From the NCBI GenBank assembly GCA_030041475.1, contig JASHNU010000005.1, positions 1 to 64,000 on the forward strand: 64,000 bases of DNA, given 5' to 3'. The notes under the pieces were generated by a model. That model searched no databases. It was not told the origin of the DNA and saw only the letters and a list, made by a program, of their open reading frames with translations. Positions 1 to 64,000 of the stretch are shown here, in pieces (position 1 is the stretch's first letter; every line of letters begins with the position of its first letter). This stretch comes from Candidatus Sulfotelmatobacter sp. (GTDB taxonomy: Bacteria > Acidobacteriota > Terriglobia > Terriglobales > Acidobacteriaceae). The position numbers and the translations under genes were made by a program.

Positions 1-1
1 C

Positions 2-823
2 TACCCGCAGTTCGACCTGGGCATCCCCGATCAGTTCCGGGTGGATATCTGGTCACAGGACTTCGCCAACGACCTGGCCCATAATTCCGTACCCTCGCTG
101 GAATTCATGTGGATCAGTTCCGACCACACCGGCGGACCGCCCAACGCGGCGGCTATGCAGGCCGATAACGACCTGGCCCTTGGCCGCTTCGTGGACATTA
201 TCAGCCACAGCCCGATCTGGTCCTCTTCGGCGATCTTCGTCGAGGAAGATGACGCGCAGACCGGCGTCGACCACGTCGACGGTCACCGCAGCCCGGGCTA
301 CATCATCAGCCCCTATGTCAACCAGGTGCCTCAGCCGAATACCAGCACCCCCCCTGCGGTCCTCGAAGTACCGACCTTCATCACGCAGGTCAACTTCACC
401 CGCACCATCGAGCAGATTCTCGGCATCCCACCGATGAACCAGAACGACCTGGTGGCTTCGCCGCTGTTCCCGCTCTTCACTAATAACCCGCCCGCAGGCA
501 ACTTCGCGCCTTGGACGCACGTGGCAAACGGGGTCCCGCTGTACTACGGCGTTTCGGGGTATACGCCTCCGGCAGAACCTGTGGCTAAGGAAGTACGGAT
601 GAGCCCTGCTGCCAAAGCTCTGCAGGCTGCGTGGGACCAGAAGAAGGCGGAGATTTTCGCCGGCAAGTATCACAAGCCCGACTCCGAGGACCCGGACATC
701 GTCAGGCACTACGACTGGTACGACTCCACCGGGTATAAGGTCCCCTACCCGGGCGAGAAAACAGTACGGTGGCCGAGCGACTTCCATCGCGCAGCCCCGG
801 CCAAGGCTGACAACGACGACTAA
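2..823 (+). CDS. Phosphoesterase (PF04185-like), C-terminal part
   Basis: The reading frame is open from the first bases of the window, so only the last ~273 residues are present and the true start lies upstream. The visible part has features of the phosphoesterase/acid phosphatase superfamily (phospholipase C type, often fused to an N-terminal YncE-like beta-propeller in acidobacteria): the EDD-AQTGVDHVDGHRSPGYIISPY region around 85-110 after the border, with acidic and His residues expected to hold catalytic metals, preceded by MWISSDHTGG. The C-terminal tail (KYHKPDSEDPDIVRHYDWY) is typical of the large secreted acidobacterial members. Substrate is unknown. A strong terminator follows 21 bases after the stop. 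Family call is confident; phosphatase versus phospholipase activity cannot be decided. Confidence 0.8.
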   Translation, partial: YPQFDLGIPDQFRVDIWSQDFANDLAHNSVPSLEFMWISSDHTGGPPNAAAMQADNDLALGRFVDIISHSPIWSSSAIFVEEDDAQTGVDHVDGHRSPGYIISPYVNQVPQPNTSTPPAVLEVPTFITQVNFTRTIEQILGIPPMNQNDLVASPLFPLFTNNPPAGNFAPWTHVANGVPLYYGVSGYTPPAEPVAKEVRMSPAAKALQAAWDQKKAEIFAGKYHKPDSEDPDIVRHYDWYDSTGYKVPYPGEKTVRWPSDFHRAAPAKADNDD

Positions 824-1103
824 AACATTCTGCGACTGCAACCGCCCTCTCCCCGGTCAACGGGGAGGGGGTTTTTTGTTCTTCGCAACACATCTGGCGG
901 ACAGTTACATTCTGCGATTGGAGATACTTCTTGGCCTCAAGCCGAGTCATTCCGGGTTTTAGCGAGTCCGAATAGTCACGCAGAATAGACTGATAGTGGG
1001 CTTCTCGTCTTCGCTGTGCTCGTTTCTCACGTATGGGGTGTACAGTGACAACGCCGATGATGAGGATGACGACCAACGTAATCGACAATCGCCAGCGTTT
1101 CAT
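702..1103 (-). pseudogene. Truncated small membrane-anchored protein
   Basis: Starting at ATG 1103 the first ~70 residues look like a real protein: an N-terminal membrane segment (LSITLVVILIIGVVTV), a basic stretch, then YQSILRDYSDSLKPGMTRLEAKKYLQSQNV and a CC pair. Small acidobacterial proteins of this style usually continue well past the CC motif. Here the frame runs into the complement of the neighbouring terminator (845-877) and then antisense to the end of the phosphoesterase gene, so the last ~60 residues are unlikely to be authentic. I read it as a gene that lost its 3' part at the junction near position 880. It lies downstream of the 1167-1670 membrane gene on the same strand. Confidence 0.45.
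845..877 (+). terminator. Rho-independent terminator of the phosphoesterase gene
   Basis: An 11-base-pair GC-rich stem (845-855 with 861-871, one T-G wobble) closes a five-base loop and is followed by six T residues at 872-877. It starts 21 bases after the phosphoesterase stop codon, the textbook position for intrinsic termination. Confidence 0.85.
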
Positions 1104-1166
1104 GTCAATCTGGCCGTACGCCAACAATATCAGAACCAACGGACAATTCTTGCTACGTTCGCGGAG

Positions 1167-1670
1167 TCATCTCTTCGTCTGCTCCAACCTATCTGTAGCG
1201 ACCATGCCATTGAGCCATTGAGGAAACGTGAATGACTTTGAACAGAAAACAGCCATCATCGCCAACCATGCGCTCATTACGCGAGTCCACAGATTCGGAA
1301 ACATCCGATACTCCTGTTCGCTGATATTCCTGATGACGTGCTCTTTGTGCATCGAGACGTATCGGCCATCAACAACAGCGACACTAGATGCCCCTCCTGT
1401 CGTTTTGTAGAAATAAATGAACAGGAGAATTGAGTATGCAAGTAGTCCGAAACCTACAAGCGACACCTTGTCGATTCGGAGTGGCAGTCGGAGCCGGGGT
1501 TGCACTACCCTCGAACAAAGTATCGCGCCACCCAAGAGAATGAAGGGAGGAATTACCCATATCAGGGAAATGCCCCCCACAAAACTGCCGATGTGAACGA
1601 CAATGCAGATTGCGACGGCAAGCGCACACAGTGCAAAGCCCAACTTATCGACGGCACTCCGCACATTCAT
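1167..1670 (-). CDS. Small integral membrane protein, function unknown
   Basis: About 167 residues with three hydrophobic segments near residues 10-33, 36-53 and 71-88 and a fourth, weaker one near 135-150. The middle carries a non-membrane stretch (TTGGASSVAVVDGRYVSMHKEH). There is no catalytic motif I recognise. Three in-frame ATGs occur at 1682, 1676 and 1670; I take 1670 because MNVRSAVDKLGF gives a sensible N terminus directly before the first helix and a GGGA lies just upstream, but 1682 is possible. It is followed on the same strand by the truncated gene at 702-1103. About 300 bases upstream of it, up to the tRNA gene, hold no recognisable feature. Confidence 0.6.
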   Translation of the reverse strand: MNVRSAVDKLGFALCALAVAICIVVHIGSFVGGISLIWVIPPFILLGGAILCSRVVQPRLRLPLRIDKVSLVGFGLLAYSILLFIYFYKTTGGASSVAVVDGRYVSMHKEHVIRNISEQEYRMFPNLWTRVMSAWLAMMAVFCSKSFTFPQWLNGMVATDRLEQTKR

Positions 1671-1963
1671 TCCCATTTCCATCGCATGATATACGCTCGC
1701 TGTCGCTTTGCTCCACCGGTCTCTCGCTTCCCGCTTGTAGTGGATAATCGCTGCGACTTCCGTTCCACAGCCCGGTGACTGTGGTTACGCCGAGTAACTA
1801 TGAAAGAACGCCGACTTCGGCTGCACCGTCGGGCCATTGGCTTCGCCCGATGTTCGTTGCATAATCGTTGCATACAACATGAAGACTGGGTCGAAAAACG
1901 TCAGGAAGATGAATCAGGGAACCGCAGACCGCATGAGGGTATCCGCTAACTTGTTGATGAATC

Positions 1964-2057
<94 letters not shown>

Positions 2058-2153
2058 GTATTGAAACAAACAACTTAACTAAATGTTACCAAAGATCAGG
2101 CGTCCGTTGGTGTCCAAAACAGACGAATAATGGACACAGGAGAGGCGACCATC

Positions 2154-2528
2154 GTGAGACACCAACGAGGACAGCTCATAGGTCAAGAGCGGAAAATTCT
2201 ACGTCCGATTCTATACCGAAGACGCGAAGAACGGATCAAGAAAAGTGATGCGGTACCTGTGTGACGTCAACCGCGAGCACTGGTTCGAGCGGCGACGACG
2301 GAAGCTGGTGGTCTCTGACGAGGTGAAGCGGCTGCGCGACCAGCTCATGCTGCAGGTAAACTCCGACCGTGGCGTCGGAGGCGCGCCACAGGGTAACCGG
2401 ACCGCCGGCGAGTTCTGGGAACAGACCTTCAAGCCGTCGTTCGCGGCCAGGGGCTGCGCCCGTCCACCGTTCGCGGTTACGAGAAGACGTGGAATCTGTA
2501 CGGGAGAGTGGAGGTCGGAGACTTGTAA
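2154..2528 (+). pseudogene. Frameshifted N-terminal remnant of a phage-type (tyrosine) integrase
   Basis: A GTG at 2154 has a good ribosome site (GGAGAGG at about 2139-2145). The first frame gives RHQRG, then similarity continues in a second frame from about 2188 (KFYVRFYTEDAKNG, MRYLCD, EFWEQTFKP) and returns to the first frame near 2454 (LRPSTVRGYEKTWNLY) before a TAA at 2526. These stretches match the N-terminal arm-binding and SAM-like core-binding domains of integrases related to phage tyrosine recombinases. The catalytic C-terminal half (the R...HxxR...Y residues) is absent. Two frameshifts plus the missing half make this a dead remnant. It sits 96 bases from a tRNA-Ser gene, a usual integration target, though on the side of the tRNA 5' end. 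The 212 bases after it show nothing recognisable. Confidence 0.65.
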
Positions 2529-2740
2529 CGGGCCAGCAGAAAAGCCAGCTGAATGGCGAGCCGAAGGCCAGAATGTGGATCGTCCGTTTTCAAGCGTGAT
2601 TACTGCCCCATGGTACACTCCTGCCACGATACCTACGGCCTGTCTGCCTTTCCTCGACTTCGAGCTATCGTAGTAAACGTGTTGCGCCTTTTTCCGAGGG
2701 CGCCGGCAACATCCACTCGTCGCAACACGAGGCTGAGCCC

Positions 2741-4219
2741 ATGCAGAACGCCAGAGTGCCCACGACCCTCAGGCGAAGTTCGAGAGTTCCGGCCGCCGTG
2801 TCCATCCTGGTGACCAGTCTTGCTGGGACGCGCTTCTCCGAAGTGTGTGAAACCCTCGTCGTGAATGCTCATGGTTGCGCCATGCTTTCGCCTGCGAAGC
2901 TGGACGCCGGTGTTCCGCTGCACTTGCACAGCAAAGAAGGACGAGAGGCAGCAGCGCATGTGGTCTATTGCCAACCTGTCGGATCTGACAATCGTCGTTG
3001 GAGGTTAGGAGCGAGTCTCGATCAGCCTGAAAATTTCTGGGGACTGCGAGATTACCCGAAGGATTGGCCAGTTGCGGCCGTGTCTGTACCTCCAAGAGTC
3101 ATGCAGACTCTAGTGCCCGTTTTTCTACCGCCTTCTCCGAAAGAAGCCGTGAGCCACTCCTCCGAGGCCGCGCTCGGGCGACTCGCCCGGCAACTGGAAA
3201 AGCCTGTGATGCGAATGATTGCCGAGTCCATTCGCCCGCTCCAGCTCCTGGTCACTACAATGAACGAGCAGGTCGCTACATTAAACCAGAAGCTTGCTCA
3301 CCGGGAGGCGAATCCCAGCCGGTTTGAGGTCTCGCTCTCAAGCATCCCACCTGAGCTTGAACAACAGCTCGAAGTGCGCCTTCGCCGCGATCTCGGTCCC
3401 AAAGTCCTCGAGGAGGCGCGCCAGCAGTCCGCACAGCTGCTGGCAGCAGCGAAGGTCGTGCTGGACGAGCAAGCGGCGGAGACTCACGAGCATTATCTGC
3501 AGCGAGTCTCCGAGGAGTTGGCTGCGGTCGAAAAGCGGGCCCAGGATCTTTCTGCCCATATTTCCCACGAAACACGAGAATACCTGCACCGCGGCCTGGA
3601 CGACTTCCACGATCAGCTATTGAACGGAGGTCACTCGCTCAAGCGGCTGGGTGAGGAACTCCTGGACTTCCTGGAACAGAACCTGAATCAGGAATTTCAT
3701 GCGCGCCGCACCGATCTGGAGCAGCTTCGCGCATCGGTATCGTCGGAGTCATTGCGCCTGCAGGAGCAGATTGAAGACCTCGACCATCGCATCGCCAAAT
3801 TGGACGAGGCGACTCGCAGCTTGGAGTCGGGATTGGATCAGCGCCTGAGTCAGATGTCTAGCAACACCCTGCGAGATGCACGCGGCCAGCTTGAGGCTGC
3901 CGCCAGCGAAATTTTCGAAGAGCTGTTAGCTCGCAGTGCGAAGACGCTCTCCGATCAGCATGACGCCGCCAGCGAGAACATGAAGATTGTCCAGAAGGCA
4001 ATCGTAAGCTCAGCCTCCGATTGGCTGAGAGCGGAAACCGCGAGTGCTCTGCAGGCCTTCGAACGCTCCATGGAAGAATTGGCCAAACTTTCAGAAGAGC
4101 GCTGGCGACTCAGGCTGGCAAGCGGCTTGAACGCTCTGGCGAAGGGACTTGGTGAACAATTGGGGATGCAAGCCGATCGTGACGACGAGGCCCCGTCTGA
4201 CAGTGTTCCCGGCACATGA
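2741..4219 (+). CDS. PilZ-domain protein with long C-terminal coiled coil
   Basis: 492 residues. Residues ~8-105 resemble a PilZ fold: RRSSR matches the RxxxR c-di-GMP loop, followed by VVNAHGCAM in the position of the D/NxSxxG motif (the Ser is replaced), then the beta-barrel pattern ending WRLGASLDQPENFWG. Residues ~150-480 are almost entirely heptad-rich, charged helix (EEARQQSAQLLAAAK, LDHRIAKLDEATRSLESGLDQRLSQM), predicting an extended coiled coil. PilZ domains bind c-di-GMP; because the second motif is altered, binding is uncertain. There is no signal peptide, so it is likely cytoplasmic, perhaps a scaffold whose conformation follows c-di-GMP. It stands alone, with its own ribosome site (GAGG) before ATG 2741. 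Confidence 0.7.
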   Translation: MQNARVPTTLRRSSRVPAAVSILVTSLAGTRFSEVCETLVVNAHGCAMLSPAKLDAGVPLHLHSKEGREAAAHVVYCQPVGSDNRRWRLGASLDQPENFWGLRDYPKDWPVAAVSVPPRVMQTLVPVFLPPSPKEAVSHSSEAALGRLARQLEKPVMRMIAESIRPLQLLVTTMNEQVATLNQKLAHREANPSRFEVSLSSIPPELEQQLEVRLRRDLGPKVLEEARQQSAQLLAAAKVVLDEQAAETHEHYLQRVSEELAAVEKRAQDLSAHISHETREYLHRGLDDFHDQLLNGGHSLKRLGEELLDFLEQNLNQEFHARRTDLEQLRASVSSESLRLQEQIEDLDHRIAKLDEATRSLESGLDQRLSQMSSNTLRDARGQLEAAASEIFEELLARSAKTLSDQHDAASENMKIVQKAIVSSASDWLRAETASALQAFERSMEELAKLSEERWRLRLASGLNALAKGLGEQLGMQADRDDEAPSDSVPGT

Positions 4220-4325
4220 ATGAATTTGCATTCTCGCTTTACGCTCATAACCCACCAATGAGCGATATCGCCTAGTTCAGAAGCGACGCCCAATGCCCCA
4301 GTCCTCGCTTCTATAATGTGCGTCC

Positions 4326-5225
4326 ATGCGGATAAAACCGCAAGCTCTGCGCTCTGTATCTGACACCGCGCTGCTGGTGGCATATCACCGTGCAATGGAG
4401 TCGCAGCGTGCGGACGCGCTGTTCAAGGACGAGTTCGCGGTCAAGCTAAGCGAAGCACGCGGCGAGCAGATTGCCCGGAGTCTCTTCTACAGCCGAAGCA
4501 TCGCATGGTCGACTATCGTGCGCACAGTGCTGCTCGACGATATCGTGCAACGGCTAGTCGCAACTGGTGTCGATAGCGTAATCAATCTCGCTGCGGGCCT
4601 TGATGCGCGACCGTATCGTCTGCCTCTGCCGGCATCGCTGCGCTGGATCGAGATCGACTTGCCGGATTTAGTGCGCGAGAAAAATGAGGCACTTGCGGCT
4701 GAAACGCCTGCCTGCCGACTGGAGCGGATCGCTGTTGACTTAACCGACGCCGGAAAGCGCCGTGAGTTGTTTGCTCGGCTCGCACGTGAATCGCAGGACG
4801 CGTTGATCCTGAGCGAGGGTCTGCTGATGTATCTGCCGCCGGCAGTGGTGGCCGAACTTGCTGAGGATCTACACGCCCAGAGTTCTTTTCGCCGCTGGGC
4901 AACCGATCTAGCGACAGCGGCCGTGAAACAACGCATCAATCGCTGGTGGGGGCGGAAACTGAAGCGAGCGCAGACGCACTATCAATTTGCTCCGGCGGAA
5001 GGAACCAAGTTCTTCGAACCGCATGGCTGGCGTGAAGTTGAATTCCATCCGATGATTGACCACGGCATCCGTTTGAATCGCGCGATGAGAGGCGTGTGGA
5101 TATTTAAGGCAATGGAGCGGGTTGCACCGAAGCGTGCGGCACGGCTCCGCGAGAAGTGGCGCGTTGGCGTGGCGCTGCTAGAGCCAACCACTAGCGTACT
5201 AGTTGGCCATGCTAGCCGGCAATGA
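4326..5225 (+). CDS. Class I SAM-dependent methyltransferase (leucine carboxyl methyltransferase-like, PF04072)
   Basis: 299 residues. The N terminus SVSDTALLVAYHRAMES and the SAM-binding VINLAAGLDARPYRLPLP near residue 85-103, followed by the acidic EIDLPDLVREK, are the signatures of the PF04072/TIGR00027 family, in which the Asp in LDARPYRL binds SAM. LILSEGLLMYLPP near residue 160 is the conserved post-SAM motif. The family methylates carboxyl or hydroxyl groups of small molecules or proteins, and the substrate cannot be told from sequence. Full length for the family. It is flanked by unrelated single genes, so context gives no hint of the pathway. Confidence 0.85.
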   Translation: MRIKPQALRSVSDTALLVAYHRAMESQRADALFKDEFAVKLSEARGEQIARSLFYSRSIAWSTIVRTVLLDDIVQRLVATGVDSVINLAAGLDARPYRLPLPASLRWIEIDLPDLVREKNEALAAETPACRLERIAVDLTDAGKRRELFARLARESQDALILSEGLLMYLPPAVVAELAEDLHAQSSFRRWATDLATAAVKQRINRWWGRKLKRAQTHYQFAPAEGTKFFEPHGWREVEFHPMIDHGIRLNRAMRGVWIFKAMERVAPKRAARLREKWRVGVALLEPTTSVLVGHASRQ

Positions 5226-5286
5226 TTGGCGAGAAATCGCTTTTACACTTAGAGCCCTTCTGCGCTCGATGGTAGTCTGAACGCAC

Positions 5287-5613
5287 ATGATATTCACCAA
5301 ACGACTTCGGGAAGGAGTTCGGTGCGGAGAAATCACCTGCAGCGTTCGTTTTTGGACCCGTCCGCATGTTTTGGTCGGTATGAGATACCGCATGGGCGGA
5401 GGCGCCATCGAAATCGACTCCATCGAAACGATTGGACTTCCAGACATTACGCCAGAACTCGCGCGTGAATCGGGATTCCTTGGAGTCCTCGATTTGCTTA
5501 AGGTCGCAAAACACGGCCGTTGCCAGAACATCTACCTCATTCGCTTCCACTATGTGCGGCCACGCGGTACAGGCAAGAGCCCGCGCAAGGTAACTAGCAC
5601 AACGAGTCGGTAG
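5287..5613 (+). CDS. ASCH-domain protein
   Basis: 108 residues. The pattern IFTKRLREGVRCGEITCSVR followed by GMRYRMGGGAIEIDSIETIGLPDITPELARESGF matches ASCH (PUA-like) domain proteins, which fold as a small beta-barrel and are thought to bind RNA or modified nucleotides; some are nucleoside amidohydrolases. The motif GxKxxExR of classic ASCH is only loosely conserved here. The ATG at 5287 has no obvious ribosome site. The tail after FHYVRP is low-complexity. It lies downstream of, and separate from, the methyltransferase. The 236 bases after it contain no gene that I can see. Confidence 0.65.
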   Translation: MIFTKRLREGVRCGEITCSVRFWTRPHVLVGMRYRMGGGAIEIDSIETIGLPDITPELARESGFLGVLDLLKVAKHGRCQNIYLIRFHYVRPRGTGKSPRKVTSTTSR

Positions 5614-5849
5614 ATCCTGTCCACTCTCGAAACGGGACCTACTGCCGGGTGAGTACAAATTTCTTCATCGGAGTAGTTGTTGATAAATCCTGATTACGCT
5701 CAAGATCCCCTAGCCGCCAGCCACTTTGACCCGTGAAGCTGTTGTAGAGATCCCCTCTGGTCACCGGCAGAGCCCCGCTGGTGAACAGGAATCCTTACCG
5801 TGCAATTGCACCGCGCCGAGAGGCAAAGGTTCGCAGTTTCGCACGAAGG

Positions 5850-7451
5850 TCAAATCGTCACGTTGAAGTTTTTCAGTTTGTTGGCGAGCGCGACGTAGTC
5901 CACTTTCGCGTTGTGTCGCTTGTCGACCGGGATGCGGTCCACAGAAACTACCTGATCTAGTTCGGCCCAGGAGAGCGATTGCCTGATTCCCTCGGTGGAC
6001 GCCCGTCCTTCGGTCTCGACCACCAAGATGCGACGGCCGGATCCCGCAACCAGTGCGGCGCGCCGGATCGATGAGCTCTCCATGGCTGCACACTCGACTG
6101 CGAAGGGATATAGGATGCCGAGTCCATCACGAACCTTGGCGCTCGATCGGCCGAGCAGCCAAAGACGGCCGTGGTAATCCATGTAACCGAGGTCGCCGGT
6201 GCGATGCCAACGCGTTCCGTCGACGTCAAATTTGGTTTCGGCATCGCCCTCGCCATGCAGGTAGCCGGGCAACACGTGATCCCCGGAGACCACGATTTCG
6301 CCCGCCTCCCCGGGCACTAGCGCGAGGTGATCAAACTGCGGACGGGTGAGGGGCGCAATCGGCTGTCCCCACTGGTCGCGAATCACACGCAGCGAAATGG
6401 ACGGGTCGGGAGGACCCGCCAGGAGGCCTGTGCCATTTCGCATGAGGAGAAAATCAGCATCCGAGATCTGGTCGAGAGCGATTTCCGCCATCGGCTCGGC
6501 TTCGGTGGAACCGTATACAGCGGCGATCGCCGCGTTTGGACAGAATTGCTTCGCCTTGCGAAGCACACGGGGAAATACAGGCGCGCCACCCAGAAAAACT
6601 TTTCTTAACTGCGGTATGGCTGTTTTTTCTCGCTCGCAGTGGCTGAGAAGTTGTTCCATCAACGCGGGAGAAGCGGCTGTACTTTGAATGCCGTGCCGTT
6701 GAATCTGAGCGAGCATTGGCCTGGGATCGATCATTCCGGGAGAACGCAGATCGGCGTTTGGAAGAACGCTGGTGACCCCTGATCCTAAATTGGCCAGCAC
6801 GAAGATCGGCAGTGTGGTGAGATCACATCCGCCGCGCTGAAGCCCGAGACTTCGTTCCAGTACGCGATGCTGGGCGACAAGGAAGCCGTGCGTTCGCAGC
6901 GCGGCTTTGGGTTGACCAGTACTGCCGCTGGTGAAGGTGATCAGAGCGGGGGCATCGTCGGGAAGGGACACGATAGAACCGGCGGAGTTTGCCGGGCCGT
7001 TTGGATGAATTCTTTCTTGATTTATTGTTTGAATTCTTATGGTGCCGGGAAACCATTCCGGACAAAACGTAATCGGCACGCGGCGAAGCGCAGGTATTGC
7101 CAGTCGGAGGAGCTGAGCTCGACGGCTGCCGAAGAAGGCCGCGGGAGGAAGGATGGAGCAACAGCGCTCGATATGGGCTCGTCCGGCGGAGGGGTCTGGA
7201 AAAACCGCGACGCAGCCCAGCCGAAACAGGGCGACGAGCGCGAGATAAAGTTCAGTGGCTACGGGATGGAAGAGCAGGACGCGATCGCCTGGCTGCAGGC
7301 CGGCCGCGCGGAATTGCGCGGCGACTCTTGTGGTTGCCCGCTCGAATTCGCGGAATGTCAACACGCGGTCCCTGGCACGGTGAACGTCGATTAAAGCCGA
7401 CTGATCACCGAGTTCGGACGCGCGCGCGAGGAGAGTCTCGGCGATGTTCAT
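5850..7451 (-). CDS. OleC-like adenylate-forming enzyme (ANL superfamily)
   Basis: 533 residues. It has the ANL phosphate-binding loop ITFTSGSTGQPKAAL near residue 171, the second motif VYGSTEAEPM near 315, the WHRTGDLGYMDYHGRLWLLGR core near 415-435 and a C-terminal VDKRHNAKVDYV whose Lys occupies the catalytic adenylation position. The RHNAK ending and the LPIFVLANLGSG region resemble OleC, the beta-lactone synthetase of long-chain olefin synthesis, more than classical acyl-CoA synthetases. ATP-dependent activation of a carboxylate (or beta-hydroxy acid) is therefore expected. It is the last gene of the seven-gene minus-strand operon that starts with HMG-CoA reductase, 14 bases after the GNAT gene. 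No OleA, OleB or OleD partner is in the window, so an olefin product is not implied. Confidence 0.75.
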   Translation of the reverse strand: MNIAETLLARASELGDQSALIDVHRARDRVLTFREFERATTRVAAQFRAAGLQPGDRVLLFHPVATELYLALVALFRLGCVAVFPDPSAGRAHIERCCSILPPAAFFGSRRAQLLRLAIPALRRVPITFCPEWFPGTIRIQTINQERIHPNGPANSAGSIVSLPDDAPALITFTSGSTGQPKAALRTHGFLVAQHRVLERSLGLQRGGCDLTTLPIFVLANLGSGVTSVLPNADLRSPGMIDPRPMLAQIQRHGIQSTAASPALMEQLLSHCEREKTAIPQLRKVFLGGAPVFPRVLRKAKQFCPNAAIAAVYGSTEAEPMAEIALDQISDADFLLMRNGTGLLAGPPDPSISLRVIRDQWGQPIAPLTRPQFDHLALVPGEAGEIVVSGDHVLPGYLHGEGDAETKFDVDGTRWHRTGDLGYMDYHGRLWLLGRSSAKVRDGLGILYPFAVECAAMESSSIRRAALVAGSGRRILVVETEGRASTEGIRQSLSWAELDQVVSVDRIPVDKRHNAKVDYVALANKLKNFNVTI

Positions 7452-7465
7452 CGTTCATCCAATGT

Positions 7466-8464
7466 TCATCCGTGGAGTTCCTTGGAATAAAGTGTGTATT
7501 TGCGCATTACCGAGGCGTAGTGGCGGCTGATGTTGAGAGAAATGTTGTTTTCAAACATGAGTGCGTGAATGCAGCGGTGAAAGCCGAGACTCTGGCCGAC
7601 TTCCTGCGCGCGCGAGACCAGAAGGCTGCCGAGGCCGCGCAGTTCGGGATGCGGGAGGATGGCGACGGTTTTGATGATGAAAGTGTCGAGGGAAGCGCCG
7701 CGGGCGGCCTGCGCGAAGTCGGGAATCGCGAATAGATAGCCAACACATTGACCGCGCTGCTCGGCCAGCAGCACGAGTTGAGGGCGCGCGTGGGGAAGAA
7801 CAGGTTCATACATCGCCGCAAATGCGGACTCGGGCAGTTCGGTATACAGAAAATTTTGCTGAAATGAAATTCGGCTGACACGGTAGATCGGCGGAAGCTC
7901 GCGGCGAAGATCGGAGTCCGCGGAACGGATGACGACTCCTGCGTCCGTCATTCTAGCTGCGACTTCTGGTATGCGTTCATCGCGCTGTGACAGGTCATTG
8001 TTGACTGCAGAAAAATATGAGGCGAGCGATGAGAATCCTGCCTCCAGAAATTGCCTGGGCCACTCCGGAGGATTCGCCGGCTCCAGAAAGAATGGTGGCA
8101 GATCGCCGGCGTCAGTGACGAAGCGATAGCTGCGCCAGGTATTTCCATTCATCGGTCCAACCGCGATGGTGCAGCCGGCTGCGCGCAAACGAGTTTGCGC
8201 CTCGGTTAGCAGGGCCGCAGCGGAAGTGTCATCCATGGCGGCATAATGCCCGATCGTGCCCACGCGGTGCTGCTGATACGGTGGAGCTTCGCCCCACCAG
8301 AGCGAGCATCGAGCGAGGACTTGACCGCCGTCGCCCAAAGCGCAAAGGTGAAGGTTGGCACGCTGGGATTCGAAGTCGAGAGCATTGAAAGGCGGCAGCC
8401 GATCAGAATGCCTTAGACGATCAATCTCAGATGCGGTGCTAGAGGCAGCTACACGAATCGCCAC
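7466..8464 (-). CDS. GNAT-like N-acyltransferase
   Basis: 332 residues beginning at GTG 8464. The C-terminal half carries a GNAT pattern: IIKTVAILPHPELRGLGSLLVSRAQEVGQSLGF, where PELRGLGSLL is the acyl-CoA pyrophosphate loop (R/QxxGxG/A variant), then ALMFENNISLNISRHY. The N-terminal half has VGPMNGNTWRSYRFV, as in larger GNAT proteins of unknown substrate, and may be a degenerate second GNAT domain. The gene overlaps the upstream kinase-like gene by 16 bases and precedes the OleC-like gene by 14, so it is co-translated with both. A role in transferring an acyl group (possibly activated by the neighbouring ligase) to an amine is an inference from adjacency. Confidence 0.7.
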   Translation of the reverse strand: MAIRVAASSTASEIDRLRHSDRLPPFNALDFESQRANLHLCALGDGGQVLARCSLWWGEAPPYQQHRVGTIGHYAAMDDTSAAALLTEAQTRLRAAGCTIAVGPMNGNTWRSYRFVTDAGDLPPFFLEPANPPEWPRQFLEAGFSSLASYFSAVNNDLSQRDERIPEVAARMTDAGVVIRSADSDLRRELPPIYRVSRISFQQNFLYTELPESAFAAMYEPVLPHARPQLVLLAEQRGQCVGYLFAIPDFAQAARGASLDTFIIKTVAILPHPELRGLGSLLVSRAQEVGQSLGFHRCIHALMFENNISLNISRHYASVMRKYTLYSKELHG

Positions 8465-9780
8465 AAAATCCTCGCTGCGAATGTTGAAAGCAACACGATG
8501 CCGGCTTGGCGTGCCCAGCGCGGGCCGCTCGCGGGGTAGATACCGTCGCGTTGCGGCTCGAGAAGATAGAACACTCCAAACGTGACAGCAGAGATTGGTA
8601 GCGCCAGCGCCGCTTGCAGCAGGGAAAGCCTACTGATGTGCTCGATAAGAACGTACGGCAGAAACATCAGCACCCAGGCGGCGGGAACGCAGGCGATCAT
8701 GATCAGCCGGGATGAAGGAAAGCGCGGATAGAGAAAGTTCCAGGCGATGATCGCAAGATGAATCGCGAAGGCCAGCGTGTAGGGAAACAGGAGCGCGGGC
8801 TGTTGCCACACACGCAGTAAGAAGAGCCAGAGCAGCCCGGCCGAGGCGATGGCTAAAACTGCGAGGGCGGTATGGGTTCGATCTTCAGGCGCGATCTTGC
8901 GGGGAATGAAGAAGACGTAAGCCAAGAGCAACAGCAGCGGGGGAACGAGCCACTGCCATCCTCCGAGCGCCCATGAGAGATAAAGCACAAGGGCAGCAGC
9001 CAGCACCGCGCTGCCTTGCAACGTGGTGCGGCGAGCGTAGGCGGTGGCAAGAAGAACCAGCGCCGCCGCCACGCGGAAACGGTCCCACAACTGCCCGAGC
9101 GGCATGGCCAGGTAAATGTGCAAGAGGATAAACACGCCAAGGGGAATGAAAATGTTGTCGAGTCCGCGCCAGGCGATGGCTTCGAGCAGCATCACGATGA
9201 TGCCGATGTTGAGCGAGATCAGCAATGTTTCGATGCGACCGGCGTCGGAGAACACGACCAGAGCGACGTTCACGCTGAAAAATGTGGTGACGAAAAATGC
9301 GATCGAGCCCTCCATGCTCTTGCTGGCGCCGGCGGCGGCATAGCCGTGTTTCCCGTATTCGCTTCCGGTCAAGGCCGCGACGGTGTCCGCGAGGGTGAGG
9401 ACCACCAGAGGAACGGCGTACAGCAATTTGCTGCCGTGAGCCAACTGATAAAGGATGGCGACCGAGATCGGAAAACAGACTTCACCCCATGACTGGCGCG
9501 CCACGCCGTCGAGAACGCCGGACAGGCGGGTTTTCGCCAATGGCACATAGCGCATGCCGAGAAGGAGAGCGACAGAGGCTCCGCAGATGATGAAGATCGG
9601 AAGGCGCTGGGTAAAGATCCAAGGCAGGCAGATCGACATGAAACCGGTGCTGATGTGCGCCAGCTTGCGCACCCATTCCGCCTCCGCGCTGGTCCGCTTG
9701 CGGTAGAAGCGCAAGACAAAAAGCATGGCCAGTGCGCATGCCAGCACAATGAGAATCGCAAGTGCATCGCGCTGGGTCAT
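8449..9780 (-). CDS. Phytol/dolichol-kinase-like membrane protein with extra C-terminal membrane domain
   Basis: 443 residues with about a dozen hydrophobic segments. Residues ~1-215 resemble CTP-dependent polyprenol/phytol kinases and the related phosphatidate cytidylyltransferases: EWVRKLAHISTGF near residue 36-48 and GASKSMEGSIAFF near 150 match the R-K-x-x-H and K-S-x-E-G-S nucleotide-binding motifs. The remaining ~220 residues form a second hydrophobic block not found in the usual ~200-residue kinases. It overlaps the DUF3419 gene by four bases (ATGA) and the GNAT gene by 16. Together with HMG-CoA reductase and a UbiA prenyltransferase in the same operon, phosphorylation or CDP activation of an isoprenoid alcohol is the simplest reading, but the substrate is not shown. 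Confidence 0.7.
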   Translation of the reverse strand: MTQRDALAILIVLACALAMLFVLRFYRKRTSAEAEWVRKLAHISTGFMSICLPWIFTQRLPIFIICGASVALLLGMRYVPLAKTRLSGVLDGVARQSWGEVCFPISVAILYQLAHGSKLLYAVPLVVLTLADTVAALTGSEYGKHGYAAAGASKSMEGSIAFFVTTFFSVNVALVVFSDAGRIETLLISLNIGIIVMLLEAIAWRGLDNIFIPLGVFILLHIYLAMPLGQLWDRFRVAAALVLLATAYARRTTLQGSAVLAAALVLYLSWALGGWQWLVPPLLLLLAYVFFIPRKIAPEDRTHTALAVLAIASAGLLWLFLLRVWQQPALLFPYTLAFAIHLAIIAWNFLYPRFPSSRLIMIACVPAAWVLMFLPYVLIEHISRLSLLQAALALPISAVTFGVFYLLEPQRDGIYPASGPRWARQAGIVLLSTFAARILWRFV

Positions 9781-10874
9781 ACGACCTCGACCTCCTCTAC
9801 CACGAACGCGCTGTAGAAAAAAGCGCGATCCTGCGCGAACAGACGCGCGCTCAATTCCGAGAGAGGCCGCAAGGTTGCAGCCATTGATTCGGGACGGCGT
9901 CGCGGCGCGAGCATATTCCAGTATGCCAGCCGGGTCCCGGGCCGGGCCTTGGAGACGATCAGCCGCAGCAGCGCTTCATAGGTGTTGGGAGCCATGTATT
10001 CAAAAATGTCGCTCAGATTGAAACAGTCAAATTTCTGCGACTGTGTGAGTGACTCCTCCAGTGAGTCACAGCGCCATTCCAGGCGGTCCAGATTTCTGCG
10101 AATGGGTTCGAAGTTTTCCTCGCGCAGGGCGGCAGGGAGAGCGCAATCGTGCCGGCCGGTCAGAATCCAGTGCACATAGGGATTCTCAGCGGGGTCGAGT
10201 TCGGTAAGGGCGTACTCCGTGCGCTCAAGAATTCGCTCGGCAACACTGCCCTCAACGTAGCGAAAAAATTCGGGATCGCGTCCCAGCAGGCCCATCACCG
10301 TCCTGGAAAAAAATATGCGGAACATCAGGCGCCAGCGGAGATTGTCCCACTGCATCTTGTAGAACGACCGCCGATCCGCGAGAGATTTGGGGCGCATCAA
10401 GTTGTCCACGCGGCTGCGCGAATGGACCAGAGGCAGGACGCGCGTGCGGAACATTTGGAAATAATGCTCGAACTTGCCGATCGAGCCGATGCCGGCCGCG
10501 ATTTGAGCCGGTCGCTGATCCCAGAAGCTGGCGGCGGAATAAGAAAGACGTTTGCGGCAGGCCTGATACAGGCGCGGCCGGTCGTTGCTGTCAACAGATC
10601 CGATGAGGGCGAGGAGTTCCTGGTGCTGAAGTGTGCGGTAGGCGGCGACGCGCAGCTCCAGACAATAAAGCTGCGCCGGACTGAGATCGATGGCGAGCAC
10701 ACTCTCGGGAGCGCGGGACAAAAGGGCCAGAGCGTTGTCCCCGGCGGAGGCGATTGAGAGGCAACGCTTGCCCGGACCGGGCTTGAGCGCTTCCAGCAAG
10801 ATGTCGGCGTCTTCCCAGCATTGAGCGTAGCGAATGCCGGAAAAATCCGCACGATCGGCGGCTTCGCTACGCAT
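9777..10874 (-). CDS. BtaA-like (DUF3419) SAM:3-amino-3-carboxypropyl transferase
   Basis: 365 residues from ATG 10874, which has a good AAGGAG site and overlaps the preceding gene by eight bases; the longer frame upstream is not used. The N-terminal FSGIRYAQCWEDADILLEAL, followed by the SAM-binding CLSIASAGDNALALL and VLAIDLSPAQLYCLELR, are hallmarks of the DUF3419/BtaA family. BtaA moves the 3-amino-3-carboxypropyl group of SAM onto the free hydroxyl of diacylglycerol, the first step of betaine-lipid (DGTS) synthesis. BtaB, the N-methyltransferase that completes DGTS, is not adjacent. In this isoprenoid-flavoured operon the acceptor could be a different lipid alcohol. Family call firm, acceptor unknown. 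Confidence 0.8.
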   Translation of the reverse strand: MRSEAADRADFSGIRYAQCWEDADILLEALKPGPGKRCLSIASAGDNALALLSRAPESVLAIDLSPAQLYCLELRVAAYRTLQHQELLALIGSVDSNDRPRLYQACRKRLSYSAASFWDQRPAQIAAGIGSIGKFEHYFQMFRTRVLPLVHSRSRVDNLMRPKSLADRRSFYKMQWDNLRWRLMFRIFFSRTVMGLLGRDPEFFRYVEGSVAERILERTEYALTELDPAENPYVHWILTGRHDCALPAALREENFEPIRRNLDRLEWRCDSLEESLTQSQKFDCFNLSDIFEYMAPNTYEALLRLIVSKARPGTRLAYWNMLAPRRRPESMAATLRPLSELSARLFAQDRAFFYSAFVVEEVEVV

Positions 10875-13530
10875 GGCTCTCCTTGCCCGCCACCCGGCGA
10901 ACGATACCGGCAGCGCCGTCCAGTTCGACTTCATCGCCGTCGCGCAGCCAATCGAGGAGGCCGGGGAGCGAGATGACGGCTGGAATGCCGAGCTCGCGGG
11001 CGACGATGGCGGAGTGAGAAAGAAGACTGCCGCGCTCGACGAGCAGTCCGCTGGCGGATGGAAAGAGCATGATCCATCCGGGGTCGGTGTGGTCGGCAAC
11101 CAGGATGCAACCCGCGGGAAGACGCGCGTTCCTGGGATCGCGAACGACGCAGGCGATGCCGCGTACTACGCCCGGACAGCAGCCGAGGCCGTGCCGCTCC
11201 TCCCCTTCGGCCGCGACTTTATGATTGGTTTCCGTAGAACTATAAGTTTGCGCGTGGCAAACGGCTCCGCGAGTTTCGAAGCGATCGGCGGGAGCGGGGA
11301 GCTTCGAGTAGCTCGCGAATTCCTGCTTTCTCAATGCGACCAGAGAGTGAAGATCGGCAGTCGTCGCAGTGCCGTTGTTGAAAGCGAGAACCTCAGGGAG
11401 TTCGAGATAGAAAACATCGCGGGCGTCGTCAAGTTTCCCCATCGCCTGGAGACGGCGCCCAGCCTCGAGGAAGAGGCGGCGGATCGTTCCAAACAATCGC
11501 GTTCGTTCAAAGCGAAGATTCTCTCGGTTACGCACCCGCTTGCGCGCCTGGCGCAGAACCCAGAACAGCGCTCTACGACGAATCGGTGAGCCCGACAATG
11601 CTGCCCGCATTTTCTGTTCGGCATCGGCGAGGGCCGTGTCACGAGGTTGCGCCGGAACCGCGGATACGCGGGCGACCTCGCCGATGTTGCGCAGAAGAAC
11701 AAGAGGATTGTCGCGGAGAGTTTCACTCTCCAGCTTCAACTCCTCCAGGCAGCGATCGCCGAACTTGGCGATGTAAGCATCGTAGAGCTTGGCAAACTCG
11801 GGATCCTGGCGTATGTCGCTGACGATCTGTGCCAGCGGGGCATCGCGCAGGGCGGCAGCGAGCTTCGGATTCGCGCAAGCGACCGCGGCCATCTCGCGCA
11901 CACGCGCTGCAGGTTCAAGACTGATCATGTCTCCCTGACCGCGAATGGCATCGTTGGCGAGCATTCCGTTTTCATCGCCGCACCAGCGCGCGGTGAGCTT
12001 GCGCAGGGCGCCATGAAAGATCATGGCGAAGAAGTCGTTGACCAGAGGCGCGTCCCATCGCGAAAGCAGCTGATGTTCGAGCTTGTAATAATGTGTGACG
12101 AGCTCGTCGAGGCGCATGTCCGCGAATGCGGGATCGGGCGCGGCCAGCGCCTCGTTCAGCCGGGCATAGAAATCCTCGATCTGCCGATCGAGCCGGATGT
12201 AGCTGAGCGCGAGTCCTGCGACCATGTGCACGCTGCGAAGTGCGTCCAAGACTCGATCCCGAGTGCGGGCTTGCTTTAACTGGCCGACAACTTCGGCGGG
12301 AAGACTCTCGCGCACACCCATCATCTGCTCCATGAAGCGGCGATTCACGGTGAATCCGGGAAGCAGCGCGAGCACACGGTACCAGTTCAAAAGGTTGTAA
12401 TAGATTCGGCCGCGGATCAGCCCCAGCATGCAGCTGAATGTCCCCTGGTTATCGGCTATTTTGTTCTCGGGAACACGCAGGATGCGGCAGAACTGGCGAT
12501 ACACGCCTTCATACACGTAGCGGGCGAACGAGAAGGTGAGCGGCGTGGTGATGCCGTTGTAGCTCTCCGTGATGTTGCTGTTGTCCCACAAATTGAGCGC
12601 GCCTTCGGGGTCAGCGAGATCGCGGAGAGTCGTGATGGGGCGTGATTGCAACAGGAACAACTGGTCGTCTTCGATCGCCCACTCGATATCCTGGGGCTGG
12701 CCGAAGGCATGCGCGGCGCGACGGGCAAGTTCGGCGACGGCGCGCGCCTGCTCATCGGTGAGCGCAGGCTTGAAGGCTTCGGCGTCGGTCAGCGCGACAG
12801 CCGAGACGCCCTCCACGGCGTTGGGATCAAATCGGTGGCAAATGTTCTTTCTGACGATCGCACGATCGACAATCGTACCTGAGCGGTCGATCTTGAAGAC
12901 GTCGGCAGCGGCCTCGCCACCGACCAGCGCAGTTCCGAGGCCGGGCACAGCGGAGACAATAGCCAAAGAGCGTCTGCCGCTGACCGGATCGGAGCTGAAG
13001 GCGACTCCGGAAACGAAGGCGTTCACCATTTTCTGCACGAGCACCGCAGGAGCGGTAAGGGGAGCGAGCGACAGCCCGTGCTGGCGCCGGTATTCCATGA
13101 CGCGTTCGCTGAAGCCGGAGCGCCACACATCGGCGATCTTCCCGGGGATTGATTCAGGTATGACGAAAAGAAAAGTTTCGAGTTGCCCCGCGAAGGAGTG
13201 CTGAGTGCTGTCTTCTTCGACCGCAGACGAGCGAACTGCGAAACGCGAGTTGTCGCCGCCCAGGGTACGCAGGGCGGCTTCGATCTCGGCGCGAACTTCT
13301 TCGGACGGCCGCAGTGAGGCCAACGCAGAGTTCAGCCGGGATAGGTCCTGCGATGCAAGCGCGGCGGACAGATCGCTCGTCAAGCTGTCGGTGAATGCAG
13401 AGGGCGGCACTGCAAACCAGGGGGGCACGGGCAATCCGAACTGCCCCAAGCGGAGAAGGGCGAGGGCCTTGCCTCCGAGTTCCGTCAACCCCAGTTCGGC
13501 CAATCCGCCTTCGCGAAGAGCAAATTTCAT
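10867..13530 (-). CDS. PEP-synthase-like dikinase with rifampin-phosphotransferase architecture
   Basis: 887 residues. Residues ~1-310 are a PPDK/PEP-synthase ATP-grasp domain (FAVRSSAVEEDSTQHSFAG, VSGVAFSSDPVSG, IEWAIEDDQLFLLQSRPI). A ~450-residue middle region follows, rich in aromatic helices (NITESYNGITTPLTFSFAR, GLIRGRIYYNLLNWYR). The last ~100 residues are the swivelling His domain, with LLSHSAIVARELGIPAV and the phospho-accepting His near residue 839. This order (ATP domain, large substrate domain, C-terminal His domain; no TIM-barrel PEP domain) is that of rifampin phosphotransferase, which uses ATP to phosphorylate a hydroxyl and releases AMP and Pi. ATG 13530 lies one base after the UbiA stop; ATG 13542 is an alternative. 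The acceptor is probably the operon's product, not necessarily an antibiotic. Confidence 0.8.
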   Translation of the reverse strand: MKFALREGGLAELGLTELGGKALALLRLGQFGLPVPPWFAVPPSAFTDSLTSDLSAALASQDLSRLNSALASLRPSEEVRAEIEAALRTLGGDNSRFAVRSSAVEEDSTQHSFAGQLETFLFVIPESIPGKIADVWRSGFSERVMEYRRQHGLSLAPLTAPAVLVQKMVNAFVSGVAFSSDPVSGRRSLAIVSAVPGLGTALVGGEAAADVFKIDRSGTIVDRAIVRKNICHRFDPNAVEGVSAVALTDAEAFKPALTDEQARAVAELARRAAHAFGQPQDIEWAIEDDQLFLLQSRPITTLRDLADPEGALNLWDNSNITESYNGITTPLTFSFARYVYEGVYRQFCRILRVPENKIADNQGTFSCMLGLIRGRIYYNLLNWYRVLALLPGFTVNRRFMEQMMGVRESLPAEVVGQLKQARTRDRVLDALRSVHMVAGLALSYIRLDRQIEDFYARLNEALAAPDPAFADMRLDELVTHYYKLEHQLLSRWDAPLVNDFFAMIFHGALRKLTARWCGDENGMLANDAIRGQGDMISLEPAARVREMAAVACANPKLAAALRDAPLAQIVSDIRQDPEFAKLYDAYIAKFGDRCLEELKLESETLRDNPLVLLRNIGEVARVSAVPAQPRDTALADAEQKMRAALSGSPIRRRALFWVLRQARKRVRNRENLRFERTRLFGTIRRLFLEAGRRLQAMGKLDDARDVFYLELPEVLAFNNGTATTADLHSLVALRKQEFASYSKLPAPADRFETRGAVCHAQTYSSTETNHKVAAEGEERHGLGCCPGVVRGIACVVRDPRNARLPAGCILVADHTDPGWIMLFPSASGLLVERGSLLSHSAIVARELGIPAVISLPGLLDWLRDGDEVELDGAAGIVRRVAGKESHA

Positions 13531-13531
13531 G

Positions 13532-14488
13532 TCATGCCCCATAGCGTACGACGGTCGGGATGACTCCGAGGCTCAGGTAAAGGAGCAGGCTCCAGACGCC
13601 GGACATCAGTTCGACATTCTTCCCGCGTCCCGGCAGGCTGTTGCGCAGGAAAAAGCTGCCGACGCCAACCGCGGCCACGAACAGCGTCGACATAATAATA
13701 AGGACCGGAAGGGCAAAGGAGATTGACCCGGCCGCCAGAAACCCGCAGGCGCCCGTCAGTATCAGCATGCCAAGCCAGGCGGCAACGGCGTTCCTGAGGC
13801 CCCAGAGAAAGCTGTAAGTCTCAACCCCCTTTTCTTCATCTTGCGGCGAGCGAATTTTGCGCCCGATCTCCACCACCATGCCGTTGAAAAAACTGACGAG
13901 GAGAAACCACAGCAGCCCGCGCGGCGGACGGATGTAGCCGGCGGGTATCCAGTCGCAGGCGGTGGTGTAAAGGTCGATAAGGGGCATGATCAGCATGTGG
14001 GAGACCATGTAGGTGACCGGACGCGCCTTCAGCCAGCGGCGCGCGAAGAATTCCTTGCTCATCAATGCGAGATAACACCATGTGATCGCCAGCAAAACGA
14101 TGAGCCTTGGCGACAGCCACAGCGCAAGTGCCAACTGGATTGCGATGCAACCGGCCCACACCCATCCCAGGTCGCGCAGAGTCACCAGACCGCGGGGCAC
14201 CGGGCGATAGGGACGGTAGGTGGAATCCTCCTCAAAATCCTTGAATTCATCGGCGATGCGAAGCTGAAGAAAGAAGAGAAAAGAACTGAAAAAGGCGACG
14301 AGGCAAGATTGCCAATGCGGCGGCCGATGGGCGGCGCGCATCAGAGCGGAGTAACAGACGGCAGACAGGCTGAATGCGGCGATGAGGGGCGCATGGGCGA
14401 AAACCGGAAAACGCTCGCGCTGATAAATCCACCAGCGATTCTGAGCGCGGTCTCCGCCTTTGCCGGAAGATATGGCAGAGCTGGTCAT
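13532..14488 (-). CDS. UbiA-family prenyltransferase
   Basis: 318 residues from ATG 14488, one base after the HMG-CoA reductase stop; the longer open frame upstream overlaps the reductase and is not used. Eight to nine hydrophobic segments alternate with two acidic motifs: LRIADEFKDFEEDSTYRPYRP near residue 80-100 (NDxxDxxxD type) and RKIRSPQDEEKGVETYS near residue 220, the paired Mg2+/diphosphate sites of UbiA enzymes. These integral membrane enzymes transfer a prenyl chain from prenyl diphosphate to an aromatic ring, a glycerol phosphate or another acceptor. Its position directly behind HMG-CoA reductase supports an isoprenoid role. Which acceptor is used cannot be read from sequence. Confidence 0.85.
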   Translation of the reverse strand: MTSSAISSGKGGDRAQNRWWIYQRERFPVFAHAPLIAAFSLSAVCYSALMRAAHRPPHWQSCLVAFFSSFLFFLQLRIADEFKDFEEDSTYRPYRPVPRGLVTLRDLGWVWAGCIAIQLALALWLSPRLIVLLAITWCYLALMSKEFFARRWLKARPVTYMVSHMLIMPLIDLYTTACDWIPAGYIRPPRGLLWFLLVSFFNGMVVEIGRKIRSPQDEEKGVETYSFLWGLRNAVAAWLGMLILTGACGFLAAGSISFALPVLIIMSTLFVAAVGVGSFFLRNSLPGRGKNVELMSGVWSLLLYLSLGVIPTVVRYGA

Positions 14489-14489
14489 A

Positions 14490-15785
14490 TTAGTTGCGTT
14501 CACCGCCACTTGACTGGCCTGGACCTCGCGCGAGTTTCTGGTGGGCCCGGGCAAACTCATTGGCGCAAATCGCTGACGTGAGGGAAATCTCGCCGGCGAG
14601 CGCAAGTGCACCGCAGACTTCTGCGAGGGCTTGAGCGTGTCCCGGGCCAGCCATGCCCATAATTTCGAGACACGCTTTTTGCGTAGGGAGGGAAGTTCCG
14701 CCGCCAACGGTGCCAACCATGACGCTGGGCAGAGTAACGGACGCGTAAAGGTCGCCGTCGCGGTTGATCTCCATGCGCGTCACGCCGACCGCGGATTCGG
14801 CGACGCACGCGGGGTCTTGCCCGCATGCGATGTATAAAGCGGCCAGCGCGTTGGCGAAATGGCCCTGGGCCCCAATGCTTCCGCTCTGGATCGCGCCGAT
14901 GGCCGACATTTTCCAGTACTGCTCGAGCAGTTCGGGAGTCGTGTGCAGACGTTCCTCGACCAGTGTGCGGGGCAGGGTCACTTCAGCGCTCACTTTCTTG
15001 CCCCGCACATTAATAAAGGAGTGGGCTGTGGCTTTCTTGTCACCGGAGAGATTCGCCTCCACGAAGCTGTAATCGGGCTTGAGCGGACAGTTCTGGGCGA
15101 TGTACTCACACACGGCCTGAGTCGCGATGGTCACGATATTCTGGCCGGACGCATCGCCGGTCGCGAACTCGAGCAGCAGATAGACGTGGTTGCCCTCCAT
15201 GGCGATGCCGATATCGGTGAGTTCGCCGTGCCTGGTGGTTTGCGCGGTCGCCGCGCGCAGTTCCGCGCGATGTTCATGGCACCAGATGGCGAACAGTCCC
15301 GCGCTGACCAGGCTTCGAAAGGCGAATCCGGGCGTGCGGCTGACTCCTTCGTGCAGCAGGACACTTACGCACCCGCCGGCGGCGGTGATCACGTTCGCGC
15401 CACGCGAGTACGAGGCGACCAGTGCGGCCTCGGTTGTGGCCAGCGGCACGTAATAGTCGCCGGAGGCGAAAACTCCGCGCACGCGCAATGGCCCGGCGAT
15501 GCCGATCGGGATTTTGACCGCGCCGATACAGTTTTCGATGTGATTCTCATAGGCGGTGAGATCGCTTTCGGACGCAGGAGGCAGGAGCGCGCGCCGCAGC
15601 TCCTCTCGGGTCGGAAATAACTCCCAACGTTTGTTGACCACAGAAAGGTCGACCGAAGCGCCGCCGGGAATGCGTGGAGGTGCGGGAACGTCCGTTGGCG
15701 AGAGCGATTGGGCCACCTCCAGCGCAGATCGTCGCTCGAGCAGGCGCTTCAGGAACTTGCCGACGCGTTCTTCATTGCTGGCCAC
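14490..15785 (-). CDS. Class I-type hydroxymethylglutaryl-CoA reductase
   Basis: 431 residues from GTG 15785, preceded by AAGGAG. The catalytic set of HMG-CoA reductases is intact: Glu119 in TTEAALVAS, Lys250 in SGDKK, Asp324 in GQD and His415 in FARAHQKLAR. ENCIGAVKIPIGIAGPL, TGDASGQN (dinucleotide loop, DAMGMN in eukaryotes) and GTVGGGT point to the class I, NADPH-type enzyme of eukaryotes and archaea rather than the class II degradative bacterial form. No membrane domain is present. It reduces HMG-CoA to mevalonate. It is the first gene of the operon, and no other mevalonate-pathway gene is in the window. The fourth position of TTEG is Ala here, a mild variation. Confidence 0.9.
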   Translation of the reverse strand: MASNEERVGKFLKRLLERRSALEVAQSLSPTDVPAPPRIPGGASVDLSVVNKRWELFPTREELRRALLPPASESDLTAYENHIENCIGAVKIPIGIAGPLRVRGVFASGDYYVPLATTEAALVASYSRGANVITAAGGCVSVLLHEGVSRTPGFAFRSLVSAGLFAIWCHEHRAELRAATAQTTRHGELTDIGIAMEGNHVYLLLEFATGDASGQNIVTIATQAVCEYIAQNCPLKPDYSFVEANLSGDKKATAHSFINVRGKKVSAEVTLPRTLVEERLHTTPELLEQYWKMSAIGAIQSGSIGAQGHFANALAALYIACGQDPACVAESAVGVTRMEINRDGDLYASVTLPSVMVGTVGGGTSLPTQKACLEIMGMAGPGHAQALAEVCGALALAGEISLTSAICANEFARAHQKLARGPGQSSGGERN

Positions 15786-15864
15786 GGATCACTCCTTCAT
15801 GCCCCGGGGGTTTGTTCGTGATTCGTAACAGGGAATACTCCCGTGAAATTTTTTCCTGCGAGTC

Positions 15865-16059
15865 GTGGAAAATGCTCTTACAACAGAGGGGGGAGGGTTG
15901 AGCCCGGACGACTGCCCGAACTGCGGCGGTACTGGATACGTTACGAAACCGGTGGACTTGAACGGTAAGTCCGAAGGCGTTGCGTTTATCCGGGTCAAAT
16001 GTCCTGCCTGCGCAGGCAGCGGACGGAAACTTCCAATCCCGCCTACGACCGCCGGCTGA
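15865..16059 (+). CDS. Small protein with two DnaJ-type zinc-binding CxxCxGxG motifs
   Basis: About 64 residues with CPNCGGTGYV and CPACAGSGRK about 30 residues apart, the paired repeats of a DnaJ-like zinc ribbon, so one Zn2+ held by four Cys is likely. Nothing else in the protein is recognisable. The start is uncertain: GTG 15865 gives 64 residues, whereas TTG 15898 sits just behind a purine-rich GAGGGGGGAGGG and would give 53 residues beginning close to the first motif. It is divergent from HMG-CoA reductase, with only 79 bases between the two starts. It may be a Zn-ribbon chaperone accessory; function unknown. Confidence 0.6.
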   Translation: MENALTTEGGGLSPDDCPNCGGTGYVTKPVDLNGKSEGVAFIRVKCPACAGSGRKLPIPPTTAG

Positions 16060-16212
16060 CCGCACGGCCAGCGGTGCTTGCGAAAACGTACGGAACCGGG
16101 CCGTCAAACTTCCCGTCCTACAATTGACGGTCCGGACCGCACGTTGCAAAGGCTCCTCCAGGATTCGTTCTTCTAGTGCTTCTGATTTGCTCCGCGTCGG
16201 AACCGTTGTCCT

Positions 16213-17517
16213 TCAGGCTATTCCGGCCGCCTTCGCACCCTTTTGCCTCCGAACCGAAGTTGCGGTCTCGACCCGATTGCGGCCGTTGGCCTTGGCGCGG
16301 TACAGAGCTTTGTCAGCTGCTTCGAGTACAAGATCCGGATGAGGGCGGTCATCGGCTGTGTGCGCGGCTGTGCGTGCGGCGGTTGAGTGTGCAACGCCAA
16401 TGCTGACCGTGACGGAGAGTGCACCAGCCGGAGCCTCCCGCAGAAGCTCGCGAATCGCATGCCCTTTTCTGGCACGGCCGCGCGCGCGTTCATTGCGCCG
16501 GTCAGGCCCGCGCGGAATCTGGCGGCGATCTGCGCCGCGCCGCTGAAATTCGGATGCTGCGATCGTTGCCCGCAGCTGTTCGAGGTGCGGCAGGACCTCC
16601 GCCGTGACTTTGCCGGGAAATAGAATGGCGAACTCTTCGCCCCCGCAGCGGTACGCTTGTCCTCCTCCACTTACCCGCGCGAGCCTGGCTGCAACCAGTC
16701 GCAGCACCTGGTCGCCAGTGTCGTGGCCATAGGTGTCGTTGAACTTCTTGAAGTGATCGATGTCCACCACTGCGATCGAATAAGGTTGCGGCAGGCGCAG
16801 CAGTGCATCGTTGAATGCACGACGCGACGGCAGTGCGGTCAGTTCGTCGTGATAGGCCAGCAGATAGGAGTTCTCAATGATCGCGACCGCAAGAATGCAG
16901 GCGGCACCGGCCGCGTATGCGGTCGAAATGCGGGTTGAAGTCACGAAGCGGAGCGACAGGAAAAAAGCTGCGAGCGACCACAACAGCGCACTGTCGGCCA
17001 GCTTGCGAGTCAGCAGCGCGTGAATCAGAAGAAAAATGGCGGCCGCGGCAAAAACAATCAGCGTGGAGCCCGGAAGGGTGGCCTTGGCCAGCGCATGATG
17101 CGGATGTGCCGGCAAATCCCCGCCCGCGGCGCCGACGACCGCCACGATCACGGATTCGGAAAACAGCAGCAATCCAACTGGCGCGACACTGGCCTTGGTG
17201 AAGCCACGCTCGTGCATGAGCGCTATGAGAATGAAGTTCAGCGGAACCAGCACCGACGCCATCTGCAGCGCTCTGGGCCATGGGTTCGACGCCCCACCGG
17301 CTGCAAGAACGGTTGTTGCCTCCCGGGCTAGAAACAGGACGAGTAACGAGAAGAAGATGCGGCTGGAGTGAAATCGCCAGGCCAGCAGCAGGCCGCCGAA
17401 CACCGCGCAGTAATACAGGAAAGTGAGGGCGGGCAGAGGCAGCGTAAGCCATCCCGAATGCACGAGGATGGCGATGGCGGCGAGCAAGAGTCCGCCCGGA
17501 ACGACGAGGGTCTTCAT
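16213..17517 (-). CDS. Membrane-bound diguanylate cyclase (GGDEF)
   Basis: 434 residues from ATG 17517, which follows GGAGGAG at good spacing. Residues ~1-225 form about eight hydrophobic helices (an uncharacterised membrane sensor). The GGDEF domain follows: DELTALPSRRAFNDALLRL, VVDIDHFKKFNDTYGHDTGDQVL and YRCGGEEFAILFPGK, with the GGEEF active site that condenses two GTP to c-di-GMP. A basic, Arg-rich insert of about 35 residues (ADRRQIPRGPDRRNERARGR) lies between the active site and the final VTVSIGVAHS strand, replacing the usual RxxD inhibitory region by a longer loop. The gene is divergent from the receiver-CheB gene. Confidence 0.88.
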   Translation of the reverse strand: MKTLVVPGGLLLAAIAILVHSGWLTLPLPALTFLYYCAVFGGLLLAWRFHSSRIFFSLLVLFLAREATTVLAAGGASNPWPRALQMASVLVPLNFILIALMHERGFTKASVAPVGLLLFSESVIVAVVGAAGGDLPAHPHHALAKATLPGSTLIVFAAAAIFLLIHALLTRKLADSALLWSLAAFFLSLRFVTSTRISTAYAAGAACILAVAIIENSYLLAYHDELTALPSRRAFNDALLRLPQPYSIAVVDIDHFKKFNDTYGHDTGDQVLRLVAARLARVSGGGQAYRCGGEEFAILFPGKVTAEVLPHLEQLRATIAASEFQRRGADRRQIPRGPDRRNERARGRARKGHAIRELLREAPAGALSVTVSIGVAHSTAARTAAHTADDRPHPDLVLEAADKALYRAKANGRNRVETATSVRRQKGAKAAGIA

Positions 17518-17774
17518 CGCCGTACTCCTCCAGGTCTGCACGTCCCCACCTGCACGCGTGAATGCTCCGTCCGAAAATTATCTCCGGTTCATCCGTGGGC
17601 GAGGAATTGGCCGCGAAGGTTCGTGGGCAGAGCGCGGACCCGTGTGCTGGAGTTCCTTCTTGGCACTCTGCCCCATTTCTGCATTCCCGCACCTTAGTGC
17701 GAGCGGAGTTTCGGCTGCAGTTGAGCGATTTCTCACTAAACTTGGGCTGTCGAATTAAGGACGATTCAACTTAT

Positions 17775-18824
17775 ATGCGAATTCTTATTGCCGAAGATGA
17801 CGAAGCATTGGCGAAGTTTGTGCGCCAGGGTCTTGAGGGTGAACACTATCGCGTGGATGTTGTTTCCGACGGGGAGCAGGCGCGGGCGGCCGCGAACCAG
17901 TCGGACTACGATCTGGTCATCCTCGACCTGAATCTCCCGAAACTGGATGGCGTCAGCGTCCTACGCCAGTTGCGACTGCAGAAGCCCAGTCTGCCGGTGC
18001 TGGTGCTGACCCAGCGCACGCGCGTGGAAGACCGGGTCCTGTGCCTCGATACCGGCGCCGACGACTACGTCCCCAAACAGCTCTCATCCAGTTCGCTCGA
18101 CATTCTGCACATTCGCGAGGATCTTATTGCCAAGGTGCGCGCCGCGGCGGAGTCACGCCGAGTGCCTCAGGCCACAGCCGCCTCCAAGAAATCGCCACAG
18201 TCTGCCCCCTGCGAAGGGACAGAGGCTCTTCCGCCCATTCCTGCCATCGTCGCCGTTGGAATCTCTACCGGCGGCCCAAAGGCTTTGCAGGAAATGCTGC
18301 CGCTTCTTCCGCGTGATCTTGCCGTTCCCATTCTTGTCGTACAACACATGCCGGAAGGATTCACGGCGCCTTTTGCGCAGCGGCTCAATTCTCTATGCTC
18401 GGTTGCCGTCCACGAAGCAGGCCAGAAGGACCCCATAGAGCCGGGAATCGTCTACATCGCCGCGGCCGGCATGCATTTGACGGTGGAGCGTTATTCCGAA
18501 ACGCGAGCTTTCATCCACCTCGACACTCAGCCCGAAAATTGTCTGCACATCCCTTCCGTCGACATCCTGATGAAATCCGTGGCCAAGGCCTATAAAGGCC
18601 TCGCTATGGGCGTCATCATGACGGGGATGGGCTCGGATGGAGCAGAAGGCATGCGGGCCATTTACCGGCAGGGAGGATTCACTGTGGGCCAGGATGAAGC
18701 TAGCTGCACCGTCTATGGCATGCCGCGCGCATGTGCCGAGTTGGGTATTCTCAACCGCGTGGTCCCACTCTCGCAGATTCCGGCCCAGATTCTGCAAGCT
18801 ACGCGATACCGCAAACGAGCCTGA
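17775..18824 (+). CDS. cheB: Receiver-CheB protein-glutamate methylesterase
   Basis: 349 residues from ATG 17775; the longer frame upstream has no protein character. Residues 1-~118 are an OmpR-like receiver (IAEDDE acidic pair, phospho-Asp in VILDLNLPKLDG, and KQ near the T/K site). After a linker, residues ~155-345 are the CheB catalytic domain with Ser in VGISTGGP, His in VQHMPEGF and Asp in MTGMGSDGAEG. CheB removes methyl groups from chemoreceptors after phosphorylation. The receiver here is closer to OmpR/PhoP receivers than to classical CheB ones, and no CheA, CheR, CheW or receptor gene is nearby, so its target may not be a chemotaxis array. Its 3' end overlaps the convergent receiver gene by 26 bases. 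Confidence 0.87.
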   Translation: MRILIAEDDEALAKFVRQGLEGEHYRVDVVSDGEQARAAANQSDYDLVILDLNLPKLDGVSVLRQLRLQKPSLPVLVLTQRTRVEDRVLCLDTGADDYVPKQLSSSSLDILHIREDLIAKVRAAAESRRVPQATAASKKSPQSAPCEGTEALPPIPAIVAVGISTGGPKALQEMLPLLPRDLAVPILVVQHMPEGFTAPFAQRLNSLCSVAVHEAGQKDPIEPGIVYIAAAGMHLTVERYSETRAFIHLDTQPENCLHIPSVDILMKSVAKAYKGLAMGVIMTGMGSDGAEGMRAIYRQGGFTVGQDEASCTVYGMPRACAELGILNRVVPLSQIPAQILQATRYRKRA

Positions 18825-19311
18825 TCTGGCTCTTTCTGTCTTCCGCGCCCGCGGTTTCAGCTTCGACAGCGTTGCCTTCGCGCCCGAGCAATCGCGCCAC
18901 GCGCCGCAGCAGTTCGGCGCTGGCAAATGGCTTGGCCAGGAGGTCTTCGTGCGGTGCCAGCTCCAGACCCATCTGTTCCGCATAACCGGTCATCAATAAG
19001 ACTTTCGTCGAGGGGTCGATCTGGCAGATCTTCCGCGCGAGCATTCGGCCGCTTTCTCCCGGCAAAACCACGTCCGTCATCAGTAATCCCACGTCGCCGT
19101 GATGTTGTTCATAAGCAAGCAAAGCCTCACGAGCGTTCGTCGCGGCTACGACCCTGTATCCTGCATCGGACAAAATCTGGCAGGCGACTCGGCGTACAAA
19201 ATCCTCGTCCTCGACCAGCAGGATTTTCCGTCTTCCGTTCGCGGGTGCTTCTCCGGCGAATCCAGGCCAGCCCGTCACCTGGTTGCCGATCTCTACAGTC
19301 TGCGTCCCCAT
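18799..19311 (-). CDS. Single-domain response regulator
   Basis: 170 residues from ATG 19311 (GAGAGGAA upstream). A receiver domain occupies residues ~28-150: KILLVEDEDFVRR, the phospho-accepting Asp in LLMTDVVLPGESG, and LLMTGYAEQ with the conserved Thr, then LLAKPFASAELLRRV with the conserved Lys. There is no output domain; the C-terminal ~20 residues are not conserved. It likely works by protein contact, as in histidine kinase phosphorelays. It converges with the CheB gene, overlapping by 26 bases. The 262 bases between this gene and the M1 peptidase end show no gene. Confidence 0.82.
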   Translation of the reverse strand: MGTQTVEIGNQVTGWPGFAGEAPANGRRKILLVEDEDFVRRVACQILSDAGYRVVAATNAREALLAYEQHHGDVGLLMTDVVLPGESGRMLARKICQIDPSTKVLLMTGYAEQMGLELAPHEDLLAKPFASAELLRRVARLLGREGNAVEAETAGAEDRKSQIRLVCGIA

Positions 19312-19573
19312 GGCGTTCCTCTCGATCGAATCAGCGGCTCGAACCGATTGAGCTCTGATCAGGCGTCCTGCAACATGCAGTTTCGTTACCACAGGCCGCA
19401 CTGGCGCACGCGATCTCGAGCAGCACGGAAGTCCATGAAAATGGGGCATGGTGGAGGAGAGAAGAGCGGCGCAGGTCAGGCTGTGGGTCTTCTAATTCCG
19501 TTCATTTCGGGAATTGTTCTCGAAAGGGGAAACCGATCCGGTACATACGATTGCACGGCTCTCGCGGTGGCAG

Positions 19574-22159
19574 CTACTTCGGAGCGGTCAGGATCGTCTC
19601 GTTGGGATCGAGTACGATCTTGCGAACGCCTGCAGGAGCCGACAGGTGAAACGAGGATTCCGTACCGTCGGCAAACACCCGCCCCAGCAGCAAGGGCTGC
19701 TTTCCGGCGATGAGGCCATAAATCGGAACCGAGGTCACCAGGTCTTCTGGAGCTTCGGTCTGCAAGATCGTTCCGGTCACGACCGTACCCGATTCCTTGG
19801 GCGTGAATTTCAAGGCTCTTAGGTCGAGCTTGGGCAGCGCGGTGCCGTTGATCCAGCCATCGAGAAACCAATCCAGCGTTTTTTTCCCTTCGTAACGAAG
19901 CGCGGGTGGAAGGTCCTCAGCGAATACGCTCAGCAATTCACGCGTGCTGATCGCGCGCCCTTGGTAGCGCTCGCGAAGTTTGCGCAGGGCCCGCGCGAAG
20001 GGCTCATCCGGCCCGCTGCGGCTCTGCCGCTGTCGAGTTCCTTCTTGTGCGCCGGAATCTTGTAGCATCGTTCGGAGCATGTGGAACAACCATGTCCCCC
20101 GCCCATAGCTGATGGCCTCGTAACCCCCCGGGAAACGCGACGAGAGCAGCCTTCCACCTAGTGTCACCGGACCCGCGTCGCGCGGAGGGATGCCATTCTT
20201 GTTCGGCTCGAGCAGGTCGCTGCGGTACTTGTTCATGATCTGCCGAAAGCCTGCGGGATTCTTCTCCTGCAGCATCATCAGAGCGCAGTAATTCGCCAGC
20301 CCTTCGGAGAACCACTGATCTCGGTAACTATGCCAGCTGACCAGGTCTCCCCACCACTGATGCGCGGTCTCGTGAGCGGGAATGATTTGCTCCATCACGG
20401 TCTGCACCGGACTGAAATGCAATTGCTGGCGTTCGCGTTCGTCGAGAAATGCGTAAGAAGACAAAAAGACCAGCCCGGGCCAGCCCTGGCTGTCGGGGCC
20501 CGGCATCTGCGTCAGGGCCAGGCGGCTATAGGGATAAGGCCCAAACCGTTCGGAGTAATACTCGATGGCCCGCGCCGCTGATTCGGCCACGGATACCTCA
20601 TTACGCGCCGGCGAAGGCCGCGCCGGCACGATGGCTGGGGGAGGCAGTGGTAGCGGATGCTGCCGGGACGGAATGTCTGATTCTATCACCCTGGTTTGCG
20701 ACCCAGGGAAATCCCGTTCGACGCCCTGTGTGGCGTAGGTTTCCACCATCACGTTCCCTGCCTGAGCCGTGGCCACCTTGTATTTGCCAAGGTTAAACCC
20801 CGCCACTGGAATGGGCCGCTCTGAAACCCAGCGTGTGGTCTTTTCTCCGTATTCGGTTGCGACGCCATCTGCAGCCGGCTCCGATTTTCCCGTCGCGACC
20901 AATGTCCACTCTGGAGGATAGGCAAACGTAAGGTCGAAGTCCGCCATCGCCAGGCCTCGGTTTGGATACCAGATTCCCCGTTCGCCCACGTAGAGCAGTC
21001 CGCCGCCGGCTTCGGCCAGAACCTCGCCGCCGTAACTGAATTCGAGAACGCACTTCTCTCCGGCCGACGCCGGGGCGGGCAAGATCACCGCCATAACGTC
21101 GTTACCACGGCGCGCCAGCTGCGTTCCCTCGACCGCTGGATTGTGAATGAACTCCACCGGCTGGTCGTTGAGTTTGACATTCTCCACCTGCAGGAAGCGC
21201 GACAATTCAAACAACAACGTGCGAGTTCCAGCTTCCCGCAACTCAACCTGTAACTGCGCCTGGGAGTGAATATCCTTCGGCGGCAAGACCTCGGTGACGA
21301 TCTTGTAACTGCGAATCGCGATAGAGTCCTCACGCGGCTTGTCGTCGTCTGATTTCGAATCCGTCTGCATTTCCGGTTTGGCGGGCGGCACAACTGTAAA
21401 AGAGGCCCAGACGTCGTAGAAAGTGGCGCCGTTTTCCCCTGTTTTTGCCTGTCCTACCTGCACTTGCTCCGCCGCTGCAGAATCGAAGTAGATGTCGAAA
21501 ATTCCGAGGTTGGCGCCTTGCAGACGCGCGTGAAGAAATCGGTCCTTGCCGCTCTGGATCGGGCCGCCCTCGGTCCAATCTGTTTCTCCCGAAACGCGTG
21601 TCCCGCCTATCGCTGGGAGCATTCGGCTGAAACTTACAAGCAGCCTCATCGCATCGGCTTGGGCCAGATTGCGCGCGGCATTACCCCAATGATCGACAAA
21701 CTCCTGCGCGTTCTCGGGGGCGCGCAAATCCGGGCGCAACTCATTCGCCGCATCATCGTTGAAGCGGAAGTACGCCGTGGAGAAATGTTCTTCCAGGATC
21801 GCCATTCCTGTGAACAGGCTCATCGACTTGCGCTCCACATCGTTGGGAGGTCTAAGCAGGACTTCGCCATCGCCCTCGAAGAAAGCTCCGGTAATGCGAC
21901 CCATCACATCCTGCGTGAAGGCGATCGTTCCGTCTTCGAGTTCAATGTGAACCTCGGATCGGCTCAGCGCCGCGTCCCTCACGGCAAAAACCCGCGTCGG
22001 GTCCAACCCCACTTGCCCCAGCTGCAGATAAAGCTTCTCGGCCGGCTTCGCGTTACCGCTGTCGGCGTCCGCATGCGCCAGCGGCAGCGGCGGGCAAACC
22101 GCAAGCCACATCAGTGCGGCGACCCCGAAGCGCCGCGTTTTTCGTAGTACCTTCGTCAC
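19574..22159 (-). CDS. Exported M1-family (gluzincin) metallopeptidase
   Basis: 861 residues if it starts at GTG 22159, which places a signal peptide (KTRRFGVAALMWLAVCPPLPLAHADA) right at the N terminus; the further upstream part of the frame would overlap the divergent gene. The zinc site is complete: HETAH followed 18 residues later by the third ligand Glu in WFSEGLANY, around residues 600-630. The M1 substrate motif GAMEN is not obvious; instead the region reads PGPDSQGWPGLVFLSS. The N-terminal ~300 residues resemble a beta-rich module seen in large acidobacterial members. It is likely a periplasmic or outer-membrane aminopeptidase. Divergent from the TPR metallopeptidase with only 37 bases between starts. 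Confidence 0.8.
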   Translation of the reverse strand: MTKVLRKTRRFGVAALMWLAVCPPLPLAHADADSGNAKPAEKLYLQLGQVGLDPTRVFAVRDAALSRSEVHIELEDGTIAFTQDVMGRITGAFFEGDGEVLLRPPNDVERKSMSLFTGMAILEEHFSTAYFRFNDDAANELRPDLRAPENAQEFVDHWGNAARNLAQADAMRLLVSFSRMLPAIGGTRVSGETDWTEGGPIQSGKDRFLHARLQGANLGIFDIYFDSAAAEQVQVGQAKTGENGATFYDVWASFTVVPPAKPEMQTDSKSDDDKPREDSIAIRSYKIVTEVLPPKDIHSQAQLQVELREAGTRTLLFELSRFLQVENVKLNDQPVEFIHNPAVEGTQLARRGNDVMAVILPAPASAGEKCVLEFSYGGEVLAEAGGGLLYVGERGIWYPNRGLAMADFDLTFAYPPEWTLVATGKSEPAADGVATEYGEKTTRWVSERPIPVAGFNLGKYKVATAQAGNVMVETYATQGVERDFPGSQTRVIESDIPSRQHPLPLPPPAIVPARPSPARNEVSVAESAARAIEYYSERFGPYPYSRLALTQMPGPDSQGWPGLVFLSSYAFLDERERQQLHFSPVQTVMEQIIPAHETAHQWWGDLVSWHSYRDQWFSEGLANYCALMMLQEKNPAGFRQIMNKYRSDLLEPNKNGIPPRDAGPVTLGGRLLSSRFPGGYEAISYGRGTWLFHMLRTMLQDSGAQEGTRQRQSRSGPDEPFARALRKLRERYQGRAISTRELLSVFAEDLPPALRYEGKKTLDWFLDGWINGTALPKLDLRALKFTPKESGTVVTGTILQTEAPEDLVTSVPIYGLIAGKQPLLLGRVFADGTESSFHLSAPAGVRKIVLDPNETILTAPK

Positions 22160-22196
22160 GTTCGAGAGGCTCTCCCCGTTGCTAGAATGCGCCTGA

Positions 22197-23609
22197 ATGC
22201 GGCTGCGTGTCACCATTGTCCTCGTGTTGCTGGCCGCGGCCGCCGCGCAGGCCGACACCATTCACCTCAAAAACGGCCGCACCATCGTGGCCGATCATGT
22301 CCGCGAAAACGGCAACCACTACGAGTACGACGTCGGCGATGACTCTTACGCCATTCCGAAATCTGTGGTCGAACGAGTTGATGCAGGCGGAATGCCGGCG
22401 GCTGCCTCAGCCGGCATCGCCAAAGTCGCTGATCTTCCCACCTTTACTCCCGCCGACAGTCTGGCCCATGAAGGTGCCGTCTTTACCCAGATCGTCAAGG
22501 AAGGGAAAGTCGATCCCGCGGTGCTCACCGGCTTGGAGGGCAAGGGCAACGCGGAATTGAGCGCGACCGCTCATTTTATTGCCGGCAGATTCGAATTTGA
22601 TCACGGCAACATCGCGCAGGCGCGGCAATATTTTGAAAACGCTCTCCGCTTCCAGCCGGAGAACGCGACCATTCTTATTTATTACGCGGCTCTGCTGATT
22701 CGCACCGGCAACGCGTCACAGGCGCTGGACTGCGCCCAGCGCGCGGTCCGCTCCGCACCGGAATCACCCGATGCCTATACCATGCTCGGTTACGCTCAGT
22801 TTGCCTCCGACCGTACCAGGGACGCGATCGTCTCATGGAAGCGGTCGCTCGAGTTGCGGCCTGACGGCACAGTGAAGCAGCTTTTGGCCAAGGCGCAGCG
22901 CGAAAACAGCGTGGAATCCGATTTTGGCCAGCACGAAAGCAGTCATTTCGTGCTGCATTATGAGGGCAAACAGACTTCCGAAACTTTTCGCGCGCAGATT
23001 CTGGCTGCGCTAGAATCCGATTACGACGATCTGGCCCGCGATCTCGGCAACCCGCCTCGCGACAACATTCTGGTCACGCTGTATACCGAACAGGCGTTTT
23101 TTGACGTGACCCACGCCCCCACCTGGTCGGGAGCCGTTAACGACGGCAAGCTGCGAATCCCCGTGAGCGGATTGAGCTCCGTAACACCGGAACTGGCGCG
23201 CGTGCTGAAGCACGAACTGGCGCACTCGTTCATTAATCAGCTTTCCGGCGGGCGTTGTCCGCAGTGGCTGCATGAGGGCATAGCCCAGTTCCTCGAGCCC
23301 AAGAGTCTCGCCGGCGACGGCCATCAGCTCGCGCTACTCTATAAAGCGCAGCAGAACATCCCACTGAACGCGCTGGAGGGAAGTTTCATGAATTTCTCCG
23401 GGGCGGCTGCCGCTGTCGCCTATGCGGAATCCCTGGCGGCTGTGACTTATATCAACGATTCTTACGGCATGAGTGACATTCAGCGTATCCTGCAAATGCT
23501 CGGCCAGGGCAGTTCGACTGAGGCCGCCATGCGGGCCACAATTCACTCTGACTACGGACAGTTTGAAAGCGACCTGGCCAAGTTTCTTTCCGACAGATAC
23601 GGCAGCTGA
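22197..23609 (+). CDS. Exported TPR protein with peptidase-MA-like (HExxH) domain
   Basis: 470 residues. Signal peptide RLRVTIVLVLLAAAAAQA, then a short beta module (IHLKNGRTIVADHV). Residues ~110-230 hold TPR repeats (ARQYFENALRFQPENATI, AQRAVRSAPESPDAYTMLGYAQFA). Residues ~245-460 form a gluzincin domain with the zinc motif HELAHSFINQL and the downstream WLHEGIAQFLE, whose Glu is the third ligand (peptidase MA family, PF13485 type). A secreted peptidase or a peptidase-like scaffold is expected; substrate unknown. A TAGAAT at 22183-22188 lies so close to ATG 22197 that, if it is the -10 box, the message would be nearly leaderless. Confidence 0.82.
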   Translation: MRLRVTIVLVLLAAAAAQADTIHLKNGRTIVADHVRENGNHYEYDVGDDSYAIPKSVVERVDAGGMPAAASAGIAKVADLPTFTPADSLAHEGAVFTQIVKEGKVDPAVLTGLEGKGNAELSATAHFIAGRFEFDHGNIAQARQYFENALRFQPENATILIYYAALLIRTGNASQALDCAQRAVRSAPESPDAYTMLGYAQFASDRTRDAIVSWKRSLELRPDGTVKQLLAKAQRENSVESDFGQHESSHFVLHYEGKQTSETFRAQILAALESDYDDLARDLGNPPRDNILVTLYTEQAFFDVTHAPTWSGAVNDGKLRIPVSGLSSVTPELARVLKHELAHSFINQLSGGRCPQWLHEGIAQFLEPKSLAGDGHQLALLYKAQQNIPLNALEGSFMNFSGAAAAVAYAESLAAVTYINDSYGMSDIQRILQMLGQGSSTEAAMRATIHSDYGQFESDLAKFLSDRYGS

Positions 23610-23670
23610 CACCACCGTATGCCTGTTATCCTGAGCAAGCGCTTCTTGCTTCGCCTGAAGCCAGCTGCCC

Positions 23671-24432
23671 ATGCGATCCCTGTTTCGCTCCCGATCGAAA
23701 ACGCCGCCGCAGGTGGTTGAGCCTGTTCCCAACGCCTTTCCGAAGATCGATGGGGCCGAGATTGCGGCTGATTTCCTCGGCCAGCGTGTCGGCGGAGATT
23801 TCTACGATTCCATGCGAGTCACGCCGGAGCGGGTTCTGTTCGGCATGTTGGATGTGGCGGGTCGACGTGACGAGAACCGCGGCATTCTCCTGGCGGCGCA
23901 GGAAACCTTCCGCAAAGTGGGAACCCAGTTGTTTTCGCGGCCCGACATTAACGAATCCGAAACGATGACCGAACTTTCCCATAGCCTCAATCGCACCGTA
24001 ATCGAAGCCTCGCACGGCGTTCACTCTTGTCCAGCCTTCATCGGCTGCTATCACGAAAAGTTTGGCACGCTTTGCTACACCAACGCGGGGCATACCCCGG
24101 GGCTTCTCCGCGACAGCACGGGCGTTACTGAACTTGCGTCGACCGGCCTTCCGCTCGGTCTTTTTTCGCACGCCACCAGCGAGGCCCCGATTGTTGGAGT
24201 GGCGAAAGGCGCCGTCGTGCTGCTGGTCTCCCGTGGCGTGATCGAGTGCGGCTCGGACCACGATGAATCCGATGAAGAATTCGGTCTGGATCGCGTGAAG
24301 GAGCTACTCAAAACCGCTCCGACGGGTGCGCAGTCAGTCTGTACCTTCGTTCTCGACGCCATCGGCAAATTCAGCGCCAGGACTCCCGTCTGCGACGACC
24401 GTACCGCGCTGGCCCTCGTCAGGACCAACTGA
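23671..24432 (+). CDS. PP2C-type serine phosphatase (SpoIIE/RsbU-like)
   Basis: 253 residues consisting of essentially one SpoIIE-type PP2C domain: GGDFYDSMRV near residue 47 (metal-binding Asp), FGMLDVAGRRD, GCYHEKFGTLCYTNAGHTPGLL, PLGLF, VVLLVSRGVIEC and CDDRTALALVRTN at the end. The usual TDG before the second metal site is SRG here, which removes one expected Asp. Such phosphatases act in partner-switching control of sigma factors, but no anti-sigma or antagonist gene is adjacent. The spacer before it contains a REP-like sequence (23626-23660). Confidence 0.82.
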   Translation: MRSLFRSRSKTPPQVVEPVPNAFPKIDGAEIAADFLGQRVGGDFYDSMRVTPERVLFGMLDVAGRRDENRGILLAAQETFRKVGTQLFSRPDINESETMTELSHSLNRTVIEASHGVHSCPAFIGCYHEKFGTLCYTNAGHTPGLLRDSTGVTELASTGLPLGLFSHATSEAPIVGVAKGAVVLLVSRGVIECGSDHDESDEEFGLDRVKELLKTAPTGAQSVCTFVLDAIGKFSARTPVCDDRTALALVRTN

Positions 24433-24614
24433 CTCCCTGAGTTCCCGATCGCGTACGCCGCTTCGGCCAACTTTCGTGGCCCCGGCAGCGTCCAATCAAA
24501 GGGTCCAATCACCGCCGGCCTTTGCGCTGGTCTGGGAAGGAGTAAACTATTTCATTCGGATTAGGCTAGCCCTTTCGCTCGCAATCGTGGAAAGCGTGGC
24601 GGCCCAATGATTTT

Positions 24615-25775
24615 ATGAAGAGACTTTCACTGCTTGTTATCGTTCTGGCATGTCTGCCCGCGCTCGCGGCCGCGCAGGTGGTCGAGGAGATCATCGCCCG
24701 CATCAACAACCAGATCATCACGCACTCGGAGTTCGTCCGTAGCAAGGATCAGCTCCGGGACGAGGTCCGGCAGCAGGATCCCGCCAACGCCGACAAGCTG
24801 TATTCCGAGCGCGAGAAGGACATACTCCGCGACCTGGTCGATCAGCAACTCCTGCTCGATAAAGGGAAAGACCTCGGCATCACTGGAGATACCGAACTGA
24901 TCAAGCAACTCGACGCGATGCGCAAGGACATGAAGCTGGACTCGCTGGAAGATCTGGAAAAGGAAGCCGTCAAGCAGGGCGTTTCCTGGGAAGACTTCAA
25001 GCAAAGCAAGCATAACCAGATCATCACGCAGAAAGTGATCAGCGAAGAAGTCGGCGGACATCTCAACTCTCCCACGATGGAGGAGGAGCAGAAGTTCTAC
25101 GAAGAGCACAAAAGCGAGATGGACCAACCGGAGGCGATTCGCCTGAGCGAGATTCTTGTCGCTCCGAAAGCCCCGGCTGCTCCCGCACCTGCGGCCGGAA
25201 CCAACGGCAACCCTCCCGCCACACCTGCGCAGCCCGCCGATGACGCGGCCAAGCAGGCTCCCGATCCCGCGGCTCTCGCCGCAGCCGAGGCCAAGGCCAA
25301 CGAGCTTCTGAAGCTGATTCGCAGCGGCGCCTCGTTCGACGAAGTCGCCAAAAAATTTTCCGACGGTCCCTCGGCTGCCGAAGGCGGTGCCCTCGGCGTC
25401 TTCAAACGCGGCCAATTGGCCAAAGAACTCGAGGACAAGACGTTCGCCATGAAGGCGGGCGAATTCACTGATGTCATTCGCACCAAGCAGGGCTATGTCA
25501 TCCTGAGAGTGGACGATCACCAGATGGCCGGCATCCCTTCCTTTAAAGATGCCCGCCCCAAAATCCAGGACGCCCTCTACTACCAGAAGCTGCAACCCGC
25601 GCTCCGCGCCTACCTCACCAAATTGCGCGAAGAAGCCTACATCGACATCAAGCCGGGCTACGAGGATACCGGCGCCAGCCCCAACCAGACCAAAGTGGTC
25701 GAGACCGCCTCGGCCAAGGAGACCGACGCCAAGAAACTCAGCAAGAAGAAAAAGAAAAAGCTGGGAATTCTCTGA
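24615..25775 (+). CDS. SurA-like periplasmic chaperone / parvulin peptidyl-prolyl isomerase
   Basis: 386 residues. Signal peptide KRLSLLVIVLACLPALAAA, then a SurA N-terminal chaperone region (IIARINNQIITHSEFVRSKDQL, residues ~25-175). A parvulin domain follows at ~180-335: IRLSEILVAPK, a low-complexity Ala/Pro linker inserted inside the domain (residues ~190-225), FDEVAKKFSDGPSAAEGGALGVFKRGQL, GYVILRVDDH. The tail is strongly basic (KKLSKKKKKKLGIL). It is expected to assist outer-membrane protein folding. It is followed closely (41 bases) by the YhaM-type nuclease. Confidence 0.85.
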   Translation: MKRLSLLVIVLACLPALAAAQVVEEIIARINNQIITHSEFVRSKDQLRDEVRQQDPANADKLYSEREKDILRDLVDQQLLLDKGKDLGITGDTELIKQLDAMRKDMKLDSLEDLEKEAVKQGVSWEDFKQSKHNQIITQKVISEEVGGHLNSPTMEEEQKFYEEHKSEMDQPEAIRLSEILVAPKAPAAPAPAAGTNGNPPATPAQPADDAAKQAPDPAALAAAEAKANELLKLIRSGASFDEVAKKFSDGPSAAEGGALGVFKRGQLAKELEDKTFAMKAGEFTDVIRTKQGYVILRVDDHQMAGIPSFKDARPKIQDALYYQKLQPALRAYLTKLREEAYIDIKPGYEDTGASPNQTKVVETASAKETDAKKLSKKKKKKLGIL

Positions 25776-25816
25776 TCGCCGCCTGGCCCGCACGTTTATA
25801 CTCAAACCCACAACCG

Positions 25817-26890
25817 ATGAAGGATTTCTATATCTGCGATTGCATCCGCCACGAGAACAAAGTCATTACGTCCAGCTTTGTGGTCGTGGCCAAGCAGATC
25901 AAGCCCAAGAAGACGGGCGAGCCTTACCTGGCTCTCACTCTTGGCGACCGCAGCGGCCAGATCGAAGCCAAAATGTGGGACAACGTCGATGACGTTCTGG
26001 ACGCCTTCGAGCAGGACGACTTCCTGAAGGTGAAGGGGCTCATAAACAAATACAAACAGCGTTTTCAGCTCACCATCCACAAGTTGCGAAAGCTCGGTGA
26101 AACCGAAATCGATTTCTCCGACTATCTTCCCAAAACGACCAAGGACATCGACGAGCTTTGGCAGGCTCTCACCAATTTCGTTGCCACACTTCAAAACCCG
26201 CATCTAAAGGCGCTGGTCCAGAGCTTCATAGACGATCCGAAGATCGCCGCGGCGTACCGCAACGCCCCCGCCGCCAAGACCCTGCATCACGCCTACATCG
26301 GTGGACTGCTCGATCACGTAGTCTCGCTGTTCCGCTCCTGCGATCTCGCCTGCAAGAACTATCCGCGCATCAATCGCGATCTCCTGCTCACCGGCGCTTT
26401 CCTGCACGACATCGGCAAGATTCATGAGCTCACCTACAATCGCTCGTTCACCTATACGGACAAAGGCCAACTTCTTGGCCACATGACCATCGAACTGGAA
26501 ATGCTCCAGGCGAAGCTTGCTCAGCTGCCGGGCTTTCCCGAGGAACTCAAAGTGCTGATCGAGCACCTCATCATCAGCCATCACGGCCAGTACGAGTTCG
26601 GTTCGCCGAAGTTGCCGATGTTTCCCGAGGCGCTCATGCTCCACTATCTCGACGACCTCGACTCCAAGATGGAGGCCATGCGCGCCCACTTCGAACGCGA
26701 AGCCACCCTCGACAGTCCCTGGACCAGCTACAACGCTTCCCTCGGCCGTCCGCTGCTGAACACGGAGAAATTTCTTGCGCCCAAAAAGGCAGCGCCGGAA
26801 GATTCGGCCGTGGCCGGCGAAGCCGAACCCGACTCCGACGACTCCCTGAACGCAACTCCAATCCTGCCTGGTATTGAACCTGTACGGTAA
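25817..26890 (+). CDS. YhaM-like 3'-5' exoribonuclease (OB fold + HD domain)
   Basis: 357 residues. N-terminal OB-fold (TSSFVVVAKQIKPKKTGEPYLALTLGDRSGQIEAKMWDN, residues ~15-95) for nucleic-acid binding, then an HD domain (~155-310) with HHAYIGGLLDHVVSL, the HD pair in GAFLHDIGK and the later HH in LIISHHGQYEFGS and YLDDLDSKMEAM. This arrangement is that of YhaM/CvfA-type nucleases, which trim RNA and single-stranded DNA from the 3' end with Mn2+. It is co-oriented with the HAD gene three bases downstream, so the two are probably translated together. Confidence 0.88.
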   Translation: MKDFYICDCIRHENKVITSSFVVVAKQIKPKKTGEPYLALTLGDRSGQIEAKMWDNVDDVLDAFEQDDFLKVKGLINKYKQRFQLTIHKLRKLGETEIDFSDYLPKTTKDIDELWQALTNFVATLQNPHLKALVQSFIDDPKIAAAYRNAPAAKTLHHAYIGGLLDHVVSLFRSCDLACKNYPRINRDLLLTGAFLHDIGKIHELTYNRSFTYTDKGQLLGHMTIELEMLQAKLAQLPGFPEELKVLIEHLIISHHGQYEFGSPKLPMFPEALMLHYLDDLDSKMEAMRAHFEREATLDSPWTSYNASLGRPLLNTEKFLAPKKAAPEDSAVAGEAEPDSDDSLNATPILPGIEPVR

Positions 26891-26893
26891 GCG

Positions 26894-27592
26894 ATGCTCG
26901 ATTTCACTCGCTACGAGATTCTCACCTTCGACTGCTACGGAACGCTGATCGATTGGGAGACCGGAATTTTCTCGGCCCTTCACCGCGTCCTGTCCGCCCA
27001 CGGAAAGAAAATCGACGATGCGACGCTCCTCAAGCTCTACGGAGATTTTGAACAGAAGGCCGAGCAGGGCGCGTTTCAGCGCTATCGCGACGTGCTGGCG
27101 TCTGTTGTCGCCCAATTTGGCGACCACCTTGGATTCGCTCCCAGTGCCGCAGAAAGAAACTCACTGGCCGACTCGCTGGCAAACTGGAGGCCATGGCCCG
27201 ACACGGTTGCAGCGCTGCGTCGCCTCAAATCGCGCTTCCGGCTGGCCATCATCTCTAACGTGGACGACGAACTTTTTGCCTCCACGGCGCCACAGCTCGA
27301 GGTGCAGTTCGACAACGTGATCACCGCGCAGCAGGCCCAGGCCTACAAACCTTCGTTGAAATTTTTCGAGCTCGCGCTGAGCCGCATCAATGCGCCGGCG
27401 CACCGTGTGCTCCATGTGGGGCAAAGCATCTATCACGACGTGATACCGGCCCAGGCCCTCGGACTTGCTACAGTATGGGTAAACCGTCCGTCAGCCCGCC
27501 CCGGCGTCGGCGCAGTTAAAGCGGCAGAGGCCAAGCCTGACCTGACGGTCACCAGCCTTGCAGAACTGACAGAGATTGCGATGCGCGAATAG
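26894..27592 (+). CDS. HAD-superfamily hydrolase (haloacid dehalogenase type II-like)
   Basis: 232 residues. HAD motif I FDCYGTLIDWE near residue 12 (nucleophile and acid Asp pattern is D-C-Y, typical of L-2-haloacid dehalogenases and relatives), motif II LAIISNVDDE near 120, motif III Lys in AYKPSLKFFELAL near 152, motif IV in HVGQSIYHDVIPAQALGLATVWVNR near 175. The second Asp of DxD phosphatases is replaced by Tyr, as in dehalogenases, so a small organic halide or a phosphate ester are both possible. It starts three bases after the YhaM-type gene. Confidence 0.82.
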   Translation: MLDFTRYEILTFDCYGTLIDWETGIFSALHRVLSAHGKKIDDATLLKLYGDFEQKAEQGAFQRYRDVLASVVAQFGDHLGFAPSAAERNSLADSLANWRPWPDTVAALRRLKSRFRLAIISNVDDELFASTAPQLEVQFDNVITAQQAQAYKPSLKFFELALSRINAPAHRVLHVGQSIYHDVIPAQALGLATVWVNRPSARPGVGAVKAAEAKPDLTVTSLAELTEIAMRE

Positions 27593-27600
27593 CGCTAATA

Positions 27601-27675
27601 AGTGGGAAGGGCACGGCTTCGGTTCTTGAGCCTGCCCTGAGCGAGCGCAGCGAAGTCGAAGGGTGCCGCTCAGAC
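27601..27675. repeat. Dispersed intergenic repeat
   Basis: The segment GTGGGAAGGGCACGGCTTC at 27602-27620 recurs with one change at 41141-41159, and the GCCTGCCCTGAGCG / GCGAAGTCGAAGGG block at 27630-27663 recurs at about 48748-48772. It lies between two convergently placed genes. These are REP-like, non-coding repeats. Confidence 0.6.
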
Positions 27676-27730
27676 TCAGGAAAGCTGGGCCTTTAGCTCC
27701 CGAGGTAAGATGTAGTTTTCCGCGTCGGGA

Positions 27731-28372
27731 TCAGAAATTGGCGGGCAGCTTAACCACTCTCTTCTGAATCGCCCACATCACCAACTCAGCCTTGTTGTGA
27801 ATTCCCAGCTTCCGCATCAGATTGAACTTGTGCGCGTCCACAGTCTTGACGCTCAGTCCCATCATTTGGGCGACGGAGCGCACGGTTCTGCCCTCAGCCA
27901 GCAACTTCAAGACCTCGCACTCCCGCGCCGTCAAGGCCCGCTTTCGGGGAGGCATCTGTGATGTCGCCTCCGTCCGGCCTTTTCGTGGTATCTCCCGCAG
28001 AGTCCCGGAGCCGTGGGCCTTTCTGACCATTTCCACGAGTTCTTCCGCGGACGTGTGCCGCCGCGTGCTGGACTCGTGTGGCTGGGGCCAGGTTTCTGCA
28101 TTGTCTTCGCCGAGATTCAGGAACAGAACTTTGCTCTTGGGCGATTCCCGCAGAACCATGTGCTCGGCTAGATCCGGCTCACATCCGAAGATGGCAGCAG
28201 CGGCAATCACCACGTCGGGCCGATGCTCGCATACGCGACGCAAGCCTTCAGCGGCGTCCGCCGCTTCGGCCACGATTTCCATGTCAGGCTCGTCCTCGAG
28301 CAGGCGCCGCAGACCCTGGCGCAGCAGGACGTGGTCGTGAAGCAGGACGCACTTGATTGTCTTATTGCTCAT
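27731..28372 (-). CDS. LuxR-family regulator with degenerate receiver
   Basis: 213 residues from ATG 28372 (GAGAAGG upstream). The N-terminal ~120 residues have the NarL receiver shape (CVLLHDHVLLRQGLRRLLEDEPDMEIV, then HRPDVVIAAAAIFG), but the phospho-accepting Asp of the PDVVxxD motif is Ala58, and the acidic pair at the N terminus is reduced to one Asp. The C-terminal LuxR-type helix-turn-helix is intact (LTARECEVLKLLAEGRTVRSVAQMMGLSVKTVDAHKF in pieces, residues ~145-205). It should bind DNA but not respond to phosphorylation in the usual way. No partner kinase is adjacent. Confidence 0.82.
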   Translation of the reverse strand: MSNKTIKCVLLHDHVLLRQGLRRLLEDEPDMEIVAEAADAAEGLRRVCEHRPDVVIAAAAIFGCEPDLAEHMVLRESPKSKVLFLNLGEDNAETWPQPHESSTRRHTSAEELVEMVRKAHGSGTLREIPRKGRTEATSQMPPRKRALTARECEVLKLLAEGRTVRSVAQMMGLSVKTVDAHKFNLMRKLGIHNKAELVMWAIQKRVVKLPANF

Positions 28373-28634
28373 GCCTTCTCGATGGAAGTGTGTGTGGGGG
28401 CACACATTGTCTCCTCGTTGGCCAGAGAGGATTGTGCTGCAGGCCGGGTTGTTTCCGGCCTCGACGGAGGGCGACCGAATACATATTGTAACCCGATCGG
28501 GGCCCATGATGTGTGCAAAAACCTTGCTGGAAGCCCATTTTGGAGGGCCAGGCTGGTTAGCTGGCGAGGACAGCCCTTAGGCGCTGGCGTGCAGTCCCGA
28601 ATGTGATTTCGGCATCAGGTACAATCAAAAATTC

Positions 28635-29807
28635 ATGTTGCGCTACTTCACCGCGGGAGAGTCCCATGGCGAAGCTCTGGTCGCCTTTCTTTCCGGGGTT
28701 CCGGCCGGATTGAAGATCGATCAGGCCTTCCTCGAACGGGAACTCTGGCGCCGCCAGCAGGGGTATGGTCGCGGCGGGCGCATGAAAATCGAACGCGACA
28801 CCGCGCATATCGTTTCCGGTGTGCGCCACGGTGCGACCATTGGCTCACCCATCGCACTCGAAATTGAAAACCGCGACTGGAAAAACTGGCAGGACGCGCT
28901 GCCCGTCGGCGAAGGCGATTCCTCGATGCACAAAGCGGTTGCCTCGCCGCGTCCGGGCCACGCCGATCTTGCCGGAGCACTCAAGTACAACTTTCCCGAG
29001 GCCCGTTACGTGCTCGAGCGCGCCTCCGCCCGCGAGTCCGCCGCTCGGGTCGCGATCGGCGCGATCGCTAAACTGCTGCTGCGCGAATTGGGCATCGAGG
29101 TCCTCAGCCACGTCGTCGCCACAGGCAGCGTGACTCTGTCCGAGTCCGTTCCTTGGAAGAAAATCCGCAACCTCTATGATCGAGACGAAGTCGTCCTCAA
29201 CTGCACCGACCCAGACGTTGAGCAGCACATGAAAGAAGAAGTGGACAAAGTCCTGAAGAGCGGAGATTCGCTCGGCGGCGTCTTCGAAGTTGCGGCCTAC
29301 CGGGTCCCACCGGGCCTTGGCACGTATGCCCAGTGGGATGAGCGTCTCGACGCCATGCTCGCCGCCGCGGTCATGTCCTTGCAGGCGGTGAAGGCCGTTG
29401 AAATCGGTGCAGGCGTGGCGAGCGCCTATGCTCCCGGCTCAACCGTGCACGATGAAATTGGTTACAACGCCACTTCCGGCTTCACCGGCTTTTCGCGCGC
29501 TCACAATCACGCCGGCGGCATTGAAGGCGGCGTCTCCAACGGCGAGGAAATTCGCGTCCGCGGGTATCTGAAGCCAATTTCCACGCTTCGCCGTCCGTTG
29601 CAGTCGGTCGATTTCGCCACGCGCGAGCCGGTCAAGGCCGCCTACGAACGCTCCGATGTATGCGTCGTTCCTGCTGCTGGAGTCGCAGCCGAGGCCATGG
29701 TCGCGTTAACTCTGGCCCGTTGCGCGCTCGAGAAATTCGGCGGCGACTCCATGGTGGAAACGCTCAGGAATTTCCAGGGCTACTGCCAGCAATTGAAACG
29801 ATTCTGA
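28635..29807 (+). CDS. aroC: Chorismate synthase
   Basis: 390 residues. LRYFTAGESHGEALVAFLSGVPAGL at the N terminus, the RPGHADLAGALKY signature near residue 115, RASARESAARVAIGAIAKLLL and the C-terminal FSRAHNHAGGIEGGVSNGE are the family landmarks, including the two His residues that drive the FMNH2-dependent 1,4-elimination. It converts 5-enolpyruvylshikimate-3-phosphate to chorismate for aromatic amino acids and quinones. Length is normal. It is followed by def with only a short repeat between, and other shikimate genes are not adjacent. Confidence 0.97.
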   Translation: MLRYFTAGESHGEALVAFLSGVPAGLKIDQAFLERELWRRQQGYGRGGRMKIERDTAHIVSGVRHGATIGSPIALEIENRDWKNWQDALPVGEGDSSMHKAVASPRPGHADLAGALKYNFPEARYVLERASARESAARVAIGAIAKLLLRELGIEVLSHVVATGSVTLSESVPWKKIRNLYDRDEVVLNCTDPDVEQHMKEEVDKVLKSGDSLGGVFEVAAYRVPPGLGTYAQWDERLDAMLAAAVMSLQAVKAVEIGAGVASAYAPGSTVHDEIGYNATSGFTGFSRAHNHAGGIEGGVSNGEEIRVRGYLKPISTLRRPLQSVDFATREPVKAAYERSDVCVVPAAGVAAEAMVALTLARCALEKFGGDSMVETLRNFQGYCQQLKRF

Positions 29808-29809
29808 AA

Positions 29810-29845
29810 GATCTAAATTCTGATGATCTAAATTTTGATGATCTA
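29810..29845 (+). repeat. 15-base tandem direct repeat overlapping the def start
   Basis: Two consecutive 15-base units (29810-29824 and 29825-29839) differ at one base, and a third unit begins (29840-29845). The second copy supplies the AT of the def ATG at 29838-29840 and the spacer holds no obvious Shine-Dalgarno sequence. Confidence 0.7.
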
Positions 29846-30347
29846 CCGCATCGTAAAATTCGGCAACCCCGTTCTCGAGAAGCCCGCGGAAACTGTCACC
29901 GTCTTTGACGGCGAGCTGCAGAAACTCATCGACGACATGTTTGAATCGATGTACGAAGCTCACGGTATCGGCCTGGCCGCACCGCAGATCGGCATCGGCC
30001 ACCGCATCGCGGTCATTGACGTCACCTTTAAGGAAGACCCCAAAGCGAAGCTCGTGCTGATTAATCCTGAAATCATTCACACCGAAGGCAAACATACGCA
30101 GAGCGAAGGCTGCCTCAGCATCCCTGATTTCCGTGAGAACGTGACGCGGCCCAGCAAAGTTACGGTCCGCGCGCAGGACGTGCACGGGAAGACGTTCGAA
30201 AAAACGGGAGAAGAACTGCTGGCCCGCGCCCTGATGCATGAGACCGATCACCTGAACGGCAAGCTTTACATCAGCCATCTCAGCGCCCTCAAGCGCGACC
30301 TGATGAAGCGCAAAATCCGCAAGCTGATGAAAGCAGGAGAATGGTAG
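29838..30347 (+). CDS. def: Peptide deformylase
   Basis: 169 residues from ATG 29838 (a TTG lies one codon earlier). The three family motifs are intact: GIGLAAPQ near residue 46, EGCLSIP near 91 with the metal-binding Cys, and HETDHLNG near 135 with the two metal His and catalytic Glu. It removes the N-formyl group from new proteins. The gene order aroC-def-fmt-rsmB groups it with methionyl-tRNA formyltransferase, the enzyme that adds that group. Confidence 0.96.
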   Translation: MIYRIVKFGNPVLEKPAETVTVFDGELQKLIDDMFESMYEAHGIGLAAPQIGIGHRIAVIDVTFKEDPKAKLVLINPEIIHTEGKHTQSEGCLSIPDFRENVTRPSKVTVRAQDVHGKTFEKTGEELLARALMHETDHLNGKLYISHLSALKRDLMKRKIRKLMKAGEW

Positions 30348-30353
30348 AACCAA

Positions 30354-30427
30354 TTTCACCACAGAGACACAGGGGAAACGCTTTGCTTCTTTTTCCCTCT
30401 CTGTGTCTCTGTGCCTCTGTGGTGAAA
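30354..30427. repeat. Large inverted repeat between def and fmt
   Basis: A perfect 13-base inverted repeat (30354-30366 with 30415-30427) encloses a pyrimidine-rich centre with further partial pairing (ACACAG with CTGTGT). CACAGAGACACAG-type inverted repeats of this kind recur between genes in many bacterial genomes. There is no T-tract, so I call a repeat rather than a terminator. Confidence 0.65.
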
Positions 30428-30439
30428 TGATGTTGGATC

Positions 30440-31375
30440 ATGTCTCTGAATCTGATTTTCTGTGGGACGCCGCGTTTTGCAGTACCCACCCTCGAAAAGC
30501 TGGTCGAGGCGAGATTCCCCGTGCGCCTCGTCGTGACTCAGCCTGACCGGCCCAAAGGCCGCGGCCTCGAACTCGTTGCCTCACCCGTCAAACAGTCTGC
30601 GCAGAAACTGAGTCTTCCGATCACCCAGCCCGACCGCATCAAGTCGAACGAAGAATTCCGTACTCAGCTCACTGACCTGACGCCGGAGGCCATCATCGTC
30701 GTCGGCTACGGCCGCCTGATTCCGCAGTGGATGCTGGATCTGCCGCCGCTTGGCAACATCAACCTGCACGCCTCGCTGCTGCCGAAATACCGCGGCGCCG
30801 CGCCGATTCAGTGGGCCATTGCGCACGGCGAGACCGTCACTGGCGTGACCACCATGCGCCTCGACGCAGGCCTCGACACCGGCGACATCCTTCTGCAGAA
30901 GGCACTCCCCATCGCCGCCGCCGACACCGCCGAGGCCCTCGCTCCGCGCCTTGCTTCGATTGGCGCTGATCTCGTCGTCGCCACGTTGCGCGGGTTGCAG
31001 GAGGGTTCTGTGCATCGTCGCCCGCAGGACAACTCGCAGGCAACTCTGGCACCGATTCTCAAGAAAGAAGACGGCCTGCTAGATTTCTCCCGCTCAGCCG
31101 CCGAAATCTTCAACCGCATGCGCGGTTTCCAGCCATGGCCCGGCGCCTACACCAGTTTCCGCGGCAAGAATCTCCAGCTTCTGAAAGCGCAAGTTGTCGG
31201 CGAGTCGCTGCCTCCAAACCAACTTCGCACGCAAGGTGAGCGGCTCCTTGTCGGCTGTGGGCATGGCACTGCGCTAGAACTGCTCGAGCTGCAACTGGAA
31301 GGAAAGAAGCGTATCGCCGCCCGCGACTTTATTCATGGTTACCGGCCGCAAACAGGCGAAAAGCTGGGCGACTGA
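30440..31375 (+). CDS. fmt: Methionyl-tRNA formyltransferase
   Basis: 311 residues. N-terminal Rossmann-like formyltransferase domain with LIFCGTPRFAVPTLEKL, VTQPDRPKGRG, GNINLHASLLPKYRGAAPIQWAI (catalytic Asn and His) and DAGLDTGDIL; C-terminal OB-like tRNA-binding domain from ~205 (FNRMRGFQPWPGAYTSF). It formylates the initiator Met-tRNA using 10-formyl-THF. The stop is one base before the rsmB start, so the two are co-translated. Confidence 0.96.
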   Translation: MSLNLIFCGTPRFAVPTLEKLVEARFPVRLVVTQPDRPKGRGLELVASPVKQSAQKLSLPITQPDRIKSNEEFRTQLTDLTPEAIIVVGYGRLIPQWMLDLPPLGNINLHASLLPKYRGAAPIQWAIAHGETVTGVTTMRLDAGLDTGDILLQKALPIAAADTAEALAPRLASIGADLVVATLRGLQEGSVHRRPQDNSQATLAPILKKEDGLLDFSRSAAEIFNRMRGFQPWPGAYTSFRGKNLQLLKAQVVGESLPPNQLRTQGERLLVGCGHGTALELLELQLEGKKRIAARDFIHGYRPQTGEKLGD

Positions 31376-31376
31376 T

Positions 31377-32750
31377 ATGGCAGTGTCTGCCGCGCGCACC
31401 GCCGCTTTCGACATTCTGCTTCGCGTGGAGCGCGAATCGTCCTACGCCACCGAGTTGCTCCACTCCGCACACTACCGCCGCTTTTCGACTTCCGATCACG
31501 CCCTCGCCACAGAGCTGGTCATGGGTGTTCTGCGCTGGCGCTCGCGTCTCGACGAGCAGATCGCAACTGCTTCAGCACAACCTTTATCAAAACTCGATCT
31601 CGAAGTCCTCATCGCACTCCGGCTCGCTCTTTATCAGCTCGGATGGCTGGATCGCATTCCACCGCGAGCCGCGCTGCACGAGAGCGTCGAACTGGTGAAA
31701 GGGGCCCGCAAGCGCTCAGCGGCTCCATTCGTGAACGCCGTTCTGCGCAAGCTGGCAGCGACCGCGCTGCACTCACCCAAGCCTTCGGGTCAGACTGATC
31801 TGTACACGTCGGCGGATGATCTGGCCCGTGCCTTTGCGCATCCTCTTTGGCTAGTCGAGCGCTGGGCGGACCAGTATGGACTCAACGCGGCTCGGCAAAT
31901 CTGCGGCCACAATCAAACCGTTCCGTCCACCTCAATCCGACTCAGCGTGCCCGGCGCAGAAGCCGAGCTGCGTATGGCAGAAATTGACCTTACTCCGGGC
32001 AGTCTGCTGAGTTCTGCCCGCCGCGTCCGCACTGGTGACATTACGAGAACCATCGTCTTCCGCAAAGGCCAAGTCGCTATTCAGGACGAAGCGTCACAAC
32101 TCATCGCGGCTCTTGTAAGTAGTGAAGGAAAAGGTAGGGGTCGAGACGCGGCCAGGATCCTTGACTGCTGCGCCGCTCCCGGCGGCAAGACGCTGGCTAT
32201 CGCGGACCGCAATCCAGGAGCCCTGGTCGCTGCGGTCGACCTTCACCCCCACCGTGCACGGCTTCTGCAAGAGCTGACGCGCACAACCGGCTCGGGGCGC
32301 ATCCGCATCATCGCCGCCGATGCCTGCCAACTCCCATTCTCAGTCCCATTCGACCGCGTTCTCGCCGACGTGCCCTGCTCGGGCACCGGAACGCTGGCCC
32401 GCAATCCCGAAATCAAATGGAAACTGAGCCCCGGCGACCTGCGCGATCTGCAATCGCGTCAGCGCGCGATTCTCGATTCCGCACTCGCACAAGTCGCGGC
32501 CGGAGGGCGACTGATCTACTCCACCTGTTCGCTCGAAAAGGAAGAGAATGAAGACACTGTCGAGCAAGCTGTCGTGAGCAATAGATCGTTCCGCGTGCTC
32601 GATTGCCGCTCTGAACTGGAGCGTCTGAAAAAGTCCGGCGATCTTACCTGGCCCGACCCTACATCGCTAACGTGCGGTCCTTACTTGCGCACAATTCCGG
32701 GAATTCACCCGTGCGACGGCTTCTTCGCCGCGATTCTGGAGAGATCGTAG
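31377..32750 (+). CDS. rsmB: 16S rRNA m5C967 methyltransferase RsmB
   Basis: 457 residues from ATG 31377, one base behind fmt; the longer frame overlapping fmt is not used. Residues ~5-140 are the NusB-like RNA-binding domain (RTAAFDILLRVERESSYATELL). The methyltransferase domain follows: CCAAPGGKTLAIA (SAM loop), DVPCSGTGTLARNPEIKW with the catalytic Cys, and IYSTCSLEKEENED with the second conserved Cys. It methylates C967 of 16S rRNA. Slightly longer than the E. coli enzyme (429). Confidence 0.94.
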   Translation: MAVSAARTAAFDILLRVERESSYATELLHSAHYRRFSTSDHALATELVMGVLRWRSRLDEQIATASAQPLSKLDLEVLIALRLALYQLGWLDRIPPRAALHESVELVKGARKRSAAPFVNAVLRKLAATALHSPKPSGQTDLYTSADDLARAFAHPLWLVERWADQYGLNAARQICGHNQTVPSTSIRLSVPGAEAELRMAEIDLTPGSLLSSARRVRTGDITRTIVFRKGQVAIQDEASQLIAALVSSEGKGRGRDAARILDCCAAPGGKTLAIADRNPGALVAAVDLHPHRARLLQELTRTTGSGRIRIIAADACQLPFSVPFDRVLADVPCSGTGTLARNPEIKWKLSPGDLRDLQSRQRAILDSALAQVAAGGRLIYSTCSLEKEENEDTVEQAVVSNRSFRVLDCRSELERLKKSGDLTWPDPTSLTCGPYLRTIPGIHPCDGFFAAILERS

Positions 32751-32815
32751 GGGAAGTCGACACGTTGAGCTGTGTCGATTTGCGCTGAGAACGCGAGTCC
32801 GCGGCGGAAAATGTT

Positions 32816-33622
32816 CTATCTCACTTCAACACTCACCGTCGCTCCCGCAAAAACTTTTTGCCCCGGCGCCGGTGACTGCGACACGATGACGCTGGCCGGC
32901 GTAGGCTCCGCCGCCGGCGCCGGCTGGACTGGTTGCGCCGGTGTCGCCTGCACTGGCGATTGAGTCCCCGCAGCCGCATTCGACTCATCAGCGGAAACCG
33001 TAACCTGCGGTAGACCCACGCTCACAATCCCCAGCCTGAATCCGTTATCGCGCAACATGCTGCTTGCCGCGCCCAGCGATTGTCCAATCAGGTTCGGCAT
33101 CACAAACGCCTGCGGCTGAGCCTGTGCCGTGACCAGCAGGCTGATTTTCGGCGCCAATACCTGGGTTGCGTTCGCCGGCGGATTCTGCGCCAAGACCTGA
33201 TCCGGGGGGATTCCCGGCTCTCCCATCTCCGCCATCGAGGCCACGTCCAGTCCGCGCCTCCGGATGTTCAATTCCGCCGCATGTTCACTTTGCCCAGTCA
33301 CGTCAGGAATGTTTACTCGCGTAGGCCCAAGACTCTGCGCCACACGCACCTGCCACCCGCGCCGCACCTTGGAGCCCGGTAGCGGCAGCTGCGACATGAT
33401 CTTGCCTTCGGGAATCTGCGGGCTGTAGTACTGCCGCTCGACGGAAATCTGCAGCCCCAGCCCGGCAACGGCTCGTTCCGCTTCCGCCGGAGCCAGTCCA
33501 ACCAGCGCCGGCACGGCCACTTCCTGCCCGTGAATGGCAAACCGCATCGCGGTCAATGCCGACACCATAGCAACCAGGATCAGCACCAGCGCCAGCATCG
33601 CAAATCGGAATGCAGACTTCAT
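32816..33622 (-). CDS. PASTA-repeat membrane protein
   Basis: 268 residues. One N-terminal transmembrane helix (FAMLALVLILVAMVSALTAM) anchors three tandem PASTA domains: ~36-100 (VPALVGLAPAEAERAVAGLGL), ~105-170 (VNIPDVTGQSEHAAELNIRRRGL) and ~178-265 (VMPNLIGQSLGAASSMLRDNGF). The third is interrupted by a ~35-residue Pro/Ala-rich insert before SQSPAPGQKVFAGATVSVEV. PASTA modules bind peptidoglycan fragments or beta-lactams in Ser/Thr kinases and PBPs, but here no kinase or transpeptidase domain is attached. It converges with rsmB. Likely an envelope protein. Confidence 0.85.
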   Translation of the reverse strand: MKSAFRFAMLALVLILVAMVSALTAMRFAIHGQEVAVPALVGLAPAEAERAVAGLGLQISVERQYYSPQIPEGKIMSQLPLPGSKVRRGWQVRVAQSLGPTRVNIPDVTGQSEHAAELNIRRRGLDVASMAEMGEPGIPPDQVLAQNPPANATQVLAPKISLLVTAQAQPQAFVMPNLIGQSLGAASSMLRDNGFRLGIVSVGLPQVTVSADESNAAAGTQSPVQATPAQPVQPAPAAEPTPASVIVSQSPAPGQKVFAGATVSVEVR

Positions 33623-33740
33623 GAGGCGATCTATATCTTGAACTCACCGCAGCAAAAGCGTCCTGCCAAATTATAGTCTCCGTCCCGCGGGTGCCGGTTT
33701 GAGGCGTGCGCAGGCTTGCCCAGGGGAGTATCATGTTATT

Positions 33741-34409
33741 GTGAGGCCTCGGATTTCGGCTTCGGTTGCGCTGTTCAGCCTGTTGGCGCTTCCCACTGTC
33801 CTCGTTTCCAGTGGCAACGCTCAGGCGCGTGCTGCGACTGCATCCGCGAACTCGGCTCCTGGTGGACACTCATTCGCTGGTGTACCTATCAGTCCGATTT
33901 CCCCTGCATCGCCCGGCGCCGCTAATAATTCCAGACCATCGCAGCCGTACGGCGGTTTTCTCTGGCGTCACGGCCGGAATTCCATCGGCGAGGCATACGC
34001 GGTTCCCATTCCATACCCAAACGCCACCGGGGAGCCTGAGAACGAAGTTGAGGCTGGCGAGAGCGACGCAGACTATCAGGGCGGCCCGACGATTTTCGAC
34101 CGGCGCGGTTCAGGGCCCGATTCCTATGTGCAGCCGGTAACGAAAGTTCCCACACCGCACGCCGGCGTGAGCAGCGCCGCGCTTTCTGTTCCCGACGTTC
34201 CGCAAGAGCCGACGCTCCTGATTTTCAAAGACGGGCACAAGGTGCAGTTAGAAAATTATGCGATCGTGGGCGCGAATCTTGTGGATCTGAGCCCGGGCCA
34301 TCAGCGCGCTATTGCGCTCGCGGATCTTGACCTGGGCGCAACCCGCCAGCAGAACGATGAGCGCGGAGTGACTTTCCACGGCCCGCACCCGACTCCACGG
34401 ACGAACTAA
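33741..34409 (+). CDS. Secreted protein of unknown function (paralogue of the next gene)
   Basis: About 222 residues if started at GTG 33741, which puts a signal peptide (SVALFSLLALPTVLVSSGNAQA) at the N terminus; the frame is open further upstream and the start is uncertain. The middle is Pro/Ser/Gly-rich. The last ~60 residues form a recognisable module: LIFKDGHKVQLENYAIVGANLVDL... IALADLDLGATRQQNDERGV. The same module ends the gene directly downstream (LVFRDGHREEVSEYTIAGGILYT). Two bases separate the genes. No function is known to me; the shared module may bind an envelope ligand. Confidence 0.65.
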   Translation: MRPRISASVALFSLLALPTVLVSSGNAQARAATASANSAPGGHSFAGVPISPISPASPGAANNSRPSQPYGGFLWRHGRNSIGEAYAVPIPYPNATGEPENEVEAGESDADYQGGPTIFDRRGSGPDSYVQPVTKVPTPHAGVSSAALSVPDVPQEPTLLIFKDGHKVQLENYAIVGANLVDLSPGHQRAIALADLDLGATRQQNDERGVTFHGPHPTPRTN

Positions 34410-34411
34410 TT

Positions 34412-35074
34412 ATGCGCAGGCTGCTTCTTATCGCTATGCTCGCGACTCTCACGCCGTGCGCAAGCGCGCAGCGATTCGGAGGCGGCGGGGCACATTTTTC
34501 GTCGGGATTCCCGCGCTTCGGCGGCCATTCGCGTTTTGCCTATCCGCTCGGTTACGTCGACCCGCTTTACGCGGACTATTTTTCTGATTTGGGATCGGCC
34601 GGCGTGGGATATCCAACGGCCTATCCGCCGCCCGTCATTCTCGTTCAACCTCAAGCGGCCCTGAGCGATTCGGCCCGCGCGACTCCGCTGGCACAGCCGC
34701 TGATGATTGAACTGCGCGGTGACCGCTACGTGCGAATCAACGGCGAGGACACGTCGGGTGCAGAGACCATCGATGTTGCACCGAGTCCATCAGACCGCGG
34801 GGATGCACCAGACTTTTCAACCGGCCCTGCCACCGCGCATGAGATTCGGCCGGCAGTTTTGGTCTTCCGCGATGGACACCGCGAAGAAGTTTCTGAGTAC
34901 ACGATTGCCGGCGGCATACTCTACACCCGCGGCGACTACTACGCCAACGGATCCTGGACGCGGAGCATCGATCTTTCCACGTTAAACCTGTCCGAGACGA
35001 TCGACTCGAATCAAGCTCGCGGCGTGCCCTTCCGGCTTCCCTCCGCACCCAACGAAGTCATCGTCCGGCCGTAA
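34412..35074 (+). CDS. Secreted protein of unknown function with the same C-terminal module
   Basis: 220 residues. A signal peptide (RRLLLIAMLATLTPCASA) is followed by a Gly/Phe-rich stretch (FGGGGAHFSSGFPRFGGHSRFAYPL), a linker and the C-terminal module VLVFRDGHREEVSEYTIAGG... STLNLSETIDSNQARGVPFRLP, which parallels the end of the preceding gene. The two genes are two bases apart and probably co-translated, suggesting they work together at the cell surface. The acyltransferase remnant follows convergently, four bases away. Confidence 0.7.
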   Translation: MRRLLLIAMLATLTPCASAQRFGGGGAHFSSGFPRFGGHSRFAYPLGYVDPLYADYFSDLGSAGVGYPTAYPPPVILVQPQAALSDSARATPLAQPLMIELRGDRYVRINGEDTSGAETIDVAPSPSDRGDAPDFSTGPATAHEIRPAVLVFRDGHREEVSEYTIAGGILYTRGDYYANGSWTRSIDLSTLNLSETIDSNQARGVPFRLPSAPNEVIVRP

Positions 35075-35078
35075 GCCC

Positions 35079-36113
35079 TCACGCCGCCGCGACGGCTGGC
35101 GCCGCCACTTGATCCTTCTCAGACCTTCTCTCGCGCAACCGCAGCATGGGCTGCTCGATCAGGTAATACGAAGCGCTCGCCAGCCCCACGGCGAAAACCG
35201 CGCCTTACCATGGCCGCGCGTGCTGTCCGAAAATAAATAACTGCTGCCACAAATACAGGCTGTAACTGATCTTCCCCAGCCACACCACGGGCTGCGCATT
35301 CAGGATCCGGTAGGGCCGCTGCACAACATGCCACAGCAATCCCGCGATGGAGAGATGCATCAGCGGCCACAGCACAACCAACAGCAGAGCTGTAATGTGA
35401 AAGTGTACCCGCCCCACGTAGACCGGAACGACCGCGACGGGCAGGATCATCAGCAACGCCGATCTGGACTTGATCGCAGAAAGCAGCGCCGAGAGTCGCG
35501 CAGACGGATTTGCCGCCGGATGCATGACAACAACCGCCAGCAGACACCCGATCGCCAGCACATCCGCCACGGCCGGGAAGGTCTCATCGGCCCGTCCGTG
35601 CAGCCCTAGGAAATGGCAGGCCACGCGATACGCCGGCGCAAATGCGATCACTCCCACCAGAATCGCGCCGCGATGTCTGAACCAGCTCTTCAACACACCG
35701 GGCCACAGGAAATAAAACTGTTCCTCCACACTCAGCGACCACAAATGGCCCAGAAACCAGGGATGGGAAAAGTCGAAGTTTGTCACGTACAGCGCCGCAG
35801 CCGCCATGTGATACCAGCGCAAGTCGCACCAGAAAATCAGAAACACAGGCAGCATGAACGCGAAGGCCGCGGGCAGGATCCGGTATGCGCGCCGCACATA
35901 AAATTCCCGCAACCCAATGGTCGCTGTCTTGCCATGCTCTTTCAGCAGCAGGGTTGTAATCAGGTATCCCGAAATGATGAAAAAAATTCGTACGCCCAGG
36001 TTGGCAAAGGCCCCGGCAACGTCGGAGTGATACTGCAGCTCGGCCCAGTGTCCCACGACCACCAGTGAAATCGAAATGGCCCGCAGGCCATCCAGAGACG
36101 GGATCCGCTTCAT
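35079..36113 (-). pseudogene. Acyltransferase-3 family (OafA-like) gene with an in-frame nonsense codon
   Basis: Translation from ATG 36113 gives an integral-membrane acyltransferase (PF01757): PSLDGLRAISISLVVVGHW with the catalytic His near residue 22, FFIISGYLITTLL, REFYVRRAYRILP, HLWSLSVEEQFYFLWP near 150. A TAA at 35207-35205 stops it after 302 residues, in the middle of the usual last helices. The same frame then continues without a break (GAVFAVGLASASYYLIEQPMLRLRER) to TGA 35081-35079, and SYYLIEQPxLRLR is the normal family ending. So a single base change separates a full 344-residue protein from the present one. The truncated protein lacks the last helix and may be inactive; a sequencing error is the other explanation. 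Confidence 0.75.
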
Positions 36114-36237
36114 AGCGCAAAGCTATCAACCGCGCCAGCGAAATCTCGGTGACGAGCAACCCAAAACACCACGATTTCCTGCGGATTTCCCACCCCGGAA
36201 CCGCCCCTTGGCGAGTCTCAACCTGGTGAACAGGGCA

Positions 36238-36266
36238 TTCCTGATAGACCCTTCGCATGGTATAAT
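36238..36266 (+). promoter_or_regulatory. Possible promoter of gyrA
   Basis: TATAAT at 36261-36266 is a perfect -10 box; 17 bases upstream TTCCTG (36238-36243) is a poor -35 match. It is about 215 bases before the gyrA ATG and is divergent from the acyltransferase. Confidence 0.4.
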
Positions 36267-36370
36267 GTCATCAGTTTCCCAGGGACATAACAGCCTGTAA
36301 ATACAATTACTTACGAACGACTTCGCCGCTTTGCGCTGACGGCTGAAGGCCAGCTGAGAGCTGAAAACGA

Positions 36371-36472
36371 ATGCCTGACGATCAGAATCCTAAACTTGCA
36401 GCGTTTTGCGGGCGTCTGAGCCCGCAGCTGCAATCCCGAGCAAAGCGAGGGATCTCGTCGGCGACGACCTAA
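36371..36472 (+). other. 33-residue upstream frame made from a duplicated gyrA start
   Basis: The 27 bases 36371-36397 match the first 27 bases of gyrA (36479-36505) at 24 positions, giving MPDDQNPKL versus MADDQNPEL. The frame is the same as gyrA (108 bases apart) and ends at TAA 36470-36472, six bases before the gyrA ATG. Between the two copies lies a REP-like insert. Whether this short frame is translated is unknown. Confidence 0.55.
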
Positions 36473-36478
36473 AATTAC

Positions 36479-39157
36479 ATGGCAGACGATCAGAATCCTG
36501 AACTTCCCCTGACTCCTCCTCCTGGTGGCGACGGCCCCGGGGCGCTGAACATTCAACCCGTCAACATTGAAGAGGAGATGCGCCGGTCGTATCTCGACTA
36601 CTCAATGTCGGTGATCATCGGTCGTGCCCTGCCCGACGTGCGCGACGGATTGAAGCCCGTCCATCGCCGCATTCTCTACACCATGCAGCAGATGGGCCTG
36701 CAGCCCAACCGCGCCACGCGCAAGTGCGCCCGCATCGTCGGCGACGTTATGGGCAAGTACCACCCCCATGGCAACCTCGCTGTGTATGACGCTCTCGTCC
36801 GCCTGGCGCAGGACTGGTCCATGCGTTACCCGCTGATCTTCGGCCAAGGAAATTTTGGATCCGTCGACGGCGACCCGCCCGCGGCCGACCGTTACACCGA
36901 GGCCAAGCTGGCACAGGTCGCGATGCCGCTGCTCGAAGACCTCGACAAGGAAACTGTCGACTTTCATCCCAACTACGACGGCAGCGAGGTCGAGCCTGAT
37001 GTTCTGCCCGCACGCATTCCCAATCTGCTGATCAACGGCTCTGACGGCATTGCCGTCGGCATGGCGACGAAGATTCCTCCGCACAATCTCACGGAAATCG
37101 TCGACGCCACCATCACGCTGGTCAACAATCCCAACGCGCAGCTCGCCGAAATTCTGAAGTTCGTGCAGGGACCAGATTTTCCGACCGCCGGCATCATCCA
37201 CGGCCGCGCTGGAATTTTCGAAGCCTACCGTACAGGCCGCGGCCGTTTCCAGATGCGCGCCAAGGCCGCCATTGAAAACATCACGAAAGACCGCCAGGCG
37301 ATCGTGGTCACCGAAATTCCCTATCAGGTGAACAAGTCGGTCCTGATCAAGCGCATCGCGGAACTGGTCAACAATAAGGACATCGAAGACATCTCCGACG
37401 TGCGCGACGAAAGCGATCGCGACGGCATGCGCATCGTCGTCGAACTCAAGCGCGGTGCCGAAGCTCAAATCGTTCTGAACCAGTTGTTCAAGCACACGCA
37501 GATGCAGGAAAGCTTCTCCATGATCCTGCTCGCCGTGGTCAACGGACAGCCTCGCGAAATGGGCCTGATTCAGGCCATCAAGTATTTCATCGAGCACCGC
37601 GTCGACGTCGTCCGCCGTCGCACCGCGTACTTGCTCGCCAAGGCGAAAGACCGCGAGCACATTCTCGAAGGCTACGGCACTGCGCTCGATCATCTCGACA
37701 ACGTCATCGCCATCATTCGCGGCAGCGCCAACCGCGCCGACGCCCGCGAAAACCTGGTCCTGTACTTCGGCGGCAAAAAGATCGACATCAACACCACCGG
37801 CCGCGCTCCCAGGCTCGATCCGGAGAAGCCATTCACCGCCAAGCAAGCCGACGCCATCCTCGAACTGCAGTTGCACCGCCTAACCAAGCTCTCGATCGAC
37901 GAGATTGCGAACGAACTGAAGCAGGTGCGCGACAACATCGCCGAATACGAATCGATTCTCGCGTCAGAGAAAAAGCTGCGCGGCGTCATCGTGAAAGAGC
38001 TGGAAGAAGTCAAGAAGTCCTACGGCGACGACCGCCGCACTCGCATCGAAGACGAAGCCGCCGAGATTGTCCTCGAAGATCTCATCGCCGACGAGCAGGT
38101 TGCCGTCACCGTGAGCCACTCCGGCTATCTGAAGCGCACTCCAATTTCCACCTACCGCATGCAGCGCCGCGGGGGCGTCGGCCGCACCGGCATGAAGACG
38201 CGCGACGAGGATTTCGTCGAGCATCTGTTCATCGTTTCAACGCACGCCTACATTCTCATCTTCACCAACACCGGCCGCGTCTACTGGCTCAAGGTTTACG
38301 AAATTCCTGACGTCAGCGCCGCCGGAAAAGGCAAGCACATCGGCAATCTTGTCGGCCTGCAGCCTGGCGAAAAACTGCAGACCGTCGTCGCCGTGCGCAA
38401 CCTGGAAGAAGAGAACAAGTACGTCTTCTTCGCCACACGCAACGGCCTGGTGAAGAAGTCCGAGGTGCGCGAGTTCATGCATGTGCGCTCCAACGGCATC
38501 ATGGCCATCGGCATCGAGCAAGGCGACGAACTGGTCGCCGCGCGAATCACCGACGGCAACCAGATCATTTTCCTGGCCTCGCACGAAGGCATGGCCGTGC
38601 GCTTCGACGAAAGCCACGTTCGTCCGATGGGCCGCGCCGCATACGGCGTTTGGGGCATCGATTTGGAAAAAGGCGATTACGTCGTGGGCATGGCCACAAC
38701 AATGAAGAAGGACGCTGGAAGTGCCGTGGAGGAGCCGCGCTTAAGCGCCGCGTCAGGCGATCAAAAAGAAGGGGCTTCAGCCCCTGAGGTCGTCGACGAA
38801 ACCGTCACAGGAGACCTGATCCTGTCGGTCACCGAAAACGGATTCGGCAAGCGCACCGCCGCCGACGAATATCGCCTCACCAACCGCGGTGGTAAGGGCG
38901 TGATCAATCTGAAGACGACCGAGCGCGTCGGCAAAGTCGTAGCCATCGCGCAGGTCGACGAGGATTCCCAGGTCATGCTGATCAGCCATTACGGAAAAAT
39001 CATCCGCATGGATTCGACGACGATTCGCGAGTCCGGCCGCAACGCGCAGGGCGTCCGTCTGCTGCACATGGAGCCCGGAGACCGCGTCGCCGCAGCCGTG
39101 GTGATCGCGCCCGAAGAAGAAGGCAACGGAGGCAACGGCGGCACGCTGATTCAGTAG
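36479..39157 (+). CDS. gyrA: DNA gyrase subunit A
   Basis: 892 residues. The breakage-reunion domain has [23 protein letters not shown] near residue 42-64, YHPHGN near 95, [21 protein letters not shown] with the DNA-cleaving Tyr139, then the C-terminal beta-pinwheel from ~540 with the GyrA box [13 protein letters not shown] (the Lys of QRRGGKG is Val) and a last NRGGKG blade. Together with GyrB (not here) it supercoils DNA. Two oddities: the quinolone-contact Ser83 of E. coli is Leu100 here (NLAVYD instead of DSAVYD), and residues ~752-771 are encoded by a REP-like palindromic insertion. ParC is less likely because the GyrA box is present. Confidence 0.93.
38731..38790 (+). repeat. REP-like palindromic element inside gyrA
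   Basis: Two hairpins sit in frame within gyrA: the perfect 12-base palindrome GCGCTTAAGCGC (38737-38748) inside a longer imperfect one, and a 7-base inverted repeat AGGGGCT/AGCCCCT (38770-38776 with 38779-38785). Similar CGCGGCTTTAAGCCGCG hairpins lie between fdnG and fdxH. The element is translated into about 20 residues between two blades of the C-terminal domain. Confidence 0.6.
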
Positions 39158-39168
39158 CGATTGTGTAG

Positions 39169-39190
39169 GGGCGGACGCATTCGTCCGCCC
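39169..39190 (+). terminator. Hairpin after gyrA, terminator or REP
   Basis: A perfect 9-base stem (GGGCGGACG with CGTCCGCCC) and a four-base loop lie 11 bases after the gyrA stop codon. No T-run follows, so it could be a REP unit as well as a terminator. Confidence 0.5.
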
Positions 39191-39331
39191 AATCGCCAAG
39201 CTTGGTTCTGTCTCGCCAACTTCTCACTCCGAGGAGCGAAGCGACGAGGAACTTGCTTCTACCTCCCACCGGCGCAGAATAGTTTGCGTCATTCGCCTGT
39301 TCAGCAGCATCTTCAAGCCTCGGAGCGTGCC

Positions 39332-39865
39332 ATGACTTCAGTTCCTCTCTGGTTTGAACGGAAGTTTCACTTCTCATTCCCTGCCGAAATGTATCCGAAC
39401 ATTCGCGTGCGCCTGATGGGAACACCAGCGCGCCTGGAAGAGATCACGCGCAAGGCTGGCCGCGAACTGCTCATCAGAAAGCCGAATGAAGCCGGGAAAG
39501 AAAAATGGTCGGCGCAGGAGCACGCCGGACATTTACTTGACCTGGAGCCTCTGTGGACTGCGCGGGTGCACGATTTTGCGAAACGCGGTTCCGAACTCAC
39601 AGTCGCCGACCTGACGAACCGCGGCACGACGGAAGCCAATCACAATGCAACGCCGATCGCTCAGATTCTCGCCGATTTTCGAAAAGCGCGGATGCAACTG
39701 ATCGATCGCGCCGAAGAACTCGATCCCGCCCATTTCGCACAAACCCTGCTGCATCCGCGGATGAAAACGCCCATGAGGCTGGTCGATCACTTGTTCTTCA
39801 TCGCCGAACACGACGACCACCACCTGGCCCGCATCTGGGAATTGATCGGCCGGGCCTCAGGTTGA
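39332..39865 (+). CDS. DinB/YfiT-family protein (four-helix bundle, metal-binding)
   Basis: 177 residues from ATG 39332; the longer frame before it covers REP-like sequence and is not protein-like. The family pattern is EKWSAQEHAGHLLDLEPLW near residue 60 (first metal His) and LFFIAEHDDHHLARIWEL near residue 155 (second and third His). DinB-like enzymes of this subgroup include bacillithiol- or mycothiol-dependent S-transferases, but many have no known reaction. It stands alone downstream of gyrA. Confidence 0.82.
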   Translation: MTSVPLWFERKFHFSFPAEMYPNIRVRLMGTPARLEEITRKAGRELLIRKPNEAGKEKWSAQEHAGHLLDLEPLWTARVHDFAKRGSELTVADLTNRGTTEANHNATPIAQILADFRKARMQLIDRAEELDPAHFAQTLLHPRMKTPMRLVDHLFFIAEHDDHHLARIWELIGRASG

Positions 39866-40021
39866 TGGCTGGTTTTGGAAGGGGGGCTTCCGGGTGTCCA
39901 GGCCGACTTATTGACCTCGATAATGTGTCGTCCCTACCGGACTTGTTCGTCCAACTTGTAATCGCACACGGCACTACCGTGCCGGGCTTTCACATTCCGC
40001 CGCTGCGCGGCCGAAATCGAA

Positions 40022-41113
40022 TCACGCAGCGATCCGAATGCGTGGCTTTCGCTCGGACAGCACTTCACCGACTCGAACCGCCTTTACTCCCACATTATTC
40101 AGAGCGCTGGCGAGCCGTTCGCCCTCCGGCGTCGAAATCAGCAATCCTCCCGCCGTCTGCGGATCGAACAACAACGTGCGCAGATCTTCAGGAACGCCGC
40201 CGTCGTATTCCACCAGGCATTCGGCGAAGTCGCGGTTGTTCTTCAAACCTCCCGGTACGTGCCCTGCTCGAACGCATTCCAGTGCGCCCTCCAGCAACGG
40301 AATGCTTCCAGCAGAGATCTGGAGCGATACATCCGAGGCCAGCGCCATCTCCCGCGCATGGCCGATCAAACCAAAGCCGGTGATGTCGGTCATGGCATGG
40401 ACGGTGAAAGCCGCCGAGCTTCGCTCGGCCTGACCGGGTCGAAGATCCGGTCCCACACGACCTGTAATCACCTCAACTGCCAGCTTATTCAAGGTCGTCA
40501 TCGACCGCACCGCGGCGTCAATCCATGCAGGTTCGGCTTTTCCTTTCTTGATCGCCGTCGAGATCACGCCGGTCCCCAGAGCCTTGGTCAAGAGCAGCGC
40601 GTCGCCCGGCTTCGCACCGGCATTCGCCAAGACCTTTTTCGGATGCACCACGCCCGTAACCGAATATCCGAATTTGGTTTCTTCATCGCGAATGCTGTGC
40701 CCGCCAATCACCGTGCATCCAGCTTCGATCATCTTCGACAATCCGCCCGCCAGGATGCGCTCCAGAATTTCCAGATCAGCCTTGTCCGGGAAACACACGA
40801 GAGCCAGCGACGTGAGCGGCCTTCCGCCCATGGCGTAAACGTCGCTTAGAGAGTTTGTCGCCGCGATCTGCCCGAAGGTGTATGGATCGTCCACGATCGG
40901 CGTGAAGAAGTCGACGGTTTGCACCAGCGCCTGATCGGGCGCGATTTTGTACACTCCGGCGTCGTCGGCATGATCGAAGCCGACCAGAACATTCGGATCA
41001 TGCTGCCGGGCTAATTTCCCAAGCACCTTGTCCAGCGCCGCCGGACTCAGCTTGGACGCTCAACCCGCAGCCTTCACCGACTCCGTCAGCCGAAATGGCT
41101 TGGTTTCTGGCAC
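40022..41113 (-). CDS. selD: Selenophosphate synthetase SelD, selenocysteine-containing
   Basis: An open frame from GTG 41026 encodes most of SelD (DHADDAGVYKI, DFFTPIVDDPYTFGQIAATNSLSDVYAMGG, GGHSIRDEETKFGYSVTG, MTDITGFGLIGHA), but this lacks the N-terminal catalytic segment. Reading further upstream in frame gives FRLTESVKAAG, then TGA at 41062-41060, then ASKLSPAALDKVLGKL. Other SelD proteins have Cys or Sec at exactly this spot (GCGCK in E. coli, Cys17), and the following Lys is the ATP-reactive Lys. So the TGA is read as Sec. GTG 41113 gives 363 residues with Sec18; there is no clear ribosome site, so the start is a best guess. SelD makes selenophosphate from selenide and ATP. The nearby fdnG needs it. 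Confidence 0.9.
41030..41062 (-). promoter_or_regulatory. Putative SECIS element of selD
   Basis: Immediately after TGA 41062-41060 the minus strand can form a hairpin: GTCCA (41057-41053) with TGGAC (41034-41030), a one-base A bulge, two further GC pairs and a 13-base loop carrying GTCC. Position directly behind the UGA is what bacterial SelB-binding elements require. Confidence 0.6.
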
Positions 41114-41164
41114 GAAGACAATTGTAGCGGGAAAGCGCGAGTGGGAAGGGCACGACTTCCAGTT

Positions 41165-41950
41165 CTAGTGCTGTTTCTGGAAGTCAAACGACGTTGTTGT
41201 ATTCGCCTCTTTGTTTTCAAACACAACATGAATGCTCTGACGGTCTGGCGCAACTGTCATGCGCGAAATGCTCACGATCTTTCCCTGGCGCTTGTGCGTC
41301 AGCTCCACCGTGCTCGGGTTGAGCAGTTTGGCGGCGACCATCGTATGGCCGGGATCATCTTCAACGCGATAGTAGTTGCCGTCGAATTTCGCTTCGAACC
41401 TCTCCCCAAGCGGCGTTTCTCCGCTGAAACTTTCAGCGGTGCATTTGTATTTGATGATCGAGCCGTTGCTCGACCGGTGCGTTTTGTAGGCGCGCCATGA
41501 GCCGGAAATCACATGCGAGCCGGGCGGGCCATCTGCAACGCGCCGACTGTCAGTCTCGATCGTGACTGTGTTTGCCTCAGTCGTGTCCTTCACGACTTGC
41601 GTGAGCACCTTGCCGTCGGGAGAAACCGCATCCGCTTCCGTGAACGTCGTCTTCCCGGCCTTCTTGGCGATGATCACAACCGTCTGCGCATCCACAACCT
41701 GAACGTTCACCGCGTCCCAGTAGTCCGCCGGGGAGACTCGGTGATCGTAGCCGTCCGCCTCGACTTCTATGTTTACGAGGCAACCGGAGCAGCGAAACAT
41801 TCCTTTATTGAGTAGGTATTGTGACGGCTCATCCGGAAGTTGACCGCCGTCTTGATTGAGCACCCACGTGCCATCGAAGGGACTCTGGCCGTTGAGGAGC
41901 AGCGGAGAGAAAAGCAATAGCAGCAGCGCTTTTGCCGAGAGGATATTCAC
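41165..41950 (-). CDS. Secreted beta-rich protein of unknown function
   Basis: 261 residues. Signal peptide (NILSAKALLLLLFSPLLLNG) followed by FDGTWVLNQDGGQLPDEPSQYLL, a CSGC pair near residue 56, and alternating hydrophobic strands (TVVIIAKKAGKTTFTEADAV, NTVTIETDSRRVADG, SGSWRAYKTHR, STVELTHKRQGKIVSISRM). FDGTW openings and the spaced strands are typical of small lipocalin-like or secreted domains common in acidobacteria. No catalytic residues are evident. A dispersed repeat (41141-41170) abuts its end next to selD. Confidence 0.7.
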   Translation of the reverse strand: MNILSAKALLLLLFSPLLLNGQSPFDGTWVLNQDGGQLPDEPSQYLLNKGMFRCSGCLVNIEVEADGYDHRVSPADYWDAVNVQVVDAQTVVIIAKKAGKTTFTEADAVSPDGKVLTQVVKDTTEANTVTIETDSRRVADGPPGSHVISGSWRAYKTHRSSNGSIIKYKCTAESFSGETPLGERFEAKFDGNYYRVEDDPGHTMVAAKLLNPSTVELTHKRQGKIVSISRMTVAPDRQSIHVVFENKEANTTTSFDFQKQH

Positions 41951-41969
41951 AGGCCAGCGAGGGCAAACC

Positions 41970-42488
41970 TTACTTCACGGTCACGTCTGTCACCCGAATC
42001 TCCGGATATGCCCGGTTCCACTGCGCCGAGACGCGGTCGAAGGTCAGCCGAAATGGTTGCGTCTGGCCGGGAGCGAGCGGTGCCGCACTCAGATCAACCG
42101 CTTCCGGATAAGGCCCGCTCGTTCTCAGCACGCGCAGCGGCACTTCTTCGCGCTGCGCCAGCTGGCCGATATCATCTTTGAATATCACTTCCACGACTGC
42201 GCGGGTCACGGTCTTGTCGCCGGTATTGGCAACGCTGCCGTCGACATAGGTGACGGTATGTCCAACGAAATTCTCCGCCGCGCTCATCTTCAGGTCAGAA
42301 ATTTTCAGGCTGGCAGCGTAAGGCGGCACAGTCTTTGCTGCTTTGGGCGGCTCCCGCAGCAGATACGCGACCGCGAGCGTTACCGTGATCACTCCGGTCA
42401 CGGCAATGAAAATGATCAGCCGACTGGAGTCGCGTTCTTCCGTCACCGGAGCTGGTTGGCCGAAGCTTGGTTGACTCGGGCTGCCCAT
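41970..42488 (-). CDS. Membrane-anchored protein (FxLYD/DUF2393-like)
   Basis: 172 residues: short cytoplasmic N terminus, one transmembrane helix (LIIFIAVTGVITVTLAVAYLL, residues ~24-44), then an extracytoplasmic beta-sandwich: LKISDLKMSAAENFVGHTVTYVDGSVANTGDKTVTRAVVEVIFKD, and PLAPGQTQPFRLTFD. That sequence pattern (a structural term about persistence of a signal 'N-T-G' and an adjustable strand) is the one of FxLYD or DUF2393 domains. Function unknown. It lies 19 bases upstream of the secreted protein on the same strand, so they may form a pair. Confidence 0.6.
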   Translation of the reverse strand: MGSPSQPSFGQPAPVTEERDSSRLIIFIAVTGVITVTLAVAYLLREPPKAAKTVPPYAASLKISDLKMSAAENFVGHTVTYVDGSVANTGDKTVTRAVVEVIFKDDIGQLAQREEVPLRVLRTSGPYPEAVDLSAAPLAPGQTQPFRLTFDRVSAQWNRAYPEIRVTDVTVK

Positions 42489-42517
42489 GCGGTGATTGTA
42501 GACCAGAATCCAGTCCG

Positions 42518-42556
42518 GTCACCCTGAGGTGGGCCTTTTTGCCCACGAAGGATTTA
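42518..42556. repeat. REP-like hairpin
   Basis: GTGGGC (42529-42534) pairs with GCCCAC (42541-42546) around a T-rich loop, flanked by CACCCTGAG and GAAGGATTT, the ends seen in dispersed REP-type repeats of this kind (compare 48717-48776). It lies between the FxLYD-like gene and fdhE. Confidence 0.55.
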
Positions 42557-42638
42557 GGTAAGCCGCGCATTTGCCTCGCGCATTTCGCGACGCACTAAAT
42601 CGGGAGTTTGGCTTACTTCCCCTTCTTTCGCTGGTGGC

Positions 42639-43433
42639 CTACATTCCCAGGATATTTTTCTTCAGCTTGGCGTAGCCGCGCTCGGCCGCCCAAAGATCAA
42701 GCGGCGCGGAGACCAGCTCGTCCACCACCGGTTCGGCGCGGCCATTTTTCGTGAGGTCGACGGTCTTGATGTAGGTCTTGCATGTGTCGCAACACTCCAC
42801 GCGAATGTAGTCGAACTCGCTGGCAGAGAAAACGGCGAGCTTCCGCTCATCCTCTTCGCCGCAGGCCGGACAAACGATGCGACGGAAATCCCATTCCCCA
42901 AGGCAGAAGCCGCAGACCAGGGATCGTGCCCCGCCATCGCCCATCTGCCGCAATACACCAAAGCCAGGCTTGCGGTGACACGCCGGACAGATCGCATACG
43001 TTTGCTGCGTGGCGTTGCGTGGGGCGCGGGAGCGCAGCAGCTCGGCGTAGGGTTGAAGAAACGCCGCGGCCAGCAATTGCCCGGGGTCGGAAGCGCAGTG
43101 CCCTAGCCAGGCGCTATTCAGCAGATCACGCCACACCGTCTCGTCGCTTGCCTTCAATTGGCGGCTGATTTGAGTCAGAGGTTGCGGACCGCGCGCCTGG
43201 GCGAGTTCCAGAAAGGAAGAGAATCTCGGGATGAGCTCTTCCACCTCAGCCGCACCCAGTTCACAGTCGAAGTCTGCACTCGCCGATTGCAGCACTCTTG
43301 CCAGCCGGCGGTGCGATTCTTCCTGAAAGCGCGTCACATGCATATAAAAGCCGAGAATTTCTGTGGCGAACGGGTGCTGCTCGATCAACTCGTCGGCGCG
43401 CTGAATGCGTCGCTGCCAGGGAGAAGCTGTCAT
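42639..43433 (-). CDS. fdhE: Formate dehydrogenase accessory protein FdhE
   Basis: 264 residues from ATG 43433; the longer frame upstream is not protein-like. The C-terminal rubredoxin-like zinc/iron sites are complete: ICPACHRKPGFGVLR, VCGFCLGEWDFRRIVCPACGEED, and VECCDTCKTYIKTVDL. FdhE is needed for assembly of the exported formate dehydrogenases and interacts with their catalytic subunit. The gene is divergent from fdnG, with 243 bases between the two starts, so they can be co-regulated from one intergenic region. I did not see a recognisable operator there. Confidence 0.92.
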   Translation of the reverse strand: MTASPWQRRIQRADELIEQHPFATEILGFYMHVTRFQEESHRRLARVLQSASADFDCELGAAEVEELIPRFSSFLELAQARGPQPLTQISRQLKASDETVWRDLLNSAWLGHCASDPGQLLAAAFLQPYAELLRSRAPRNATQQTYAICPACHRKPGFGVLRQMGDGGARSLVCGFCLGEWDFRRIVCPACGEEDERKLAVFSASEFDYIRVECCDTCKTYIKTVDLTKNGRAEPVVDELVSAPLDLWAAERGYAKLKKNILGM

Positions 43434-43676
43434 CGGGCCATTATGAGGTTCAGGGGCCAGAGCCGCAACGCAGCTCCCCGCAGAAGGCCCCTTCAGAGGT
43501 TGACTCCCTTCGGCCGATGGGACTATAGTTCCCCGCATCGGTCGGTTTAACCTCGGTCGCGTGGCGTGGGGACGCCGCGAGCGTAACTTTCAACTTCTGT
43601 AGAACATCTCGGGTGTTTAACGGGCTCAGAGCAGCCGCCGCGGCTTGATGATGCGGCAGAATGCCGGGGGTTTTCG

Positions 43677-46600
43677 ATGGAGTTCTCCCGCAGGACCTTT
43701 CTTAAAGGCGCTGTCCTTGGTGGGGCGGGCTTTTCCACGCTAGGATTCGACCTGACTCCTGTCTACGCGCAAACCCAGAGTTTGAAAATTTCGCGCGCCA
43801 GCGAGACGCGCAGCACCTGTCCCTACTGTTCGGTGAGCTGCGGCGTCATCATTTACACCCTGGGAGACAAGGCCAAGAACGCGATCCCGCAGGTCGTCCA
43901 CGTCGAGGGCGACCCCGACCATCCCATCAATCGCGGCACGCTATGCCCCAAGGGATCATCGCTCGAACAGGACATCCTGAATGACCGCCGACTGCTCAAG
44001 CCGCAAGTACGACGCCCCGGCGGCACGGACTGGGAGGATATTGCGTGGGAACAGGCCTACGCCGAGATCGCGCAGAGAGTGAAGAAAACGCGCGACGACA
44101 GCTTCATCGAGAAAGACGCATCAGGAAAAACTGTAAACCGGTGCGAGACCATCGGCTTTACCGGCGGATGCACTGACACCAACGAGTTCAATTATCTGGT
44201 CGTCAAGACCATGCGCAGCCTGGGGGTCTGCTACCTGGAAAACCAGGCCCGGGTTTGACACGGCCCCACGGTCTCCAGTTTGGGGCCAACATTCGGACGC
44301 GGGGCGATGACCAACGGCTGGATCGACATCAAGAACACCGACATGATGTTGATCATGGGTGGGAATCCGGCCGAGAACCATCCTTGCGGTTTCAAGTGGC
44401 CGATTGAGGCCAAGCTCCATCGCAATGCGAAGACGATCGTCGTCGATCCGCGGCTGACGCGCACTGCCGCCACAGCGGATCTTTTTCTGCAGATTCGCGC
44501 CGGTTCCGACATTGCCTTCCTCGGCGGGCTGATCCACTACGCCGTCGAGAACAATCGCATCGCACACGAGTATCTGGTCAACTACACGAACGCGGCTCTC
44601 ATCATTAAGGATAAGTTCAAGCTTCCGGACGACGGATTATATTCGGGTTTCGATCCTGAGAGGAAAACTTACGACAAGTCGACCTGGAACTACGAAGAAG
44701 GCGGAGATCTGACCGGGAAGCCAGTGGAGCCGACCCCGGCCAAACAGTACGAACAGCCCGCGCCGCATCCCGCCGCGAAACGCGCAGTTCCGGCTGTTCC
44801 ACCGCCTCCGGCGCTGCCGCCGAAGACTGCATTCGACTTATCTCTGCAGCATCCGCGCTGCGTTTTTCAGCTGCTGAAGAAGCAATACGAGCGCTACACG
44901 CCCGAGATGGTGGAGCGCATCACGGGCATTCCGAAGGATCAATTCCTCAAGGCTGCGGATATGTTCACTTCCGTGCGCAAAGACGGCGACATGAAAAAAG
45001 TCGCCACGATTATTTACGCGGTCGGATGGACACAACACAGCTTCGGCACGCAAATCATTCGCACCGCGGCCATGTTGCAATTGTTGCTGGGTAACGTTGG
45101 CCGTGCCGGCGGCGGCGTCAACGCGCTGCGTGGACACTCGAACATTCAGGGCGCAACGGATATGGCCGGGGTGTTCGATATTCTGCCGGGATATTTGAAG
45201 GTGCCAACACCCGCGGACACGGATTTTGCGGCCTACCTGAAGCGCATCACTCCGAATCCCGCCAAGCCCGATCCCTGGGATTCGTTCAATTATTGGTCGA
45301 ACACTCCGAAGTTCGCAGTGTCGTTTCTGAAGGCAATGTATGGCCCGTCAGCGACAAAAGAAAATGACTGGGCCTTCAATTACCTGCCAAAGGCTGACCG
45401 CAACTACTCCTGGGTGAATTTGTGGAACGAGATGTACGAAGGCAAGGTTAAAGGCCTGTTCGCCTTCGGCATGAACGGAGTGATGATCGGGCCGGATTCG
45501 CAGAAAAATATTGACGCTCTGAAAAAAGCCGACTGGCTGGTGGTGTGCGAAATCTATCCCGACGAAACCAGTGAATTCTGGCGCGCTCCCGGCATCTCCG
45601 CGGACGAGATGAAGAAGATCAACACCACCGTATATCGCCTGCCGGGCGCCGGTTTTGCCGAAAAAGACGGCACGTTTGTTAACTCCGCTCGCTGGCTGCA
45701 GTGGAAGAACGTCGCCTTACCGCCGCCGGGCCAAGCGCGGCTGGATCAGGAGATTCTCGCAACAATTTTCCTGAATGTCCGCGAACTGTATCGGAAAGAG
45801 GGCGGCAAATTTCCCGACCCAATTCTGAATGCTTCGTTCGCCTACACGAATCCTTACAACCCGTCGCTGACTGAAATGGCGAAGGAGATCAACGGAAAGG
45901 CGCTGGCCGATCTGACCGATCCGAAGACGAGTGTCACCATCAAAGCCGGCCAGCAGCTTCCCGGTTTCTCCTGGCTGAAGGACGACGGCACGACGCTCTC
46001 GGGCAACTGGCTTTATTGCGGATCGTGGACCGAAGCCGGCGCGCTCACACAGCGCCGCGGAACGGAAGATCCGTCCGGGCTGGGAATCTATCCCAACTGG
46101 GCATGGTCCTGGCCGATGAACCGCCGCGTGCTCTATAACCGCGCATCCTGCGACTTGAACGGCAAGCCGTGGGATCCGTCTCGCCGCCAGGTGTGGTGGG
46201 ACGAAGCGAAGCAGTCGTGGGTGGGCAACGACATCCCCGATTTCAAGGCCGACTCACCCCCCAAAGATCACATGGGTCCCTTCATCATGAATCCCGAGGG
46301 CGTTGGACGATTGTTTGTGCCGCTCGGAGCAATGGCGGATGGTCCGTTCCCCGAATACTACGAGCCGATCGAGAGCCCGATTGCGAATGTGCTCCATCCG
46401 AATCAGTCGAACAATCCTGTCGTGAAGAAATATAAGACGGACGCGGACAAATACGGCACCGTCGATCAGGGCTACAACGTCATCTGCACCACCTACCGAC
46501 TCACCGAGCACTATCACTACTGGACCAAGAACAATCCCATGAACGTGCAACTGGTTCCGGAGCCGTTCGTGGAAGTGCCGGCGGAACTGGCTGACCGCAT

Positions 46601-46874
46601 GGGCATTCGTGGCGGCGAGAAAGTAAAAGTCACCAGCGCGCGCAGCCACTACATTGCGAAAGCCATGGTGACGCGCCGCATCCGGCCGATGAAGATCGAC
46701 GGCAAAGAGACGTTTCAGATCGGCATCCCCATTCACTGGGGATTCCGAGGGATTGCCGAGGACGAAGACAAAACCGCGAAGACGCTGACTAACCAGCTGA
46801 CACCGACGGTGATCGATCCGAATGCATATACGCCTGAGTTCAAAGGATTTCTGGTGAAGATCGAAAAGGTGTAG
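43677..46874 (+). CDS. fdnG: Selenocysteine-containing, Tat-exported formate dehydrogenase alpha subunit
   Basis: 1065 residues if the TGA at 44256-44258 is read as Sec194. The two flanking halves are in one frame, and the junction NQARV-U-HGPTV-LGPTFGRGAMTN matches the Sec196 context of E. coli FdnG. Signal peptide with twin-arginine SRRTFLK; [4Fe-4S] ligands Cys48, Cys51, Cys55 and Cys90; molybdopterin domain with MGGNPAENHP and, at the C terminus, the LTEHYHYWTKNN and MGIRGGEKVKVTSAR molybdopterin-binding end. It oxidises formate to CO2 in the periplasm. A Pro/Ala-rich insert occupies residues ~360-387. The first-half protein alone (193 residues) would not be functional. Followed by fdxH after a hairpin-rich gap. 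Confidence 0.95.
44256..44287 (+). promoter_or_regulatory. SECIS element of fdnG
   Basis: Three bases after the UGA, GGCCCCA (44262-44268) pairs perfectly with TGGGGCC (44281-44287) over a 12-base loop that contains GGTCT, the loop element found in the E. coli fdhF/fdnG SECIS. Position and loop are as required for SelB-directed Sec insertion. Confidence 0.85.
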
Positions 46875-46919
46875 CCCAGTTCGTGGGGGATTTGAAAATG
46901 AATGGTTTGCAGATTTGAA

Positions 46920-46985
46920 AGGACGCGGCTTTAAGCCGCGCCGCCAGCAGCCTGTTTTGAACCGCGGCTTTAGCTGCTGACGGCA
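46920..46985 (+). repeat. REP-like inverted repeats between fdnG and fdxH
   Basis: A near-perfect 17-base palindrome (CGCGGCTTTAAGCCGCG, 46924-46940) is followed by a second structure in which GCCGCCAGCAG pairs with CTGCTGACGGC around a CCGCGGC core. No gene fits this 126-base spacer. It may trim or attenuate the message between the subunits. Confidence 0.65.
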
Positions 46986-47000
46986 TCAAAGCCGAACAAT

Positions 47001-47894
47001 ATGAGCGACCGCAAGACACTTCAGATCAAGCAGATTTCAGGCCACTCCGGGCCCGCAGCTGGCTTCGACATGCAGCGCGACTACGAAGTCTGCAAGCTGA
47101 TCGACACCACCATCTGCATTGGCTGCAAGGCCTGTGAAGTGGCGTGCGTGGAGTGGAACGACATGCCGTTCACTCCCACCACCTTCGACAACACCTACCA
47201 GACGATGCCGTCGACCAGCTACCACTTCTGGAACCTCATCAAGTTCAACGAGCACCAGCGGGAAGACGGCACCGTACAGTGGCTCATGCGCAAGGATCAG
47301 TGCATGCATTGCGCCGATCCCGGCTGCCTGCGGGCCTGCCCAGCCGATGGTGCCATCGTGCAGTACACCAACGGCATCGTCGATTTCCAGCAGGAGAATT
47401 GCATTGGCTGCGAATTCTGCGTCTCTGGATGCCCGTACGACATCCCGAAATTCAATCCAGCGACGAAGAAGGTTTACAAGTGCACGCTGTGCTCCGACCG
47501 CGTCGGGCAAGGGCTGGAGCCGGCCTGCATCAAGGCGTGCCCGACCGGCTGCCTGAAATTCGGCAGCAAAGACGACATGAAGTTCATCGCTGAAGAGCGG
47601 GCGAAGCAGCTGCGCGAGAATTTCGGATTCGAAAAAGCCGGCGTCTACGATCCGCAATCCATCGGCGGCACGCACGTGGTTTATGTTTTGCACGATGCGG
47701 AAAACCCCGAACGCTACGGTGGCCTTCCCAAGAACCCCGTCATTCCATGGAGCTACACCGTCTGGAAGTGGCTGTTCAAGCCGGTTCTCGGGACGTTCGC
47801 GCTGTTCGGACTGCTGGGAGTTCTGCTGCATTACGTGACGGTGGGGCCGCGCCGCGCGCAACCGGAGCCTCCAATTAAAGAGAGGGAGAGCTGA
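47001..47894 (+). CDS. fdxH: Formate dehydrogenase iron-sulfur (beta) subunit
   Basis: 297 residues with four [4Fe-4S] cluster motifs: CIGCKACEVAC near residue 38, CMHCADPGCLRACP near 97, CIGCEFCVSGCPYDIP near 132, and CTLCSDR...CIKACPTGC near 160-180. Near the C terminus lies one transmembrane helix (FKPVLGTFALFGLLGVLLHYV), which anchors the subunit on the periplasmic face of the membrane. It carries electrons from the alpha subunit to cytochrome b. Overlaps the cytochrome b gene (TGA/ATG share one base). Confidence 0.95.
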   Translation: MSDRKTLQIKQISGHSGPAAGFDMQRDYEVCKLIDTTICIGCKACEVACVEWNDMPFTPTTFDNTYQTMPSTSYHFWNLIKFNEHQREDGTVQWLMRKDQCMHCADPGCLRACPADGAIVQYTNGIVDFQQENCIGCEFCVSGCPYDIPKFNPATKKVYKCTLCSDRVGQGLEPACIKACPTGCLKFGSKDDMKFIAEERAKQLRENFGFEKAGVYDPQSIGGTHVVYVLHDAENPERYGGLPKNPVIPWSYTVWKWLFKPVLGTFALFGLLGVLLHYVTVGPRRAQPEPPIKERES

Positions 47895-48634
47895 TGTCGA
47901 CCGCGATCGATCGTTTCGACGACAAGACGCGCGGCGCCTTCGGGCAGATCGGCCAGACCGAAGTGTACGAAGGGGAGCTGCTGCGGCACCGCGTCTATAC
48001 CCGCTTTCTGCACTGGATGGTCGCTCTCTTCTTCTTCCTCGCGTTATTCACCGGCTTCGGAATTTATATGCCGTGGCTGTTCCGTTGGTTCACACCCATT
48101 TTCGGCGGGGGGCCACTCAGCCGCGAGATGCATCCTTGGTTCGGCCTGGGGTTTGTGATCTTCTTCGGACTGCAGGCGCTGAACTGGATCAAGCCTATGA
48201 CGTGGACCGCAGCCGACACGAAGTGGATGGTCAACCTAAGAAAGATCATCGGCGGCCAGGAAAAGATGGAACCGCCCGATACAGGATTCTTCAATGGCGG
48301 TCAGAAAATGCAGTTCTGGGAGATCGCTAGCGGCTGCATCGTGTACCTGATCACCGGAATGATTTTGTGGTTTGGCGCGCGGGTGTTTGGCCGCTGGGCC
48401 GTCGCGGTCAGCTACGTTCTGCACGATATCTCGGCCCTAATCATGCTGGGCGGAATCTTCATTCACATCTACCTCAGCACCATCGGTCAGTCTGGAACGT
48501 TTCAGGCGATGATCCGCGGCGCGGTCAGCGAAGCGTGGGCGTGGACGTTCCATCCCGCCTGGTACAAGCAAGTCACTGGACGCGATCCGGTCGGGGCCTG
48601 CGAAGAAGCGCGCCGCAAGGCTTCTGCAAAATAA
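47894..48634 (+). CDS. fdnI: Formate dehydrogenase cytochrome b (gamma) subunit
   Basis: 246 residues with four hydrophobic helices. The haem-binding pattern fits the FdnI/FdoI family: RHRVYTRFLHWMVALFFFLALFTGFGIYM near residue 38-65 with its His, HPWFGLGFVIFFGLQALNW, and VLHDISALIMLGGIFIHIYLSTIG near 185 with two His. It takes electrons from the beta subunit and reduces the quinone pool. Complete the three-subunit respiratory complex. Confidence 0.93.
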   Translation: MSTAIDRFDDKTRGAFGQIGQTEVYEGELLRHRVYTRFLHWMVALFFFLALFTGFGIYMPWLFRWFTPIFGGGPLSREMHPWFGLGFVIFFGLQALNWIKPMTWTAADTKWMVNLRKIIGGQEKMEPPDTGFFNGGQKMQFWEIASGCIVYLITGMILWFGARVFGRWAVAVSYVLHDISALIMLGGIFIHIYLSTIGQSGTFQAMIRGAVSEAWAWTFHPAWYKQVTGRDPVGACEEARRKASAK

Positions 48635-48716
48635 CGCCGCCAATCCTCTACCTGTTTGCTCCTGCGAGCCGCTCACGCGCGATCCAATAGCACGTCATTC
48701 CTGTATAGTTTTTGTC

Positions 48717-48776
48717 ATCCTGAGCGAGCGCTCTCGCGAAGCGAAGAGCCTGCCCTGAGCGAAGTCGAAGGGATCT
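48717..48776. repeat. Dispersed intergenic repeat
   Basis: Contains TCATCCTGAGCGAGCG and CTGCCCTGAGCGAAGTCGAAGGG, blocks also found at 27630-27663. It lies in the 257-base gap between the formate dehydrogenase genes and the S9 peptidase, and the rest of that gap holds nothing recognisable. Confidence 0.6.
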
Positions 48777-48891
48777 GGGCGAGCCGCGAGATGTGGCGCG
48801 GTTGTTGCGCCGCAAATAGCCGCGGCTTCGGCTCGCTTCCTTAGTGAGATTGCATTACTGCCATAGTGTTACTCGCAATCTGGGGGATTCA

Positions 48892-50946
48892 ATGCGTCAC
48901 ATTTCGAGAATTGTTCTGCTCTCTTTTTGCCTGTGTGCAGTGCTCCTCGCTGCGCTCGCCCACGCCGATGTCTTAACCAGCAGCGACCTGTCTCGCCTTC
49001 GTTCCGTCGGCAGCGCATCGCTTTCGCCCGACGGCCACTACATCGCCTATACGATCACGATGCACGACCAGCCCGGCCGCCCTTACTCCCAGCTCTGGGT
49101 AATCGACGTGGGAACGGGCAAGAGCGTGCGCTTGGGCGGCGACAAGCCCGCCAGCACTCCGCTATGGTCGAAGGACGGCAAATGGATCGCATTCACTGGT
49201 GGTGCAGACAGCGACAAACACGGCTTGATGATCGCGCGGCCGGATGGCAGCGAGACGACTTTCCTCGCAGAGCGAACAGGAACCAATTCACCACTCCCCG
49301 GCACTGGCAAGGGTTTCGCGTGGTCGCCGGACGGAAAGCAGATCGCCTTCGTTTCCTCGACTCCCGGCGAGGGTGCGGACGAGGCCAATGGCGATCCCAT
49401 GGTCATCACCCGCTATCTGTACAAGCCCGATGCCGGCGAAGGCATGACGCGTTTCAACGATAATAAGCGGCTGCACATTTTCGTCGTGGACATTGCAACC
49501 AGGCAGATTCGCCAGCTCACGCAAGGCAACTACGACGAGCATTCCATCGACTGGTCGCCGGACGGAACGCAACTCGTCTTTGCCTCCAACCGCGAGCCCA
49601 ATCAGGACGAATTCTTCAACTACGATCTCTTCACGCTGCAGCTATCGGACAACAGCATTCACCGCCTGACCGCGACGGAATCGTGCGAGTACGATCCGCT
49701 GTGGTCACCCGACGGCAAGTTGATTCTTTTTCGCGGCACGCGCCGCGGACTGACCGACCGCGAAACCACCATGGAAGACGGGCACGTCTGGATCATGAAC
49801 GCCGACGGCAGCAATCGCCGCGAAATCGGCGCGGTGATCGACAATCGGCAGGGCCCACCGCAATGGGCGCCCGATGGCGGCGCCGTTTACTTCACGGTGC
49901 AGGAAAGAGGCAGCTACCATCTGGTGCGCTTGCCGATCGCAGGCGGCCAGCCCCAGTACATCGTGAAGGATGCCGGCGGCGTGGGCGGATGGTCGGTCGG
50001 TAGGAACGGAGCCGTCTCCTACTCATTCACCACCCCGCGCGACGCCTCCGAACTGTACTACAAAGCAGGCTTGGCAGCGCCCCGCAAGCTTACTGATGTG
50101 AATCAGGAACTTCTCGCCGGCAAAACGCTCGCCGATGTGGAATCGTTCACCTTCGTCAGCAACGACAACCGGTTAGAGATTGAAGCCTTCCTTACTAAGC
50201 CGGTCGGCATGACGGCCACGTCAAAGCATCCGCTGATCGTGGAGATCCATGGCGGACCGCACGCACAAAATGGTCCCGGCTTCAATTTCAAAAATCAGGT
50301 CTATGCTGCCCACGGTTACGCGGTGCTCAACGTGAACTATCGCGGCTCGACCGGTTATGGCCAGAAGTTTGCCGACGCCGTTTTCCGCGATCAGAACGGC
50401 GATGAAGGCCAGGACGTTCTCTACGCTGTCAGTGCCGCTGTGCGCCGCTACCTGTGGATTGACCGCGAACGCATGGGCATCGAGGGTGTGAGCTACGGTG
50501 GTCAACTCACCGATTGGCTCATCACTCAAACGAATGAATTCAAGGCCGCCATTCCCACCGCCGGCATCGCCAATCTCGTCAGCTACAACTACATGACGTA
50601 CTACAACCAATACGAGGAGATGGAGTTCGGACAATTCATCCATCAAGGGAATCTGATGGACGTGGCGTGGGAGCGCTCCGCCCTCAAGCATGTCGCCTCA
50701 GCGCACACGCCTACGCTTATCATTCACGGTGAGAACGACAATGATGTTCCGATCGCCGAGGCGGAGCAATTTTTCATCGCACTGAAGGATGTGGGGGTTG
50801 AGACGGTGTTCGTGCGCTATCCCCGCGAGGGCCACGGCCTCTCTGAGGTCAAACATCAGATCGACTGGACCGACCGGTCCATTGCCTGGTACGAAAAGCA
50901 TTTTCCGAAGCCCGGCGAGGAGGGCGTGACCAACGTCCAGCCATAG
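48892..50946 (+). CDS. Exported S9-family (acylaminoacyl/dipeptidyl) peptidase
   Basis: 684 residues from ATG 48892, with a signal peptide (HISRIVLLSFCLCAVLLAALAHA). Residues ~25-400 form a WD40-like beta-propeller (repeated WSPDGK motifs at several places), and residues ~430-680 the alpha/beta-hydrolase domain with the nucleophile Ser in GVSYGG, the Asp in ENDNDVP and the His in EGHGLSE. S9C peptidases release amino acids or peptides from oligopeptides. The Gly before the nucleophile is Val (GVSYGG versus GGSYGG), a minor variation. Confidence 0.9.
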   Translation: MRHISRIVLLSFCLCAVLLAALAHADVLTSSDLSRLRSVGSASLSPDGHYIAYTITMHDQPGRPYSQLWVIDVGTGKSVRLGGDKPASTPLWSKDGKWIAFTGGADSDKHGLMIARPDGSETTFLAERTGTNSPLPGTGKGFAWSPDGKQIAFVSSTPGEGADEANGDPMVITRYLYKPDAGEGMTRFNDNKRLHIFVVDIATRQIRQLTQGNYDEHSIDWSPDGTQLVFASNREPNQDEFFNYDLFTLQLSDNSIHRLTATESCEYDPLWSPDGKLILFRGTRRGLTDRETTMEDGHVWIMNADGSNRREIGAVIDNRQGPPQWAPDGGAVYFTVQERGSYHLVRLPIAGGQPQYIVKDAGGVGGWSVGRNGAVSYSFTTPRDASELYYKAGLAAPRKLTDVNQELLAGKTLADVESFTFVSNDNRLEIEAFLTKPVGMTATSKHPLIVEIHGGPHAQNGPGFNFKNQVYAAHGYAVLNVNYRGSTGYGQKFADAVFRDQNGDEGQDVLYAVSAAVRRYLWIDRERMGIEGVSYGGQLTDWLITQTNEFKAAIPTAGIANLVSYNYMTYYNQYEEMEFGQFIHQGNLMDVAWERSALKHVASAHTPTLIIHGENDNDVPIAEAEQFFIALKDVGVETVFVRYPREGHGLSEVKHQIDWTDRSIAWYEKHFPKPGEEGVTNVQP

Positions 50947-51058
50947 CCTGGATTGCGTTTCAGCGGCTTCCGACGTCTTCGGGGAATGCTATCCTGACTC
51001 TTGTTTCTGCACTCGCATAGCCGCGCACGCTGACACCTTCGATGACGGAAAGGATCTC

Positions 51059-51682
51059 GTGAATCGACGCGAAGCTCTCCGGGTGCTGGCAGCAGGCACG
51101 GCGCTGCAACTCTCCCCAGTGAAGCTGCTGGCCGCACTCCGCGAGGCGCGCGCGGTAGTGGGAAATCAGGCTGCGCCCCGCACTCTGAACCTGCACCAAT
51201 CTGAGACCGTGAAGGCGATGGCCGAGATGATCCTTCCCCGCACGGACACGCCGGGAGCGACCGACGTCGGCGTTGTCGACTTCATCGACCTGATGCTCAC
51301 CGAATGGTACGACGAGATCCAGCAGTCCCGGTTCCTGAAAGGCCTCGCCGGTGTGGACGCTCGCAGTCAGTCTCTGTTCGCCGGCGATTTTGTGACTTGC
51401 TCACAATCTCAGCAGGCCGAAATCCTGACCGCACTGGGAGAGAGCATGACTGAGGAAGCCGATCAGCGGAATACTGCTCACAGCGAGTCAACTGTTGAGA
51501 CCGAGAGCTTCTATCCCATGTTGCGCCGGCTGACCTTGACTGCTTATTACACCTCCGAGGCCGGCGCGACCCGGGAATTGCATTTTGAAATGATCCCCGG
51601 GCATTTTGATGGTTGCGCCCGAGAGCAGGTCCAGGGTCAGCGCAGACAGGATCAAAGCGACGCCGCCGAGGGAGCCGCCTGA
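51059..51682 (+). CDS. Gluconate 2-dehydrogenase subunit 3-like protein
   Basis: 207 residues from GTG 51059. N terminus NRREALRVLAAGTALQLSP is a Tat-type signal. Then TVKAMAEMILPRTDTPGATDVGVVDFIDLMLTEWYDE, the hallmark of the gluconate 2-dehydrogenase small-subunit family (PF13618), which helps assemble or hold the flavoprotein partner. The stop is four bases before the GMC oxidoreductase start, and the pair is the usual arrangement. No cytochrome c subunit is present in the window. Confidence 0.85.
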   Translation: MNRREALRVLAAGTALQLSPVKLLAALREARAVVGNQAAPRTLNLHQSETVKAMAEMILPRTDTPGATDVGVVDFIDLMLTEWYDEIQQSRFLKGLAGVDARSQSLFAGDFVTCSQSQQAEILTALGESMTEEADQRNTAHSESTVETESFYPMLRRLTLTAYYTSEAGATRELHFEMIPGHFDGCAREQVQGQRRQDQSDAAEGAA

Positions 51683-51686
51683 GCCC

Positions 51687-53375
51687 ATGCCCAAAGACAC
51701 CACGTTCGACGCCATCGTCGTCGGCTCCGGCATCACCGGTGGATGGGCGGCGAAAGAGCTAACCGAGAAGGGGCTGAAGACGCTCGTGCTCGAAGCGGGG
51801 CGTCCGATCGTGCCCGAGCAGGATTACGTCGAGCACGTCCCCGAGTGGGAGATGAGGTTTCGCGGGATGGGCGACCGCCGCGGCCAGCGTGAGGATCAGC
51901 CCATTCAACGCACGTGCTACGCCTGCGACGAATGGTCAGCCAAGTTTTTCGTCAGCGACAAGCAACATCCGTACACGACGGCGGAAGGCAAGCCATTCCG
52001 CTGGATTCGCGGACGCCAGGTCGGGGGCCGCTCCATCATGTGGGGTCGGCAAAGCTACCGCTGGAGTGATCTCGACTTCGAAGCGAACCTGCGTGACGGG
52101 ATCGCGATCGACTGGCCCATTCGCTATGCTGACATTTCTCCGTGGTACGACTACGTGGAAGATTTCGTTGGCATCAGCGGCGAAGCCCTGGGCCTGCCGC
52201 AATTGCCCGACAGCAAGTTTCTTCCGCCCATGGCGCTGACCTGCGCCGAGAAGGTCGTTCGCGACGCCGTCGCCAAATACTTTGGCGATGAGCGTGTGCT
52301 TACTATCGGACGCTGCGCCATTCTTACCCAGGATCATCGCGGCCGTGCCGCCTGCCACTATTGCGGCCCCTGCGAGCGCGGATGCATCACGCGCTCGTAC
52401 TTCAGCAGCCTCAATGCAACTCTGCCTGCGGCCGAAAAGACCGGACGTATGACCCTGCGTCCGTACAGCGTTGTACATAGCCTGGTTTTCGACGCGCGCA
52501 CGCGAAGAGCCACTGGCGTACGCGTCATCGACGCGCAAACTCGCGCCGTTCTGGAATTTCACTCCAAAATTGTCTTCCTGTGTGCATCAGCGCTGGAGTC
52601 GGTGCGCATTCTGCTCAACTCGTCGACGCTGGAATTTCCCAATGGACTGGCGAATTCGAGCGGCGAACTCGGCCACAACCTGATGGACCATACCATGGCC
52701 GCGGGTGCCAATGCGGTGATTCCCGGCAATGAAGACCGCGTTGAATTTGGCCGGCGTCCCAACGGAATCTACATGCCCCGGTTTCGCAATGTGAGAACAA
52801 AACACGGCCAGTTCCTGCGTGGCTATGGGTTTCAAGGCGGAGGCTCGCGCGACGGTTGGGAGCGTGGAATCACGCAAGTGGAATTTGGCCCGGAGTTCAA
52901 GAAAGCGCTCAGCCGTCCCGGACCCTGGCGATTCGAGTTTTACGGTTTCGGCGAGTGCCTGCCCGACCACAAGAACTTCGTTGAACTCGATAAAGAAAAA
53001 GTCGACGCGTGGGGAATCCCCGTGCTGAAGATTCACTGCGCCTGGGGCCAGAACGAACTCGCCCTGCGCAAGGACATGCAGATCACTGCTGCAGAAATGC
53101 TGGCTGTTGCGGGTGCAACCCAGATCAACATTTTCGACCTGGAAGATCCGCCGGGGTTCGCGATTCACGAAATGGGCACGGCTCGCATGGGACGTGATCC
53201 GAAAACTTCCGTCCTCAATGCCTTCAACCAGGCGCACGACGTAAAGAATCTTTTCATCACCGACGGCGCCGCCATGGTTTCCTCATCCTGTGTGAATCCG
53301 TCACTGACCTACATGGCATTGACCGCGCGCGCCTGCGACTATGCGGTACAGCAAATGAAGAAGGGTGAACTGTAA
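51687..53375 (+). CDS. GMC-family FAD oxidoreductase (gluconate 2-dehydrogenase large-subunit type)
   Basis: 562 residues from ATG 51687. The FAD-binding Rossmann motif is at residues ~10-35 (AIVVGSGITGGWAAKELTEKGLKTLVLEAG). Residues near 115 read RGRQVGGRSIMWGRQ, typical of GMC enzymes. A CHYCGPCERGC cluster lies near residue 225. The C-terminal GMC_oxred_C domain ends with HEMGTARMG (catalytic His) and SSCVNPSLTYMALTAR. It oxidises a sugar or polyol, and electrons need a separate acceptor. The partner small subunit is directly upstream. The Cys-rich segment is common in this branch and may bind a cluster. Confidence 0.9.
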   Translation: MPKDTTFDAIVVGSGITGGWAAKELTEKGLKTLVLEAGRPIVPEQDYVEHVPEWEMRFRGMGDRRGQREDQPIQRTCYACDEWSAKFFVSDKQHPYTTAEGKPFRWIRGRQVGGRSIMWGRQSYRWSDLDFEANLRDGIAIDWPIRYADISPWYDYVEDFVGISGEALGLPQLPDSKFLPPMALTCAEKVVRDAVAKYFGDERVLTIGRCAILTQDHRGRAACHYCGPCERGCITRSYFSSLNATLPAAEKTGRMTLRPYSVVHSLVFDARTRRATGVRVIDAQTRAVLEFHSKIVFLCASALESVRILLNSSTLEFPNGLANSSGELGHNLMDHTMAAGANAVIPGNEDRVEFGRRPNGIYMPRFRNVRTKHGQFLRGYGFQGGGSRDGWERGITQVEFGPEFKKALSRPGPWRFEFYGFGECLPDHKNFVELDKEKVDAWGIPVLKIHCAWGQNELALRKDMQITAAEMLAVAGATQINIFDLEDPPGFAIHEMGTARMGRDPKTSVLNAFNQAHDVKNLFITDGAAMVSSSCVNPSLTYMALTARACDYAVQQMKKGEL

Positions 53376-53390
53376 GGACTGATCCAAAGA

Positions 53391-54101
53391 TCAGATCTGG
53401 TAATCGATGTCTTCCATGATCCGTTGCAAATGGGCCGACAGCGGCTCCCGCGTCGCTTCCGTGCCTTCCAGCTGCTGAATTCGCTCGCGCAGCTTGTTCA
53501 CTTCGGTCACGACCGCGGCGAGCGCTTCTGACAACGGGTCGTTGATCTGCTTGGGATCGGTAATTACGACGCGCTGGCCTTGTCGGAAAATGATGTGACC
53601 GGGCACGCCCACCACGGTGGAATGTTCCGGCACATTGCGCAGCACAACCGAGCCCGCGCCAATCCGGCTGTTCTTTCCGATCGTAATATTGCCCAGAATC
53701 TTTGCTCCGCCGCCGACCACGACATTGTCTTCGAGCGTCGGATGGCGCTTTCCATGCTCCTTGCCCGTTCCGCCGAGGGTTACGCCCTGATACAGGGTTA
53801 CGTCATCGCCGACGATTGCGGTTTCGCCAATCACCACGCCCATCCCGTGATCGATGAACAGTCGTCGCCCGATCTTCGCGCCGGGATGAATCTCGATTCC
53901 GGTGAGAAAGCGCCCGATCTGCGAGAACCATCGCCCCAGCAGAAGAAGCCGATGGTTCCACAACCAGTGATTGACGCGGTAGAGCCACAGCGCATGCAAG
54001 CCGGAGTAGCACAAAAAGACTTCCAGGCGCGATTTGGCTGCGGGATCATGCTCCATCACGTTGCCGACGTCTTCCCGCATCAAGGAAAGCAAATGTGGCA
54101 T
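53391..54101 (-). CDS. cysE: Serine O-acetyltransferase
   Basis: 236 residues. N-terminal helical part ([24 protein letters not shown]) and C-terminal left-handed parallel beta-helix of hexapeptide repeats ([77 protein letters not shown]). The catalytic His lies in DHGMGVV. It makes O-acetylserine, the precursor of cysteine. A coiled C terminus ([16 protein letters not shown]) suggests oligomer contacts. Converges with the GMC oxidoreductase gene. Confidence 0.95.
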
Positions 54102-54212
54102 AGATCGTGCCCGACGGATGCCCGCTATTGTACAAAACCTCAGCTGGACTGCGTCGTTCCCGTCGAGAGTGGAAGAGGGCGAGGCCGGAAACGAGAGCCT
54201 GGGTGCTGTCTG

Positions 54213-54713
54213 CTATCGGTGGGTCACACCGTAGCTCACCGCACCGACAGAAATCCCGATATTAACCATCGAGGTCATGCGCTCCAGCTTGTGATGTCCA
54301 GTCTTGTGGAAGAGATAACTGATGCCGATCACGCCAATGGTCTCCCCGCAAAAATTCACTGCCAATCCGGGTGTCGAGCGCCCGAAGAGCCGCACGACGG
54401 GATTCAGCTCTTTTCCGCCGCTTTGCAGGTTCGAGCGCGTGACCGCGAAGTCCGCGCCGCTCGACGCGCCCACTGCCGTGAATAGAGCGATGTTCTGCGC
54501 GTCCCAGAACCGGTGTTCGAGGGATGGTTCGCCGATGTGATCGCCGGACGGAGCGGGAGCGATTGGATTCGCGACCACAGGCGCGAACTCGATGGCGGGC
54601 ACGGGCGCGTCCGGCAGCGGCCCCTGCGCGAACGCCGTGGAAAGACTCACAACGCTCATGATGATTACGATGGTAACGGCCAACACGAAGTTGCGGACTA
54701 CACAGCAATTCAT
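54213..54713 (-). CDS. Small exported/membrane protein of unknown function
   Basis: 166 residues. Signal-like N terminus (NFVLAVTIVIIMSVVSLSTAFAQ), a Pro/Ala-rich linker, then two or three helices (WDAQNIALFTAVGASSGADFAVTR, PGLAVNFCGETIGVIGISYLFHKTGHHKLERM, MVNIGISVGAVSYGV) with the conserved-looking ELNPVVRLFGRST before them. A small helical bundle membrane protein is likely; no function known to me. The next ~290 bases up to the glycosyltransferase contain no gene. Confidence 0.65.
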   Translation of the reverse strand: MNCCVVRNFVLAVTIVIIMSVVSLSTAFAQGPLPDAPVPAIEFAPVVANPIAPAPSGDHIGEPSLEHRFWDAQNIALFTAVGASSGADFAVTRSNLQSGGKELNPVVRLFGRSTPGLAVNFCGETIGVIGISYLFHKTGHHKLERMTSMVNIGISVGAVSYGVTHR

Positions 54714-55000
54714 AAGTGCTCGCCGGTTGCGCCGAGCACTCAGGAGGGGGCAATCAATCCGCCAGGGAGACTACCATTAGAATCGCGGGAAGCCATTCAA
54801 AAATCAGCGCCTTCAACCCGCGTTCTCATTAAGAACGGAAGTTACTGTGCATTCTTCTGCAGGTCTCCAGCCGGGAATTTTCTTCGTGAACACGATTCGT
54901 CCTCTGACGAACATTTCAGGCCAACTAATGCCGCGTAGTAGCCTCGGTTACGAAAGCCGGAAGGCGGGTGCCCGCTTTCCGCGGGTGAACCCTCTTTGAA

Positions 55001-56653
55001 TCAAGGGGAGGGCGCTCCCGATTGTGAGTTAGCCCCTGATGAGGGAACCGCTGGCATCTGCTCACCAGCCGTCAGCTTGAAGATCTTAATGTTCTTGCCG
55101 AAAGCCTGGTAACGCAAGTCATGAAACCCCGAAGCATGTTCCTGTAAGTCGTCGGCTATATTTGTCGCCCACCCGGCTTCCCAAACCCAGACGGCTGCGC
55201 CGGGTTTGACAACGAATGCTTGCATCAGGTCCTGCCAATCCTGAGGGAATTGATCCGCTGCAAATATCCATCTGAAGCTCTTGCCGATAATGCGATGGCC
55301 GGCACAGGAAAATTGTGCATATCCGGCGGGCGCGGGCTCCATGGCGATGGGCTGCTGGCCGCACAGATAGTGGCCGAGAATCAGGTCTCCCTCGTAGTCG
55401 GTGAAGATCGTATCCGAAGGGCCCACGTTTTGCCGGATGAAGTTCATCGCCTCCGACATGTGGGTTCGGCTCTGTTCGGCACGGCTTATCCAGGGCTGGC
55501 GCGGCTTGAAAAACACAATGCACGCCAACAGAAGAACAACCGCCATCCCGAGCCCGCGGGGCCATTTCCCCGACGCCAGCCTTGCTAGTGCCACGCTTAC
55601 GCCCGCCATGGCCGGGATGACAAGAAATGCCATGTGCCGGGTTCCAGCATAGGGATAAACGTGAGCCATGCTCGCGGCCCACGCAATCGCGAAAGGCAGG
55701 ATGAGTATCAGAGCCAGCCGGCGGTCACCGCTATCTCCGCGCAGGCTGCTTCCCAGTAGTTGCGCCACTCCTATCAGAAACAGCAATCCCATCACATCGC
55801 CCACCGCCAACTGGCCGGCGAAGTATTGGAAGAGTCCAAAGCTGCGTCCAACCAGGAATGTCACCGGGTTGTTGTGCGCGGAATCGAAATACAATCTGCG
55901 CAGATAGTTGTCGCTCGCCCAACCGCTCAGGACAGTAGCCGGATCGGCGCGGCCGAGTTTCGATAGATGGGTCTTGTAAAGAAAAAACGCAAGCGCAAGA
56001 CCGAGGATTTGGCCGCCGATCCACCATCCGACCACGCCTGCCGGCGGGCTTTTCGCCAGGATTCTGCACAACGCGTAAATACCCAGCGCCGCGGCAAACC
56101 AGAACCCGGAGTAATGCGAGACCATGGCGAGATAGAGGCATACCGAAGACGCAGCCATGCGCAGGGCGGAGTTTTTCTCGAATGCCTCATCCAGAAAATA
56201 CAGAGCGCCCGCCAGGAAGGCCATAAGCAAAGCGTATTGCCGCACCTCGGCCGCCAGTTCCACGATTGGTGGAAGCAGCGCGGTGAAAAGCAGCCCGATA
56301 AAACCGGCAAGCAAGCCGGCTGCCTTAACCAACCACTTGAAAAACACCCAGCAAAAGACTGTGCCCGCGAGCACCGAGGGAAGGCGCAGGCAGATTTCCG
56401 AAGTGCCCAATATGCGCCAGAAATAAAGCAAGAAAAAGAGCAGGGGAGGATGCGGATTGGTCAGGCCGGCTTTGTAGGCCAGAAGCAGCGAAGGCTGATT
56501 GGCCAGACGGAAATGCAGCGCCTCATCCGGGTTGAGAAACGTGCCGTGCGCCGTCCATAGACGGGCCAGAAAACCGAGCAGGGTTACCAGAAGCGCAGCG
56601 ATGAGCAGGCGGGATGGCTGTTGCCTGGAGTCTTCGCGATCGGACTCTCTCAT
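55001..56653 (-). CDS. GT39/ArnT-like glycosyltransferase (polyprenyl-phosphate sugar donor type)
   Basis: About 550 residues with roughly 12 hydrophobic segments. The catalytic Asp-Glu of the GT39/ArnT superfamily appears near residue 40 in GTFLNPDEALHFRLANQP, and the first extracytoplasmic loop HPPLLFFLLYFWRILG is typical. These enzymes transfer a sugar from a lipid-linked donor to a lipid or protein in the periplasm. ATG 56653 is the most likely start; ATG 56689 and 56764 are alternatives and none has a good ribosome site. The C-terminal tail is Pro/Ser-rich. Confidence 0.8.
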   Translation of the reverse strand: MRESDREDSRQQPSRLLIAALLVTLLGFLARLWTAHGTFLNPDEALHFRLANQPSLLLAYKAGLTNPHPPLLFFLLYFWRILGTSEICLRLPSVLAGTVFCWVFFKWLVKAAGLLAGFIGLLFTALLPPIVELAAEVRQYALLMAFLAGALYFLDEAFEKNSALRMAASSVCLYLAMVSHYSGFWFAAALGIYALCRILAKSPPAGVVGWWIGGQILGLALAFFLYKTHLSKLGRADPATVLSGWASDNYLRRLYFDSAHNNPVTFLVGRSFGLFQYFAGQLAVGDVMGLLFLIGVAQLLGSSLRGDSGDRRLALILILPFAIAWAASMAHVYPYAGTRHMAFLVIPAMAGVSVALARLASGKWPRGLGMAVVLLLACIVFFKPRQPWISRAEQSRTHMSEAMNFIRQNVGPSDTIFTDYEGDLILGHYLCGQQPIAMEPAPAGYAQFSCAGHRIIGKSFRWIFAADQFPQDWQDLMQAFVVKPGAAVWVWEAGWATNIADDLQEHASGFHDLRYQAFGKNIKIFKLTAGEQMPAVPSSGANSQSGAPSP

Positions 56654-56850
56654 GCGCGGTCTGTTGACAGGACCGTGTCCCACAAACATTTTCAAATACC
56701 CGCGATTATTACCATCTCGCCAAACTACGGTGAACCAATCAATGCCTGCTTCCTGATAAAGCACCTTCCCCGCTCGGCACAGCGCGACCGGTAGTTCGCC
56801 GTTGCCATCGGTGGTATCCGCTGCCAGAGTCTGCGGCAGGTGGCCGTTCC

Positions 56851-56973
56851 CTAAGTTAAGGCCGCGAGCGTGATCGCAGCAAGGAGCAGGTACGAATACA
56901 ACCGACGCCAGCGCGCCAGAAAAGAAAGTTCGGTGGGAAACTTCGGCGCAAAATCCTGGATAGCGTCACTCAT
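56851..56973 (-). CDS. 40-residue membrane peptide coupled to the amidohydrolase
   Basis: Too short for an ORF list but supported by position: the ATG at 56973 overlaps the amidohydrolase stop in ATGA, as expected for a coupled gene. The product is MSDAIQDFAPKFPTELSF, then RWRRLY and a hydrophobic C terminus SYLLLAAITLAALT, suggesting a single C-terminal membrane helix. It could be a small membrane tether or regulator; the sequence alone does not tell. Confidence 0.45.
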   Translation of the reverse strand: MSDAIQDFAPKFPTELSFLARWRRLYSYLLLAAITLAALT

Positions 56974-58262
56974 CGCTTGTAAACCGCGCCGCCCTTCATC
57001 ACGAAACCAACCTTTTCCAGCGCACTGATGTCTTGCAACGGGTCTCCTTCCACCGCAATCACGTCTGCAAAGTAGCCCGGTTCCAGCGCTCCAATCTGCC
57101 CGTCCCAGCCCAACAATTTCGCGCCGTTCAGCAAATCCGCCTGCAGCACCGCCAGCGGAGACAGCCCATACTTCACCATCAGCATGAACTCGCGCGCTTG
57201 TGTGCCGTGGGGGAAGGGACCGACGTCCGATCCCACGGCCATCGGCACTCCGGCGGCCACCTGCTTCTTGAACTCCGCCGCTTTCACGTCGAGCATTTCA
57301 TGCTCGCGCGCAGCTTGCTGCGGAGTCGCCGCATGCTCTGCAAAATATTCGAAGATCGTGAACGTCGGCACGGCAAAAATCTGCTTCTCTTTCATCAGGC
57401 GCACGGTTTCGTCGCTAAGTTGATCGGCGTGATCAATTGAAGCCACTCCCGCCCGTGCCGCGTAGAGAGTTCCCGGTTCGCCGGTGGCATGCACGGCCAC
57501 GCGCTTTCCCAACCGCGCCGCCTCTTTCACCGCAGCTTCCAGTTGCGCTTCGGTGTATTGGTAGGGCGTAGTCAGTCTTCCTTCTTTGATCCGATCGGAT
57601 CCCGTCTCATAAATCTTGGTGAAGTCCGCACCCTCCTTGAATTGCTGGCGCATCACGGCCACCAGTTCGTCGGCATTGTTGGCATAATCCGCGTTCGGCA
57701 AAACATGCTGCGCCGGGTTGTAGCCGATCGCATCCTCGTGTCCGCCAAGAATGTTGATCGCATTGCCGCTGATGCGCAGCCGCGGCCCGGGAATCAATCC
57801 TTCATTGATCGCGTTTCGGACCGCCGTGTCCGCCGATCCCGCACCTTCCGTTCCCATGTCGCGTTCGGCGGTAAAGCCCGCCATCAGGTCGTCGCGCGCG
57901 GCCAGCGTCGCCAGGATCGTGCGTTGCGGCACCGATTCCTGTACGGTCTGCAAATCCTCTGCTCCACGATGCAGAAAAAGATGAATGTGGGCGTCAATCA
58001 GTCCGGGCAGCAGCGTGCGATCGCCAAGATCAATGAGCTCGGCCCCAGCTGGATGCTTCACCGCAGAGCCGACTTCGACAATGCGTTCGCCCTGCACGAG
58101 AACTTCTCCAGGCTTAAGCTCGCGACCATTCTTCACATCCAACAATCGCGCCGCATGCAGCACGATGGGATGCGCCGGCTGGGACTGAGCGGCGCCTAGA
58201 GTTGATAGCCCGCACGCCAGAAAAAGACCGCCGAAGAAGAGAGCAGAAGTTCTGATGGTCAT
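56970..58262 (-). CDS. Exported amidohydrolase (imidazolonepropionase/prolidase-like)
   Basis: 430 residues from ATG 58262 with a signal peptide (RTSALFFGGLFLACGLSTLGAAQ). The metal-dependent TIM-barrel shows HxH in LPGLIDAHIHLFLH near residue 98, VAVHATGEPG with His near 250, SIDHADQLS with His near 275, and the catalytic Asp in VGSDVGPF near 345. These enzymes hydrolyse cyclic amides, prolyl dipeptides or N-substituted amino acids; the substrate is unknown. A small membrane peptide follows by ATGA overlap. Confidence 0.88.
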   Translation of the reverse strand: MTIRTSALFFGGLFLACGLSTLGAAQSQPAHPIVLHAARLLDVKNGRELKPGEVLVQGERIVEVGSAVKHPAGAELIDLGDRTLLPGLIDAHIHLFLHRGAEDLQTVQESVPQRTILATLAARDDLMAGFTAERDMGTEGAGSADTAVRNAINEGLIPGPRLRISGNAINILGGHEDAIGYNPAQHVLPNADYANNADELVAVMRQQFKEGADFTKIYETGSDRIKEGRLTTPYQYTEAQLEAAVKEAARLGKRVAVHATGEPGTLYAARAGVASIDHADQLSDETVRLMKEKQIFAVPTFTIFEYFAEHAATPQQAAREHEMLDVKAAEFKKQVAAGVPMAVGSDVGPFPHGTQAREFMLMVKYGLSPLAVLQADLLNGAKLLGWDGQIGALEPGYFADVIAVEGDPLQDISALEKVGFVMKGGAVYKR

Positions 58263-58427
58263 AGGCCCGGATGGTACCACCCGGCAAATCTCGATACCAC
58301 CGCCTAACGGCCAGCCATGCCGACTCGCGCCCTTCACTTGTGATCCAAATCACCACGCTTCGTGCGACCAATCACGACGCAGACCACGCCCCAAAAGCGA
58401 AACTCTAAGGAGCAAGTTGGGGCAATC

Positions 58428-58832
58428 ATGAACGACTTCGGCATCCTGACCAACCGCAAGCGGGCGTTGATCGCCCTCATTCACTCGCTGGTCTTTCTAG
58501 GCATTGCCCTTCACGGTTTCGCCGCCCCCAAGCACGGGATCGTTCGCGGCTCTGCGCCCCCGTCAGACTTCGTTGTCGTGATGATCTACATCACGGTGGC
58601 CTCGATTTTGGCGTGGCTGGTTACCCTTTCCCGCTGCGTCTCTGAGCGGCTGTATTTTGCACTCTGCGCATCGAGCGCCACATTCGGCCTGGTGCGCACG
58701 GCCTTCGGAGACGCGGCCCTCCCCGCCGCACAATATCTGCGGGTGCTGATGTTGACCTCTGCCGTGATTCTCGGCCTCTGGATATTCCGCAGCTTTCCGC
58801 GTCTTGTTTCCGAAACTGTCGTCTCTGAGTGA
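58428..58832 (+). CDS. Small four-helix membrane protein, unknown function
   Basis: 134 residues from ATG 58428. Four hydrophobic segments: ALIALIHSLVFLGIALHG (~12-29), VVMIYITVASILAWLVTL (~46-63), RLYFALCASSATFGLVRTAF (~70-90) and YLRVLMLTSAVILGLWIFRSF (~100-120). No motif known to me. It lies between the divergent amidohydrolase and the convergent GcvH-like gene. Confidence 0.6.
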   Translation: MNDFGILTNRKRALIALIHSLVFLGIALHGFAAPKHGIVRGSAPPSDFVVVMIYITVASILAWLVTLSRCVSERLYFALCASSATFGLVRTAFGDAALPAAQYLRVLMLTSAVILGLWIFRSFPRLVSETVVSE

Positions 58833-58917
58833 GTCCTCCTAAGAACAAGGCCGCCCGCGATGGTTCCCGGGCGGTCTTGCAGCTAGATGGGCTATTTTCA
58901 TCGTGCAGAAACTTGTT

Positions 58918-59592
58918 TCAGGACAGGAAGAACTCCTTCGTCAGCGTGGTCCAGTCCAATTCGGGCAGGTGCTCGGTGATGTCATCCACAGCCACGCCGC
59001 CGTCCTGCGCCAGGGCTGATGCCATCGCAACCGGCATTCTCTTGCGCAGCCGCAGCGCCGACTCTTCCGTCCACATCCGCGCCAGTGCGCCACCAAGCAG
59101 GTTGCGGAAGTTGATCTTGGCATCGGGAGCCTGTACCGTCAGCAGCCAACCTTCACCATAAGGATCCTTCCGCGCCAGTTCCGGATCCTGCACCACGGCT
59201 TCGTTGATATCCGTCACCGTGCCTTCGATCGGCGACACCATGTCCACCGACTTGCCGTCGCGGAAGATCGTCCATATCTTCTGCCCCTGACGGACCCAAC
59301 GTCCACGCTGCGGCAGTGTGATGTTTTCGATTTTTCCAATCAGCTTGGAAGCGAAATCATCCATGCCCACGCGCACCAAGTCGCGGCTCTCGCTTAGCGC
59401 CCAGGTGTGCCCGGCGTGATAACGCACATTTTCCGGAACCTGGAAGCCGGCCACCATGGCCGGAAGCATTCGCGGCGCCGCTTCGCGAGCTATGCCTTGG
59501 GCAACCACCTGCGTCTCCAGTTGTTTCCGACTCCGCACGTAATCAATCGCCAGGAAGATTCCGAATGTAAGCAGTACCAGAATGACTACCAT
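58918..59592 (-). CDS. Membrane-anchored GcvH-like protein
   Basis: 224 residues. N-terminal transmembrane helix (MVVILVLLTFGIFLAIDYV), then a GcvH (lipoyl/H-protein) domain at ~55-190: VRYHAGHTWALSESRDLVRVGMDDFASKLIGKIENITLP, then VDMVSPIEGTVTDINEAVVQDPELARKDPYGEGW. The hairpin that carries lipoyl-lysine in GcvH (ESVKAASDIY) reads GKSVDMV here and is one residue shorter, so lipoylation is doubtful. It is divergent from the Fe-S/NrfD operon across a 625-base region, which fits membrane GcvH-like proteins found beside redox modules. No glycine cleavage genes are near. Confidence 0.75.
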   Translation of the reverse strand: MVVILVLLTFGIFLAIDYVRSRKQLETQVVAQGIAREAAPRMLPAMVAGFQVPENVRYHAGHTWALSESRDLVRVGMDDFASKLIGKIENITLPQRGRWVRQGQKIWTIFRDGKSVDMVSPIEGTVTDINEAVVQDPELARKDPYGEGWLLTVQAPDAKINFRNLLGGALARMWTEESALRLRKRMPVAMASALAQDGGVAVDDITEHLPELDWTTLTKEFFLS

Positions 59593-59685
59593 AACCCACC
59601 TCGCTTGGAGTGCCTCTTGCTTTCCTGGTCACTCGCCACTTTCTCTAAAGGCAATCGCGCAGCCAAACGAATTGGGCGCATGCAC

Positions 59686-59717
59686 TGCAACAACGTGACG
59701 GTTGCATCTGCTGCAAC
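59686..59717. promoter_or_regulatory. TGCAAC/GTTGCA operator-like cluster
   Basis: TGCAAC at 59686-59691, GTTGCA at 59701-59706 and TGCAAC at 59712-59717; the last two form an inverted repeat with a five-base spacer, and both TGCAAC copies are followed by CGTGA-like sequence. It lies about 95 bases upstream of the GcvH-like start and suggests a dimeric regulator. Confidence 0.45.
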
Positions 59718-60103
59718 GTGAATGAGATACGAGAGTGTAAGTTCGTGATGCCGAAAACGGTGCGAAAAAACTCAACGGCACGGGAGATGAAGATCGCAAC
59801 AGGGCTCGAAGCGCATCAAGTGATGCGATTGCGGAGAAGTCAGCAAACATGCCTGTTTCCAAGCACTTCTGCCGCCTCCGGGCGGCGATGTATTCCGCAA
59901 CATGCCCTGATGCAAAAAGCAACGCATACGCTGTCTGCGCCAATCCTGCAAGACCCTATTGACCAGCATCACCAACAGAAGTGATGTTCATCACCGCCAA
60001 ACTTGTCCTAATTGTTTGAAACTCATAGCTGTCTGAAGCTGCTGAATTTTGCGACAGCCTCCGATCTGATGAGGTTGGCAGCTTATTATCGGTATGCCTC
60101 CGT

Positions 60104-60125
60104 TCCGATTACCCCGGTAATCGGA
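60104..60125. promoter_or_regulatory. 22-base perfect palindrome upstream of the ferredoxin gene
   Basis: Ten-base arms TCCGATTACC and GGTAATCGGA around a CC centre, ending 92 bases before the ATG at 60218. Without a T-tract and far from any upstream gene end, it looks like an operator rather than a terminator. Confidence 0.5.
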
Positions 60126-60217
60126 TCCTCCCCTCTCTTCAGTTCAGACGCTGCGCAAGAAAGTGTTTCAGGCATCTCTGTCTGCTCGAACAGATGTGCC
60201 CGAGGAAAAAGTCATTC

Positions 60218-60988
60218 ATGAGCAAAGCACTCTTATACGATTCCACAATTTGTATCGGGTGCAAGCAGTGCGAACAGGCTTGCGCCACACAAAATAAGCT
60301 TCCGTACAACGACTCCATTGCTGCCGAAGAGCAGCAATCCGCTCATAAGTTCACTGCTGTTTTAACCCGCAACGACAAGTTTATGCGCCGCCTGTGCATG
60401 CATTGCGAGCATCCTACCTGCGCTTCGGTTTGTCCGGTCGGCGCGTTCCACAAGACGGCGGAGGGGCCCGTCGTTTACGACGTGTGGAAGTGCATCGGCT
60501 GCCGCTATTGCATGGCAGCGTGCCCCTTCAACCAGCCCAAGTACGAGTGGGGATCGCTGAATCCACGAGTACGCAAGTGCATCATGTGCCCGGACCGTAT
60601 CGCGGCCGGCAAGCAGACGGCGTGCGCCGAGATTTGTCCTACCGGGGCCACCAAGTTCGGCGAACGCGACGATCTCATCAAGGAAGCCCAGGAGCGCATC
60701 CGCCAGAATCCATCGACCTACCTGAACCGCATCTACGGACTCCATGAAGTGGGCGGAACCTGCGTCCTGATTCTTTCTGGCACGCAGGTTGAAGATTTCG
60801 GCTATCCCGCCTCGCCAAAAATCGGCGACACTCCTCTCCCCGAATACACCGGCCGTGTGATGGATCGAGTGCCAGACTTTATTCCGGTCTGGTCGCTGGT
60901 GCTGGGAGGCATTTACTGGATCTCCCACCGCCGTAACGAAGTGGCTGCAGCTGAAGCCGAGGAGAAAAAAAACGGGGGTGCCCGATGA
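60218..60988 (+). CDS. Four-cluster [4Fe-4S] ferredoxin subunit (NrfC/HybA-like)
   Basis: 256 residues from ATG 60218, which follows GAGGAAA. Four [4Fe-4S] motifs: CIGCKQCEQAC near residue 14, CMHCEHPTCASVCP near 67, CIGCRYCMAACPF near 101, and CIMCPDR...CAEICPTG near 130-150. A C-terminal membrane-associating helix (IPVWSLVLGGIYWISH) follows. It has no Tat signal, so the ferredoxin faces the cytoplasm unless carried by a partner. It should pass electrons to the NrfD-like subunit, whose gene overlaps it by four bases. Confidence 0.9.
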   Translation: MSKALLYDSTICIGCKQCEQACATQNKLPYNDSIAAEEQQSAHKFTAVLTRNDKFMRRLCMHCEHPTCASVCPVGAFHKTAEGPVVYDVWKCIGCRYCMAACPFNQPKYEWGSLNPRVRKCIMCPDRIAAGKQTACAEICPTGATKFGERDDLIKEAQERIRQNPSTYLNRIYGLHEVGGTCVLILSGTQVEDFGYPASPKIGDTPLPEYTGRVMDRVPDFIPVWSLVLGGIYWISHRRNEVAAAEAEEKKNGGAR

Positions 60989-62169
60989 AAGTCAAGCTGA
61001 CCTTTTGGAGAGCTGTCTTCCTCGTAATCATGGCCCTGGGCCTCTATTCCGCCTACGTTCGCTACGCTCACGGCCTGGGTGCGGCCACCAATATGACCGA
61101 CCAGTTCCCCTGGGGATTCTGGATCGGCTTCGACTGCCTGTGCGGCGTCATGCTGGCGGCCGGCGGCTTCTGCATCGTCGGCGCAGTCTATTTATTCAAC
61201 GTTCAGAGCCTGCACAGCGTCATGCGTCCGGCAATCCTTACCGCCTTCCTCGGCTACCTCCTTTTCATCGTCGGCCTGCTCTTCGATCTCGGCCGTCCCT
61301 GGTTCATCTGGCACCAGCTCATCTACATGAACCCGCACTCGGTCATGTTCGAAGTGGGCATGTGCGTGATGACCTACACCACCGTGCTTTTCTTTGAATT
61401 TCTTCCCAATGTGTTCGAGCGCCTCAACTGGAAAAAGCCGATCAAGTGGATTCACAACATCTATCCCGTATTGATCGTGGCGGGCATCCTGCTCTCCACC
61501 CTGCACCAGAGTTCGCTCGGGTCGCTGTACCTGATCATGCCCAGTAAGCTGCACCCGTTCTGGTACTCGCCCGCGCTGCCGTTCTTCTTCTTCGGCTCGG
61601 CCGTCGCGGTTGGATTGGCCATGACCATCTTCGAATCCACGCAAAGCGCGAAGGCCTACGGCCGTCATCTCGAGCTTTCGGTTCTGGTCCGGCTGGGCGG
61701 AGCTTTGCTGGTCGCACTCTGGGTAAACGCTCTACTTCGCTTCGAAGACTATTTGCGGCGAGGAATGCTTCGCCAGATCGTAAAACCCAGCTACGAAGCC
61801 TACTTCTTGTGGCTCGAGCTCGCTCTATCATTCGTCATCCCGATTACGCTGCTCAGCTTCAAGAGAGTCAGGCTCTCGCCCAAAGGCCTGTATTTGGCCT
61901 CGATCATCAGCCTATTTGGCTTCATCACCAATCGGCTGAACGTGAGCCTCATCGGATTCGAGACCTACGTGGGACACCATTACATGCCGAAATGGACGGA
62001 ATTCTCGGTGACGCTGATGATCGTCGCCCTGGGATTCTTCCTTTTCGCGGTTGCGGTGAAGTATCTACCGATCTTCCCCAGAGAACCAGAAGCTGAAGAG
62101 GAGCCGGTGACCGCATCAAGCCCGGTTCTGCAAGCGGTTTCGCCAGTGCTTGAGAATGCCGGAGACTGA
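60985..62169 (+). CDS. NrfD/HybB-type quinone-interacting membrane subunit
   Basis: 394 residues with about nine to ten hydrophobic helices (VFLVIMALGLYSAYVRYAHGLG, GFWIGFDCLCGVMLAAGGF, LTAFLGYLLFIVGLLFDLG, IYPVLIVAGILLSTLHQSSLG and others). It belongs to the NrfD/PsrC family, which exchanges electrons between a ferredoxin partner and membrane quinone, sometimes with ion translocation. ATGA overlap with the ferredoxin gene; its end overlaps the histidine kinase start by 14 bases. The catalytic subunit that would feed or take electrons is not in the window. Confidence 0.9.
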   Translation: MKVKLTFWRAVFLVIMALGLYSAYVRYAHGLGAATNMTDQFPWGFWIGFDCLCGVMLAAGGFCIVGAVYLFNVQSLHSVMRPAILTAFLGYLLFIVGLLFDLGRPWFIWHQLIYMNPHSVMFEVGMCVMTYTTVLFFEFLPNVFERLNWKKPIKWIHNIYPVLIVAGILLSTLHQSSLGSLYLIMPSKLHPFWYSPALPFFFFGSAVAVGLAMTIFESTQSAKAYGRHLELSVLVRLGGALLVALWVNALLRFEDYLRRGMLRQIVKPSYEAYFLWLELALSFVIPITLLSFKRVRLSPKGLYLASIISLFGFITNRLNVSLIGFETYVGHHYMPKWTEFSVTLMIVALGFFLFAVAVKYLPIFPREPEAEEEPVTASSPVLQAVSPVLENAGD

Positions 62170-63823
62170 ACCAATTCGCCGTCGCTGGCCGCCGAGGCTC
62201 GGCCTGAGCGCCAAGCTGAACGTTCTTCTGTTGGGCGCGATGGTCGTGATTTTTGCCCTGCTCGGGTATCTCAACATCCGCTTGCACCGCCAGCATCTGG
62301 AGCAGGCGGCCCTGTTGAGCGCCGAGCGCGTCAGCGACGTGATCAAGCACAGCACCACCGACTATATGCTGCGCAATGATCGCGAGGGCTTGTACCGCGC
62401 CATCCATACTCTTGCGGATGAACCGGGCATGGTCAAGATCCGCATCTTCGACAAGGAAGGGCGTATCACCTATACGACCGATCCGGCCGAGCGCAATCAG
62501 GTGGTCGACAAAGGAGCCGAGGCCTGTTACCGCTGCCATGCCCAGTCCCAGCCGCTGGCGCGGCTCGACCGGCCCGATCGCTTTCGCATTTATCGCAACG
62601 GCGGTGGCACGCGTGTCCTGGCCATCATCACTCCGATTGAAAACCGGCCCGCCTGCTCCAATGCCGCCTGCCACGCCCATCCTTCCCAGGAGCAAATACT
62701 CGGCGTTATCGACACCCACCTGTCTCTCGCCAAGGCTGACGTACAACTCGCCGACAGCACCCGGCAGATGGCTGCGTACACCGGATTTGCACTCTTTCTG
62801 ATCGGCTGGGCGAGCTGGTTTTTCACCTGGAGTGTCGTAGGCATTCCCATCAATGCGCTCCGGCGGGGCACCGATCGACTGGCCGCCGGCGACTTGGGTT
62901 ACCAGATCGACGTGCAATCGGAAGATGAAATCGGCGAACTGGCCAAGTCGTTTAACACCATGAGCCGGCAATTAAGGGCGGAACAAAACCAGAATCTCGC
63001 CTGGACCCGCACTCTCGAACAGCGCGTCCAGCAGAAAACCAGTGAACTCAAGCTCGCTCACGAGCACGCTCTGCACACCGAGAAGATGGCGTCCATCGGC
63101 AAAATGGCGGCCGTTCTGGCTCACGAGATCAACAATCCCCTTTCCGGCATCCTCACTTACGCAAAGCTGCTGCGCAAGTGGATCGATCGTGACGATGCGG
63201 GGCGCGACCGCAGGCAGGAAATCCGCGATTCGCTCGATCTCATCGCCAGCGAGAGCCGGCGCTGTGGCGACCTGGTGAAGAATCTGCTCACGTTTTCCCG
63301 AGCTACCCCGCTCAACTTGCTCCTAACCGACCTGAATCATGTCGTCGAGCAATCCGTTCGCCTGGTGCAGCACCAGTTCGACCTGGCAGGCGTTCAACTC
63401 CAGCTGCATCTCGACCCCGATCTTCCGCGGGTTGTGTGCGATGCATCTCAGATCGAGCAAGTGCTCCTCGCGCTCATCATGAACGCCATGGACGCCATGC
63501 CCCAGGGTGGCAACCTGTGGCTGACCACAACTTTTACCCGCGAGCCCGGGCAAGTCCGCATTGTCGTGCGCGACGACGGTGTCGGCATTCCTCCCGAAAT
63601 TCTGCCCCGCCTCTTTGAGCCGTTCCTTACCACTAAAGAGACCGGACGCGGTGTCGGCTTGGGCCTCGCCATCAGCCACAGCATTCTCGAGCGCCACCGC
63701 GGAAACATTGAAGTGCAATCGGAGGTCGGCCGCGGCACGACCTTCACCGTGACTTTGCCCTGGGACTCCGAGGCTGCGAAAGGCGCGCCGCCCGAAGTTG
63801 TCATCACGGCCAGCAGGAGGTGA
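62156..63823 (+). CDS. Membrane sensor histidine kinase with haem-binding sensor domain
   Basis: 555 residues from ATG 62156. TM1 (LNVLLLGAMVVIFALLGYL, ~22-40), then a periplasmic sensor of ~165 residues containing CYRCH (residues 124-128), a c-type haem motif, and CSNAACH (167-173), a CX4CH variant; TM2 (~207-228); HAMP (RGTDRLAAGDLGYQIDV); HisKA with the phospho-His in AVLAHEINNPLSG near 323; and an ATPase domain ending in GVGLGLAISHSILERH. Haem in the sensor would detect redox state or gas. It overlaps the NrfD-like gene and is followed five bases later by a response regulator. Confidence 0.9.
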   Translation: MPETEPIRRRWPPRLGLSAKLNVLLLGAMVVIFALLGYLNIRLHRQHLEQAALLSAERVSDVIKHSTTDYMLRNDREGLYRAIHTLADEPGMVKIRIFDKEGRITYTTDPAERNQVVDKGAEACYRCHAQSQPLARLDRPDRFRIYRNGGGTRVLAIITPIENRPACSNAACHAHPSQEQILGVIDTHLSLAKADVQLADSTRQMAAYTGFALFLIGWASWFFTWSVVGIPINALRRGTDRLAAGDLGYQIDVQSEDEIGELAKSFNTMSRQLRAEQNQNLAWTRTLEQRVQQKTSELKLAHEHALHTEKMASIGKMAAVLAHEINNPLSGILTYAKLLRKWIDRDDAGRDRRQEIRDSLDLIASESRRCGDLVKNLLTFSRATPLNLLLTDLNHVVEQSVRLVQHQFDLAGVQLQLHLDPDLPRVVCDASQIEQVLLALIMNAMDAMPQGGNLWLTTTFTREPGQVRIVVRDDGVGIPPEILPRLFEPFLTTKETGRGVGLGLAISHSILERHRGNIEVQSEVGRGTTFTVTLPWDSEAAKGAPPEVVITASRR

Positions 63824-63828
63824 TACAC

Positions 63829-64000
63829 GTGGAAACACAAGGCAAAATCCTCATCGTCGACGACGAACTCACCGTTCGCGACTCGCTCGGGAAATGGTTC
63901 CGCGAAGAAGGCTACGAAATCGGCACTGCAGAAAGCGCCAGCGACGCCCTTACCCGCATGGCCGAAAACAAGTGGGACCTGGCCCTGCTCGATATCAAGA
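63829..64000 (+). CDS. Response regulator (NtrC-type likely), 5' part only
   Basis: The window ends 57 codons after GTG 63829, which follows CAGGAGG. The receiver domain starts GKILIVDDELTVRDSLGKWFREEGYEIGTAESASDAL and reaches the phospho-Asp region WDLALLDIK. In this context (histidine kinase upstream) it is the cognate regulator. The rest of the gene is outside the window, so the output domain cannot be seen; the form of the receiver is common in sigma-54 activators. Confidence 0.85.
   Translation, partial: METQGKILIVDDELTVRDSLGKWFREEGYEIGTAESASDALTRMAENKWDLALLDIK

Follow-up and report, generated by a model that had tools for sequence, protein, structure and literature searches.

Sensors that pair c-type haem with a Cache/PAS fold are known from Geobacter (GSU0582 and GSU0935) and from the sCache_heme family (DUF3365/Tll0287), some members of which are fused to histidine kinases. 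The relevant section of PMC8396549 describes Met60 as the axial ligand of GSU0935 that acts in a redox switch, and as being displaced by NO and CO in the Geobacter sensors. Extra haem motifs have already been noted for Adeh_2011, Adeh_3383, Gsu0591 and Gsu0599 (PMC3831638), and a kinase-type c-haem Cache protein of the signalling type that releases NO slowly acts as a NO sensor (PMC12889525). The module described here is a variant of these sensors and of known electron-transfer types; no account of it was found in the literature. It lies at the end of a 64,000-nt stretch, the window, of contig JASHNU010000005.1 (GCA_030041475.1) from Candidatus Sulfotelmatobacter sp. (Table 1), and the operon continues beyond the window from the kinase to an NtrC-type sigma-54 regulator and an archaemetzincin.

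Table 1. Features of the locus (window positions unless marked as contig)
Feature	Position	Strand	Remarks
GcvH-like protein, predicted membrane-anchored, without lipoyl lysine	58918..59592	-	Profile and alignment; C-terminus EFFLS
Candidate sigma-54 promoter of the gcvH-like gene	59645..59667	-	TTTGGCTGCGCGATTGCCTTTAG; pattern match
20-bp inverted repeat	60105..60124	.	CCGATTACC-CC-GGTAATCGG; 113 bp 5' of the FeS start
Fe-S subunit, HmcB/HybA-like	60218..60988	+	17 Cys, of which 16 fall in cluster-type groups; hydrophobic segment at the C-terminus
NrfD-type membrane subunit, HmcC/HybB-like (under both cut-offs)	60985..62169	+	Profile scores
Sensor histidine kinase	62156..63823	+	555 aa from ATG 62156; 2 predicted TM helices, Cache-type periplasmic domain, HAMP-HisKA-HATPase_c
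Met71 codon, invariant	62366..62368	+	Aligned to axial ligand Met60 of GSU0935
Haem motif 1, CXXCH (C124, C127, H128)	62525..62539	+	Sequence and alignments
Haem motif 2, CX4CH (C167, C172, H173), then invariant H175	62654..62674	+	Aligns with GSU0935 haem site
Sigma-54-type response regulator, start portion	63829..64000	+	Contig 63829-65184; possible start 63820
Archaemetzincin, beyond the window, after the regulator	contig 65220-65774		Profile match

The preliminary description proposed a haem-type sensor kinase with a CXXCH and a CX4CH motif in its periplasmic domain, and the motifs were confirmed and the haem-type sensor supported. The HAMP, HisKA and HATPase_c domains exceeded their Pfam cut-offs. 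In the AlphaFold model (mean pLDDT 74.8) both motifs fall between two long helices, 17-72 and 192-228, which contain the predicted membrane spans. Both were present in 80 of the 81 kinase ORFs scoring above 150 bits, the one exception (L135) being a gene split across two frames. Because they are kept to this extent, the motifs are not due to chance. Their Cys and His residues, together with Met71, were invariant in alignments of 20 and of 48 sensors, the larger set reaching down to 47% identity to the window's sensor.

A fold search with the model returned Cache/PAS sensor domains, with WalK, CitA and GSU0935 at E 1e-4 or better and the GSU0935 structure (3b42) in seventh place (E 9.9e-5). GSU0935 was also the top PDB match by sequence, at E 0.023 over the whole sequence with no individual stretch significant; in this weak alignment its haem site falls on the CX4CH and Met60 on Met71. 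The match in fold and ligands supports a predicted Cache/PAS sensor that is related to the Geobacter c-haem sensors, with Met71 as the putative axial Met. Superposition of the model on 3b42 gave low TM-scores (0.28/0.46) and an rmsd of 13.7, which weighs against the interpretation preferred below. No Pfam name was obtained for the sensor domain above cut-off: PF21563 reached 24.7 bits against a cut-off of 27, and PF11845 was absent from the matches at E 0.001. The sensor thus shares with GSU0582, GSU0935 and sCache_heme the fold, an equivalent haem place and a Met60 equivalent, but differs from them in having CX4CH rather than CXXCH at the canonical site, in carrying the CXXCH elsewhere in the domain as an additional haem motif, and in scoring under the PF21563 cut-off. 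The host genome encodes cytochrome c assembly proteins.

The kinase had also been described as translated together with an electron-transfer pair. The end of nrfD runs 14 bases into the kinase gene and the FeS and NrfD genes overlap at a shared ATGA, so that coupled translation of the three genes is plausible. The membrane subunit scored 75.9 bits with Pfam NrfD (cut-off 25.8). Like HmcBC, HybAB and QrcCD, the pair consists of an Fe-S subunit with four Cys groups and an NrfD-type membrane subunit; unlike them, it stays under the curated cut-offs (HmcB 254.1/420, HybA 188.8/263, HmcC 296.6/550, HybB 287.1/450) and no export signal was seen when the window's Fe-S subunit was read by eye. The FeS ORF opens at 60194, but relatives begin at MSKA, which places the start at 60218, and the protein opens with MSKALLYD directly before the first cluster motif. 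A misplaced start that hides a signal peptide was rejected. Because the signal is missing here and a Tat-like signal is found in the FeS of the deeper relatives L184, L187 and L191, the membrane side of the Fe-S subunit is ambiguous, which counts against the preferred interpretation. No catalytic subunit was recognised in the gene content of the operon. In relatives a sister module includes a Qrc-like complex whose QrcA scores above cut-off.

In 41 of the 62 loci that have FeS and room upstream of it, a gene for a small secreted cytochrome c lies directly upstream. In the window's subclade no such cytochrome gene was found at the locus, again a point against the preferred interpretation; the nearest homologue in the genome (64%) is unlinked to it. 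Distance correlations, which include shared species history, were 0.92 for FeS-NrfD, 0.90 each for kinase-regulator and kinase-archaemetzincin, and 0.70 for kinase-NrfD. FeS-NrfD cassettes of two lineages swap beside the same kinase lineage, and from these comparisons the pair appears to have been exchanged partly independently of the kinase. This disfavours a fixed kinase-NrfD interface, counts against the preferred interpretation and weakens the earlier suggestion of a redox module that signals its own status.

Conservation of the operon, on which the preliminary description had staked its proposal, proved strong. The order FeS-NrfD-kinase-regulator-archaemetzincin recurs across Acidobacteriota, often with the GcvH-like gene. 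Among 80 loci (80 of 188 relatives), 53 had all five genes on one strand, in the same order in 53/53; 79 of the 80 are labelled Acidobacteriota, and L132 is Bacillota by label only. The GcvH-like, FeS and NrfD names in this survey come from profiles built from genus sequences; the survey loci partly overlap the genus loci, and related genomes are not independent. At the 32 loci with ample flanks, the regulator was found in 32, the archaemetzincin in 31, FeS and NrfD in 30 each and the GcvH-like gene in 20; its absence from the other 12 weighs against the preferred interpretation. In 41 genomes the sensor, NrfD (57% or more) and the archaemetzincin co-occur in the same 18, and a GcvH-like gene at 65% or more was present in 17/18 of these and in 0/23 of the others. 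Gene order that recurs in relatives led us to reject the operon as a local accident. A search of plasmids with the sensor gave no match.

In the regulator a receiver, a sigma-54 ATPase with GAFTGA and a Fis-type HTH were recognised, which with the HisKA and HATPase_c of the kinase make up a predicted two-component system. Across the compared loci GAFTGA was found in 73/78 and HE[IV]NNP in 77/81, and the genome has an rpoN gene. With weights and a strict pattern devised for the present analysis, and with upstream regions identical across 120 bases counted once, a sigma-54 site preceded the gcvH-like gene in 25 of 37 distinct regions (mean in shuffles 0.14); the strict promoter was missing in the other 12, which speaks against the preferred interpretation. 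Such sites were rare upstream of FeS (1/65, from ORF starts rather than refined ones), NrfD (0/71), the kinase (1/78), the regulator (0/82), the archaemetzincin (0/62), the cytochrome (0/45) and other ORFs (1/347). A pattern drawn from the window's promoter matched exactly at that site alone genome-wide, and the gene keeps its site where it has been relocated to the opposite end of the cluster. The pairing with a divergent GcvH-like gene, which had been called unusual, is real. Because the promoter precedes this gene and is rare before the other module genes, it is the likely output of the two-component system. The earlier idea that the kinase controls nearby genes is likely, with the evidence favouring the divergent gene over FeS-nrfD; a system driving mainly FeS-nrfD through sigma-54 was rejected on the counts above. 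The sensor, its partner regulator and the protease-like protein most likely switch on the neighbouring gene.

The upstreams inspected at the paralogous Qrc-type loci, which miss some operon starts, yielded no convincing sigma-54 site, and no regulator binding site was established from dyad patterns in the module upstreams; both results count against the preferred interpretation. TATCY-N10-20-AGATS occurred in 8/23 Terriglobia-type upstreams (0.11 in shuffles) and GTTGA-N4-10-CAAC in 5/14 Bryobacterales-type ones (0.06 in shuffles), both picked after looking and hence leads only; the remaining patterns gave 0 to 4 matches. A sequence related to the inverted repeat before FeS is found at about the same place in eight relatives.

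The GcvH-like protein resembles the glycine cleavage H protein in its GCV_H domain (Pfam scan) and its match to 1onl (E 9e-18). It differs in having Gly at the aligned lipoyl lysine position, an N-terminal hydrophobic anchor and a conserved C-terminal tail. An ordinary H protein was rejected, as the lysine is missing and the TIGR00527 score (74.3) is under the cut-off of 115.85.

We consider it somewhat more probable than the opposite that the locus encodes a di-haem redox two-component system seated on a quinone-linked FeS/NrfD module and switching on a membrane-anchored pseudo-GcvH. The kinase would be a periplasmic di-haem c sensor, in which the second haem (CX4CH, His173) probably forms a His/Met71 switch as in GSU0935 and the first (CXXCH) probably serves as an electron relay or tunes the switch. 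The FeS/NrfD pair would exchange electrons with the quinone pool, joined in many relatives by the small cytochrome, and haem oxidation would track the state of this branch. Once phosphorylated by the kinase, the regulator would act with sigma-54 to turn on the divergent gene, whose product would help to assemble the FeS/NrfD complex or be an accessory to it. The archaemetzincin would belong to the signalling half, as protease or regulatory partner. The sensor would then present the redox switch known from Geobacter in a di-haem form, built into a histidine kinase from one of the major phyla of soil, and the position-conserved promoter, by naming the likely output gene, makes the path testable by one reporter.

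Fe-S proteins are established targets of NO. The kinase might sense NO (or CO), with the gas binding the haem and displacing the Met, and with the regulator turning on the gcvH-like gene to protect or circumvent a damaged Fe-S/NrfD branch. Both the slow NO release of a signalling-type c-haem Cache protein and the ligand displacement in Geobacter cited above are in its favour, and the kinase-type NO sensor speaks against the preferred redox interpretation. We regard NO or CO sensing as rather unlikely, for the genes that stay with the kinase encode electron-transfer proteins, in many cases along with a cytochrome c, neighbour clustering revealed no additional family shared by over 10 of the 80 loci (80 of 188 relatives), and two haems would better fit electron transfer. 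That the kinase chiefly autoregulates the FeS-NrfD operon, with the GcvH-like gene a bystander, would suit a single operon of overlapping genes and the dyad about 110 bp 5' of FeS in the window's subclade; it seems improbable with a sigma-54-type regulator when sites are so scarce before FeS and cytochrome, and when the GcvH-like gene retains its own after relocation. We give least credence, and very little, to structural or vestigial haems beside a Cache pocket for a small organic ligand: the fold is near ligand-binding Cache sensors such as CitA, but the haem ligands do not vary among the 48 aligned sensors in spite of their divergence.

An unlikely extension of the preferred redox interpretation is that in modules of the window's type FeS/NrfD is a dedicated antenna, not a respiratory enzyme any longer, coupling the quinone redox state to the kinase haems. 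The archaemetzincin would then be a protease or co-regulator triggered by redox changes, with the sigma-54-driven pseudo-GcvH as its client. If so, the module would signal redox state as a self-contained machine, and would give a bacterial archaemetzincin that has kept its active site a physiological setting. As of 2012, according to PMC3427221, no natural substrates of archaemetzincins were known; gene order, co-occurrence and parallel divergence, which link one to a haem two-component system in many Acidobacteriota, offer a direct place to seek them. Like M54 archaemetzincins, the protein matches the NCBIfam profile (NF033823, 151.7, cut-off 145), as well as PF07998 (72.9, cut-off 24.4), and has the extended zinc motif; unlike them, it is encoded beside a two-component system. 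HEXXHX5HCX4CXM...CXXC was found in 84/85 archaemetzincins when the Gly of HEXXHXXGXXH was not demanded, this Gly being frequently replaced by Asp, Asn or Ser. CarG of Myxococcus, according to sections of PMC3427221 and PMC4374960, lacks the catalytic Glu and functions in transcription, whereas the module protein retains it. Among 20 archaemetzincin regions, hand-picked and non-random from 52 genomes with matches, two (L190 and L192) lost the archaemetzincin to the ORF filter; kinase and regulator adjoined it in 12/18 and not in 6/18.

The module to which the kinase belongs (see table) lies in a genome of 4.6 Mb, the window being bases 1-64000 of the 95435 in contig C112. The Fe-S gene overlaps nrfD by 4 bases and nrfD overlaps the kinase gene by 14 bases. 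Among the listed named loci the nearest sensors, at up to 90% identity, are those of MAGs of Candidatus Sulfotelmatobacter, a terriglobial acidobacterium. An inverted repeat with 9-bp arms and a 2-bp spacer was seen ahead of the Fe-S gene (60105-60124). A sequence like it (2 to 6 mismatches) is present 100-119 bp ahead of this gene in eight close relatives and was not found at that place in locus L038 or further out; it is possibly the operator for some regulator.

Features of the kinase module and its surroundings
Feature	Position	Strand
GcvH-like gene	58918-59592	-
Predicted sigma-54 promoter of the GcvH-like gene	59645-59667	-
Fe-S subunit	60218-60988	+
NrfD subunit	60985-62169	+
Kinase	62156-63823	+
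Sigma-54-type response regulator	from about 63829, contig to 65184	+
Archaemetzincin	contig 65220-65774, outside the window	+

The sensor was found in 18 of 41 genomes (the window genome counted), that is in 18 of the 25 within the genus and in none of the 16 outside it. The same 18 carry the archaemetzincin and NrfD at at least 57% identity, and the GcvH-like gene (at least 65% identity) is present in 17 of them and in none of the 23 others. Within the genus the module genes form one block wherever contigs permit; in genome G023 the GcvH-like gene is on a separate contig. Fe-S subunit, NrfD, kinase, regulator and archaemetzincin are on one strand in 53 of the 80 named loci, and they follow that order in all 53. 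When the loci with ample flanks were considered (at least 4.5 kb before and at least 6.5 kb after the kinase start; n = 32), the regulator was present in 32, the archaemetzincin in 31, the Fe-S and NrfD subunits in 30 each and the GcvH-like gene in 20. In six loci (L044-L049) this last gene has been relocated beyond the archaemetzincin at the opposite end of the block, with linkage kept, and in eight deeper loci (L121, L123, L127, L128, L132, L134, L137 and L139) all six genes are codirectional.

The window archaemetzincin scores above the family cut-offs, and the zinc and Cys4 motif is kept in 84 of 85 archaemetzincins. Matches were obtained in 52 of 149 sampled Acidobacteriota genomes, 49 of them above the cut-off. 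From these 52 genomes 20 regions were chosen, of which 18 were readable: a haem-motif kinase and a regulator adjoin the archaemetzincin in 12 (nine of which also hold the Fe-S and/or NrfD gene within 6.5 kb), and it is solitary in six. This indicates that the link is common, not universal. The distance correlation was 0.90 for kinase, regulator and archaemetzincin (54 loci), 0.92 for the Fe-S subunit with NrfD and only 0.70 for the kinase with NrfD. Two groups of NrfD, 76-95% and 45-60% identical to that of the window, were seen irrespective of kinase identity. These results speak against a tight, specific kinase-NrfD contact and put the archaemetzincin with the signalling half of the module.

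Sigma-54 promoters were sought in distinct upstream regions as TGGC-N8-TGC, 100 to 35 bases ahead of the start. Of the 37 regions ahead of the GcvH-like gene, 25 contain the pattern (shuffles 0.14), compared with 1/65 for the Fe-S gene, 0/71 for NrfD, 1/78 for the kinase, 0/82 for the regulator, 0/62 for the archaemetzincin, 0/45 for the cytochrome gene and 1/347 for other ORFs. The site stays ahead of the GcvH-like gene after the gene has been relocated, and in the window genome it is the sole exact match to the pattern derived from it. One rpoN match was obtained in this genome, which also encodes cytochrome c assembly proteins, and the regulator consists of a receiver, a sigma-54 ATPase and a Fis-type HTH domain. 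We infer that the GcvH-like gene is probably switched on by the kinase and the regulator. Counted against such control is that no convincing sigma-54 site was seen at loci with the Qrc-type set, where some of the stretches examined stop short of the start of the operon.

In the product of this putative target gene a hydrophobic segment lies at the N-terminus, ahead of a GcvH domain, and the C-terminus is conserved, in most cases as EFFLS or a similar sequence. The lipoyl lysine of the solved H protein 1onl aligns with a Gly, and in the GcvH-like members inspected by eye this position is Gly, Asp or Asn. It is unlikely that the protein acts as an H protein; a structural or assembly role is our guess. 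The proteins of L183 and L186 have an extra four-cysteine stretch ahead of the GcvH domain.

The AlphaFold model of the sensor (mean pLDDT 74.8) shows a Cache/PAS arrangement in which two long helices carrying predicted membrane spans flank both haem motifs. Among its top Foldseek matches are WalK, CitA and the Geobacter c-haem sensor GSU0935 (3b42: rank 7, E 9.9e-5, yet TM-scores of 0.28/0.46 and an rmsd of 13.7). In a profile search of solved structures 3b42 was also the top match, a weak one (E 0.023, no single stretch significant), in which one stretch brings the CX4CH motif onto the CXXCH of 3b42 and the other brings Met71 onto the first Met of its YMM. No variation was seen at C124, C127, H128, C167, C172, H173, H175 or M71 among 20 sensors including both paralogous types, nor among 48 main-type sensors. 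Both CXXCH and CX4CH are present in 80 of 81 kinases; the exception, L135, is split over two frames. This kinase of the SbA1 MAG (also L050, 8576-10320) is either truly divided or an assembly error, the remaining module being apparently intact. At L054 (G000:C3, about 5402-8667 and 10284-12618) a sigma-54-type regulator and a distant kinase, the latter carrying two CXXCH motifs, were noticed; nearby in that same genome are a gene read as cytochrome b-like and one for a nine-CXXCH protein.

In the 3b42 chain 80 residues separate the first YMM Met from the first haem Cys. The Met60-Cys140 spacing is also 80 residues, and Met60 ligates the reduced haem and departs upon oxidation (PMC8396549, in the part consulted). 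By alignment, the Met that closes the haem site in Geobacter redox sensors is kept in the window sensor. The main rival reading, that the kinase senses NO, is suggested by a signalling-type c-haem Cache protein which behaves as an NO sensor (PMC12889525, a preprint seen in part). Redox is favoured over NO as the probable signal because of the conserved Met, the second haem motif and the electron-transfer operon. Additional haem motifs in such sensors are mentioned in the accessible text of PMC3831638, so a pair of haems would be no novelty as such. In the open-licence literature searched, no paper was found that pairs archaemetzincin with NrfD, GcvH with NrfD or Sulfotelmatobacter with histidine kinase, and titles and abstract openings among the matches listed under wider terms hold no description of this module.

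Partner proteins of NrfD usually face the periplasm. No export signal was seen on the window-type Fe-S subunit, and a Tat-like signal is present on that of L184, L187 and L191; the subunit either faces the cytoplasm or is exported alongside another protein. The gene of a small secreted mono-haem cytochrome c directly precedes the Fe-S gene in 41 of 62 eligible loci (41 of 80 overall), a locus being eligible if it holds the Fe-S gene together with either 800 or more upstream bases or the cytochrome gene. The first haem Cys of this cytochrome is lost in L046/L087, which were treated as a single genome because their contigs are of equal length. This family, the sole one sought, was not found in the other 21 loci, namely the subclade of the window, L090 and deeper loci. 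A 64% homologue lies elsewhere in the genome of the window, near genes read as hemA-like and radical-SAM-like.

In a second type found in relatives, a paralogous kinase-archaemetzincin-regulator set stands beside genes for a multihaem cytochrome, a molybdopterin-like protein, Fe-S, NrfD and GcvH-like proteins. At L053 the cytochrome exceeds the QrcA cut-off (208.6 vs 180), QrcD is just under its own (563.4 vs 570) and QrcB and QrcC are under theirs. In a third form (L184) the Fe-S subunit scores above the HmcB cut-off (428.5 vs 420) and the cytochrome carries four haem motifs. The signalling set therefore accompanies several related electron-transfer complexes. The window genome has one archaemetzincin match and so seems to be without the Qrc-type set. 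L053, L055 and L057 combine a Qrc-like complex, GcvH-like proteins (two each in L053 and L055) and their own kinase-archaemetzincin-regulator set. Neighbouring NrfD (43%) and GcvH-like (40-42%) genes at G022:C93 (about 64849-67430) and G023:C337 (about 1907-4513) are intermediate between the two types. At L046 (12946-16855), in one relative, a protein read as [NiFe]-hydrogenase large-subunit-like, with its own HybA/HybB-like pair, adjoins the module; in the genome of the window, two full-length hydrogenase large subunits are encoded at other places.
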